From positions 1 through 41,929 of the forward strand of contig JAAZMR010000084.1 in the NCBI GenBank assembly GCA_012798695.1: a DNA stretch of 41,929 nt, written 5' to 3'. Positions 1-41,929 of the stretch are shown in pieces. The notes beneath the pieces were generated by a model. The model worked only from the letters and a program-made list of their open reading frames with translations, ran no database searches and was not told the origin of the DNA. Within the stretch, counting starts at the first letter, position 1, and every line of letters starts with the position of its first letter. Position numbers and translations under genes: made by a program. Source of the DNA: Bacillota bacterium (lineage in GTDB: Bacteria; Bacillota; Limnochordia; DTU087).

Positions 1-38
1 AGGCGGCCTAAAGAAGCAACATTATACCCTTAATCCTT

Positions 39-869
39 CTAGCTGGCTGCTGAAGCCACTTGGGGTCGGCTGTTCTCTATGATAATGGCTTTGGTCGGGC
101 ATTTGGCTGCACAGGCGCCGCAGTTGGTGCACTTAGTATAATCGATCTCTGCCAGGAAATCGGTGACATGAATTGCATCAGCTTCACATACTCGTTCACA
201 GGCCTTGCATCCGATACAGCCCACTTGACAATTATCCCGGACTTGTCTGCCTCGATCATAAGAGCGGCAGAGTACGTGGACTTGCATATTGCACGGTACG
301 AGTGTGATCAGATCTCGAGGACAAGCTGCAACACAGCGCCCACATGCCGTACAGGCAGCTTTATCTACGACGGGTAGGCCATTAGGGCCCATGGCTATGG
401 CATCAAATGGGCAAGCCTTTACACAACTCGCCAGCCCCAAACAACCGTATTCACAACCCTTGGCACCACCGGCGACCAGTGTGGCTGCCCGGCAGTCCTC
501 CAACCCCACATATTCTGCCCTCTGTTTGGCTTCGGCATGGCCTCCACCACAGCGAACCAATGCTACCAGCCGCTCACCACTGTCTTCAAGTTTCACTCCC
601 ATGATTTCTGCCACTCGAGCAGCCACGGCACTGCCGCCTACAGGGCAACCATTGACCGGGGCTCCAGCAGTGACTACAGCCTCGGCAAAGCCGCGGCAAC
701 CGGGATAACCGCAGCCACCGCAGTTAGCTCCGGGAAGGACTTCTTCGATCTCATCTATTCTATCATCTGACTCCACCGCGAATTTGCGGGAGGCCCATGC
801 TAGTCCGGCTCCGAATAATACTCCCATGGCACCCATACTGACCAAGGAGACTATGACTGTATTAGCCAT
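39..869 (-). CDS. rnfB: Ion-translocating ferredoxin:NAD+ oxidoreductase (Rnf) subunit B
   Basis: RnfB is the iron-sulfur subunit that takes electrons from ferredoxin into the membrane Rnf complex. The 276-residue protein has one N-terminal membrane helix (about residues 5-27). A CGGCGYPGC cluster motif follows (C50, C53, C58, with C75 as likely fourth ligand). Ferredoxin-type cysteine sets then occur at C139/C143/C149/C153, C173/C176/C179/C183, C214-C228 and C247/C250/C253/C257. The ATG is preceded by a GGAGGG ribosome site. It is the last gene of rnfCDGEAB, 45 bases after rnfA. The C-terminal half is richer in clusters than the shortest proteobacterial RnfB proteins, as is common in anaerobes. 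Identification is firm. Confidence 0.96.
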   Translation of the reverse strand: MANTVIVSLVSMGAMGVLFGAGLAWASRKFAVESDDRIDEIEEVLPGANCGGCGYPGCRGFAEAVVTAGAPVNGCPVGGSAVAARVAEIMGVKLEDSGERLVALVRCGGGHAEAKQRAEYVGLEDCRAATLVAGGAKGCEYGCLGLASCVKACPFDAIAMGPNGLPVVDKAACTACGRCVAACPRDLITLVPCNMQVHVLCRSYDRGRQVRDNCQVGCIGCKACERVCEADAIHVTDFLAEIDYTKCTNCGACAAKCPTKAIIIENSRPQVASAAS

Positions 870-914
870 CCAGTTTTCCCTCCTACAAGTTGCTGCATTT
901 CGATTCCCTCAAAA

Positions 915-1496
915 TCACATGGCAATTAGGCCGGAAAAGCCCATAAAAGCCATGGACATCAAACCAGCTGTGATCAGCGCAATACCCGCTCCTTGCAGAG
1001 GTTTGGGAATATCGGCAAATTGCAGCTGTTCTCGGATTCCCGCCATTATGGCCAAAGCCAAGGTAAAGCCTACTCCCGTGCCTAGGGCAAAGACTATGGT
1101 CTGAATCAGTGTATAGCCTTTTTGTGATACAAGAATGGCCAGACCCAGAACCGCACAGTTGGTAGTAATTAGAGGCAAGAATATACCCAGAGCACGGTAT
1201 AACACGGGACTGGTCTTTTGCAGAAACATTTCCACCAATTGTACCAGGGAGGCGATGATCAGGATATACGCTACGTTCTGCAAAAAAGGCATTCCGAAAG
1301 GCGTGAGAATATAAGTCTGCACGAGCCAGGTAGCCGCCCCGGAAAGCACCAGAACGAAAGTAGTCGCCATTCCCATTCCCATTGCAGTGTCAAGTTCATT
1401 AGAAACCCCGAGGAAGGGGCAGATGCCTAGGAATCTGACCAACACGAAATTATTGACTAACACAGAGCCAATAAAGATTAGTGCTAGCTCACCCAT
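915..1496 (-). CDS. rnfA: Rnf complex membrane subunit A
   Basis: This 193-residue protein is an integral membrane subunit of the Rnf complex, homologous to NqrE. About six hydrophobic helices span almost its whole length, and the N-terminal stretch around residues 10-30 (NNFVLVRFLGICPFLGVS) is characteristic of RnfA. Together with RnfE it forms the inverted-topology pair that binds a membrane-embedded iron-sulfur centre and helps form the ion path. The ATG follows a GGGAGG site. Its start lies 18 bases after the end of rnfE, so the two are probably translated from one mRNA. Confidence 0.95.
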   Translation of the reverse strand: MGELALIFIGSVLVNNFVLVRFLGICPFLGVSNELDTAMGMGMATTFVLVLSGAATWLVQTYILTPFGMPFLQNVAYILIIASLVQLVEMFLQKTSPVLYRALGIFLPLITTNCAVLGLAILVSQKGYTLIQTIVFALGTGVGFTLALAIMAGIREQLQFADIPKPLQGAGIALITAGLMSMAFMGFSGLIAM

Positions 1497-1514
1497 ATCT
1501 AATACCTCCCTTTC

Positions 1515-2168
1515 CTAGCCCTGAACAGCCTGACCGGTGGTGACCGAACCAACAGCCCGTTCGTGTCTCCGCCGCTCTAGAGCATAATTGACCTGGTTCA
1601 TTACTCCTACCACGATCCCGAGTGTGAAGAACGCACCTGGTGGGAGAAGGAATATCACCCAAGATGTCGCTGTCTCCGATAGGATCATGTGGCCGAACAC
1701 GGAACCCATGCCCAAAAACTCTCGAATGATGCCTAGGGCTGTCAGCCCCCAAGTGATGCCTACTCCCATGCCAAGAGCATCAATCAAGGAGTGGAATACT
1801 GGCATTCTGGAAGCATAGGCCTCTGCTCGGCCCAGGATGATACAGTTGACCACGATTAGTGGGATAAACAATCCCAACACCTCGTGTAGTTCCGGGAAAT
1901 TAGCTGCTAGCACCATATCAGCAATCGTTACAAAGGTGGCAATAATGATGATATAGCAAGGGATGCGCACCTTCTTGGGGATTAGGTTCTTCATCAGGGA
2001 AATCATGACTGAGGAACATACCAACACAAATGTTGTAGCTAACCCCATAGCTAGACCATTAGCAGCTGCAGTAGTAACCGCTAAGGTGGGGCACATACCG
2101 ATTAGTAATCGGAAAGTTGGATGTTCATCCCAAAGTCCTTTGATAAACTCTTGTCGCAAGCTCTTCAT
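1515..2168 (-). CDS. rnfE: Rnf complex membrane subunit E
   Basis: This 217-residue polytopic membrane subunit is homologous to NqrD and is the partner of RnfA. The N-terminus (QEFIKGLWDEHPTFRLLIGM, then CPTLAVTT) and about six membrane helices match the family. The ATG shares one base with the TAA stop of rnfG (TAATG), and a GGGAGGTG ribosome site lies within the end of rnfG, so translation is coupled. The C-terminal 25 residues are polar and probably cytoplasmic. Nothing is missing compared with family members of about 200 residues. Confidence 0.95.
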   Translation of the reverse strand: MKSLRQEFIKGLWDEHPTFRLLIGMCPTLAVTTAAANGLAMGLATTFVLVCSSVMISLMKNLIPKKVRIPCYIIIIATFVTIADMVLAANFPELHEVLGLFIPLIVVNCIILGRAEAYASRMPVFHSLIDALGMGVGITWGLTALGIIREFLGMGSVFGHMILSETATSWVIFLLPPGAFFTLGIVVGVMNQVNYALERRRHERAVGSVTTGQAVQG

Positions 2169-3004
2169 TACCAGACACCTCCCGCTCTTAGGTCTGCTTC
2201 TACCTCTGACAGTGCAGCCTTAATGGTGGCAGCTACTGCTTGAGAGGAAACGGTAGCTCCGGCAATAGCATCCACATCTTGTTTAGCGGCAAAGGCATCA
2301 TCTAAAGACTTGTCCTTAAACTGTTCTAAAAAGCCCTGTTCGGTAATTCGGGCCCCTAAACCCGGGGTCTCCTGGTGGTCCAGAACCTGGATCCGGGTCA
2401 GCTTACGTATGGTAGGATCGAGACCCACCATCATTCTAATAGTGCCACCAAACCCGTCACCATCGACAGCAAAGGCTATACCAGTGGTATTGCCATGATC
2501 ATCTATGCCCCGATAAGTCGTGACGACGCTCACCGTAATCGAACTGCCGCTGGTACCGTCAACAGAACTCCCACTGGTGGTATCAGCTAGTGTACTGCTG
2601 CTGGTGGCATCACTAGGAGTACTGCCACTGGTTGCATCGGCAGTGGTACTGCTGCTTGTAGCGTCAGTTGTAGTACTCCCACTGGTGGTATCAGCTAGTG
2701 TGCTGCTGCTGATGGCATCACTAGTAGTACTGCTGCTCGTAGCGTCAGCTGTAGTACTGCCACTGGTCGCATCGGCAATAGAGCCGCTGCTTGTCACATC
2801 TGCCGCAGAATCATCGCTGTTGGATTCGGTTACTATCTCATAGGATACAGCTCCTGGAAGTACTTCCAATATGGCTTCCCTCATAGCTGCCTCTTTATTT
2901 GCTTCGATAATGGGAGACATGGTTTGATGCACATAGGCCAATACCCCACCGGATATGGTAGCGATTAAACCTAGTACAACAATTAATCTTAGACTCTCAC
3001 GCAT
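2168..3004 (-). CDS. rnfG: Rnf complex FMN-binding subunit G with Ser/Thr repeat insertion
   Basis: RnfG carries a covalently bound FMN on the outer face of the membrane. The 278-residue protein has one N-terminal helix (about residues 7-28) and a C-terminal FMN-binding domain. That domain contains VLDHQETPGLG (about 207-217) and DAIAGATVSS (about 245-254), in which T251 is the expected flavinylated threonine. Between helix and flavin domain sits an unusual insertion, roughly residues 70-150. It consists of eight to nine copies of a nine-residue unit resembling ATSSSTTAD. RnfG proteins are typically about 180-210 residues, so the insertion explains the extra length. The start overlaps the end of rnfD by 8 bases, with GGGGAGGTG upstream. 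Confidence 0.95.
   Translation of the reverse strand: MRESLRLIVVLGLIATISGGVLAYVHQTMSPIIEANKEAAMREAILEVLPGAVSYEIVTESNSDDSAADVTSSGSIADATSGSTTADATSSSTTSDAISSSTLADTTSGSTTTDATSSSTTADATSGSTPSDATSSSTLADTTSGSSVDGTSGSSITVSVVTTYRGIDDHGNTTGIAFAVDGDGFGGTIRMMVGLDPTIRKLTRIQVLDHQETPGLGARITEQGFLEQFKDKSLDDAFAAKQDVDAIAGATVSSQAVAATIKAALSEVEADLRAGGVW
2555..2797 (-). repeat. 27-bp tandem repeat encoding nine-residue Ser/Thr/Asp units in RnfG
   Basis: Within rnfG the minus strand encodes consecutive nonapeptides such as ATSGSTTAD, ATSSSTTSD, AISSSTLAD, TTSGSTTTD, ATSSSTTAD, ATSGSTPSD and ATSSSTLAD. The final unit is TTSGSSVDG. The units are imperfect but stay in register at 27 bases per copy. This looks like a low-complexity extracytoplasmic linker, which could vary in copy number by slippage. 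Confidence 0.9.
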
Positions 3005-3941
3005 GAGTCTTCACCTCCCCATAGGGTCTAGGCCGTGTCATTCGGTCTAATAGGGGTGTAAAGCCATTCATCAGGAGAATAGAATAGGATACACCTTCTG
3101 GGTAGCCCCCCCAGAGGCGAATGACCATTAAGATAATGCCAGCACCAACACCAAACAGCCACTTGCCTTTACGGGTAATTGGTGTTGTTACCATGTCGGT
3201 GGCCATGAAGAATGCTCCGAGCATGAGGCCACCTGCCAGCCAGTGGAAAATCGGATCTTGACCAAAGGCTAGCGCAATTATACCCACTGTGCCTAGGTAG
3301 CTGACTGGAATGCGCCAGTCAATATATCGCTTGTAGAGGAGATAGAGACCACCAATCAGTATAGCTAAGGCTGATGTTTCACCCAGGCAGCCGCCGATAT
3401 TGCCGATGAACATATCCCAGTAACTGCTGGTGATACGTCCCATTTGCATCTGAACTAGAGGGGTAACAGTAGCCATGCCATCGATGGGGCTTGTCCAAGT
3501 GATCATAGCTGCAGGGAAAGCCGCCAAAAGAAAAGCCCTTCCTACTAAGGCAGGGTTAAAGGGATTATAGCCTAGGCCACCGAAAACGTGTTTGCCCAGA
3601 GTCATGGCTACAACTCCACCTACTACTGCCATCCACCACGGTATGGTAGGTGGCAAGTTAAATGCCAAGAGCATACCGGTGACAACGGCACTACCATCAT
3701 AGATGGTAATTGGTTTGCCCCTTAGTTTCTGAAAAACCCATTCTGTCAAAATACATGCTCCTACCGTTACCATGACTAACCAAAGAGCTTGGAAACGGAA
3801 GAAATACAGAGATGCAATCAGAGCTGGTAGTAAAGCGATTACAACACCGTACATTATGCTTGAGACTGATTCCTGATCTGACACATGGGGAGCTGGAGAT
3901 ATAATCAGCTCTGTGTCAGTTGTCACTGTATTGCCTTGCAT
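2997..3941 (-). CDS. rnfD: Rnf complex membrane subunit D
   Basis: RnfD is a polytopic, FMN-carrying membrane subunit homologous to NqrB. The 314-residue protein has about eight to nine hydrophobic helices. Family signatures include YDGSAVVTGMLLAFNLPP (about residues 81-98) and GGLGYNPFNPALVGRAFLL (about 121-139). The flavinylation site is probably T160 in DGMATVTPL (residues 154-162), the threonine directly before P-L. The ATG has a GAGGGAGG site about 10 bases upstream. It follows rnfC by 18 bases and overlaps rnfG by 8 bases. Confidence 0.95.
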   Translation of the reverse strand: MQGNTVTTDTELIISPAPHVSDQESVSSIMYGVVIALLPALIASLYFFRFQALWLVMVTVGACILTEWVFQKLRGKPITIYDGSAVVTGMLLAFNLPPTIPWWMAVVGGVVAMTLGKHVFGGLGYNPFNPALVGRAFLLAAFPAAMITWTSPIDGMATVTPLVQMQMGRITSSYWDMFIGNIGGCLGETSALAILIGGLYLLYKRYIDWRIPVSYLGTVGIIALAFGQDPIFHWLAGGLMLGAFFMATDMVTTPITRKGKWLFGVGAGIILMVIRLWGGYPEGVSYSILLMNGFTPLLDRMTRPRPYGEVKTHA

Positions 3942-3959
3942 GAGACAGTTCCCTCCCTC

Positions 3960-5288
3960 TTAGCTGGTCTGTTTGCTGCGCTGAGCTTGCACTTCCGCTT
4001 TGGCAAGCTTGATGGATTGCACGAGAAAACGGTTAGCAGGGCATACGTAGGAACAGCTGCCGCATTCGATGCAGTTGAGCAGCCCCCATTCGACCGCAGC
4101 ATCTAGCTCACCACCATCAGCATAGTTGACTATGGTTACCGGCAGCAGATATGCTGGGCAGACATCGACACAGCGGCCACAGCGGATACAGGCTTCCGGT
4201 TGTGTGGCTCTCTTGCGATTATTAAACACCAAAATGCCGGAGGTGCACTTGACCACAGGGCTCGATAAGTCAAACTGAGTTAGTCCCGTCATGGGGCCTC
4301 CCATGATCACTTGCTTAGGTGTTCCCCTCAGTCCACCGGCTGCCTCCAGGACTCCATCTAATCTGGTACCGATGCGGATCAAGAGGTTCTGAGGTTCTCT
4401 CACCCCTTCTCCGGAAACAGTCACGATCCGTTCGATTAATGGCATACCTGTTTGAACAGCTGTCTGAATGGCTGCCGCGGTCCCCACATTATTGACCACG
4501 ATACCAATATCCATAGGCAGGCCGCCAGCAGGCACTTCCTTCCCTGTAATCGCCGTGATTAGCTGTTTCTCAGCACCCTGGGGATACTTGATTTGTAGAG
4601 GAACAATTTCTATGCCAACATAGCCAGCAGCTGCTTTCTGCATGGCTGTAATGGCATCAGGTTTATTCAACTCGATACCAATTATCGCCCTATTTATGTC
4701 CAGAGCCTTCATTAGTGCCCGAGTGCCGTAGATCACCCGCTCAGGATGCTCAACCATCAGACGGTGGTCACAAGTGAGATAAGGCTCACATTCACAACCA
4801 TTGATGATGAGAGTATCGATTGGCTTGTCCGAGGGGGGCATTACTTTAACATGGGTAGGAAAAGTTGCACCTCCCAGCCCGACAATGCCGGCTTCTCGGA
4901 TAATCTTCCTGATAGTATCAGCATCTAGTTGCTCCAGATCACCGTGTGGGGTGATGCTGGGATCCAAGCGTTCCTCATTGTCATTTTCAATCACTACAGC
5001 TTGAACTCTGCCTCCAGCTGGATGCAAACATGACTCGATCGCCTTGACAACTCCAGATACCGGGGCATGAATAGGTGCTGAAATAAAAGCCTCAGTGTCT
5101 CCAATTTTCTGTCCCTTACTAACCACATCGCCTTTTTCTACTAAGGGCTTACAGGGTGCTCCGATATGCTGTTGTAGGGGGACAATTACCTCAGCGGGGG
5201 GTGTCATCACGGTTATGGCCTTATTACTGCTTAGTTCCTTATGGCCGACGGGGTGAATACCTCCCCTAAAGGTTTTGCCTCTGCTCAT
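3960..5288 (-). CDS. rnfC: Rnf complex NADH-binding subunit C
   Basis: RnfC is the peripheral subunit that exchanges electrons with NAD+/NADH through FMN and iron-sulfur clusters. I place the start at the ATG giving MSRGKTFRGGIHP (442 residues), because GGAGG lies six bases upstream. An ATG seven codons earlier has no such site. The N-terminal part carries a lipoyl-like sandwich domain (about 20-90). A glycine-rich segment at about 130-150 (IVGLGGATFPTHVK) belongs to the FMN/NADH-binding domain. Two ferredoxin-type motifs lie near residues 367-378 (CIRCGRCVDVCP) and 406-417 (CIECGSCSYVCP). It is the first gene of the rnf operon. Confidence 0.95.
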   Translation of the reverse strand: MSRGKTFRGGIHPVGHKELSSNKAITVMTPPAEVIVPLQQHIGAPCKPLVEKGDVVSKGQKIGDTEAFISAPIHAPVSGVVKAIESCLHPAGGRVQAVVIENDNEERLDPSITPHGDLEQLDADTIRKIIREAGIVGLGGATFPTHVKVMPPSDKPIDTLIINGCECEPYLTCDHRLMVEHPERVIYGTRALMKALDINRAIIGIELNKPDAITAMQKAAAGYVGIEIVPLQIKYPQGAEKQLITAITGKEVPAGGLPMDIGIVVNNVGTAAAIQTAVQTGMPLIERIVTVSGEGVREPQNLLIRIGTRLDGVLEAAGGLRGTPKQVIMGGPMTGLTQFDLSSPVVKCTSGILVFNNRKRATQPEACIRCGRCVDVCPAYLLPVTIVNYADGGELDAAVEWGLLNCIECGSCSYVCPANRFLVQSIKLAKAEVQAQRSKQTS

Positions 5289-5421
5289 GTTCAACCTCCG
5301 TTCCTTCACTGCTAGAAAACTACTTTAACCAGACTAGGATTCGTCACTACATCGTCTGTTTCCTGTCGGTTTTTGTCTATCAAATAGTGCCAAACAAGAA
5401 AGCTTATGCTTTACTGGGACT

Positions 5422-5439
5422 TTGTGATAATTAACACAA
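5422..5439. promoter_or_regulatory. Candidate Rex (NADH-sensing repressor) operator upstream of rnf
   Basis: The 18-mer TTGTGATAATTAACACAA is palindromic in eight of nine base pairs. It has the layout of known Rex operators (TTGTGAA-N4-TTCACAA, or TTGTTAA-N4-TTAACAA in clostridia). It sits 134 bases upstream of the rnfC start in the intergenic region after queT. On the minus strand it overlaps a weak promoter-like pair, TTGCTA, 17 bases, AATTAT. Rex control of NADH-linked genes is established in Bacillota. Control of this rnf operon is inferred. Confidence 0.6.
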
Positions 5440-5573
5440 TCGTTCATATTAGCAAAGTGCCACCTCTAGAAGAGATGGTACCAAATAGATATCATCAAAG
5501 GGTGGAAACAACAAGCAACACCAGTGGCGATTCTGTGGTATATTGTTGTGACGGCATAGCCAGGGCGGTACAG

Positions 5574-6032
5574 CTAAAGCCATCGAACACCTCGGCGCTT
5601 AAGCAGCCGAATCAAGGGAATGCCCAACAGCAGTACTGATATCGCTTCACTAATGCCTATGCCCAATACTGAAAGCCAGTAAGGCACTTCAAAGATCAGG
5701 TGCAGGTACAAACTGATCAGCAGCGCATTGAATAGTATGGGAGAAGCATAGGCAATCCAAGTAGCGCGATATCTGTACGTTACCCACGCAGCCAGCAAAG
5801 TGACTAGGCTGCCGCCAAATATATCCCATGGTCCTAAACCCCCGAGGATATTACTCAGCATTACAGCCACAAATAGGGCCGGGACAGCTTCCGGATAGAG
5901 CATGGGCAACAGAGTCAGGGCTTCTGCTGGGCGAAACTGAAAAATACCGAAGCTAAGTCCTGCAAACAGATAGACCAGCAGGACATAAACGGCAGCGATT
6001 AGAGCTGCCCTGACGAGCGAGCGTGTATCCAC
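5574..6032 (-). CDS. queT: QueT-family transporter (queuosine precursor uptake)
   Basis: The 152-residue hydrophobic protein has four to five membrane helices. It carries the family hallmark FGIFQFRPAEALTLLP (about residues 28-43), followed by a glycine-rich LSNILGGLGPWDIFGG segment. QueT proteins are the substrate-binding S components of energy-coupling-factor importers for queuosine precursors. The start is GTG, with AGGAGG nine bases upstream. I looked for a preQ1 riboswitch in the 116 bases upstream and did not see one. No ECF ATPase or T component is nearby, so it would rely on a shared module encoded elsewhere. Confidence 0.85.
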   Translation of the reverse strand: MDTRSLVRAALIAAVYVLLVYLFAGLSFGIFQFRPAEALTLLPMLYPEAVPALFVAVMLSNILGGLGPWDIFGGSLVTLLAAWVTYRYRATWIAYASPILFNALLISLYLHLIFEVPYWLSVLGIGISEAISVLLLGIPLIRLLKRRGVRWL

Positions 6033-6148
6033 TCTTTTCCCTCCTGTTTAAAACACTACTTACATTGTAGTCATCATCGGAGAGAAAAGCAATGATAGCA
6101 GCTTGTCCTGGATAACGGTCCCCAAGTTAGGCTCCCAGGCGTTGTTGG

Positions 6149-6367
6149 CTAGCACTTTTTGACAAAGCCCAGTAGTGCTAAGACGAGCAGAAACACGATG
6201 ATGGCCAATAAAGTACCGGGGTTGATCATCAAGAGAAAAAAGACCAGTAAGGTAGCAGTGGCGACTAGCACAGGGATGATCGATTCCAGCACTTGGAGCA
6301 TGCCCCGATATTGCTTGCACCCCGGCAACCTCTTAGCCCAATTACGCAATTTTGTATCTGGTTTCAT
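6149..6367 (-). CDS. Small two-helix membrane protein, unknown
   Basis: This 72-residue protein has a basic N-terminus (KLRNWAKRLPGCKQYRG) followed by two hydrophobic segments (about residues 28-45 and 49-68) and ends in KKC. I chose the ATG with AGGTG seven bases upstream. A GTG three codons earlier overlaps the stop of the upstream glycosyltransferase gene in a GTGA arrangement and is also possible. The close coupling suggests one transcript with the glycosyltransferase. No family was recognised. The basic region followed by a helical hairpin could anchor a partner at the membrane, but that is speculation. Confidence 0.6.
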   Translation of the reverse strand: MKPDTKLRNWAKRLPGCKQYRGMLQVLESIIPVLVATATLLVFFLLMINPGTLLAIIVFLLVLALLGFVKKC

Positions 6368-6372
6368 TGGTT

Positions 6373-7533
6373 TCACCTATTTTCGCCTTTTATTTCCCGA
6401 GTCTCACCTAGGATTTCATTGTATACCGCCAGTGTTTGGCTAGCGGTATTTTCCCAGCTCAAAGAGGCTGCAGCTGTACGGCCCCGTTCGCTCATCATTT
6501 GCCGTATGCACATATCCATCAGGCCGCGGTTCAGTTGCCTAACCAGGCCAGTAGTATCTTCGGGGTCGAAAAGGAGTGCCACATCTGCTGCCACCTCTGT
6601 CACCGAAGGTACTGGACTGCTTATTACCGGAATACCGCAAGCCATAGCCTCTAGTGGAGGCAAGCCAAAACCTTCATATAGACTAGGATAGGCAAATAGA
6701 TCTGCCCCCTGGTAAAAAACCACCATGTCCTCCATGGGTATGAATCCGGGGAACATAACAGTAGTATCGACTCCCAAGGCTTTACACAAGCCGGGCAAGT
6801 CCTCCATACCCATACCTTGTATTCTACTAGATAACTCTCCGGTAATGACCAGAAGTAATCTGCTATCCCAGTACTTTCTAGCTTTGGCAAAGGCGTAGAT
6901 TAACTCCATTATGTTCTTTCTGGAGTTGAGCCCACCGGTATACAGCACATAAGGGAAGGCAATATCATAGTGGGCATGGAGCCGGTTTCTGGCTCGTGCG
7001 GGATCGCCGGGCTTGAAGACTGCCTCTGGGGCAGGGTAGATTACCTGGATCTTATCCTCGGGTATGGATAACACATTATGCATATCCCTTTTGGCAGCCT
7101 GGGAGACTGTCAGGATCCGATGAGCTTGATGGGCTACTTCCGGTACTTTTTCTAGGAAATTGCGCCGGTAGCCACGTCTAACTGTTTCTGGCATGACAAA
7201 GGGAATCAGATCATGAATCGTTACTACCAGTGGACAGTGGGATGTCGGCAAAGCATGGAGCCCGTTATCTGGTGCATGATGGAGTTCAATTCTTTGTTTC
7301 TCCAGCCACAAAGGTAATTCCACAGCTTCATCCCGCCGTTTTCTGGTCATGGGCTGGTAGTGGAAATTGGGTGGCAGCGGCCAAGGTTTTGTTTGATCAT
7401 CAGGCCATAACAAATAGTACTCGTGTTCATTATCCAACTTGGCCACGAAATTAACCAACTGGTAAGTATAGTTGCCGATGCCAGTTCCCCTGGCTAGAAC
7501 AGCTGGGCGGGCATCGATACATATTCTGGCCAT
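6373..7533 (-). CDS. GT4-family glycosyltransferase (coat-glycan cluster, copy 1)
   Basis: This 386-residue retaining glycosyltransferase has the GT-B fold. The start ATG (MARICIDARPAVLARGTGIG) follows an AAGGAG site; upstream in-frame codons lack one. The N-terminal Rossmann domain begins IDARPAV...RGTGIGNYTYQL. The C-terminal domain contains TGGLNSRKN (about 220) and the GT4 signature EGFGLPPLEAMACG (about 293-306), which contacts the sugar nucleotide. It is closely related to the proteins at 12090-13220 and 15149-16267, which share the opening motif and a central NG motif (APDNG here). It lies 42 bases downstream of a CotS-like kinase gene on the same strand. The sugar is unknown; heptose or mannose is likely from context. 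Confidence 0.88.
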   Translation of the reverse strand: MARICIDARPAVLARGTGIGNYTYQLVNFVAKLDNEHEYYLLWPDDQTKPWPLPPNFHYQPMTRKRRDEAVELPLWLEKQRIELHHAPDNGLHALPTSHCPLVVTIHDLIPFVMPETVRRGYRRNFLEKVPEVAHQAHRILTVSQAAKRDMHNVLSIPEDKIQVIYPAPEAVFKPGDPARARNRLHAHYDIAFPYVLYTGGLNSRKNIMELIYAFAKARKYWDSRLLLVITGELSSRIQGMGMEDLPGLCKALGVDTTVMFPGFIPMEDMVVFYQGADLFAYPSLYEGFGLPPLEAMACGIPVISSPVPSVTEVAADVALLFDPEDTTGLVRQLNRGLMDMCIRQMMSERGRTAAASLSWENTASQTLAVYNEILGETREIKGENR

Positions 7534-7575
7534 AGTTGCTCTCCTTTCCTCGGGGTCTTGCGGTGCCAAATTTGC

Positions 7576-8574
7576 TCAGGCTAGCTGAAAAGCGCTTACG
7601 ACATTTTCCAAGAGACGCTGTTCCTTGTCTCTGGTACGGCAGCGACGGCGCAGGCGATCCAAGTATGTCCCTCGGGATCGAACACGTTTTTCACCATAGA
7701 ATTGATGAGCAACTTCCCAGAATTTTTGAGGCCAAAGCCAAAGGGGAACGAAAAGCTGTAGCTCTTCTTGGGGGAGAGGGTTCTTATCTAGATAAGCTGT
7801 CAGTACCCGACAGGCCATATGAGAGTTGTAATTGGTGAATTTGGCCAGTCGGCGCAGGAAATTCACTAGATCATGGATAGGTAGATCACATATACAGTAA
7901 TCAAAATCCACCAAGTGGATACTCTGCCCACCAGTGAATAACACATTGCGTTCAGAGTAATCATGGTGACAAAGACTGCCCACTGCCTGATAACGAGTGG
8001 TGATCTCTGCATATGGAGACTTGAGTAAGATTTCCAGGGCATCCTGGCCTTGTTTGCAGTAACGATCGATATGGCGGAGGAATCGGCGCTCGAAGCGGCT
8101 GGGGGCCATTTGGCCTTCGGCAATTGTTTTGTACTGCTGCAGTTTATCTAATCGTTCTTGCCAGAGGCTGGGCCAAGCGCCCCACCAAATGCGCTCAGGT
8201 ACAGTAGGTGGGGCAAAACCCCGGGCGCTCTGGTGAAGCTCGGCTAGATTCTCAGCGGCCGGTATGACATCACTAGGAGAATCATAGTGAGCCTCCCGGC
8301 TTTCCACCCAGGAACTCATCACAAACAGATGTCCGTCAATATCGACATAGGGGGATTCGTCCGGGCTGAGGATATATCGATCAATATTGGTGGTACCTTG
8401 CTTATATAGGTACTCTTTTGCTGCATGGATGAAGAGTATGCCGGTTTTGCTTTGGCGACTTTCTTTTAGAGCAAATGTGCCTTTATCACTCGCAATCTTA
8501 AATGCTCGTCGTACTGTCGTGATCTTGCTTGGGCTTATGCCGAATTGAGCGGCAGCTGCCTGTTCCCGGGTCAC
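7576..8574 (-). CDS. CotS/CotI-like spore-coat kinase A (catalytic residues intact)
   Basis: This 332-residue protein has the aminoglycoside-phosphotransferase-like kinase fold of the CotS family. The GTG start (MTREQAAAAQFGIS) follows GAGGAGG by eight bases; an ATG eleven codons upstream has no ribosome site. Active-site residues are present: the N-lobe lysine K37 (FALKES), the catalytic H203-H-D205 with N210 (LCHHDYSERN) and the metal-binding D223-F-D225. CotS and CotI are coat-associated proteins of Bacillus. Activity towards a sugar or protein is expected from the fold, but the substrate is unknown. The gene heads the minus-strand unit with glycosyltransferase copy 1, and a SigK-like promoter lies upstream. 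Confidence 0.85.
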   Translation of the reverse strand: MTREQAAAAQFGISPSKITTVRRAFKIASDKGTFALKESRQSKTGILFIHAAKEYLYKQGTTNIDRYILSPDESPYVDIDGHLFVMSSWVESREAHYDSPSDVIPAAENLAELHQSARGFAPPTVPERIWWGAWPSLWQERLDKLQQYKTIAEGQMAPSRFERRFLRHIDRYCKQGQDALEILLKSPYAEITTRYQAVGSLCHHDYSERNVLFTGGQSIHLVDFDYCICDLPIHDLVNFLRRLAKFTNYNSHMACRVLTAYLDKNPLPQEELQLFVPLWLWPQKFWEVAHQFYGEKRVRSRGTYLDRLRRRCRTRDKEQRLLENVVSAFQLA

Positions 8575-8642
8575 TAATCTTTCCTCCTCTCCATAGGTGC
8601 TCAGCATGAATGAGATAGTAGCACAGGGCTATGGCGCGTATT

Positions 8643-8671
8643 CATTATATTTGCTCTTTACAGATTTGGTG
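8643..8671 (-). promoter_or_regulatory. SigK-like promoter for CotS-like gene A
   Basis: Read on the minus strand, CACC is followed by 16 bases and AATATAATG. The mother-cell sigma-K consensus is mACm, 16-17 bases, CATAnnnTA, so the -10 matches at seven of nine positions. A SigA-type reading, TTCACC with TATAAT 18 bases later, fits the same bases, so the assignment is open. The predicted start is about 60 bases before the GTG. Confidence 0.4.
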
Positions 8672-8678
8672 AACGAAG

Positions 8679-8707
8679 CACAGGGATTAGGGTCCTATCA
8701 TATTAAT
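8679..8707 (+). promoter_or_regulatory. SigK-like promoter for CotS-like gene B
   Basis: CACA, 16 bases, then CATATTAAT lies about 37 bases before the ATG of the long pseudokinase gene. The -35 element and spacing match sigma-K. The -10 has CATA, with TA one base later than the consensus. It is divergent from, and partly interleaved with, the candidate promoter for gene A. Confidence 0.4.
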
Positions 8708-8743
8708 ATATGGAAGCTGACATCCCGACGGGAGGGAACGGGA

Positions 8744-10972
8744 ATGGGCAGGAAAAGAAAAAAGCGTCATTCAGGATTTCAAAGTATGCTGGACCAATAT
8801 AGAATACTACAATCAATCGCAGATGACTATGACCTGAGAATGCTGCAGTTCGAAAGAGAAAACGGTGTGTTTAGAGTCAATACCAGCCAGGGTTTGAAGA
8901 AGGTTAAGGTCTTTAAGCGTCCACAGGCAGAATTGGAGTATGTGCACGGAGCCTTAGAGCATCTAGCTGGCAAGGGATGGAAAAGGAGTATGCCATTTCA
9001 TTTGACAAGGGAAGGCTTACCCTATGTAGAGACTCCTCTAGGGCTGTTTTATGTATGTAATTGGGTACAGGGCACAGAAATAAATCCCGAAGATCCGTTT
9101 CATTTAGAAATGGCAGCCAAAGTTATAGGAGAGATGCACCGCCTATTGCAGGACTACAGGGGCTCAAACGAGTGCCACCGCCAGCATGCACCAAATTGGC
9201 AGGAGAAGTATGGTAGGCAGGCAGAGGATCTGGAGCGGTATCGGCAGCAAGCAGAAAGCGCTCGTAAAGGGAAATTCGGCCGCCGCTTCTGTCAAGTAGC
9301 CGATGATTTCATTCGCATGATGGGTATGGGATTGCAGCTGTTAGATGAAGCCGACTATGACAAGGTGAGAGAGGAACCGGAGTTTGTTACGACCTGCCAG
9401 ACTAGTCCCACTGCCAACAACCTGATTATCGGCACTGATGGCAAGACCTATGTAATCGATTTTGATAACGCTCGTGCTGACTTAAGGATCTATGATCTGG
9501 GGCGAATGCTGATTCGGCATAGTGGCTGGGAGGTAGATAAGGCACTGTTTCTCATCGAAAGCTACCAGGAGGCTAACCCATTAACCCAGGAGGAAATCGC
9601 CCTGTTGCCGGGGCTTTGCGCCTTCCCCAGCCGGGGTTGGCGAGTTGCCAGATCCTTTTTTGAAAGAGGCAAGATTCACCTAGCCCGTCTGGAAGCCTCC
9701 ATAGAGGAGCTTATGAAACAGGAAGCCTTTGTTAAAGCACTTTCCCAGATACAGACTGCACGGTTAGTACACATCCCCGTGCAGCTGTTTCAGACTATTC
9801 CCTATCCAGAGCCCCTAATCGATGACGTAGTGCCAGAAGAAACAGAGGCAGATAAGCAGCCGGAACCAGAGGTTGCCCAAGACGTATTGCCTGAACAGTC
9901 AGAGTCAAGTCCGGTTACCCAAGTACAGCAACCTTTCTATTGGGGTGATGAGCATCTCATTTTCGATGAGCTGGAAGAGGAACAGCTTTGGGCTCTTCGT
10001 CAAGAGCTAGCCAGTCTGGCCAGGCGGCTGGCAACTATTTCCGGTGCTGTATTTGGCCAAGAGTCCGAGGGAGGTGATGGATGGGTGGACACAAGGCACG
10101 TTCCCGATATAGGCCAGGACGATACCAAACTCGCTGATATTGTCATAGAAATGGGTAGTGAGATCCCTGTAGAAGTATCCAAGGGGCAGAGCGAAGAAAC
10201 CCTGGCCATTCCAGTCTCGGCTGAGATAGGGGAATGCCTCCTGGGTGAAGGAGAGGAGGTAGAGATCGGGCAATCCATGGCCGATTTTGGATCACGTTGG
10301 CAAGAAGAAGGTGAGGTGAGGCTGGATCTAGCCATTGATATGGAAAACGTTAGTTGGGAAGTTCCAATAGAGGAGACTATGTTTTCGGCAGAAGATCAAG
10401 GAGGAGCGAAGCAAATTCAAACGATCCCGGTACTGGCCGAAATGCAACCGGAGGAGCTGATTAAGCCGGGCAAGGAAGTTCCGGTGGAGTATGCGGTGGG
10501 CTTCGCAGCAGATTGGCCCGAGGATAGTGTATCCTCTGATCAACATCAGGTGATTGAGACAGCGAGCAGAGAAGATGAGGCTGTAGGGTCCGAGGCAGAT
10601 GTGGTGGTAAGTTTAGTTCCCCAAGAGACAGCATTGGAGCCATTGATATTTGATATGCCGGCAGATACTGTTCAGTTTGCTGAAGTCATAGGCCAACCTG
10701 CTGAAGCGGTGCCAGTGTTCGAGGAAGAGACGGGATCCGAGGTGTGGGAAGCAGCTGCACCCGCCGCGCAGGAAGCTCCTACCCTAGAACCAGAGACTGA
10801 GATTGGCCCGGCACAGGAGACTGAGGGGACAATGATGGCCCAAAGCGACCACGAACCGGAGAGGGCCAGCCCATTATTAAGCCCTCAGCCTCCAACAGGG
10901 ACAGTAGAATGGGGGAATTTCCCTGAACCCTTGGGAGGACGTCGTCGGGCCCGGCAACGACAGTCGAGGTAA
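8744..10972 (+). CDS. CotS-like pseudokinase B with long acidic C-terminal tail
   Basis: This 742-residue protein starts at the ATG of MGRKRKKRHSGF, preceded by GGGAGG seven bases away. An open frame 49 codons upstream overlaps the divergent promoter region and is not used. Residues 1-345 align with the CotS kinase fold (DFD at 239-241, N226 kept). The HxD motif is replaced by Q219-T220-S221 (TCQTSPTANN), so catalysis is probably lost. Residues about 355-742 are an acidic, Glu/Pro/Val-rich tail with one helical patch (about 400-440, LEEEQLWALRQELASLARRL). It ends in a basic GRRRARQRQSR. Family members are usually 330-350 residues. The tail suggests a structural or scaffolding coat protein; this is inference. 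Confidence 0.8.
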   Translation: MGRKRKKRHSGFQSMLDQYRILQSIADDYDLRMLQFERENGVFRVNTSQGLKKVKVFKRPQAELEYVHGALEHLAGKGWKRSMPFHLTREGLPYVETPLGLFYVCNWVQGTEINPEDPFHLEMAAKVIGEMHRLLQDYRGSNECHRQHAPNWQEKYGRQAEDLERYRQQAESARKGKFGRRFCQVADDFIRMMGMGLQLLDEADYDKVREEPEFVTTCQTSPTANNLIIGTDGKTYVIDFDNARADLRIYDLGRMLIRHSGWEVDKALFLIESYQEANPLTQEEIALLPGLCAFPSRGWRVARSFFERGKIHLARLEASIEELMKQEAFVKALSQIQTARLVHIPVQLFQTIPYPEPLIDDVVPEETEADKQPEPEVAQDVLPEQSESSPVTQVQQPFYWGDEHLIFDELEEEQLWALRQELASLARRLATISGAVFGQESEGGDGWVDTRHVPDIGQDDTKLADIVIEMGSEIPVEVSKGQSEETLAIPVSAEIGECLLGEGEEVEIGQSMADFGSRWQEEGEVRLDLAIDMENVSWEVPIEETMFSAEDQGGAKQIQTIPVLAEMQPEELIKPGKEVPVEYAVGFAADWPEDSVSSDQHQVIETASREDEAVGSEADVVVSLVPQETALEPLIFDMPADTVQFAEVIGQPAEAVPVFEEETGSEVWEAAAPAAQEAPTLEPETEIGPAQETEGTMMAQSDHEPERASPLLSPQPPTGTVEWGNFPEPLGGRRRARQRQSR

Positions 10973-10997
10973 GTATCGTCTATGGGGTAATCCATAG

Positions 10998-11043
10998 CCA
11001 AAGGTCGGTTCTGCAGAGGCCGGCCTTTGGATCTCCTTTTATT
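10998..11043 (+). terminator. Hairpin with T-rich 3' side between genes B and C
   Basis: CCAAAGGTCGG (10998-11008) pairs with CCGGCCTTTGG (11020-11030) over 11 base pairs with one G-U wobble. ATCTCCTTTTATT follows. It looks like a rho-independent terminator or attenuator that would reduce expression of the genes downstream of the long pseudokinase gene. Confidence 0.6.
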
Positions 11044-11055
11044 CTGAAGAAGGGA

Positions 11056-12093
11056 GTGGCGTGTTTGCTCCATTTGCCTGTAAGAGGAGAAACTGAGGAC
11101 CAGCCTCTAGCTTCGATGCTAGCCGCAGACTATGATCTGGAAGCGGTGGCTATCGAATCGGGGGAAAGCCATTATACGATCTTTACTCCAGAGGCGGTTT
11201 TCCAGCTGCATTATGATAGCCCAGTAGAAGAGACCCTTTCCATGCTGCAGTGTTGGGATTATCTGCAGGTCCATGGTTTCTCGGAGATTTGGCCCCTGCG
11301 GGTAACTGCTGTGGGGGACTTGGGGGTTTATCTTGATGACCATATAGGCTATATGACGGCTCGATCGGGTGGTAGGCCGGGAGAGCTTGGCCTTAGGGCA
11401 GATGCCGTCATGGCAGCCAAGGTCTTAGCCAAGTTGCATTTGTTATCTCAAGAGCTACCTGTTTCCGTGCGGGAGGGCCTGGATAAAGCACCACCCATTC
11501 GGCCTAACCTTGCCCGAAGGCGGGAAGAATTGGAGCTTTTCCGCACTATGGCTCTACATAGATTATTTCCTAGAGCTTTTGACTTGCTCTTCCTCAAAGT
11601 CTATGAATATGCGGCTTGCCAAGCTGCTCGTTCAATGGATGTATTAGCCCAAATCGACATTGACCAGCTGGAAAACCAGCCGGAACTCGGGGGCCTATTG
11701 CAGGGCAAATGTCATGGCCGCTCTTTTTGGGCAACTGATGAAGGCAAGATGCAGCTTCCGCACCTGCAAGGAAGCACTTGGGGTCTTTTGGCCCAAGATA
11801 CCGTTTCTCTGATCACAAATGTCGGCAACTATACCGAATGGTCGTTATCTACTGCCCATCGGGTACTCTCTGCTTATCAAGGGATACGTCCCCTCCAGCA
11901 TGTAGAGCTGATGACCATATATGGACTAGGCATCTTTCCTAGAGGGATCTGGGATACTGCTTATGATTATTACAAAGGTAATCGTAAGCGAGATGAGCCA
12001 GAGGCTCTAGAAGCATTGCGGGAGGAGTGGCAAAGGGCAGTACTACAGAGAGAATACTGGCAGTGGTTACTGGGAGATGAACTTGGGGTATGA
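11056..12093 (+). CDS. CotS-like pseudokinase C (all key kinase residues lost)
   Basis: The 345-residue protein is recognisably CotS-like over its length. The C-terminal part GIFPRGIWDTAYDYYKG matches the FP.EYW...YY pattern of the neighbouring paralogues. The catalytic set is absent. The lysine position reads FQLHYD, the HxD motif is H220-G221-R222, the asparagine position is T227, and the DFD segment is replaced by QLPHLQ. It therefore cannot be an ordinary kinase and may be a structural or regulatory paralogue. The GTG start has AAGGG only a few bases upstream, so the true start is uncertain (ATG at 11116 is an alternative). The stop overlaps the next glycosyltransferase start by four bases (ATGA). 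Confidence 0.75.
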   Translation: MACLLHLPVRGETEDQPLASMLAADYDLEAVAIESGESHYTIFTPEAVFQLHYDSPVEETLSMLQCWDYLQVHGFSEIWPLRVTAVGDLGVYLDDHIGYMTARSGGRPGELGLRADAVMAAKVLAKLHLLSQELPVSVREGLDKAPPIRPNLARRREELELFRTMALHRLFPRAFDLLFLKVYEYAACQAARSMDVLAQIDIDQLENQPELGGLLQGKCHGRSFWATDEGKMQLPHLQGSTWGLLAQDTVSLITNVGNYTEWSLSTAHRVLSAYQGIRPLQHVELMTIYGLGIFPRGIWDTAYDYYKGNRKRDEPEALEALREEWQRAVLQREYWQWLLGDELGV

Positions 12094-13220
12094 GGATCGC
12101 GATGGATGCCAGGGGAGCCGTCTGGTTTAGAGGTACAGGTATCGGCACATATACCTATCAATTGGTCAAAGGATTGGCTCGTAAAGCTGGTCATGGCCAT
12201 GAGTTTCTCTTTTTCTCTCCGGAAGCAGTCGGCATGATGACAAGGAAGACCCCCAATGTGGGTTGGGTGACTGTCACAGAGAACCCTGATTGGGAGGTGG
12301 AGCAAACTCATATGGTACAGGCCATGTTGGAGGCAGATGTTGATCTCTATCATATGCCGCAAAACGGTCTTAATCTTCCTCGAGAAGTGCCATTCCCGGT
12401 GGTAGTCACACTCCATGATGTGATCCCTTACGTATTGCCTCAAACATGCAACCCCGCGTTTCTGCGCCGTTTCCTGACCCAAATGCCTTACATTGCTGAA
12501 CGGGCAGATATGCTGATTACAGTTTCCCATTATTCTAGAAGTGATATCATGCGCCATCTCCAGATTCCGCCAGAAAAAATCACGGTCATCTATGCAGCGC
12601 CGGAACCCACTTATGTGCCTTTACCGCAAGAACCCTGCCGAAAGTTTCTGCAAGAACGCTATGGGTTCAACGGTAACCCCTTGATTCTTTATGTAGGCGG
12701 TTTTAGTTTGCGCAAGAATGTGAGCCTGCTTCTAAGGGCCTTTGCCGCCAGTCAAACGGAACTTGGGGCAAAGGCGATATTGGTGATGGTCGGCAGGCCC
12801 ACTCCAGAGGTGGAAGGCCTTTTGAAACTGGCCCGGGCGCTGAAGATGGAAGAGCGAGTGATTTGCCCTGGCTATGTCCCCGTCCGGGATCTGCCCCAGT
12901 TCTATAGTGCTGCAGATGTCTTTGTCTACCCATCCTTATATGAGGGGTTTGGTATGCCGCCCTTGGAAGCTATGGCTTGTGGTATTCCTACTATTACATC
13001 CAATGCGGCGGCTCTAGCCGAGGTTGTCGGAGGCGGCGCGTGGCAGGTAGAACCATATGATCAGGTAGGGTTAGCTGAAGCTATCATCCAGGTTGTTACC
13101 GATAGGAAGATGGCTGCTCAACTGAGGCAAAAGGGTAGGGATTGGGTACGGCGCTATGCGTGGAAGAAGGCCGTAATGGAGACAATCTTGGCCTATGAAG
13201 CAGTGACCATGGCGAACTGA
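12090..13220 (+). CDS. GT4-family glycosyltransferase (coat-glycan cluster, copy 2)
   Basis: This 376-residue GT-B retaining glycosyltransferase begins MRIAMDARGAVWFRGTGIG. Motifs include YHMPQNGLNLP (about residues 89-99), TLHDVIPYVLPQTC (about 110-123), VGGFSLRKN (about 205-213) and the GT4 signature EGFGMPPLEAMACGIP (about 285-300). Its ATG overlaps the stop of pseudokinase C by four bases, so the two are translationally coupled. That ties a degenerate CotS protein to a glycosyltransferase. The gene ends five bases from the convergent sugar-kinase gene. Donor and acceptor are unknown; GDP-heptose or GDP-mannose are the local candidates. Confidence 0.88.
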   Translation: MRIAMDARGAVWFRGTGIGTYTYQLVKGLARKAGHGHEFLFFSPEAVGMMTRKTPNVGWVTVTENPDWEVEQTHMVQAMLEADVDLYHMPQNGLNLPREVPFPVVVTLHDVIPYVLPQTCNPAFLRRFLTQMPYIAERADMLITVSHYSRSDIMRHLQIPPEKITVIYAAPEPTYVPLPQEPCRKFLQERYGFNGNPLILYVGGFSLRKNVSLLLRAFAASQTELGAKAILVMVGRPTPEVEGLLKLARALKMEERVICPGYVPVRDLPQFYSAADVFVYPSLYEGFGMPPLEAMACGIPTITSNAAALAEVVGGGAWQVEPYDQVGLAEAIIQVVTDRKMAAQLRQKGRDWVRRYAWKKAVMETILAYEAVTMAN

Positions 13221-13225
13221 ATGAA

Positions 13226-14257
13226 CTAAAAGCGGCACCGGGCTCCGTTTACCTCCCAGGTCTGCAGTCCATTTTGGTCAAAACCGAATTTCACTACTTG
13301 GCCGCCGGCCTTTTCCAGCTCAGCGGCAATGATGTGTTTCTGATCAAAGGGGCAGTATACCAACAGGTAGCCACCGCCTCCGGCGCCCAAGATCTTGCCT
13401 CCCAAAGCTCCATGCTCCCTGGCGGCTTCGTAGAGCTGATCTATACTCTGATTCGTGATCTGCTTGGCCAGCCGCTTTTTATTCTCCCAAGCGTCATGTA
13501 ATAAAGTGCCAAAATCGCTTAATCGCCCCTGTAAGAGGGCGTTCTTCATATTCAACGTAATCTGTTTGAGCTCATCAAGGGCTGCCACTGAGGCGGTCTG
13601 TTTTTCTACATAACCTTGTACCTGTGTTTCAATGATACGGGCAGATAACCGGGTCTTGCCGGTATAGCAAAGCAGGAGATGGTACTCTAGCTCATTGAGA
13701 ATGAATGGTGAGATCCGCAGGGGATTTACCACAGTATAGTCTTTGTGAAACTCGATGAAATTGAAGCCTCCAAAGGCAGCCGCGTACTGATCCTGTTTGC
13801 CACCCTTAATCCCCAGAACTTCTCTCTCAATATGGTAAGCCAATTGAGCAATATCATAATTAGTCCATGGTCTTTGTAGCCATTGACGCATTAACCCCAC
13901 GATAGTTACTGTCATCGTGGAAGAGGAGCCGAGGCCACTGCCCGGGGGGGCATCACTATGGAGAAACAGATTGAAGCCGGCACCGTTAGCGCCTGCAATG
14001 GTATTGATCACGGCTTTCACCAGGTCCAATTCACCATCATACACCAACTGATGATCGACATCGTATTTGGCCACAATATCAAAATCCAGAGACTTAACCT
14101 GGATGACCGGTTCACTCTGGGGAATCAGTGTTGCATAGCTGTACTTGTCTATAGTGGTGGATAATACCACCCCACCTCTTTCCTCCGGGTATGGCGGCAC
14201 ATCAGTACCACCACCACAGAAACTGATCCGTAAAGGTGCTCTACTGCGAACGATCAT
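13226..14257 (-). CDS. hddA: GHMP-family sugar kinase, D-glycero-D-manno-heptose 7-phosphate kinase type
   Basis: This 343-residue GHMP kinase probably phosphorylates heptose 7-phosphate at C1. The N-terminus RSRAPLRISFCGGGTDVPPY (residues 4-23) is characteristic of HddA-like kinases. The ATP loop is PPGSGLGSSS (104-113), and the C-terminal GHMP motif is GGKILGAGGGGYLLVYCP (about 297-314). It lies 22 bases downstream of the matching nucleotidyltransferase on the same strand, which supports a shared pathway. The family also includes fucose and other sugar kinases. The heptose assignment rests on this neighbour and the GmhB-type phosphatase at 22647-23249. Confidence 0.85.
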   Translation of the reverse strand: MIVRSRAPLRISFCGGGTDVPPYPEERGGVVLSTTIDKYSYATLIPQSEPVIQVKSLDFDIVAKYDVDHQLVYDGELDLVKAVINTIAGANGAGFNLFLHSDAPPGSGLGSSSTMTVTIVGLMRQWLQRPWTNYDIAQLAYHIEREVLGIKGGKQDQYAAAFGGFNFIEFHKDYTVVNPLRISPFILNELEYHLLLCYTGKTRLSARIIETQVQGYVEKQTASVAALDELKQITLNMKNALLQGRLSDFGTLLHDAWENKKRLAKQITNQSIDQLYEAAREHGALGGKILGAGGGGYLLVYCPFDQKHIIAAELEKAGGQVVKFGFDQNGLQTWEVNGARCRF

Positions 14258-14278
14258 GGTTTTTCTCCTCCAGGGTAT

Positions 14279-14989
14279 TCATAGTTCCAAACGACGTAGG
14301 TAAAGGTCAGCCGCTAGATAACCGGCGGGAGTTCCAATATCAATAAATAGGGCATCGGAAAGATAAGCATACAGTCCAGATGCATGGGGAAAGACATCGT
14401 TTTCCAAAGAGCAGGGGCGATCTGTGGAAATAGCCTCGATTAGTTCTCGTGAGGTGGCATAGATACCCATACTGACTAGTCTGGCTCCTGGTCGCTTTTC
14501 ACGAAAACTCACGACGCGACAATCTGAATCTAGTTCGATGCTGCCAACAGCATCGCTATCCCTTGCGGGCGCAACAGCTAAGGTGGCAAGGGCGGCACGG
14601 CTGTGGTGGGCCTCCCAAAGCGGTCGCAGAGGCAAGGCAGTATAGGTGTCCCCATTGACCACAAGGAACTCTTCAGGCAGCAAGTCCAGAGCTTGAGCTA
14701 GGGCGCCAGCGGTACCCAGAGGGCTGTACTCCCAGCTATATGTCAACATCAGACCGAAACGGGAGCCATCACCGAGGTAATCAATAATCTGTTCTCCTCT
14801 GTATCCCACACAAAGAATCACAGAGCGGACTCGGTTGGTATGTAACCACTGCAACTGATGGACTAGGAAGGGCTTTCCGGCTACCTCTGCCATGGCTTTC
14901 GGCCGGTCGGAGACCAGAGGTCTCAGTCGAGTACCTAGGCCTCCAGCTAAGATCACCGCCGGCGGGAGCTCAGGTGTCAAACATACCAC
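14279..14989 (-). CDS. hddC: Sugar-1-phosphate nucleotidyltransferase, probably heptose 1-phosphate guanylyltransferase
   Basis: This protein activates a sugar 1-phosphate with a nucleotide. I place the start at GTG (VVCLTPELPPAVILAGG; 236 residues) because GGAG lies five bases upstream and a SigK-like promoter lies just before it. The frame stays open to 15112, but those ATGs have no ribosome site and lie in or upstream of that promoter. Motifs are the nucleotide loop LAGGLGTRLRP with the following RPKAM (about 14-33), and VVNGDTYT (about 105). It pairs with the HddA-type kinase, as in GDP-D-glycero-alpha-D-manno-heptose synthesis. Sequence alone does not separate GDP from other nucleotides. 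Confidence 0.8.
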   Translation of the reverse strand: MVCLTPELPPAVILAGGLGTRLRPLVSDRPKAMAEVAGKPFLVHQLQWLHTNRVRSVILCVGYRGEQIIDYLGDGSRFGLMLTYSWEYSPLGTAGALAQALDLLPEEFLVVNGDTYTALPLRPLWEAHHSRAALATLAVAPARDSDAVGSIELDSDCRVVSFREKRPGARLVSMGIYATSRELIEAISTDRPCSLENDVFPHASGLYAYLSDALFIDIGTPAGYLAADLYLRRLEL

Positions 14990-15022
14990 TGCCTCTCCAA
15001 GGTTAGTGCTCATATCCATTGA

Positions 15023-15051
15023 CATAGTATGTGAACTAGGATTTGGGGGTG
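15023..15051 (-). promoter_or_regulatory. SigK-like promoter for the hddC-hddA pair
   Basis: On the minus strand, CACC is followed by 16 bases and CATACTATG, which matches mACm-N16-CATAnnnTA at all but the last -10 position. The GTG start at 14989 lies about 27 bases beyond the expected transcription start, and a ribosome site falls in between. This is the best sigma-K match in the window. Confidence 0.5.
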
Positions 15052-15148
15052 AATGGCATAGGTATGGTTCCTGGTTCCTAAGAGAGACGATTCTCATATA
15101 TTGTAGTGTCATAGATCAATGGGCGGTTTTTGGGGGGAGGCGTAGTCA

Positions 15149-16267
15149 GTGCTGATTGGAATTGATGCTCGAGCTGCCCTTTGGTATCGGGGCTCTGGGA
15201 TTGGAACTTACACATATCAACTAATCGAGGGGCTCTTGGAGGTAGACCCCTTGAATCAGTATCAGCTGGTATATCCACCGGCTCAGTGGGTCAAAGTTGA
15301 TGACGACTTTGAACTTGTTCCCGGAGAGCATAAGAACCGTCGTTTCTGGCAGCTTGTGCAAGCATCCCCGGATGTGGAGGCAGCCGGTGTGGATGTATAT
15401 CACATTCCCCAAAACGGTATAGGTCTGCCGCCGAGCTGGCCACGGGCGATGAAGCTAGTGATCACCATCCATGATTTGATCCCTTTCGTGCTCCCACAGA
15501 CCTGCAGCAAACCCTATCTGGAAATTGCCTTAAGGGAACTGCCTCGAGTTGTCGATGCCGCGGATTATGTGATCACCGTTTCTTTCAGTACCAAGAAAGA
15601 TCTGGTGCGGATTCTTGGTGTCCCAGAGGAAAAGATTGCAGTCATCTATGAGGCGGCTGAACCTATGTATCGACCCATATGCCCGGAAAAGGCCCAGGCC
15701 TATATGCAAAAAGAGTGCGGCATAACAGCTCCCTATATTCTCAATGTAGGAGGCTTTAGCAGGCGCAAGAATCTGACTGGATTGGTGCGGGCCTTTCACG
15801 AAATCAAGGCAAAGCTGCCGGATGGATGTCAGCTGGTGCTGGTGGGTGGGTCTGGAGGCGGCTCATACGAAGAAGTCAAGATTTTGGTGGAGAAACTGGG
15901 GTTGGAAGACCGGGTGAAATTTCCAGGATTTGTGCGCACTGATAGCATGCCTTATCTATATAGTGGAGCGGAGCTTTTCGTTTATCCATCACTATATGAA
16001 GGTTTTGGGTTGCCACCTCTAGAGGCCATGGCTTGTGGAACACCCGTGGTGGCCGCCCGGGCATCCTCTATACCCGAGGTCGCGGGGGATGGGGCCTTGC
16101 TTCATAACCCTTATGATGAAGAAAGTCTCTCTGAAGCGATGCTGAAAGTCATGCTTGACGATGAGCTGAAACAGCGGCTGGTTGAGCGGGGCTATAAGCA
16201 AGCAGCTCAATTCTCATGGACCAAAGCGGCGACCGAGACTTGGATGGTATATCAATCACTGGTTTGA
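15149..16267 (+). CDS. GT4-family glycosyltransferase (coat-glycan cluster, copy 3)
   Basis: This 372-residue GT-B glycosyltransferase is closely similar in layout to the copy at 12090-13220. It starts MLIGIDARAALWYRGSGIGTYTYQ from a GTG with GGGGGGAGG eight bases upstream. Motifs include YHIPQNGIGLP (about residues 87-97), TIHDLIPFVLPQTC (about 109-122), VGGFSRRKN (about 200-208) and EGFGLPPLEAMACGTP (about 282-297). It is divergent from hddC and begins a plus-strand series with kinases D and E. The three glycosyltransferases probably act in sequence on one glycan, which is inferred from their co-location and similarity. Confidence 0.88.
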   Translation: MLIGIDARAALWYRGSGIGTYTYQLIEGLLEVDPLNQYQLVYPPAQWVKVDDDFELVPGEHKNRRFWQLVQASPDVEAAGVDVYHIPQNGIGLPPSWPRAMKLVITIHDLIPFVLPQTCSKPYLEIALRELPRVVDAADYVITVSFSTKKDLVRILGVPEEKIAVIYEAAEPMYRPICPEKAQAYMQKECGITAPYILNVGGFSRRKNLTGLVRAFHEIKAKLPDGCQLVLVGGSGGGSYEEVKILVEKLGLEDRVKFPGFVRTDSMPYLYSGAELFVYPSLYEGFGLPPLEAMACGTPVVAARASSIPEVAGDGALLHNPYDEESLSEAMLKVMLDDELKQRLVERGYKQAAQFSWTKAATETWMVYQSLV

Positions 16268-16292
16268 AAACTGAAATGGGGTTTGGAGCTAT

Positions 16293-17288
16293 ATGGTGAG
16301 GCGTCCGCACTGGAGCCAACTACCACTAGCCGCAATGTTGGCAGAGTATGGGCTCAGGTTAGATCGCTGGGAGGAGGTGTCTTCATGCCTGAAAATAGAG
16401 ACGGATCAGGGTCTGTTTCGATTGAAGTGTTTTGCCTATCCAGCTTCGGAGTTCCCATTTGTCTACACCTTGGTCCAATATCTAGCCCAACAGGGGTTTC
16501 GTCATCCCGAGATGATGCGAGTCACTCTGCGGGGGCAACTGGGGTTACCCGTCGCCGACCAGTTCTTTTATTTAGCTTCTTGGCAGGAAGGGATGACAGG
16601 GTTTCCGCTAGGTAGAGATGCCCTGCTCAAGGTGGGGAATCTCGTGGGCAGTCTGCACCAGGCTAGTCAAGGTTTTCAGCCGAGAACCCCCGTTCATCCA
16701 GCTCGAAGCCAGTGGGGAATATGGCCTACCAAGCTCATGGCCCGATACCAGGACCTACTCAAGTTCACCAGGCTGGCAGAAGCAGGTGTTACGGCCTTCG
16801 ATCGCCTTTTTGCCAGTCAAGCTCCGGCTTTTATTACCGCGGCCCAACGAGCTCTACTAGGCCTAGAGGAACTCTCCTGCTATCAAGAGATCGTCAACAA
16901 CGATAAGCAGGCACACTATGTATGCCACCGAGACTGTATCCCTCGGAATATAGTCACGGGGCTGGACGGGGAACTGATATTGATAGATTTCGATAATGCC
17001 GCTTACGCGGAAAGGGTCGATGACATAGCCAAGCTCTTATCCTATTTTTCCGGTTGGAGGCTGGAAAACGCAACCACCATATTCACGGGGTATAGTAACT
17101 GGTTTCCCCTACGAGAAGAGGAAATCCAGCTGATTCAAACATTCCTCGAGTTCCCTATGGAGTATTGGCGATTAGGCCGGTTGGCCTATGAACGAAACCA
17201 TGCTCGTTATGCTGCGTTAAGAAATTGGACAGCAACTAGCTCACGCAAAGCGGAATTTGTGATCAACCTAGAGAGGGTGACAAGTTAG
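16293..17288 (+). CDS. CotS-like spore-coat kinase D (catalytic residues intact)
   Basis: This 331-residue CotS-family protein carries a complete kinase-like active site: K45 (FRLKCF), H212-R-D214 with N219 (VCHRDCIPRN) and D232-F-D234 (LIDFDNA). The C-terminal EFPMEYWRLGRLAYE matches the paralogues. The ATG has GGAG four bases upstream, and the gene follows glycosyltransferase copy 3 by 25 bases. It probably acts in the same sporulation pathway as that enzyme. Whether it phosphorylates a sugar, a glycan or a coat protein cannot be told from sequence. Confidence 0.85.
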   Translation: MVRRPHWSQLPLAAMLAEYGLRLDRWEEVSSCLKIETDQGLFRLKCFAYPASEFPFVYTLVQYLAQQGFRHPEMMRVTLRGQLGLPVADQFFYLASWQEGMTGFPLGRDALLKVGNLVGSLHQASQGFQPRTPVHPARSQWGIWPTKLMARYQDLLKFTRLAEAGVTAFDRLFASQAPAFITAAQRALLGLEELSCYQEIVNNDKQAHYVCHRDCIPRNIVTGLDGELILIDFDNAAYAERVDDIAKLLSYFSGWRLENATTIFTGYSNWFPLREEEIQLIQTFLEFPMEYWRLGRLAYERNHARYAALRNWTATSSRKAEFVINLERVTS

Positions 17289-17290
17289 CT

Positions 17291-18331
17291 ATGCAGTTCA
17301 CTGTAGAAGCTCAGGGTGAGTGGCAGGGTGTCCAGGCAGCTCGGGAGCTAATTGGTGAGGTGAAAGAAAGATATGATCTGGAGGTCACGCAATTCGCTCA
17401 AGATGGCCCCATCTATGTTCTAGAGACACCGTCAGGTAGAAAGGTACTCAAGGAATCACATCTCTCCGAGTTTGAGCTGGACTATATCACTCACTCTCTA
17501 GCCGATTTGGGCAAACAGGGGTTCAGATCAGCAGTGGTACCGCTTGTTACCAATAACGGGTCCCGATTTTTCCGCTGGGAGGACTCACATTATTGGCTGA
17601 TGGAATGGGTGAAAGGGCGGCATTGTGACTATTTCAATGAGAGTGATGCTGTGGTAGTAGCCAAGGCTCTAGGCAGACTACATGGGGCTTCTCAAGGCAT
17701 CAAATTCGACCCGGTGCCGGATACCCGCTGGCTTCTAGGCCTTTGGCCAATGCATTTTTCTCGGCGGCTAGATCAGATGAAGCTCTTTGCTCGACAAGCC
17801 CGGTCAAGGTCGGTTCCCCGCTCCTTTGATCGCCTTTACCTGAGGGATTTTGACCGCTACTACCGACAAGCAGTCAGTGGTTTAGAGAAACTATCAGACT
17901 CTCATTATCCTGAGCTCTGCCAAGATCTGTCCTCTCGCGCTTTTTGCCACAGAGATCTAGCCTACCATAACATCCTGATGGATGATGATGGTCCCAAGTT
18001 CATTGATTTTGACCACAGTATGGTAGATCTGGGATTACACGATCTAGCTGATTTGCTTTTGCGTAACCTAGTATTGCTGGGCTGGAAATGGGAGCGGGCT
18101 ACTCGCGTTCTCAATGCCTACAGCTCGGTCATTCCACTGGATCATCGGGCATATCCCGTACTAGAAGCTTTTCTGCAATTTCCCCACGAGTACTGGCAGA
18201 TCGGGCTCCAGTACTATTACGAAAAACAGCGCTGGTCAGAGGATTATTTCCTAGCAAGATATAACCGGAAACTGAAGTCCCCTCACCTCAGACAGCGCTT
18301 CCTTAACACTTTCGCCCAGATGTTTGCATAG
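17291..18331 (+). CDS. CotS-like spore-coat kinase E (catalytic residues intact)
   Basis: This 346-residue CotS-family protein begins two bases after kinase D ends, so the genes form one unit. Active-site residues are K54 (KVLKES), H220-R-D222 with N227 (FCHRDLAYHN) and D239-F-D241 (FIDFDHS). It is the closest in the cluster to a canonical kinase active site. The segment after the DFD motif (DLGLHDLADLLLRN) and the FPHEYWQIGLQYYYEK patch are typical of the family. Tandem duplication of D and E is likely, although the two have diverged considerably. Confidence 0.85.
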   Translation: MQFTVEAQGEWQGVQAARELIGEVKERYDLEVTQFAQDGPIYVLETPSGRKVLKESHLSEFELDYITHSLADLGKQGFRSAVVPLVTNNGSRFFRWEDSHYWLMEWVKGRHCDYFNESDAVVVAKALGRLHGASQGIKFDPVPDTRWLLGLWPMHFSRRLDQMKLFARQARSRSVPRSFDRLYLRDFDRYYRQAVSGLEKLSDSHYPELCQDLSSRAFCHRDLAYHNILMDDDGPKFIDFDHSMVDLGLHDLADLLLRNLVLLGWKWERATRVLNAYSSVIPLDHRAYPVLEAFLQFPHEYWQIGLQYYYEKQRWSEDYFLARYNRKLKSPHLRQRFLNTFAQMFA

Positions 18332-18438
18332 GATGAAGGGACCACAAGACCTGGAGAGATAGACTTCACCCTGACGTGGTTTGATGGCAATATCACAACA
18401 TGGATAAGACTAGGAATGAACTAAGGAGGAAGTCGCCA

Positions 18439-19509
18439 ATGGCGTATGCCGTAGTAATGGCGGGGGGCAATGGTACCCGTTTGTGGCCCCGGGTGAGACA
18501 AAAAAGCCCCAAACACTTAATGCTCTATGATGGTAAGACTCTGCTGGAAAGAGCCTTGGAACGAGCCAATGCCCTGGTAGGATTGAATAACGTGTTTGTG
18601 ACCACCAATAAAGATTTGTTGGATACAATCACTGGTAGCATTACTCCTCTCCTGACCCACAATGTCTACACAGAGCCGGCGGTTAGGGATACGGGCCCGG
18701 CGATTGGTCTCATGGCAGCAAGGATAGCTACCTGGAATCCAGAAGCGGTTATAGTTTTCTTGCCAGCAGATCATGTTGTTTTAGATGAAACTGAATTTAA
18801 TAAGGTGTTGAAGGTAGCTCTCCAAGCCGGTGAGACTATCGATGGGTTGGTAGTGATCGGCGTTACAGCCAATGAACCGAGGACCTGCTATGGATACATC
18901 AAGCGAGGGAACCCCCTCTATGTAGAAGATGGTCAGCCAGTATACAAGGTGGCTAGATTTAGAGAAAAACCCGATAGTCAGAAAGCAGCCAGATACATTA
19001 AGCAAGGGGGATATCTGTGGAATAGCGGTATAGTCGTAGGCCGGGCTAATCTGATTTTGGAGCTGCTAGAAAAACATAACGCGAAACTCAAGCCAGGATT
19101 AGAGCAAATCATGGCAAGTTTAGGTCAGCCGAGCGAGGCTGATGTGGTCCGAGATGTGTACTTGACCTTTGAACGGATTTCTTTTGATTATGCCGTGTTG
19201 GAAAAAGCCTCCAATATATATATGGTGGCAGGCAATTTCGGGTGGGAGGATATTGGGAGTTGGAGCTCATTGGCCAGGGTTTCTGCTAAAGATACCGCTG
19301 GTAACGTATTTTCCGGTCGGGCTATTAGCATAGAGACAAGCAATTGTCTGATCTCTACCTCAGATAAGTTGACTGCTACCATCGGCATACATGATCTAGT
19401 CGTGATCGATACCGGTGAAGTCCTATTCATTTGTAAAAAGGATCGAGATCAAGAGGTCAAGACCCTGTTGAGACGTCTCAAGCAGGCCGGTTGGGAGGAG
19501 TACCTCTAG
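18439..19509 (+). CDS. manC: Mannose-1-phosphate guanylyltransferase
   Basis: ManC makes GDP-mannose from mannose 1-phosphate and GTP. The start ATG (MAYAVVMAGGNGTRLWP) has AAGGAGG nine bases upstream; an ATG 13 codons earlier lacks a site. The 356-residue protein carries the nucleotide loop MAGGNGTRLWPRVRQKSPK (about residues 7-25), FLPADHVV (about 101-108), FREKPD (about 175-180) and NSGIVV (about 195-200). It lacks the C-terminal isomerase domain of bifunctional ManC/AlgA enzymes. It is followed directly by a phosphohexomutase gene, which would supply its substrate. Confidence 0.9.
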   Translation: MAYAVVMAGGNGTRLWPRVRQKSPKHLMLYDGKTLLERALERANALVGLNNVFVTTNKDLLDTITGSITPLLTHNVYTEPAVRDTGPAIGLMAARIATWNPEAVIVFLPADHVVLDETEFNKVLKVALQAGETIDGLVVIGVTANEPRTCYGYIKRGNPLYVEDGQPVYKVARFREKPDSQKAARYIKQGGYLWNSGIVVGRANLILELLEKHNAKLKPGLEQIMASLGQPSEADVVRDVYLTFERISFDYAVLEKASNIYMVAGNFGWEDIGSWSSLARVSAKDTAGNVFSGRAISIETSNCLISTSDKLTATIGIHDLVVIDTGEVLFICKKDRDQEVKTLLRRLKQAGWEEYL

Positions 19510-20922
19510 TTGGAAGCACAGACAGTGGGTATTCGCTTCGGGACAGAAGGCTGGCGGGGAGTAATCAGCGATGATTTCACTTTTGCCAATGTCAGACGGG
19601 TCGGTCAGGCTGTAGCCCGCTATCTACAGCAGAGTGAGAAGGGAGCTGGCCCGGTTGTGATCGGGTATGATACTCGGTTTCTCTCCGATCGATATGCTCA
19701 GGAACTGGCTGGTATACTATATAAGAACGGTATAGCGGTGGCTCTTTCCGATCAACCATCAATTACACCAGCACTCTCCTTGGCTACAGCCCGTCTACAG
19801 GCAAAGCTGGGTATCATGGTTACCGCCAGCCATAATCCCCCTGAGTATAATGGTATCAAGATCAAGGCCTCCTATGGAGGCCCTGTTGATCAGCAAGTGA
19901 TTGCCGGTATAGAGGAGTGTTTGCCAGACAAGGTACCTTCTCTGCCAGCAGCATACAGCCAGATTCCGGCAGCTAATCTAAAGGCCATCTATTTGCCGAC
20001 CGTTCAGAATCAGGTTGATGGCCAGGCAATCTCAAAAGCAGGCCTGACTGTGGTGGTAGATACTATGCATGGTGCTGGGGTAGGCTATTTGGATATGTTG
20101 CTGGAGGAATACGGGGTCAAGGTAGTCAGAGTCAGGCATGAGGTTAATCCTGGCTTCGGAAGCACCAACCCTGAGCCGATTGGTACTAATTTGGGGCCCC
20201 TTCGGGCTGCAGTCGGGCGGCATAAGGCTGCTCTGGGCCTAGCCACTGATGGTGATGGTGACCGATTAGGTGTGGTGGATCATACCGGTGAATACATCAA
20301 TGCCCATCAGGTTTTTCTATTGCTGCTGACTCATTTGGTGGAAAATCGGGGCCAGTCAGGGTCTGTGGTCAGGACCTTTTCGACCAGCTCAGTAATCGAT
20401 CAGGCCGCTCAAAGCTATGGCTTGGCTCTCAGAGAGACACCGATTGGGTTTAGGCATATCACCACAGTATGTCGACGGGAACCGGTGCTGCTAGGGGGAG
20501 AGGAAAGCGGTGGATACGGATTCCCTCAGCACTTACTGGATCGCGATGGAGTCTTAGCTGGTCTCATGCTGGTTGAATATATCAGTCAGATGGGCAGGCC
20601 ACTTCGCTCACTGCTGAACAACTTAATCGACCGATATGGCCCTAGTTTCTATCAGAGAATTGACTTGCCTTTAGCATCACGATTTATGCCTATCCCAGAG
20701 GCCCCTAAGCAGTTGGGAGAGAGAATGGTAACCCGTATCGAAACCCTAGATGGCTTGAAACTACACCTAGGGGCAAATGGTTGGATCCTTTTCCGGGTAT
20801 CGGGAACTGAGCCGGTGCTGAGAGTATATGCGGAAGCCAAGTCAGAGGCGGTGTTGAGGGGAATTTTAGAGGATGGCATCCAGTGGGTGCATACCTTGGT
20901 CCATAGGCTTCCTGAGAGATAA
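19510..20922 (+). CDS. manB: Phosphomannomutase/phosphoglucomutase
   Basis: This alpha-D-phosphohexomutase interconverts hexose 6- and 1-phosphates. The 470-residue protein starts at TTG immediately after the manC stop, with GGGAGGAG about nine bases upstream. The catalytic serine is S107 in TASHNPPEYNG. The metal loop is DGDGDR (about residue 245), the sugar-binding loop is GGEESGGYGF, and the phosphate loop near the C-terminus is RVSGTEPVLRVYAE. Pairing with manC points to mannose 1-phosphate supply. Many family members act on both mannose and glucose phosphates, so specificity is open. Confidence 0.9.
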   Translation: MEAQTVGIRFGTEGWRGVISDDFTFANVRRVGQAVARYLQQSEKGAGPVVIGYDTRFLSDRYAQELAGILYKNGIAVALSDQPSITPALSLATARLQAKLGIMVTASHNPPEYNGIKIKASYGGPVDQQVIAGIEECLPDKVPSLPAAYSQIPAANLKAIYLPTVQNQVDGQAISKAGLTVVVDTMHGAGVGYLDMLLEEYGVKVVRVRHEVNPGFGSTNPEPIGTNLGPLRAAVGRHKAALGLATDGDGDRLGVVDHTGEYINAHQVFLLLLTHLVENRGQSGSVVRTFSTSSVIDQAAQSYGLALRETPIGFRHITTVCRREPVLLGGEESGGYGFPQHLLDRDGVLAGLMLVEYISQMGRPLRSLLNNLIDRYGPSFYQRIDLPLASRFMPIPEAPKQLGERMVTRIETLDGLKLHLGANGWILFRVSGTEPVLRVYAEAKSEAVLRGILEDGIQWVHTLVHRLPER

Positions 20923-21008
20923 CTTGCACAAAGAACATCTGCCTCCATGCCAAAATAGGAGTTGCCTCCCATAGCCACTAGCTCCTAACGTACATAGTCA
21001 TATATTAG

Positions 21009-21155
21009 CTTTGCAGATTGGTGCAGCCCAAAAGCTGAGCTGTACCCCTGCAAAGGCTCATCCCACATCCCTCCCTTCTAGGGGAGGCGGCTCCTTGATA
21101 CACCCATCGGTTTGTTGCTAGGTGGGATACTGGGCGGGGCTGCCCCCCTTTTTTT
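21009..21155 (+). ncRNA. Candidate structured RNA or long 3' UTR with terminator
   Basis: Two nested hairpins precede a terminator. CTTTGCAG (21009-21016) pairs with CTGCAAAG (21048-21055) and encloses GGTGCAGC (21020-21027) paired with GCTGTACC (21039-21046). Then ATCCCAC (21060-21066) pairs with GTGGGAT (21122-21128) and encloses CCTCCC with GGGAGG. A GC hairpin followed by seven Ts ends the element (21132-21155). I recognise no riboswitch class. It may be a small RNA or simply the 3' end of the manC-manB transcript. Confidence 0.4.
21132..21155 (+). terminator. Rho-independent terminator after the manC-manB unit
   Basis: A G-rich arm (GGGCGGGG) faces a C-rich arm (GCCCCCC) with a very short loop, followed directly by TTTTTTT. 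It lies about 230 bases after the phosphohexomutase stop and before the convergent gerE-like gene. Confidence 0.75.
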
Positions 21156-21199
21156 GTATATGAGAAACCCCATTCAGAGTGAATAGGGGTGGTGGGACT

Positions 21200-21424
21200 C
21201 TAATCGAGGCTGATCAGTCCATAACGAATGGCCCATAAGGCAACTTTGGTGCGGTTACGTGAACCCATCTTCCGATATATGTTGGTTATGTGGTTCTTGA
21301 CGGTATGCTTACTGATGAAAAGGGTCTTGGCAATCTCGTCATTAGCTAGGCCCTTGGCGATTAGCTGCAAGACTTCCTTTTCTCGGGGTGTGAGCTTACC
21401 GAAACGAGAACTCTCGTATGACAC
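21200..21424 (-). CDS. gerE: GerE-like LuxR-family spore-coat transcription regulator
   Basis: This 74-residue protein consists almost entirely of a LuxR-type helix-turn-helix: LTPREKEVLQLIAKGLANDE (residues 11-30), then IAKTLFISKHTVKNHITNIYRKMG. Bacillus GerE, the last mother-cell regulator of coat genes, is also a stand-alone LuxR domain of 74 residues. Start is GTG with GGAGGTG seven bases upstream. Its position inside the coat-glycan cluster, divergent from CotS-like gene F, makes a role in regulating this locus likely. Other orphan LuxR domains exist, so the GerE name rests on length, context and the absence of a receiver domain. Confidence 0.75.
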   Translation of the reverse strand: MSYESSRFGKLTPREKEVLQLIAKGLANDEIAKTLFISKHTVKNHITNIYRKMGSRNRTKVALWAIRYGLISLD

Positions 21425-21489
21425 GTTTTTCCACCTCCATTGTGGCAGGCTCGGTGGCGAAAGACTTAGTACCTTTATAAGAGCTATAG

Positions 21490-21591
21490 TTAATCCTATG
21501 AATGGAGGGCTCTAAGCGAAATAGGAGTTTGTTCCGGTTTTTGCCGTTGGGCCTGTAGGACACCGATTTTCCGTGCACAGCATAGGATTAA
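21490..21591. promoter_or_regulatory. Inverted CATAGGATTAA pair between gerE-like gene and CotS-like gene F, with SigK-like promoter
   Basis: CATAGGATTAA occurs on the plus strand at 21581-21591 and, identically, on the minus strand at 21490-21500, each copy facing its own downstream gene. On the plus strand it is preceded by CACC (21561-21564) and exactly 16 bases, matching the sigma-K pattern. The minus-strand copy lacks an mACm at the right distance. The motif could be a -10 element on both sides or a shared regulator site. Confidence 0.45.
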
Positions 21592-21622
21592 AATGGCGGC
21601 TGCCAAAGGAAGGGTGAACTAG

Positions 21623-22654
21623 GTGGCTAAAGATCAAGCAGAACTGAAGATGGCTTTGGCCAATTGGTCCATATCTCCTCAAGCAATCAGCTCCTATAAG
21701 GATGTCTATCAGGTGAAGACTTTGGAGGGCATCTATTGCCTGAAGGAAATCGACAAGAAGCCAAGGCGGGCCCTGGCACTAGAAGGTGTGTTTGAGCATC
21801 TGATGAAGCAAGATTTCGCCAAGACTGTCAAGGCGCACCGTACTAAGGATGGTAGAATCATGGGCCAAACGCCTGCTGGCCGCAACTACATTCTGACAGA
21901 TTGGCTAGTAGGACGGAAACCGGCTTTTCGCAGTTCCAATCAGGATCTCATTGGAGCTGCTACGACTCTGGCCCTTTTTCATCAGGCTTCTATAGGTTTC
22001 ATTGCGCCTCCTGGTGGAAAGCTGCGCAGCCGTTTGAATCGTTGGCCCAACCGCTTTAGCTCTCGCCTGCGTCAAGTAGTAGCACTGCGGGACACACTAG
22101 ATCATAAGCCTTTCTTAGACAACTTCGATCGTGCGTTCATAGAATACTACCCCTGGATCTTGGATCGGGCCCAGGATGGTTGGTGTGTACTAGCGATCTC
22201 TGGATATGATCATTTAGTGGAAAAAGTGCGCAAATCCCATTCTTTTTGCCATGGTGATGTGGCAGAACGTAATTTCATAGTTGCTAGCACCGGGGAATAC
22301 TGTCTAATCGATTTCGATCTAGCCAGGCGAGATATGCGAGTTGCGGATCTCTACAAATTCTTTAGGGATGCAATGAAGAAGCGCCATTGGGATTTTCTGG
22401 CTGCGAAACTGATCTTGGATGCCTACTCCGAGGTAGATTCTTTGGACCCAGAAGAGCTTACTGTACTCTATGCATTGCTGTCATATCCCCATAAGATGAT
22501 TCACTTGCTCTTAAGATACTATATTAAGCGAGAAGGCAAGAGCTATGGTTGGTCAACCCGCAAATTCATCGAGAAATTCCGGGAGCTAGGGAAACAACAA
22601 GTGATGATCGACCGCTTTCTTGAGGATTTCCGGAAAGAATATGGTATCAGATAG
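21623..22654 (+). CDS. CotS-like spore-coat kinase F (catalytic residues intact)
   Basis: This 343-residue CotS-family protein starts at GTG, with GAAGG about nine bases upstream. Active-site residues are K41 (YCLKEI), H210-G-D212 with N217 (FCHGDVAERN) and D230-F-D232 (LIDFDLA). The C-terminal SYPHKMIHLLLRYYIKREGKSYGW corresponds to the FP.EYW patch of the paralogues. It is divergent from the gerE-like gene with a SigK-like promoter between them, and overlaps the convergent gmhB-type gene by eight bases. Substrate is unknown. Confidence 0.85.
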   Translation: MAKDQAELKMALANWSISPQAISSYKDVYQVKTLEGIYCLKEIDKKPRRALALEGVFEHLMKQDFAKTVKAHRTKDGRIMGQTPAGRNYILTDWLVGRKPAFRSSNQDLIGAATTLALFHQASIGFIAPPGGKLRSRLNRWPNRFSSRLRQVVALRDTLDHKPFLDNFDRAFIEYYPWILDRAQDGWCVLAISGYDHLVEKVRKSHSFCHGDVAERNFIVASTGEYCLIDFDLARRDMRVADLYKFFRDAMKKRHWDFLAAKLILDAYSEVDSLDPEELTVLYALLSYPHKMIHLLLRYYIKREGKSYGWSTRKFIEKFRELGKQQVMIDRFLEDFRKEYGIR

Positions 22655-23249
22655 GTATCTGAGGCCAGTATTCAGGACTTCCCAAGATCCAAGTGGCGGC
22701 AGTCCAAAGATCATCTGCCACATAATCCGGAGACATTTCAACTGCCACCCGCTGCTGATGTTTGCTCCCATAGCCGGTACGGACCAATATGGTATGAGTG
22801 CCAGCATTGCTTCCAGCTGCAATATCTGACAGCTGATCTCCTATTGTGAAGGATCTGGCTAGATCCAAATCCAGCTCATCGGCTGCTGCCAGGAGCATGC
22901 CGGGTTGAGGCTTCCGGCATGCGCATGCTTGTCGGTACGGCAGATGACCTGCCTTGGGGTGGTGGGGGCAGTAGTAGATTTTTGTCAGATGGACATCTGC
23001 TGCGCCTAATAGGAGCTCTAGGTGGTCGTGAATCTGATGCAGCTGGTTTTCACTCAAATAGCCTCTGGCGATCCCTGACTGATTAGTGATTATGACCAGC
23101 GGGAAATGCTGTTGTAGAAGTGTTAACGCGGGTATAGCTGTAGGGATCAGTTGAATCTGAGCCGGATCCCGTAGATAGTTAACTTCTTCAATGATGGTAC
23201 CATCGCGGTCGAGGAAGACGGCAGCTTTTTTCTGAGATGGCTGATGCAT
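22647..23249 (-). CDS. gmhB: D-glycero-D-manno-heptose 1,7-bisphosphate 7-phosphatase
   Basis: GmhB removes the 7-phosphate from heptose bisphosphate, the step between the HddA and HddC reactions. The 200-residue HAD-family protein has the nucleophile motif D14-R-D16-G-T, ITNQSGIARG (about 54-63), a C94-x-H96 ... C109-x-C111 zinc site typical of GmhB, and GDQLSD near residue 135. The ATG is chosen because AAGGGG lies upstream at a suitable distance; a GTG three codons earlier is possible. A few GmhB-like proteins act as histidinol phosphatases. The hddA/hddC pair 8 kb away favours heptose. Confidence 0.88.
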   Translation of the reverse strand: MHQPSQKKAAVFLDRDGTIIEEVNYLRDPAQIQLIPTAIPALTLLQQHFPLVIITNQSGIARGYLSENQLHQIHDHLELLLGAADVHLTKIYYCPHHPKAGHLPYRQACACRKPQPGMLLAAADELDLDLARSFTIGDQLSDIAAGSNAGTHTILVRTGYGSKHQQRVAVEMSPDYVADDLWTAATWILGSPEYWPQIPI

Positions 23250-23352
23250 CGATTTCACCCCTTACATAATATGCGCTCTTCTCCAAGTTGTTTGTAACCA
23301 AATGGAAACAAAGGCGCGCCACAAACGCGGGTTCCTCAAACACAGGTTTGAT

Positions 23353-23417
23353 CTATCCACACTCTGTGGATAACCTGTGGATAACTTGTGCAGAATGCGA
23401 GGATGGAGTGTGGATAG
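23353..23417. promoter_or_regulatory. Cluster of four DnaA boxes
   Basis: Two perfect DnaA boxes lie in tandem, TGTGGATAA at 23365-23373 and 23376-23384 (TTATCCACA on the minus strand). They are flanked by two one-mismatch boxes facing each other, CTATCCACA at 23353-23361 and TGTGGATAG at 23409-23417. The outer pair extends to a perfect 12-base inverted repeat (CTATCCACACTC and GAGTGTGGATAG). No dnaA gene or AT-rich unwinding element is nearby, so a DnaA-titration or regulatory site is more likely than the origin. Confidence 0.7.
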
Positions 23418-23498
23418 GAATTCTATGTGGCTGGTAAGAAAGGGCTCGCGGCCGGTAAACTGCTGTGACAACCGATCGCAACGGGCGTTAGGTCTGAT

Positions 23499-23526
23499 TT
23501 GACAAGTACTATTAGTGTAGTATAAT
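23499..23526 (+). promoter_or_regulatory. Consensus SigA promoter for initiator tRNA
   Basis: TTGACA (23499-23504), 16 bases, then TATAAT (23521-23526). Both hexamers are perfect. The expected start near 23533 lies about 40 bases before the tRNA. Confidence 0.88.
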
Positions 23527-23574
23527 AGATGAGGACGCACGGGAACAACATGTGCAGATCTTAAGCAAAATCGA

Positions 23575-23651
<77 letters not shown>

Positions 23652-23657
23652 TTTTCG

Positions 23658-23688
23658 AACCGCAGGTATTATGCCTGCGGTTTGTTCG
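23658..23688 (+). terminator. Terminator of the initiator tRNA
   Basis: AACCGCAGG (23658-23666) and CCTGCGGTT (23674-23682) form a perfect nine-base-pair hairpin seven bases after the tRNA, followed by a short T-rich stretch (GGTTTGTTCG). Confidence 0.75.
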
Positions 23689-24112
23689 TGTGTGCCCAGT
23701 ATGTCTGCTGAGTCGATCGGTTGAAATACCTGGAAGTCTGCAATCTACCCCCGAGATGTCACGATAATCCCAAGAAGCTCAAAGCCTTCTCAGAACCTGA
23801 CAAAATGAGGAAGGGTTTGACTTATTAGTAGCGAAAAGTGTCAATGAGATTTGGAACCATAAATGCCCAAGTTCGACATAGCTTATACATAGAAGCGAAA
23901 GTAGTCTCAGTACCTCTTCTTTTTGCCTCGTTTGTACAGTTATGTGATCGCCTCATATGTCCTACTCGCAATCTTCATGGGCGCTAATTTCCGACATCCT
24001 AGCCTACCTATTGGAAGTCGGTTTGCTTAGCAACCGAAAAGAACCGCAAGTGGACGCGGCATGCCTGACTTTCTCGAGTAATCGGCTTTTATAAGTGGGA
24101 GGGAGCCCTAGT
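23689..24112. other. Gene-free stretch
   Basis: No convincing gene, tRNA or promoter was found in these 424 bases. TTGACT at 23818 has only a poor -10 partner. A short hairpin (CGGTT...AACCG) lies near 24020-24037. The end carries the ribosome site of the following ABC exporter gene. Confidence 0.5.
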
Positions 24113-26398
24113 TTGGCCGTAAAAAAGCTTACAGATATTCATCTTGTCAACCGCCAGGGCCAGACTCACCTGCAAGATCAGGCCCGGAATGCACTCGGGT
24201 TTAGCTTGACACCAGGAGAAGAAATCCTCTATGCCTTTCTCGTGGATATGACCCTCGAAGGCAGTTATGCTCCTGTATGGATTGTCCTGACCAGCCGCCG
24301 TATAGTGAATCTGCGTACCGATGACAACAGGCTAGCAGGAGAAGTCCACGTAGACAGTCTTCAATCCTTAGAGGTTGAACATCTTGTTGGCAATGGGTTT
24401 ATCTATGCCATCACAGACCACGGCAAAATCAGTATTGCTCGTTTCTCTCGACGCTGCTCCATGGAAGTGGAGGACGCGGTTGAGGCAATAGAGGATATCG
24501 TTTGTGGCATGGAGATAGCACCAGATTTTCACAAGGTCACTGATCGCACCAAGTTGATGTTAAGACGGCAACTGGAAAGAGAAAGCAACCGCTGCCCTCA
24601 ATGCGGTCGAGTCATGCGTCGACAGGTATGCATGTATTGTCTGGAGAAACGCAAGCTTATTCGTCGAATCTTCCGATATCTAAAGCCATATCATCTCGCC
24701 GCTATAGCGTCCACCCTGCTGTTGATCGGCAATGGTGCTCTTTCCATGGTACAGCCCTTCCTTACGGGTAAATTGGTGGACGAGGTGCTAATCCAGCATG
24801 ATTTGGTTAGATTGCGCCTGATGGTCATCCTTTTGGGATTAGCTCATTTGCTCAATGCGGTATTTTCGGGTACCAGGACATATCTGATTACCTGGTTGGG
24901 TCAGAGCATTGTCCGCGATATGCGAAGTGATGTATTTGAACATCTCCAGTATCTGCGAATGGAGTTCTATGACTCCGTGCGGACGGGTGCGCTCATGTCC
25001 CGGGTAACAAATGATACCCAAACTCTTCAGAACTTTATCGTCCAGAGTGCCCAGAACCTGCTCTATGAAATAGTAATGTGTGTCGGGGTAGGTATAATAC
25101 TCTTTCGTTATGATTGGCGCTTAGCCGCCATGACCCTTATTCCCATGCCCCTGATAGTAATCGGGACCAGAGTTTTTTCCAAAAAGATCCATGGTACATA
25201 TCGCCGCATCTGGGTGCGTCGTGCCTTGATGAATTCCGTCTTGGCTGATGCCATACCGGGGATTCAGGTGGTAAAGTCTTTTGTCCAAGAGCCGCGGGAA
25301 GTTGGCAAGTTTGACCATAGAAGTGATCAGCTGCTCGATCGGCACCTAGACGCCGCTCGCCTACGGGGTGTTTTTATGCCATTCCTCAATTTTGTCACTT
25401 CCTTTGGTACTCTGATCATCTGGGGATATGGGGGTTATCTGGTGATTAGTGGTGGTGGTCTGACTGTAGGGGATCTGGTTGCCTTTCTTTACTATCTCAA
25501 TCAGTTTTACAGTCCACTTAGGAATCTAAGTGCATTCAGTGACGTCGTTCAGCAGGCAGCCACTGCGGCTGAACGTATCTTCGAGGTTCTCGATACTCGA
25601 CCGGAACACCACAAAGATGCTGAACAGAAAGTCAAGCCGGATAAACTGGAAGGTGCCATCGAATTTCACAATGTCCATTTCTCCTACGACAACTCGGAGC
25701 AGGTGCTTACCGGCATCAATGTCAAAATTCATCCTGGTGAAATGATCGGTCTAGTTGGTGCTAGTGGTTCTGGCAAGACGACCATGGCTAATCTCATACC
25801 TCGCTTATATGATCCGACAGCCGGTAGAATCACGATCGATGGTTATGACATACGAGACTTGGATCTGCGGCTGCTGAGAAGTCAAATCGGGATGGTACTG
25901 CAGGAACCGCTGTTATTCCACGGTACGATTGCAGACAATATCGCCTATGGTGTTCCTCATGCCTCCAGGGAAGATATCATTCGAGCAGCACAAGCTGCCA
26001 ACGCTCATGATTTCATCATGGATTTTGCCGATAAGTATGATACACATACGGGTGAGCGAGGTCTGAGGCTGTCAGGTGGTCAGAAGCAGCGCATTGCTAT
26101 TGCCCGAGCCATCTTGAAGAACCCACGTATTCTCATTTTGGACGAAGCGACCTCTGCAGTAGATACCGAAACCGAAAAACTGATCCAAGAGGCCATCGAA
26201 CGCTTGATCGAGAACAGGACCACGATCGCCATTGCTCATCGCCTGTCTACATTGAAGAATGCTGATCGGATCCTAGTTCTGGATCAAGGGATCATTGCAG
26301 AAGAAGGGACCCATGAGGAATTAATGGCAATGGACGGTTTGTTTGCCCGTCTAGTAAGAATGCAATCCGAACTCGTGAGCAACATGGTCATTTTCTAA
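24113..26398 (+). CDS. ABC exporter with N-terminal PH-like and zinc-ribbon extension
   Basis: This 761-residue half-exporter probably works as a homodimer. The TTG start (MAVKKLTDIHLVN) is chosen because GGGAGGGAG precedes it by seven bases. Residues about 20-135 form a beta-rich region (WIVLTSRRIVNLR, then FIYAITDHGKISIARF) resembling bacterial PH domains. A zinc ribbon follows at C161/C164/C173/C176. The six-helix membrane domain spans about 190-490. The nucleotide-binding domain has Walker A GASGSGKTT, signature LSGGQKQRIAIARA and Walker B ILILDEATSAVD. The next gene encodes a DUF1854 protein, a partner seen with this exporter type elsewhere. Substrate is unknown. Confidence 0.85.
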   Translation: MAVKKLTDIHLVNRQGQTHLQDQARNALGFSLTPGEEILYAFLVDMTLEGSYAPVWIVLTSRRIVNLRTDDNRLAGEVHVDSLQSLEVEHLVGNGFIYAITDHGKISIARFSRRCSMEVEDAVEAIEDIVCGMEIAPDFHKVTDRTKLMLRRQLERESNRCPQCGRVMRRQVCMYCLEKRKLIRRIFRYLKPYHLAAIASTLLLIGNGALSMVQPFLTGKLVDEVLIQHDLVRLRLMVILLGLAHLLNAVFSGTRTYLITWLGQSIVRDMRSDVFEHLQYLRMEFYDSVRTGALMSRVTNDTQTLQNFIVQSAQNLLYEIVMCVGVGIILFRYDWRLAAMTLIPMPLIVIGTRVFSKKIHGTYRRIWVRRALMNSVLADAIPGIQVVKSFVQEPREVGKFDHRSDQLLDRHLDAARLRGVFMPFLNFVTSFGTLIIWGYGGYLVISGGGLTVGDLVAFLYYLNQFYSPLRNLSAFSDVVQQAATAAERIFEVLDTRPEHHKDAEQKVKPDKLEGAIEFHNVHFSYDNSEQVLTGINVKIHPGEMIGLVGASGSGKTTMANLIPRLYDPTAGRITIDGYDIRDLDLRLLRSQIGMVLQEPLLFHGTIADNIAYGVPHASREDIIRAAQAANAHDFIMDFADKYDTHTGERGLRLSGGQKQRIAIARAILKNPRILILDEATSAVDTETEKLIQEAIERLIENRTTIAIAHRLSTLKNADRILVLDQGIIAEEGTHEELMAMDGLFARLVRMQSELVSNMVIF

Positions 26399-26539
26399 CA
26401 GCCCGAAATAGCCCGGTGAGCTTTTTCCTTTGGCAACGGTGCTGTGGGGAAGTCTGTTGGCAATCTCAGGCGGTATAGACTCTGATTTGGAAGGATCACG
26501 CATTATGGATGTAGGAGGTGTAGGGCGACTTCTCGTGCC

Positions 26540-27061
26540 GTGAATCTGGGCATTGAGCGCGATCTTATGGAAGCATTAGGTCCGAAGGTGTTTGTCCCCC
26601 AAGATATCAGATTCTGGAAAGACTACTGGCAAAGCCTATACATGGACGTGGGCAATGAGACACTAGGGCCAGTGAGGGTCAAGCAAGCTTTTCCTCTCAC
26701 TGCACCCAGCGATGTTGTCGTAATTGAGGATATAGACGGCAATTTCCTGGGCATCATCAGGGAGTACGGAGAGCTGGATGCGGAGAGCGTAGAGCTGGTG
26801 AAGAATGAGCTGGAACGCGAATTCCTACTCCCGCAGATTCTCAAGATCCATGGCATAGTGGACCAGATGGGCTTGCTTACTTGGCGGGTGGAAACCGATC
26901 GAGGCCCCCGCCAGTTCGAAGTACGCAATCGCAGAAGAGATATTCGCTGGTTCTCTGATACTCATGTGGTTATCCAAGACGCTGATGGTAACAAATACGA
27001 AATTGCAGACTTGTCCAGTCTTGATGCGGCTAGCCGTCAGAAGGTTGAGATGGAGGTCTAG
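26540..27061 (+). CDS. DUF1854-family protein, partner of the ABC exporter
   Basis: This 173-residue soluble protein matches the DUF1854 layout. It has GPVRVKQAFPLTAPSDVVVIEDIDG (about residues 42-66), then LEREFLLPQILKIHGIVDQMG (about 91-111), WRVETDRGPRQFEVRNRRRDIRW (about 115-137) and a closing DLSSLDAASRQKV. DUF1854 genes commonly sit beside an ABC exporter of the type found 140 bases upstream; some such pairs are annotated with cyanophycin metabolism, for which nothing is seen here. The GTG is the only usable in-frame start. The nearest strong ribosome site (AGGAGGTG, 26513-26520) is about 20 bases away, which is unusually far. Confidence 0.8.
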   Translation: MNLGIERDLMEALGPKVFVPQDIRFWKDYWQSLYMDVGNETLGPVRVKQAFPLTAPSDVVVIEDIDGNFLGIIREYGELDAESVELVKNELEREFLLPQILKIHGIVDQMGLLTWRVETDRGPRQFEVRNRRRDIRWFSDTHVVIQDADGNKYEIADLSSLDAASRQKVEMEV

Positions 27062-27103
27062 AGAGTGCTATAATGGATGCTGGTTAGGAAGGGGCTTTCT
27101 GTT

Positions 27104-28018
27104 GTGGCAAAACGTACTTCCACTCGCGCCTTTGGCGCAAGCAAGCGAGAGAATCACGATTCTGGCGCCTTCTATGATTGCAGGTTGTATGATCGGCTGG
27201 AGCTGGTTGAGCTCGATGACTTGACCGAAAGGGAGCTGCCTGAGGCATGTGTCGACCAGGTGTTCCATAGGGATAGCCGTGATCTCAGTGAACTGCCCGA
27301 TAACAGTGTGCATCTGATGGTTACATCACCGCCATATAATGTAGGTAAAGACTATGACGGAGATCTGTCTCTGGATGAATACCGGGTTTTGCTGCGTGAT
27401 GTGTTTTCCGAGGTGTGGCGAGTTCTAGTTCCGAGCGGCCGTGCCTGTGTAAATATAGCCAATATCGGCAGAAGGCCTTACATTCCACTCCATGCTTTCA
27501 TCATCACAGACATGCTGGAGATAGGGTTTCGCATGCGCGGGGAAATCATCTGGGACAAGGCGGCAAGCTCTGGGGGCTCCACTGCTTGGGGAAGTTGGAT
27601 GTCTGCGTCTAATCCTACACTTCGCGATGTACATGAGTATATCTTAGTCTTCTCTAAGGGTTCTTTCGGGCGTAGAAACAGAGGCAAGAACACTATTCAG
27701 CGCGAGGAGTTCCTGGAGTTTACTCGCAGTATTTGGCAATTTCCGGCTGAATCTGCTCATAAGATTGGTCATCCAGCACCTTTTCCCATTGAGTTACCCT
27801 ACCGGTTGATCCAGCTATATACTTTTGCTGAAGAAGTGGTCCTTGATCCCTTCTGTGGCAGTGGCTCTACCTGTATTGCTGCCCTAAAAAGCGGCAGGCA
27901 CTTTATCGGCTACGACATTGTCGAGGAGTATGTTGAACTAAGTCGCAGACGCATCGAGGACTTCAGATCTGAGGAAATGAGCACGGGAAAGACTGGCGCA
28001 GGGCTGAGGGGCGAGTAA
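27104..28018 (+). CDS. Beta-class site-specific DNA methyltransferase, no restriction partner seen
   Basis: This 304-residue methyltransferase has the beta-class order. The catalytic motif TSPPYN is near residue 74 and the SAM-binding motif LDPFCGSGSTCIAA near residue 246, with a short target-recognition region between. TSPPY is common in N4-cytosine enzymes, but N6-adenine cannot be excluded. The GTG start (MAKRTSTRAFGASK) is favoured by AGGAAGGGG about nine bases upstream; ATG at 27077 is the alternative. No endonuclease, specificity subunit or repair gene is adjacent, so it looks solitary and may have an epigenetic role. Confidence 0.85.
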   Translation: MAKRTSTRAFGASKRENHDSGAFYDCRLYDRLELVELDDLTERELPEACVDQVFHRDSRDLSELPDNSVHLMVTSPPYNVGKDYDGDLSLDEYRVLLRDVFSEVWRVLVPSGRACVNIANIGRRPYIPLHAFIITDMLEIGFRMRGEIIWDKAASSGGSTAWGSWMSASNPTLRDVHEYILVFSKGSFGRRNRGKNTIQREEFLEFTRSIWQFPAESAHKIGHPAPFPIELPYRLIQLYTFAEEVVLDPFCGSGSTCIAALKSGRHFIGYDIVEEYVELSRRRIEDFRSEEMSTGKTGAGLRGE

Positions 28019-28061
28019 TCCCTGTATGGGTGGAATGTATAGATGGAGATACTAATCGGGG

Positions 28062-29024
28062 ATGGTGGTAGTGTTGGGACAAGAACATCGAGATGGACAC
28101 ATTGTAGTAGTTGGCAGCATTAACATGGATTTGGTTGGGAGAACTGAACGCATGCCCCGGGGAGGAGAAACCCTTCTAGGCTCGGATTTCCGCATGGTTC
28201 CCGGTGGTAAGGGGGCCAACCAAGCTGTGGCTGTTGCCCGGGCTGGCGGCAATGTGAAGATGCTGGGCCGGGTAGGAACTGACATATTTGGAGAGCAGCA
28301 CATAGCCAACTTTCGAGACAATGGCATCGATACAGATTTAGTGCAGGTCACACCGGACACTCCTACTGGGGTTGCAATCATTTTGGTAGATAATACCGGT
28401 GAGAATAGCATTGTAGTGGTGCCCGGAGCCAACAATCATGTTTTACCGGAGGATCTGGAAACAGCTCGCAATACTTTGGAGACAGCGAAGGTCGTATTGG
28501 TACAGCTGGAGATTCCCCTAGACACAGTGGAAGCTGTTGTTCGGATAGCAAAACAAGCAGGAGTGCCGGTGATTCTCGATCCCGGTCCGGCCCGCCCGTT
28601 GAAAGAGGAGCTTTTGGCACAGGTAGATATCCTGACTCCCAATGAACATGAGGCCCAAGTGTTGGCAGGGGAAGAGATGCATTCTGCGGATGATACTCGC
28701 CAGATAGCGACGAAACTATTGGGCTATGGCTGTAAAATAGTGTTGCTCAAGCTAGGGGGCAAAGGTGTGATCATTGCTACACCCGAGGGCATGGAGCATA
28801 TTCCGGCCCATGCAGTCAATGTAGAGGACACTACTGCCGCCGGAGATGCTTTTGCCGGAGGCTTGGCCGTGGCCTTAGCAGAAGGCTATTCACTGCGAAA
28901 TGCTGTACTATTTGCGAATGCAGTTGGCGCCTTGGCGGTGACTAGGCTAGGAGCCCAATCAGCGATTCCGACTCGACCGGAAATTGAGGCTTTTATGAAA
29001 GAACGAGGAGTCATCCTGATGTGA
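28062..29024 (+). CDS. rbsK: Ribokinase (PfkB family)
   Basis: Ribokinase phosphorylates D-ribose at C5. The 320-residue protein has the opening VVVGSINMDLVGRTERMPRGGETLLG (about residues 15-40), the substrate-binding GGKGANQAVAVARAGG (about 48-63), and the C-terminal PfkB signature VEDTTAAGDAFAGGLAVALAEG (about 253-274) with D262 as catalytic base. No ribose transporter or RbsD is next to it, so it may serve nucleoside or DNA-derived ribose salvage. The ATG at 28062 lacks a clear ribosome site, and the first dozen residues are longer than usual. The real start may lie slightly downstream. Confidence 0.88.
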   Translation: MVVVLGQEHRDGHIVVVGSINMDLVGRTERMPRGGETLLGSDFRMVPGGKGANQAVAVARAGGNVKMLGRVGTDIFGEQHIANFRDNGIDTDLVQVTPDTPTGVAIILVDNTGENSIVVVPGANNHVLPEDLETARNTLETAKVVLVQLEIPLDTVEAVVRIAKQAGVPVILDPGPARPLKEELLAQVDILTPNEHEAQVLAGEEMHSADDTRQIATKLLGYGCKIVLLKLGGKGVIIATPEGMEHIPAHAVNVEDTTAAGDAFAGGLAVALAEGYSLRNAVLFANAVGALAVTRLGAQSAIPTRPEIEAFMKERGVILM

Positions 29025-29103
29025 GGATCAATGCTCAGGCCCTGGTTAGGCCCAGGTTGTAGAGTTTCAGCCGTCAGCGGCAAGATAATCCATGGAACTA
29101 CCC

Positions 29104-30390
29104 CTACCAAGAAGCAGGATGATAGTGCTCTTTGTCCATGAGACCGGCACTGACCTGCTTTCTTTCTTTTTCCAGGAGATCATCGAGGATCCTGAGGAAG
29201 ACATCTACCACTGCCGGATCCAGCTGTGTCCCTCGCACCCGCTTGAGTTCGGTTATGGCATCAGGTATGCTTAGAGGTTCCCTATAGCAGCGGCGGCTGG
29301 TCATGGCATCCCAGGTATCGGCCACAGCTACAATGCGAGCCTCCAGAGGTATCTCTTCTTTTGCCAAGCCAAACGGATAACCCTTACCGTCCCAGCGTTC
29401 GTGATGGTATAGTACGATATTGTGGATGATTTTGCGGTTTCGCAAGGGGATGGGGATTTCTTCGATGAAGCGGGCCCCTCTCTCGGGGTGGGATTTGATC
29501 GTCTCAAATTGGCGCTGTGACAGACGGCCAGGCCATTTCAAGATCTCATCCTGTATCTCTAGTTTCCCTATATCGTGAAAATAGCAGGCTTCATCTAGGG
29601 CCCGTTGTTTTAGTGGTGAATACCCATATTGCCGAGCTAGCTCCCCACTAAAGAAGGCGACTCGCTCCATGTGCTGCATTAGTTCAGGGTCCTTGGCCCA
29701 AACTGCTCGCAAGAGTGACTTAATCAAAGCTAAGCGATAAGTGGTATCAAGGAGCCCAAATAGCGTCTGTGAGCGCAGGGCCAGCAAGAACAGGTAAGAT
29801 ACAATCAATCCATATACGGAAAAATATACATAGGTATAATAAAATACTGCCCCTAGTGCAGCAGAGGAAGGGAGTGTCTTGAGAGTCTCCAAGATGTCAT
29901 TTAGAAAACCATCTCTTGTATCAGTTGTGAACATCTCTACGAGTTTCGCAGTTGCGAAGAAAATGGTATTGGCCAACAGGTACGTCATTGCCGATGCGCC
30001 AATGGCTAGTGTAAAACCATAGCCAGCTAAAATGCGGTGATAGACAATACCACTTATGAGGGAACTAAAAGCTATAGTGCCGCGGTTATGTATGATTACG
30101 GCAAAGGGTTGTTTGAATTCCTCCAGCTCGATGATCCCTGCTATCGCCGCCACTGCCGCCATCAGAGGCCCATGCAAGGCCATAACCGGCAGCAGCAGAG
30201 GGTAGTTGAGGGAAAAAGCTCCGGATTCTGTTTCTATGGAACGCCGATTATTGGCCAATAGGAGCCCAATGAAAAACAACACATCGATGCTGAAGTTATT
30301 TGCTGTAGCCATTCCTAGTCGGTAGGTGATAAGAGCAGTGGCAATTCCGGTGATGCAGAGGTAAGCTTGGAGTACTGATTTTCGTCTCAT
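29104..30390 (-). CDS. Membrane-anchored HD-GYP domain protein
   Basis: The 428-residue protein has about seven N-terminal membrane helices (residues 8-215) and a C-terminal HD-GYP domain (about 228-415). The metal and signature residues are intact: H272-D273-I-G-K276, the KSHPERG histidine at 301, H329-H330-E-R-W-D334 and G-K-G-Y-P (335-339). HD-GYP proteins typically degrade cyclic di-GMP or related dinucleotides. No GGDEF domain is fused. The ATG follows AGGTG. A 32-residue secreted-peptide gene ends 50 bases upstream on the same strand, raising the possibility that the membrane part senses it. Confidence 0.88.
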   Translation of the reverse strand: MRRKSVLQAYLCITGIATALITYRLGMATANNFSIDVLFFIGLLLANNRRSIETESGAFSLNYPLLLPVMALHGPLMAAVAAIAGIIELEEFKQPFAVIIHNRGTIAFSSLISGIVYHRILAGYGFTLAIGASAMTYLLANTIFFATAKLVEMFTTDTRDGFLNDILETLKTLPSSAALGAVFYYTYVYFSVYGLIVSYLFLLALRSQTLFGLLDTTYRLALIKSLLRAVWAKDPELMQHMERVAFFSGELARQYGYSPLKQRALDEACYFHDIGKLEIQDEILKWPGRLSQRQFETIKSHPERGARFIEEIPIPLRNRKIIHNIVLYHHERWDGKGYPFGLAKEEIPLEARIVAVADTWDAMTSRRCYREPLSIPDAITELKRVRGTQLDPAVVDVFLRILDDLLEKERKQVSAGLMDKEHYHPASW

Positions 30391-30440
30391 TCATATCACC
30401 TCTGCAAGAAAGAAGTGCCCGGCCGGCTGAGTCTGCTGCT

Positions 30441-30539
30441 TTACCGCATTCTAAAACGGGCGGTATCGGCCAACGCGACCACAGCATGACTTAAAGTTAG
30501 TGCTATGGTAAAGATGATGGCCATGACACGTTTTTTCAT
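30441..30539 (-). CDS. 32-residue secreted-peptide precursor, unknown
   Basis: This small frame starts at ATG with GGGAGGG six bases upstream. The product begins MKKRVMAIIFTIAL, which is a basic N-terminus and hydrophobic core, then VALA, a plausible signal-peptidase site. It ends in eight residues, DTARFRMR. The layout resembles precursors of exported signalling peptides, but I recognise no family. It lies directly upstream of the HD-GYP membrane protein on the same strand and is preceded by two 9-base direct repeats. The ribosome site and signal sequence are seen in the sequence. A signalling role is a hypothesis. Confidence 0.55.
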   Translation of the reverse strand: MKKRVMAIIFTIALTLSHAVVALADTARFRMR

Positions 30540-30566
30540 GTGGAACCCTCCCCATTGCATATAATG

Positions 30567-30600
30567 GGTCCGGTTCTGTCCGATTTGATCAGGTCCGGTT
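30567..30600 (-). repeat. Direct repeat upstream of the small peptide gene
   Basis: GGTCCGGTT occurs at 30567-30575 and 30592-30600 on the plus strand, 25 bases apart, with a partial copy (GTCCGATTT) between them. The spacing of about two and a half helical turns and the position just upstream of a small gene suggest a regulator site. A separate CCCATT/AATGGG hairpin (30551-30568) lies between the repeats and the ribosome site. Confidence 0.4.
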
Positions 30601-30620
30601 AGGCCGGGCAACTTTTGCCA

Positions 30621-31265
30621 TCATGGACTGTGCAATCCGATCTTCCGGTTCAAAGCATCCAAACAAGCTCTTACAGTGCAGAGGATTAGATCCTGCTGTG
30701 ATTCTCCTATACCTAAGAGTTCGATTCCTTCACCATCATCATATCGGTACTGCAACTTCACAATAACTAGAGTACGATGCGACAGACCGCTTGGTATCTC
30801 ATAGGCAAAGATCAGGTTTGCTTGACCTAATCCCATCTGATGGAATGCCCTGAGAAATGCAGCTATTGTCGATTCACTAGGATGCGCATCGTCAAAGGGG
30901 GCCTCTCCAGAATAGGTTGAGCTTCCCAAATTAAGCTCTACGCGCACCTGCGGTTCTGGAAAATACCGGACATAGGCCGCGATTATACGAACACGAGGTT
31001 CCCGTTCTCTTGGTCTTGGCTCGTCAGTCTCCAAGGAGTCGACAACCTTGACTTTACGATAATCGATTTCCCAGCCGTGCTCTAGGGCAAGGGCACCAAC
31101 CACGGAGCGTACCAGTGATTTTATGTGTTGAAGCCTTTCTGCGGGTTGTTGAGTGGGTATATTAGCTGAAACATAGATTTGCTCCAATTCGCCTTCGTGG
31201 TAAATAATTCGACAGGCTTCAACCTCCGGGAGAGCTAGGATTGTTTTTTCCGCATCAACCGACAT
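30621..31265 (-). CDS. Unknown two-domain protein
   Basis: I do not recognise this 214-residue protein. The first 75 residues read as a small alpha/beta domain (LPEVEACRIIYHEGELEQIYVSA, then HIKSLVRSVVGALALEHGWEIDYRKVKVV). A charged linker (SLETDEPRPREREPR) joins it to a second alpha/beta domain of about 120 residues. That domain contains VRVELNLGSSTYSGEA and ends VRACLDALNRKIG. There is no signal peptide or membrane helix. The ATG follows AGGAGG by eight bases, so the start is firm. It lies upstream of the small secreted-peptide and HD-GYP genes on the same strand and may share their transcript. Confidence 0.6.
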   Translation of the reverse strand: MSVDAEKTILALPEVEACRIIYHEGELEQIYVSANIPTQQPAERLQHIKSLVRSVVGALALEHGWEIDYRKVKVVDSLETDEPRPREREPRVRIIAAYVRYFPEPQVRVELNLGSSTYSGEAPFDDAHPSESTIAAFLRAFHQMGLGQANLIFAYEIPSGLSHRTLVIVKLQYRYDDGEGIELLGIGESQQDLILCTVRACLDALNRKIGLHSP

Positions 31266-31570
31266 TCCTACGGCCTCCTATAAGCAGTTGCCGTCTGTCC
31301 TGAGTGATATTGACCAGTCCACCTAAGCAAATCCGCAGTATAGAAGCATTTCGTTGCGGAAATCGTGATTCCTTCTAGAGAACGGTAAGATGTTGGATAT
31401 TTATGATCAATATGCTGACGAAGTGAGTAGAGGAGATTCTCGTAGGACGCCAAGATACGCCATAGGTCTGCATTATGGGATCTGTTTGCAGGGAATCAGT
31501 TAGCTGTAAGCGAAGAATGATGACGGCTCGAGAGAAGACTGAACGGGTGAGCGGGGAGTGAGCAAGGGAT
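31266..31570. other. Gene-free divergent intergenic region
   Basis: These 305 bases separate two divergent units and should contain promoters for both, but I found no strong -35/-10 pair. A TCCGCA/TGCGGA hairpin lies near 31330-31360. No riboswitch class was recognised ahead of the importer genes. Confidence 0.4.
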
Positions 31571-32341
31571 TTGACCAGATCGCGGAAGACCCACAAGATC
31601 CAGCGGTTGTTAAGGGGTATTGCACTCCCCCTGCTAGTCACAGTTCTGTGGTACTTTGCCACCCACCGAAGATTGGGGAGCGGTATCTTGCCCAGCCCCA
31701 AGCGTACTGCAGCTGCCTTGGGTGAATTGGTGTCCAGTGGAGAGCTGAGTGCTCATGTAAAGATTAGCCTGCTTCGCATCGGTCAAGGTTTTATGCTTGC
31801 TGCCGGGTTAGCTATTCCAGGTGGAATCCTGGTGGCCAGTTTCCCTGGTTTTGGAGACTACGTCTTGCCTACCTTGGAGTTCTTGCGCCAGATACCCCCT
31901 GTGGCATGGATCCCCGTATTCATTTTGCTATTGGGTATCGGGGAGTTGACCAAACTGGCAGTGATTGTTTACGCGGCCTTTTTTCCCATTTTTGTCAACA
32001 CCATTTTAGGAATGACCCAAATTGATCATCAGTATTGGGAGGTAGCCCGACTACTTCAGTTCTCTCGCAGGGAGATTTTGGGTGAGCTGATCTTGCCGGC
32101 GGCAGCTCCTAGTTTGATCGCTGGTTTGAGGCTTGGTTTGTCCAATAGCTGGCGTGCTTTGGTTGCTGCAGAGATGTTGGCTGCCTTCAGTGGTTTAGGC
32201 TATATGCTCATGGCTGCCCGCTCCCTTGTGCGGATGGAAGAGATGTTTATTGGCATCGCCACCATTGGGCTGTTGGGTCTGCTCTTTGATTGGGGGTGGA
32301 AGGCACTTGAAAAATATCTCCTGGTCTGGCGGAACCGGTGA
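31571..32341 (+). CDS. ABC importer permease, SsuC/TauC type
   Basis: This 256-residue permease of the nitrate/sulfonate/taurine importer family has about six membrane helices. It carries the family's ATPase-contact loop, AARLLQFSRREILGELILPAAAPSLIAGLRLGLSNSWRALVAAEM in pattern (about residues 158-202; GLRLGLSNSWRALVAAEM is the core). The TTG start has AAGGGA very close upstream, so the exact start is uncertain. It is the first gene of a permease, ATPase and binding-protein set. Substrate cannot be named; aliphatic sulfonates, taurine, nitrate and thiamine precursors are all transported by this family. Confidence 0.85.
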   Translation: MTRSRKTHKIQRLLRGIALPLLVTVLWYFATHRRLGSGILPSPKRTAAALGELVSSGELSAHVKISLLRIGQGFMLAAGLAIPGGILVASFPGFGDYVLPTLEFLRQIPPVAWIPVFILLLGIGELTKLAVIVYAAFFPIFVNTILGMTQIDHQYWEVARLLQFSRREILGELILPAAAPSLIAGLRLGLSNSWRALVAAEMLAAFSGLGYMLMAARSLVRMEEMFIGIATIGLLGLLFDWGWKALEKYLLVWRNR

Positions 32342-33086
32342 TGGGCTCGCCCAGAAACCGGTCGCCATTGAAGTAATCGATGTTAGCAAGCACTTTGGTA
32401 TGGGTGACCGCAGGTTGGCGGCCTTGGTGGATCTTGATCTCACCATTCCTGCAGGTGGCTTTGTGACCATTATTGGCCAAAGTGGCTGTGGCAAGACTAC
32501 ACTGCTGCGGCTCATAGCCGGTTTGGAGCACCCTTCAAAAGGGCACATAAAAGTAGGGGGGCAATTGGTGCAGGGAACGGGTTGGGATCGAGGCCTGATC
32601 TTTCAAGAACCTCGGCTCTTCCCTTGGGCTACCGTAGCCCACAACACTAGATTAGGCCTACCTGACCGAGCTCCAGACCAGGAACGTATCATGGCATTGC
32701 TGCGCTTGGTGGGATTAGAGGAATTTGCTGCGGCCTATCCTGGGGAGCTATCGGGAGGTATGGCTCAGCGGGTAGCTTTAGCACGAGCTCTGGCAGGCTC
32801 TCCTCGGGTGCTGCTTCTAGATGAACCCCTGGGAGCACTTGATGCTGTTACTCGCATGCGGATGCAAAATGAGCTCCTGAAGATCTGGCAGGAGCAGTCA
32901 CTAACCATGGTAGCTGTCACCCATGATCTGGATGAAGCGGTTTTGCTTTCCACCCAAATAGTAGTGCTGTCTGAGCGGCCGGGGACTGTGAGAAGGATTA
33001 TTCCCGTGCATCTTCCCTACCCACGGGATCGGACCAGTGCAGAATTTAATGTGTTTAGGCAGGAATTGGTGGGGATGTTGGTATAG
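32307..33086 (+). CDS. ABC importer ATPase, SsuB/TauB type
   Basis: This 259-residue ATPase has Walker A GQSGCGKTT, Q-loop FQEPRLFPW, signature LSGGMAQRVALARAL, Walker B VLLLDEPLGALD and the switch histidine in VTHDLDEA. The frame is open further upstream, but I place the start at TTG 32307 (MKNISWSGG), because GGAAGG lies just before it and this gives the usual family length. It overlaps the end of the permease gene by about 35 bases. It energises uptake together with the preceding permease and the following binding protein. Confidence 0.87.
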   Translation: MKNISWSGGTGDGLAQKPVAIEVIDVSKHFGMGDRRLAALVDLDLTIPAGGFVTIIGQSGCGKTTLLRLIAGLEHPSKGHIKVGGQLVQGTGWDRGLIFQEPRLFPWATVAHNTRLGLPDRAPDQERIMALLRLVGLEEFAAAYPGELSGGMAQRVALARALAGSPRVLLLDEPLGALDAVTRMRMQNELLKIWQEQSLTMVAVTHDLDEAVLLSTQIVVLSERPGTVRRIIPVHLPYPRDRTSAEFNVFRQELVGMLV

Positions 33087-33121
33087 TCTTTATATAATGA
33101 GGAACTAGAGAGGGGATTGCG

Positions 33122-34105
33122 ATGAGGCGAGGGAAACTGTGGAAGCGTGGGGCAGTCCTGGCCGTTGTGACAGCCATACTGCTGAGCCTAAGTACTAGTA
33201 TAGTGATGGGTGCGGAGAAGTTGACCGTATCTTATAATCCGATGCCTTTGAATGTACCGAGTATCATCATGAAAGAAAAGGGGTTTCTGGAGGAAGCCGC
33301 AGCCGATGTGGGGCTGGAGGTAGAGTATAAAGCGTTTCTAGCCGGTTATCAGATGACTGAAGCTATGGCCGCCGGCGAATTGGATATAGCCTCAGTTATG
33401 GGTGGCACCTCCACCATTACCTCCTATGCCGGTGGCAGAGAACTCCAGATTTTTGCCGCATATGGTCAATCACCCGCTGGTTTTGCGGTAATTACCAAGA
33501 GCGATTCTCCTGTGGCATCAGTAAAAGACCTGGTAGGAAAAACAGTAGGGGTTCCTGTGGGAACCGAGGCTCATTTCTTGTTGGCCAAGGCCCTGGAGGA
33601 ATCAGGCTTAACTCTCCAAGACATCCAGGTTGCCAACATGTTGGTTCCGGATGGTGTTACTGCTTTGATGGCTGGGCATGTAGATGCAGCCGTTGTAGTA
33701 GAACCGGTTCTCTCTAAACTGACGACCCAGGGGAAGGCGGTAGTTCTGCGAGACGGGGTGGGCCTGATGCCTGGTCTCACAGTAATGACTGTACGCAGGG
33801 ACGTAAAAGAAACACGGCCAGAGGTAGTGGCTGCTTTTCTCAAGGCCCATATGCGTAGTTTGCGATTCATGGCAGAGGAACCGGAAGAGACGATCGAGCT
33901 GGTGTCCAAAGAAACTAAACTGCCAGTTGAGTTAGTCAAGAAGGTCATGACCAAATACACCTTCTCGCCGCAGATCGGTCCTGAACTGCTGGCAGGGTTA
34001 GAGGGAACCGCATCATTCTTGGAGCAGGTGGGTGTAATCAAGGAAGCTGTTGACATGGAAGGACTTGTTGATACGATCATTCTTGATGAGTTGGAAGTAG
34101 AATAG
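33122..34105 (+). CDS. ABC importer substrate-binding protein, SsuA/TauA/NMT1 family
   Basis: The 327-residue exported protein has a basic N-terminus (MRRGKLWKR) and a hydrophobic core. Signal-peptidase cleavage is likely after residue 31 (VMGA/EK). There is no lipobox cysteine, which is unusual for a binding protein of a Gram-positive-type cell. The mature part reads LTVSYNPMPLNVPSIIMKEKGF, GELDIASVMGGTSTITSYA and VVEPVLSK, typical of the sulfonate/nitrate family. It follows the ATPase gene by 35 bases, with GAGAGGGGA upstream. Ligand unknown. Confidence 0.85.
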   Translation: MRRGKLWKRGAVLAVVTAILLSLSTSIVMGAEKLTVSYNPMPLNVPSIIMKEKGFLEEAAADVGLEVEYKAFLAGYQMTEAMAAGELDIASVMGGTSTITSYAGGRELQIFAAYGQSPAGFAVITKSDSPVASVKDLVGKTVGVPVGTEAHFLLAKALEESGLTLQDIQVANMLVPDGVTALMAGHVDAAVVVEPVLSKLTTQGKAVVLRDGVGLMPGLTVMTVRRDVKETRPEVVAAFLKAHMRSLRFMAEEPEETIELVSKETKLPVELVKKVMTKYTFSPQIGPELLAGLEGTASFLEQVGVIKEAVDMEGLVDTIILDELEVE

Positions 34106-34124
34106 TATCCCATGAGCGATGGTG

Positions 34125-34895
34125 TTAGGGAACGGTTATAAGATTTACCTCTTGGCCGGCCCTGAGGGCTGTCAGCATGGAGAGGGAGAAACCGCATAGA
34201 TCTCTGATCTCGTAGGTGGAATATCCTTGGCTCATCAATCGACGAGCTAGGGATATTTCGTTTTCCAGCTCCGTATTGATTTGTTTTACCCTCGGCGCAT
34301 TCATGAAAATCTGATAATCGCCTTCTTGTATTGCCATTGCCAGCTGGCGCTCATCAGTTATCGCATAAGGAAACTCTACCCCATAAAGGCCCATGTTATC
34401 CGGCCAGTGAGCATCACTGGATGCAATTGGCCGCAGACCATGTTTACGCATTAGACGGGATGTCGGTTCCTGCATGTACTGGCGGATATTACTGCTGGCA
34501 ATCTCTACACCGTGTAAAGGCAGTTTCAGAGATTCAGGAGAAACTAGATTGCGGTAGCGGTACGGGTGGGCTAAGATGGCAGCACCCTGATATTCTTCAA
34601 TGATTTTCCCTAAAATAGCATCCTCCATATATCTATGAAAGAGGGATGAGTCTGTTATCCCAAACACCACAATATCCTCACCAGTGGCTGTATGTACCTC
34701 AATGCCCCGCAGAATCATTAGTTGAGGAAAAACTTTCCTCAACTCTTCAATTTCGGCTTCACTCCATAATGTATCATGTTCGGTGATGACTACGCCGTCC
34801 AGAGATTGTTCTATCGCTCCCGCCATCATTTCCTCAGGTGTGGCTCGGGCACAACCTGAATAGCGGTTGGTATGTGTATGCAGGTCAAAGCGCAT
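34125..34895 (-). CDS. PHP-domain metal-dependent hydrolase
   Basis: The 256-residue protein belongs to the PHP phosphoesterase group. Metal-binding motifs are FDLHTHTNRYSGC (H6, H8), TEHDTLW (about 38-44), RGIEVHT (about 63-69), LAHPYRYR (about 108-115) and SSDAHWPDN (about 158-166). The last 50 residues contain a possible helix-turn-helix (STYEIRDLCGFSLSMLTALRAG). Relatives include RNase AM-like exonucleases and PHP domains of unknown substrate. The ATG has AAAGGAAC upstream. It converges on the importer operon and has no informative partner. Confidence 0.8.
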   Translation of the reverse strand: MRFDLHTHTNRYSGCARATPEEMMAGAIEQSLDGVVITEHDTLWSEAEIEELRKVFPQLMILRGIEVHTATGEDIVVFGITDSSLFHRYMEDAILGKIIEEYQGAAILAHPYRYRNLVSPESLKLPLHGVEIASSNIRQYMQEPTSRLMRKHGLRPIASSDAHWPDNMGLYGVEFPYAITDERQLAMAIQEGDYQIFMNAPRVKQINTELENEISLARRLMSQGYSTYEIRDLCGFSLSMLTALRAGQEVNLITVP

Positions 34896-35120
34896 TGTAA
34901 TGAAGTTCCTTTCGTCATATGGACATCAGCGCGTTCTATCGCTACTGGTCTTCTCTAGCAGCATATATTTGGCACCGGCAAGTATCTCTAGGGCACTTCT
35001 CGTAGATCATACGGAGCGGGTTCCCGGCTGCACAATATACTTTCTTCTTCATTGAAAGGAGGACTCCTCTCAGGGTACCGATTTGAGGCATACACTAGAG
35101 TTTTACCCTAGTAAGCAGAA

Positions 35121-35142
35121 ACCGGTGCCAGTCAACACCGGT
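35121..35142 (-). terminator. Hairpin downstream of the zinc-ribbon gene
   Basis: ACCGGTG (35121-35127) pairs with CACCGGT (35136-35142). Read on the minus strand it is followed by TTTCTGCTT, a weak terminator that would end the zinc-ribbon transcript. Confidence 0.5.
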
Positions 35143-35153
35143 CTGCATATTGT

Positions 35154-35312
35154 CTATTTCCTTCCGAACAGGCGGGCAAAGAATCCGGGTTTCTTCTCGG
35201 GTTTTTCTGGCTCTATCTTGCTTAGTTGCGCCTTAAAGGCGGCACCGCACTTCTTGCACGCTTCGGCAGCGGTGATATTATAGGTCCCACATTCTGGACA
35301 CTGTATCGCCAA
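35154..35312 (-). CDS. 52-residue zinc-ribbon protein
   Basis: This small gene starts at TTG. The ribosome site AAGGAGGTGATCC is complementary over 13 bases to the expected 16S rRNA 3' end. The product has two CxxC knuckles, CPEC (residues 5-8) and CKKC (19-22), forming a zinc ribbon of about 25 residues. A charged Lys/Glu/Pro linker follows, then an amphipathic basic end (KKPGFFARLFGRK). Similar small zinc-ribbon proteins are common in Bacillota but uncharacterised. A TATAAT on the minus strand (35391-35396) may be its -10 element. Confidence 0.7.
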   Translation of the reverse strand: MAIQCPECGTYNITAAEACKKCGAAFKAQLSKIEPEKPEKKPGFFARLFGRK

Positions 35313-35545
35313 GCCGGATCACCTCCTTCCTTCTCCAAGGTAATCGACTCAGGTTCGTATGCCTAAAGTTGGATGTTATTCACTACTTTCATTATACACA
35401 GCATTTAGAGACACTGCACCATTCTTTCGCTATTTACTATAGTTGATTAGGCTGTTACTGGGCATGATCAGTCGGTAATGATGTTGTAGCATGTAGGGCA
35501 GGCACATATATAGATAGTGAGTAAGTGATTTCGGAGGTGGCGGGC

Positions 35546-36028
35546 TTGGTAAAAAAGCGAGAACTCCGTGCTCTTCAGGAGCATGGTTATGAATATGATT
35601 TCTGGCTGGTGCGTAAATGCCGGTTAACTAGGCAGTGTGTAGAGCAGTTGACTGGCTTATTGGCATCATTGGCCAATTCATATCGTGTAATGGTCAATGC
35701 CGCCGAGGAGTTCAATCGTATATCACTAGCAAAGCGTTCCGATGTTGAAGATGCGATTCATCGGGCTAGTGACCTAGGCGAAATCATTGATGATGTTCTA
35801 GAGAGACTTGATAAGCAGTTAGGAGACTATTTCGATGCAGTATGTAAATGCGATTTTGATATTCAATTGTTAAGGCCAGGCATTCCTCAGCCCTCACTCC
35901 TCACTGAATCGGAAGCCCAGAGAGATCCGGAATATGAGGGACCCGATCCAATCGCCAATCAGCCAGCCTTAGCAGCGAATGAACAAGAAGCATCAGACCA
36001 ATCGTGTGACATACCTAATCACTACTAA
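35546..36028 (+). CDS. Unknown helical protein
   Basis: I do not recognise this 160-residue protein. The first 110 residues are strongly helical and may form a coiled coil (VEQLTGLLASLANSYRVMVNAA, then DVEDAIHRASDLGEIIDDVLERLDKQLGDYF). The last 50 residues are acidic, proline-containing and probably disordered. The TTG start is chosen because GGAGG lies eight bases upstream; a GTG seven codons earlier lacks a site. The stop overlaps the convergent FtsA-like gene by four bases. Confidence 0.6.
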   Translation: MVKKRELRALQEHGYEYDFWLVRKCRLTRQCVEQLTGLLASLANSYRVMVNAAEEFNRISLAKRSDVEDAIHRASDLGEIIDDVLERLDKQLGDYFDAVCKCDFDIQLLRPGIPQPSLLTESEAQRDPEYEGPDPIANQPALAANEQEASDQSCDIPNHY

Positions 36029-38241
36029 GATGGGAAACTGGCCCAAACAATCTCAACCTCATCCCCATCCTTAATCGGCGAGGTAAAACCTGCTGGTTCA
36101 CCATTGAGTAGTATTCGTAATGTACCGCCTGCTTGAGGCTGGGGCAGCTCAAAATCAGGATGGCGGAAGATATCATTGAGAATGAAGTTGGGTTCTTCTG
36201 AGCTGATGGCTGGCGTTATCGAGATCTCATCACCATCGTGGATGAGCTCCTCAGAGGTTGCAGGTTCGCCCCGCCGGGTATACTTCCAGCCGGTATCCTG
36301 CTGCAAGGTCATGGGTTGTCGGTTAAAGGTTATGGAAATCGAGTGATGATGAGTATCACTGATCAGCTCCTCTGACCAGAGTTCGTGCAGTCTGCCGATG
36401 GTCAACCTTTCCGACTCCGGTGCCACATGCAGGACATCCCCGTTGCTCAATTCCATTTCATCATTAGCCTGTTGGCCATTGACCTGGATAGATATCCCCT
36501 GTCTGTAGATTGCTCTCCTACCATTTAAAGTATAGTGTAGGGGAGTCGTACCTATGATTTCTCCCCGATCCTGAAGCCATCTGATAATATCACCTAAGTG
36601 TTTGCGGGGTATAATCCCGATCATATCTCGGTCCACAACCTTATCTGTTGGCGATGCAATTTCGCCATTGCGTAGGATTATCGGTGGAATGGTTAGTTCC
36701 CTTTCATTCCACCGAATGCTTAATGAGGGGGGTATATCCACAATATCCTGTAAAGAGGGGGCGGCATCTTTCCCGGGCCGGGGCGGCTCGATGGTTATAT
36801 CGGCATGATTTCCTATGGGTGTGTCTAGAGCAGCAATCTCGTTGCCCATGCGGATTACCGCTGCTTCTCCCATGGACCCCGGAATCACCTTTACCTCTCC
36901 ATTGACGGTCAGTGTCAGGGCAGCACCGGGCTTGCCTTTGAGTTCCTTAAGACCAATACCAGCTGCCATTAACGCTTCTTTGATGGTTGGCGCAGATATG
37001 CTCAATAGGCGGACGGCTCTGCCATTGACGGTGAGGGGCATGAATACAGATGCTGCAGTGGTGCCATTCAGAGCGATGGCGATTGGAGTTATGCAGTCAG
37101 GCCCGGACAAAATATCATCAAACCCTTTCACATCCGGAATCGCTTCTCGGCCCCGCACTGCTACAAGGTTAGCGGGCAGCTCCAAACTCCTAGCCAGAGC
37201 TTCTGGGAAATAGGGTGTCAAACTGCCTCCCCCAATGCAGATTACTGCTTGGGGTGCTGAATCTCCCAATCGGTAAACCTCTTGTCCTATGGTGGTGGCT
37301 AATGCCTCAACTGATGATCTGATAATCGCGGCCACTTCGTCTAGACGTGGCTGTATTCTCTGTCCCAGCACGTTTTCAACACGCAATCGCTCTTTTCGCT
37401 GAAACTGGCGCTTGAGTCGTTCTCCTTCACTGAAATCAAGCAGGTAGTGCTGGCAGAGAGCTTCTGTGATTTCATCACCCGCTACTGAAACCATGCCATA
37501 GGCAAATACAGTACCATCTTTAGTAAGAGCGATATCAGATGTTCCGGCGCCAACATCGATGAGAGCTAGATTGAGGCGGCGCATAGATGGAGGGATAGCT
37601 GCTTGGATGGCTGCGATTGGCTCGAGAGTTAGAGAAGCCATTTCTAGGCCGGCCGTGTTGAGAGATGCAGATAAGGAATCGATCACTACCCGAGGGAGAA
37701 ATGTGACAATCACGTCCACCCCAATATTTGCTCCCCGATGGCCAATGAGGCTGCCAATAGGTTCATTATCCAAGTAATAGGTCATCGGGCTATAAGCCAC
37801 AAAGATATATGCGGAAGCCCAGTTCGCTGCTGCACGGGGACCAGCATCGGCATGGGAATTTAGGCTTTCTCGGGCCCGCAAAACAGCCTGCATTTCTAGT
37901 GCTTGTACAGTGGGAATGTCGATAGGTTCTACGGGAGAAATCGGGTAACTAGTGCTTCCAACAGCAGTCTTGAGGGTTCTACCGGCTGCTGCTACCGCCA
38001 CTTGTTGGGAAATTACGCCAAGCTTTCCCTCAAGATCGCTGGTAACGCGCCTGATCGTTCTGGCTACCCGAGCAATATCATGGATCTGTCCATCCTGCAT
38101 GGCACCTGGCTCTTGCTCAATTATCTTGCTAGCCAGGATTCGGTACATATTTTCCTGTCGCTCCAGCACGATACCAGCTATTGTCCTTGTACCGATATCT
38201 AGAGCGTAGGTCAGAGATGAAGCTTGCTGCAATGCTCCCAT
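36025..38241 (-). CDS. FtsA/PilM-like actin-fold ATPase with beta-grasp-like C-terminal repeats
   Basis: The 738-residue protein opens with YALDIGTRTIAGIVLE (residues 12-27, phosphate 1) and has an SHS2-like insertion. LALIDVGAGTSDIAL (about 237-251, phosphate 2) and AVICIGGGSLTPYFPEALA (about 338-356, adenosine motif) complete an actin-like ATPase of the FtsA/PilM/EutJ group. After residue about 400 it carries several modules with the pattern LNG...(L/I)xxGDxv, for example QVNGQQANDEMELSNGDVLHV and LNGEPAGFTSPIKDGDEVEI, which look like beta-grasp or SLBB/TGS-type folds. FtsA itself is about 420 residues. The ATG follows AGAGGGGG. It is probably not the divisome FtsA, as no ftsZ or ftsQ is adjacent. 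Confidence 0.8.
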   Translation of the reverse strand: MGALQQASSLTYALDIGTRTIAGIVLERQENMYRILASKIIEQEPGAMQDGQIHDIARVARTIRRVTSDLEGKLGVISQQVAVAAAGRTLKTAVGSTSYPISPVEPIDIPTVQALEMQAVLRARESLNSHADAGPRAAANWASAYIFVAYSPMTYYLDNEPIGSLIGHRGANIGVDVIVTFLPRVVIDSLSASLNTAGLEMASLTLEPIAAIQAAIPPSMRRLNLALIDVGAGTSDIALTKDGTVFAYGMVSVAGDEITEALCQHYLLDFSEGERLKRQFQRKERLRVENVLGQRIQPRLDEVAAIIRSSVEALATTIGQEVYRLGDSAPQAVICIGGGSLTPYFPEALARSLELPANLVAVRGREAIPDVKGFDDILSGPDCITPIAIALNGTTAASVFMPLTVNGRAVRLLSISAPTIKEALMAAGIGLKELKGKPGAALTLTVNGEVKVIPGSMGEAAVIRMGNEIAALDTPIGNHADITIEPPRPGKDAAPSLQDIVDIPPSLSIRWNERELTIPPIILRNGEIASPTDKVVDRDMIGIIPRKHLGDIIRWLQDRGEIIGTTPLHYTLNGRRAIYRQGISIQVNGQQANDEMELSNGDVLHVAPESERLTIGRLHELWSEELISDTHHHSISITFNRQPMTLQQDTGWKYTRRGEPATSEELIHDGDEISITPAISSEEPNFILNDIFRHPDFELPQPQAGGTLRILLNGEPAGFTSPIKDGDEVEIVWASFPS

Positions 38242-38367
38242 ATCCCCCTCTGGAGAGATTTGCCACTCTATTGGCCTTATTTCGTGGTAATAGAGGGAAA
38301 CCCTTCCGTGAATAAGTCATTCCCCTACCGGTAGATACTAAAGTGGTGTAAGTGAGGAGGTCAGACT

Positions 38368-38805
38368 TTGACTGCCAGAATAGCTGCACTCCTGATTGCC
38401 GCATTAGCGGGAGCGCTCATGGCCCTACAGGGGTCTCTCAATTCAGCTTTGGGCAAGGTGGCGGGATTGTGGGAAGCTACTTTTCTGGTGCAAATTACCG
38501 GAACACTTCTGGCTGTGGGTCTCTTGTTTGCGGTTAGTGATGGCAGCCTGCAGAAGCTTTGGAGCGCCCCCTGGTATACCTGGCTGGGAGGTGTACTAGG
38601 TGTTGCCATAATTTTTACGGTTGCTGCCAGTATTCCTAAGGTAGGTGTGGCCGAAGCCACCACTGCTATCATTGTGGCACAAGTATTGACTGCTTGCATT
38701 ATTGATCATCTGGGGTTATTCGGTCTGCAATCAATACCCTTTACTTGGTGGAGGTGGGTGGGAGGCGCCTTGCTGGCAGCTGGGGGTTGGTTTCTTCTGC
38801 GGTAG
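38368..38805 (+). CDS. YdcZ/DUF606-family membrane protein
   Basis: This 145-residue protein has four to five hydrophobic helices and the family signature in the first helix (ALAGALMALQGSLNSALGKVAG, about residues 12-33). The later ALVVAxx-like region reads ATTAIIVAQVLTACIIDHLG. YdcZ proteins belong to the drug/metabolite transporter superfamily and often work as pairs of short proteins. Only one copy is seen here. Start is TTG with GAGGAGG six bases upstream. It is divergent from the FtsA-like gene. Confidence 0.82.
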   Translation: MTARIAALLIAALAGALMALQGSLNSALGKVAGLWEATFLVQITGTLLAVGLLFAVSDGSLQKLWSAPWYTWLGGVLGVAIIFTVAASIPKVGVAEATTAIIVAQVLTACIIDHLGLFGLQSIPFTWWRWVGGALLAAGGWFLLR

Positions 38806-38887
38806 TAGACATCAGATCAAATGCTGGGGTTGCATGTTGGGCAGCAAACTGGTCGGCTGCAGCCTGATGTCTCGTCGCTGCAGAAAC

Positions 38888-39769
38888 CTAAGGCCGTACG
38901 GCCCCGGTGGCGATATCGTAGGATTTTTCCAAAGCTTCACAAGTATAAGGGCAGGCATTGCCACTGACTTCCAGACCTTCTAGCCTTTGAAATGAAGCGA
39001 TGGCTGCTGCTGTAGCTGGGGTATAACGACCATCAGGGTGACCAGTGAAAAGGTGCAGGGCCTGCAAAATGGTTTGAACTCTTTGGATATCTCGGCCAGG
39101 CAGCACATTTGGTTCCAGCATTCGGCCGGTGGCAGCTGGACCCGTGATCACTACAGGAGTGTCGAGTTCAATGTGTGGAAACAACCGTTCGATCTGTGAA
39201 TTCATCATATAAATACATCCATGTGTTGTCTTTTTCCCAATCGAATCAGGGTTATCTGTGCCACAAACGCCATAGGCACCGAATGGTATGGATAGACCCA
39301 ACCAGCGGGTGCCGAAGAAACCACCTGGATTTACTTCTGGGGAAATAATATACCAATAGCCGTTAGGTGTAGGTGTATTCGGAGATCCGAGAGCGATGGG
39401 ATACGAATCTTGTAGAACGCCCTCGAAGAAATGATGCAGCAAGCATCGTGCTCCATCTATATGGAGGAGGGTATTTGGATAGTTGAAGGAAGCCTCATTC
39501 GGTTTCACAGATATCTCGACACCCGCCGCCAAGCTTTCTCGGACAGTCCATAGTGCCCGGAAAGTGCTGGGGCCGACCACTCCATCCACCGGTAGGTTAT
39601 GCAGCCTTTGAAAGCGAAGAATCGCGGCCTCTGTCTGAGTATCAAATTCCGAGGAAGGTTCTTCTAAAGTCAGCAACCCTAGTCTAGCTAGTATATTCTT
39701 CATCCAGTAGATGTCCGGTCCGGCCATGGCAGGTCGGGTCTTGCGTAAGAAGCGAGAAGCATAGATCAC
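38888..39769 (-). CDS. L,D-transpeptidase with two peptidoglycan-binding domains
   Basis: The 293-residue protein has a peptidoglycan-binding domain at each end: about residues 20-75 (ILRFQRLHNLPVDGVVGPSTF) and 222-285 (AAIASFQRLEGLEVSG). A YkuD-type L,D-transpeptidase catalytic domain lies between them (about 95-205). The catalytic motif is H183-G-C185 in TTHGCIYMM. I start at GTG (MIYASRFLRKTRP), preceded by AGAGGTGAT. The longer open frame upstream has no ribosome site and overlaps the divergent gene. There is no signal peptide from this start, so export could be non-classical or the enzyme could act in sporulation; this is uncertain. Confidence 0.85.
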   Translation of the reverse strand: MIYASRFLRKTRPAMAGPDIYWMKNILARLGLLTLEEPSSEFDTQTEAAILRFQRLHNLPVDGVVGPSTFRALWTVRESLAAGVEISVKPNEASFNYPNTLLHIDGARCLLHHFFEGVLQDSYPIALGSPNTPTPNGYWYIISPEVNPGGFFGTRWLGLSIPFGAYGVCGTDNPDSIGKKTTHGCIYMMNSQIERLFPHIELDTPVVITGPAATGRMLEPNVLPGRDIQRVQTILQALHLFTGHPDGRYTPATAAAIASFQRLEGLEVSGNACPYTCEALEKSYDIATGAVRP

Positions 39770-39926
39770 AGTGAAATCACCTCTAGATTGACTGCATTTG
39801 TCCCTACATTGTATGGGTGGGTCTGGGGGAGTATACCTAGGCAGATCATGATGGGCAGATAGTTCGTGGGCAAGGTGTTGCCATATCCTTGCAATGGCAA
39901 TGAATGACAAGATGGGAGGCGGCTTG

Positions 39927-40223
39927 ATGGATATACGTAAAAAAGACCATGTTCCTTCTGAGTTTACTCCTGTAGAACGATATGCGGAAATAAGACGCTG
40001 TATGTGGGATCCTACAAGCGAGCAATGGCAGATTCATGGTCAATTGATCTTGGAATATGATGAGGATAATGGTGAGGAATATGGGTTCATTATGCAGGAT
40101 GGCTTTGGTGATTATGAGATAATCGAAGAACTCAATGGGCCTATTCCAGAACCTGAAAGGTATTGGCTAAAAACATGGGCTAGGACACGCAAAGACCAGC
40201 TCAATAGGGCAGACTCTTGGTGA
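39927..40223 (+). CDS. Small acidic protein, unknown
   Basis: The 98-residue protein has no signal or membrane segment. It is rich in Asp, Glu, Trp and Tyr (LILEYDEDNGEEYGFIMQDG, then PIPEPERYWLKTWARTRKDQ). The ATG is chosen for its GGGAGG site seven bases upstream. No family was recognised. It is divergent from the L,D-transpeptidase gene and ends before a strong hairpin. Confidence 0.55.
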   Translation: MDIRKKDHVPSEFTPVERYAEIRRCMWDPTSEQWQIHGQLILEYDEDNGEEYGFIMQDGFGDYEIIEELNGPIPEPERYWLKTWARTRKDQLNRADSW

Positions 40224-40262
40224 CAAAACCCTGAGTGTATTGGATGATGAACATGGGATTAG

Positions 40263-40311
40263 TAGAGCAGGGACACGCCCGCCTAGGTTGTGGGTGCCTA
40301 TCCCTGCTCTA
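40263..40311. terminator. Hairpin between convergent genes
   Basis: TAGAGCAGGGA (40263-40273) and TCCCTGCTCTA (40301-40311) are perfectly complementary over 11 bases, with a 27-base loop. It lies between two convergent genes. There is no long T run on either side, so it may be a weak bidirectional terminator or a transcript-stabilising hairpin. Confidence 0.5.
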
Positions 40312-40321
40312 TGAGCATACC

Positions 40322-41491
40322 TTACTTTGCCAGTTTTAGAATGTTGAGTACATCTTCGCTAGTGAGTTTGACGAAATTACCAACAGTGCCGTCAGGACTC
40401 TTCCTGCATTTTGCCGCCATTTCTTCCAGCCGGTCATCGGGAATCCCTAGTCCTTCCAGGGTCACCGGTAAGCCGATAGACTGGAAGAATTCCTCCATGC
40501 GCCTAATCCCCTCCAGCACCGTCTTTTCCGGCTCAAAGAAATTCTGTTCAACATTCCATACGCGCACCGCGAACTGCACAAACCGGTCGATATTGTGCCG
40601 GTAAACGTATTTCATCCAGGCCGGGAAAACCACTGCTAGGCCGGCTCCGTGAGCAACATCATAGATACCGCTTAACTCATGTTCAATCTGATGGGATGCC
40701 CAATCGCCAATCCGTCCTGTACTTAGCAGATTGTTATGAGCAAGGGTACTGGCCCACATGATTTCTGCCCGGGCATCGTAGTTCTCCGGTTCGAGAAGTA
40801 CCATGGGCACGTGTTTGATGATCGTCTTCAGAGTTGCTTCACATAAGCGGTCGGTATAATCTACATGTGGTGTGTTCGTGAAGTACCTTTCCATGACATG
40901 TGCCATGATATCAGCGGCACCACTAGCTGTTTGATATGGTGGAAGAGTGAAAGTGAGTACGGGGTTCATGATCGCAAACACTGGCCGATTTTCCTGTGAA
41001 CTGTATCCCCGTTTTAGCCAACCATCTTCATTAGTGATGACACAACTGTCACTGGACTCACTGCCCGCGGCTGGGATGGTCAGAATGACACCAACCGGCA
41101 GCGAAGTAGCGGGTTCGGCTTTCCCTTCGAAAAAGTCCCAAACATCACCATCATACGGCACACCCAGGGCAATGGCTTTTCCAGAATCAATCACACTGCC
41201 CCCACCCACTGCCAAGATAAAGTCTACGCCTTCATCGCGGCATAGCTGTATGCCTTGACGGACGAGGCTCAATCTGGGGTTCGGCTGTACGCCCCCCAGC
41301 TCGACAAAATCCACATCAGCCGTGTGCAGGGATTCAACGACCCGCTGGTAAAGCCCGCTTCTCTTAATGCTGCCACCGCCGTAATGAAGCAATACTTTGG
41401 TTGCATGTCTCTTGGCCTCAGTTCCTACCTGTTGCTCGGTATCTTTACCGAATATGATCTTAGTGGGGCTATGAAATGTAAAATTCTCCAA
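40322..41491 (-). CDS. Iron-containing alcohol dehydrogenase (butanol dehydrogenase-like)
   Basis: This NAD(P)-dependent group III alcohol dehydrogenase resembles BdhA/YqhD. I choose the TTG start (MENFTFHSPTKIIFG; 389 residues), with GGGAG eight bases upstream, over a GTG three codons earlier that abuts the site. The cofactor motif is LAVGGGSVIDSGKA (about residues 92-105). The metal-binding region is GAADIMAHVMERY (about 192-204), followed by ASHQIEHELSGIYDVAHGAGLAV, which supplies the histidine ligands. It could reduce aldehydes during fermentation, using NAD(P)H. No aldehyde dehydrogenase is adjacent. I looked for a Rex site upstream and found only a half-site. Confidence 0.9.
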   Translation of the reverse strand: MENFTFHSPTKIIFGKDTEQQVGTEAKRHATKVLLHYGGGSIKRSGLYQRVVESLHTADVDFVELGGVQPNPRLSLVRQGIQLCRDEGVDFILAVGGGSVIDSGKAIALGVPYDGDVWDFFEGKAEPATSLPVGVILTIPAAGSESSDSCVITNEDGWLKRGYSSQENRPVFAIMNPVLTFTLPPYQTASGAADIMAHVMERYFTNTPHVDYTDRLCEATLKTIIKHVPMVLLEPENYDARAEIMWASTLAHNNLLSTGRIGDWASHQIEHELSGIYDVAHGAGLAVVFPAWMKYVYRHNIDRFVQFAVRVWNVEQNFFEPEKTVLEGIRRMEEFFQSIGLPVTLEGLGIPDDRLEEMAAKCRKSPDGTVGNFVKLTSEDVLNILKLAK

Positions 41492-41684
41492 TATAGTCAC
41501 TCCCTAGTATTTTGAATTAGTAATAGCAAAAGAAGTCCCAGAAAAAGTGATTGTGATACTATTATGGTTCTCTCCAGCATTGTAGAATTCCTGTACTAAT
41601 GATATCCTATTAGTGTTCGGCAACCTGGTGGGACACGCGATAGAAACGAGTCCTGTTGGTATCCGCGGATCTGCGCCGATGATC

Positions 41685-41713
41685 TTGACAGAGCTCGAAA
41701 CCTATGCTAAAGT
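41685..41713 (+). promoter_or_regulatory. Distal promoter candidate for tRNA-Tyr
   Basis: TTGACA, 17 bases, TAAAGT. The -35 is perfect and the -10 matches four of six positions. A seven-base-pair hairpin begins near the predicted start. Confidence 0.45.
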
Positions 41714-41777
41714 ATATCGTGTCACTGCCGCAACGCAGTGATATGCGGAAAAGCGGAAGCTGCATAGTGTGCCCATC

Positions 41778-41806
41778 TTGACTTTTGGGCCTTTTGCAGG
41801 TAAAAT
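41778..41806 (+). promoter_or_regulatory. Proximal SigA promoter for tRNA-Tyr
   Basis: TTGACT (41778-41783), 17 bases, TAAAAT (41801-41806). Each hexamer has one mismatch. The expected start is about 10 bases before the tRNA. Confidence 0.75.
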
Positions 41807-41823
41807 AAAAAGGCACAAGTCGT

Positions 41824-41909
41824 GGAGGGATACCCGAGCTGGCCAAAGGGGGCAGACTGTAAATCTGCTGGCGATGCCTTCGGAGGTTCGAATCCTCCTC
41901 CCTCCACCA
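41824..41909 (+). tRNA. tRNA-Tyr (anticodon GTA), CCA encoded
   Basis: The 86-base gene has acceptor arms GGAGGGA and TCCCTCC, an anticodon loop CTGTAAA with GTA, the long variable arm of class II tRNAs, a T arm GGAGGTTCGAATCCTCC and an encoded CCA. The long variable arm and GTA anticodon together fix tyrosine. Confidence 0.96.
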
Positions 41910-41929
41910 GATACAAGCCCGCTTAGCTC

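Follow-up and report, generated by a model that had tools for sequence, protein, structure and literature searches.

The window analyzed here, a 41,929-nucleotide stretch of the genome of an uncultured Bacillota bacterium (contig JAAZMR010000084.1), encodes a 742-residue pseudokinase of the CotS family with a long acidic tail. The lost catalytic residue and the acidic tail are both common to all close relatives. Therefore, the protein is a genuine, specialized member of a known spore-protein family, and its role is probably structural. Our working interpretation, held with somewhat more confidence than doubt, is that it is a dead or nearly dead kinase that acts as a coat adaptor and tethers glycosylation proteins. 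The original prediction had described a pseudokinase that resembles CotS and has an acidic tail fused to it, and family models, the predicted fold, an orthologue alignment, and patterns of selection all support that description. Features are listed in Table 1.

Table 1. Features of the tailed pseudokinase gene and its surroundings in the window
Feature	Position	Strand	Remarks
CotS-family pseudokinase with acidic tail, 742 aa	8744..10972	+	
Promoter/leader	8665..8743	+	Conserved; CACA-N16-CATATTAATA (σK-like) and GGGAGGG ribosome-binding site
Pseudokinase domain, residues 11-345	8774..9778	+	pLDDT mostly >95; Foldseek best 4pdy and YtaA 2q83
Degenerate catalytic loop C218-QTSPTAN-N226	9395..9421	+	HxD to QTS (HTS/HGS in orthologues)
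Retained DFD, residues 239-241	9458..9466	+	
Acidic disordered tail, residues 356-742 (387 aa)	9809..10969	+	
Predicted tail helix, residues 412-437	9977..10054	+	Conserved; follows conserved FYWGDE segment
C-terminal motif GTVEWGNFPEPL, then basic patch GGRRRARQRQSR	10898..10969	+	
Second CotS-family pseudokinase (CotSdeg)	11056..12093	+	Fully degenerate
GT4 glycosyltransferase (GT4b)	12090..13220	+	CotSA-like position; overlaps CotSdeg end by four bases
CotS-family kinase (CotS1)	7576..8607	-	Divergent; intact HHD and DFD
GT4 glycosyltransferase (GT4a)	6373..7569	-	Paired with 7576-8607

The protein has a spore kinase fold and an extended length

The coordinates of the open reading frame were confirmed. 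Its ATG at 8744 is preceded by a GGGAGGG ribosome-binding site, and one orthologue (L015) has an in-frame TGA immediately 5′ of the homologous ATG. Therefore, we assign the start to this codon. A longer frame from a GTG at 8597 was ruled out by that abutting TGA and by variable columns that were even across codon phases (4/4/4). As had been predicted, the N terminus is basic (MGRKRKKRH), and the protein is more than twice as long as its paralogues (about 331 to 346 residues). The CotS family models themselves describe one domain of about 310 to 330 positions.

The protein passed the TIGR02906 model narrowly (173.4 bits; cutoff, 172.7), and six orthologues scored 171.6 to 190.3 bits, with two falling 0.5 and 1.1 bits short of the cutoff. 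Pfam APH also matched (36.6 bits; cutoff, 23.2), and a phmmer comparison of the domain with YtaA (2q83) gave 4e-15. The score against the NF053880 CotI equivalog model was 80 bits, far under its 550-bit cutoff. Of the YsxE/YutH models, TIGR02904 gave 59.6 bits (cutoff, 263.6) and TIGR02905 gave no match (cutoff, 215.1). No LysM or SPOCS domain was found in the protein, and its orthologues matched only APH and, weakly, choline kinase models.

AlphaFold was run on residues 1 to 445 with an alignment of 58 homologues, superseding a poor full-length prediction that used 12 sequences (mean pLDDT, 41). Foldseek ranked 4pdy and YtaA highest for the predicted domain, with TM scores of 0.78 to 0.81. 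In this model, residues of about 11 to 345 are confidently predicted to form a YtaA/CotI-like (CAK/APH) kinase fold. The structural residues H148 and D269 of YtaA correspond to H132 and D251, both invariant in the orthologues.

The catalytic Asp is lost throughout the orthologue group

The original prediction placed Q219-T220-S221 at the HxD position. This was confirmed by alignment with YtaA, in which C218-Q219-T220-S221-P222...N226 matches C-H237-Q-D239...N244 and D239-F-D241 matches D257-L-D259. However, one correction is needed, because the Asp has been lost group-wide and the His only in the window species. In 10 of 10 sequences that span the site, all from one GTDB family, Ser occupies the catalytic Asp position (Ser221 here). 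The loop reads CHTSP or CHGSP in nine of these and CQTSP only in the window species. These sequences indicate that the Asp was lost in an ancestor of the whole orthologue group and the His in the window species alone. HxD is kept in all four intact paralogue groups of the same genomes.

Because Ser was seen in every one of the ten, the Asp loss is old and real. A sequencing error at the HxD codons, which had been raised as a concern, does not account for it. Another concern had been that orthologues might have an intact HxD or no tail, but none has an intact HxD, and none lacks the tail where that part of the gene is assembled. We give almost no credence to an artifact, whether through a sequencing or assembly error at these codons or through two frames joined by chance. 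The His-to-Gln change does occur in one genome only and needs just a single base change. However, the Asp loss and the continuous frame into the tail recur in separately assembled genomes from several genera, which refutes an artifact for both.

YtaA residues K72, N244, D257, and D259 are kept as K55, N226, D239, and D241, in agreement with the predicted retention of the Asn and DFD. These four residues, like H132 and D251, are invariant in the orthologue alignment. Since the β3 Lys, the catalytic loop Asn, and DFD are all retained, nucleotide binding by the domain may survive. The protein might even still be an enzyme, with Ser221 or D241 standing in for the catalytic Asp or with the fold performing some other transfer. 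Some other former pseudokinases carry out alternative transfer reactions, selection on the ATP-site residues is strong, and Ser takes the place of the Asp in every orthologue as well as in a distant relative (L101; see below). However, we consider an enzyme highly improbable. Ser is not a base, the motif His is gone in the window species, and the catalytic Asp is believed to be essential for catalysis in this fold (PMC2860764).

The acidic tail ends in a conserved motif

A tail of about 390 residues had been predicted, and its 387 residues include 88 Asp or Glu and 20 Lys or Arg, for a net charge of -68 (Glu makes up 16.5% of residues 356 to 742). Complete orthologue tails have net charges of -53 to -82. 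In contrast to the confidently modeled kinase fold, the tail had pLDDT values mostly below 35, with the exception of the helix at residues 412 to 437. Tail length and sequence drift among the orthologues. Conserved islands include LFQTIPYP, EVRLDxAxDME, and PGxE[IV]PVEY, and orthologue tails end with V[EQ]WxxFPEP[LIM] and then an Arg-rich patch. In the window species this patch is the terminal basic segment that had been noted in the original prediction. A DNA pattern for the terminal motif occurred exactly once, always at this gene, in 10 of the 11 genomes of the family; in the eleventh, the contig stops within the gene. Searches for homologues of the tail in PDB, PHROGs, and Pfam returned nothing credible.

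For the pairs in which dN/dS could be estimated, it was 0.03 to 0.07 for the kinase domain and 0.18 to 0.41 for the tail. By these estimates, the domain is under strong purifying selection and the tail is fast evolving but constrained, less so than the domain. This bears on the possibility that the protein is a bulk matrix component, in which the acidic tail would be the functional part (in cation binding, in coacervation, or as a target of glycosylation or cross-linking), with the kinase fold as a dead anchoring carrier. Acidity is kept in all orthologues while the tail drifts, and the acidic body has basic ends, as such a protein might. However, a conserved helix, conserved islands, and a conserved terminal motif set the tail apart from a simple repeat, and constraint within the protein is strongest in the kinase domain. 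We consider a bulk matrix component unlikely.

The gene lies in a conserved glycosyltransferase locus

The GT4a-CotS1 pair is divergent from the tailed pseudokinase gene, CotSdeg, and GT4b, which are followed by HddA and HddC-like genes, GT4c-CotS3-CotS4, ManC, PMM, CotS5, and a gene for a GmhB-like HAD phosphatase. This order is the same in all genomes examined, where contigs allow, and CotSdeg lies directly 3′ of the tailed pseudokinase gene in every genome with that side assembled. The conserved locus has six CotS paralogues, three GT4 genes, and heptose/mannose activation genes. The HddA gene product scored 306 bits against NF049969, well below the 600-bit cutoff, which limits the heptose assignment to the level of the family. 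The conserved set at 12090 to 23258 (HddA-like, HddC-like, ManC, PMM, and GmhB-like genes with GT4 and CotS kinase genes) suggests a heptose-containing spore surface glycan.

CotSdeg has lost the Lys, HxD, and DFD, unlike the tailed pseudokinase. That difference would suit an allosteric regulator that binds nucleotide and turns the active CotS kinases of the locus, or a GT4 enzyme, on or off. K55, N226, and DFD are kept, and four intact CotS paralogues and the three GT4 genes are always nearby. However, such a regulator leaves the long tail and its terminal motif unexplained, and we rate it as quite unlikely.

A terminator-like hairpin at 10998 to 11030 separates the tailed pseudokinase gene from CotSdeg and could attenuate read-through. 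Because of it, cotranscription of this gene with the glycosyltransferase gene is not assured. Elsewhere in the window, 24095 to 27061 encodes an ABC exporter-type protein and then a DUF1854 protein, which together resemble one split transporter unit. An Rnf electron transport operon (RnfB, A, E, G, D, and C) occupies 39 to 5309 at the edge of the locus. An Rfam scan of 5 to 25 kb matched a single tRNA only.

A highly conserved leader precedes the gene

The 80 bases 5′ of the ATG have a mean identity of 95 to 96% across 11 genomes from six genera. Upstream identity for the other genes compared in or beside the cluster was 23 to 69%; the 69% value belongs to divergent CotS1, the upstream region of which lies in the same intergenic region. 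The leader block is single copy. Its differences are spread evenly over codon phases and, therefore, we regard it as regulatory and not as coding. Covariation that would indicate an RNA structure was not seen in the leader, where conservation is too high for covariation to show.

The site in the leader fits the -35 element and the CATA of what we take to be the σK consensus but not its full -10 element, CATAnnnTA. Upstream of CotS5, a CACC-N16-CATAGGAT pattern with the same spacing and at a similar distance (21561 to 21590) is kept in ten genomes. The pattern common to these two promoters is likely to be the footprint of a mother-cell sigma factor. On the other strand, a promoter-like TTCACC-N18-TATAAT (8673 to 8644) for CotS1 possibly overlaps the leader.

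The gene was found in one family, with a distant relative elsewhere

The gene was found in 11 of 11 genomes of its GTDB family and was absent from the other class members in a sample of 73, including the one other family in the order. A contig profile search with an alignment recovered ten orthologous loci, in metagenome-assembled genomes that are apparently these family members again, and a single-sequence query found none. The genomes that carry orthologues are presumably those of anaerobic digester bacteria from the class Limnochordia or one close to it. σK is encoded in 11 of the 11 family genomes, and SpoIVA is above its cutoff in 9 of the 11. By this genomic proxy only, the host lineage forms endospores.

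Outside the family, CotS relatives in 398 genomes of the phylum are about 335 to 520 residues long, stop to stop. One of these, L101, is a 506-residue protein (L107 6845-8365) from genome G084, which belongs to another class of the phylum. It is 28% identical to the tailed pseudokinase in the kinase domain. Like that protein, it belongs to the CotS family, has Ser for Asp (HAS replaces HxD in the loop CHASLRWGN), and has an acidic tail with a matching C terminus (GTIVWDRFPDPLD versus GTVEWGNFPEPL). However, its tail is shorter (about 150 residues), NLE replaces DFD, and the basic end is absent. L101 stands alone, with no glycosyltransferase found among its gene neighbors. Another candidate, L090 in G160, was rejected as a tailed relative; it has a 75-residue tail, but its HRD is intact and the terminal motif is absent.

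Apart from those in the family and in G084, a scan of the 398 genomes for the terminal motif gave eight matches, all in short frames, and a reversed-pattern control gave a similar background (six or more). Because the other matches are in short frames and at background level, it is unlikely that L101 and the tailed pseudokinase share their terminus by chance. Support for their relation in a tree was low, and the shared motif may reflect either common descent or convergence. We raise tentatively, with more reserve than for the adaptor role itself, that tailed spore pseudokinases form a distinct, previously undescribed class with members in two or more distant lineages. In such a class, the lost catalytic Asp would have become Ser, and a disordered acidic tail would present a C-terminal [VI]xWxxFP[ED]P[LIM] to a conserved coat receptor.

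Discussion

The bacterial spore kinases (BSK) comprise CotS, YtaA/CotI, YsxE, YutH, and BSKC1 to BSKC7 (Scheeff et al. 2010, PMC2860764). Pseudokinases of the CotS type have already been described; because several classes independently lost catalysis, those authors argued for a major noncatalytic role for spore kinases and left its nature open (PMC2860764). The tailed pseudokinase resembles this group in its kinase fold, TIGR02906 match, structural His and Asp, and linkage to GT4 and nucleotide-sugar genes, as well as in the existence of pseudokinase classes. It differs in its 387-residue acidic tail with a C-terminal motif and in having Ser at the Asp position while keeping the Lys, Asn, and DFD. 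Active kinases of the CotI/YtaA type keep the Asp (D239 in YtaA). The open-license papers searched contained no report of a tailed spore pseudokinase that ends in a conserved motif, and this subclass appears to be new.

In Bacillus, cotS and ytaA are linked to GT4 glycosyltransferase and nucleotide-sugar genes, and Bacillus subtilis CotSA requires CotS for its assembly into spores (PMC2860764). The locus described here likewise has a CotS-family gene adjoining a GT4 gene. However, CotS keeps the Asp and no such tail has been described for it, and here two pseudokinases precede the GT4 gene. SpoVID is a coat hub that binds partners via short segments (PMC6282716). The likeness of the tailed pseudokinase to the SpoVID and SipL hubs is in working mode only; the folds are unrelated, and neither LysM nor SPOCS domains were found in it.

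A scaffold or matrix role, as suggested in the original prediction, is plausible. We prefer its adaptor form on the basis of the lost catalytic base, the disordered but conserved tail, the terminal motif, the gene order with a glycosyltransferase gene, and the dependence of CotSA on CotS. As an adaptor, the protein would be made in the mother cell under σK control. Its kinase-like domain, possibly nucleotide bound, would dock a partner from the locus, either the GT4 encoded at 12090 or CotSdeg. The acidic tail would be a flexible tether that gives reach, and the C-terminal VxWxxFPEP with its Arg-rich end would plug into a coat or morphogenetic protein. Heptose/mannose glycosylation machinery might thereby be held on the spore surface, as with CotS and CotSA in B. 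subtilis. Against this, the retained Lys, Asn, and DFD could still permit residual activity or a different chemistry, the σK-like site is incomplete, and the extreme acidity of the tail could simply be structural or cation binding.

If the proposed class of tailed pseudokinases is real, a kinase fold would have been turned into an adaptor for coat assembly, and its site of peptide docking would be a defined one. The conserved tether and short terminal motif provide a handle on the noncatalytic role of spore kinases; the motif is short enough to serve as bait, and the conserved gene order points to the likely partners. Such a pseudokinase would also reveal, beyond the Bacillus model, how sugar transfer enzymes are held on a spore surface.
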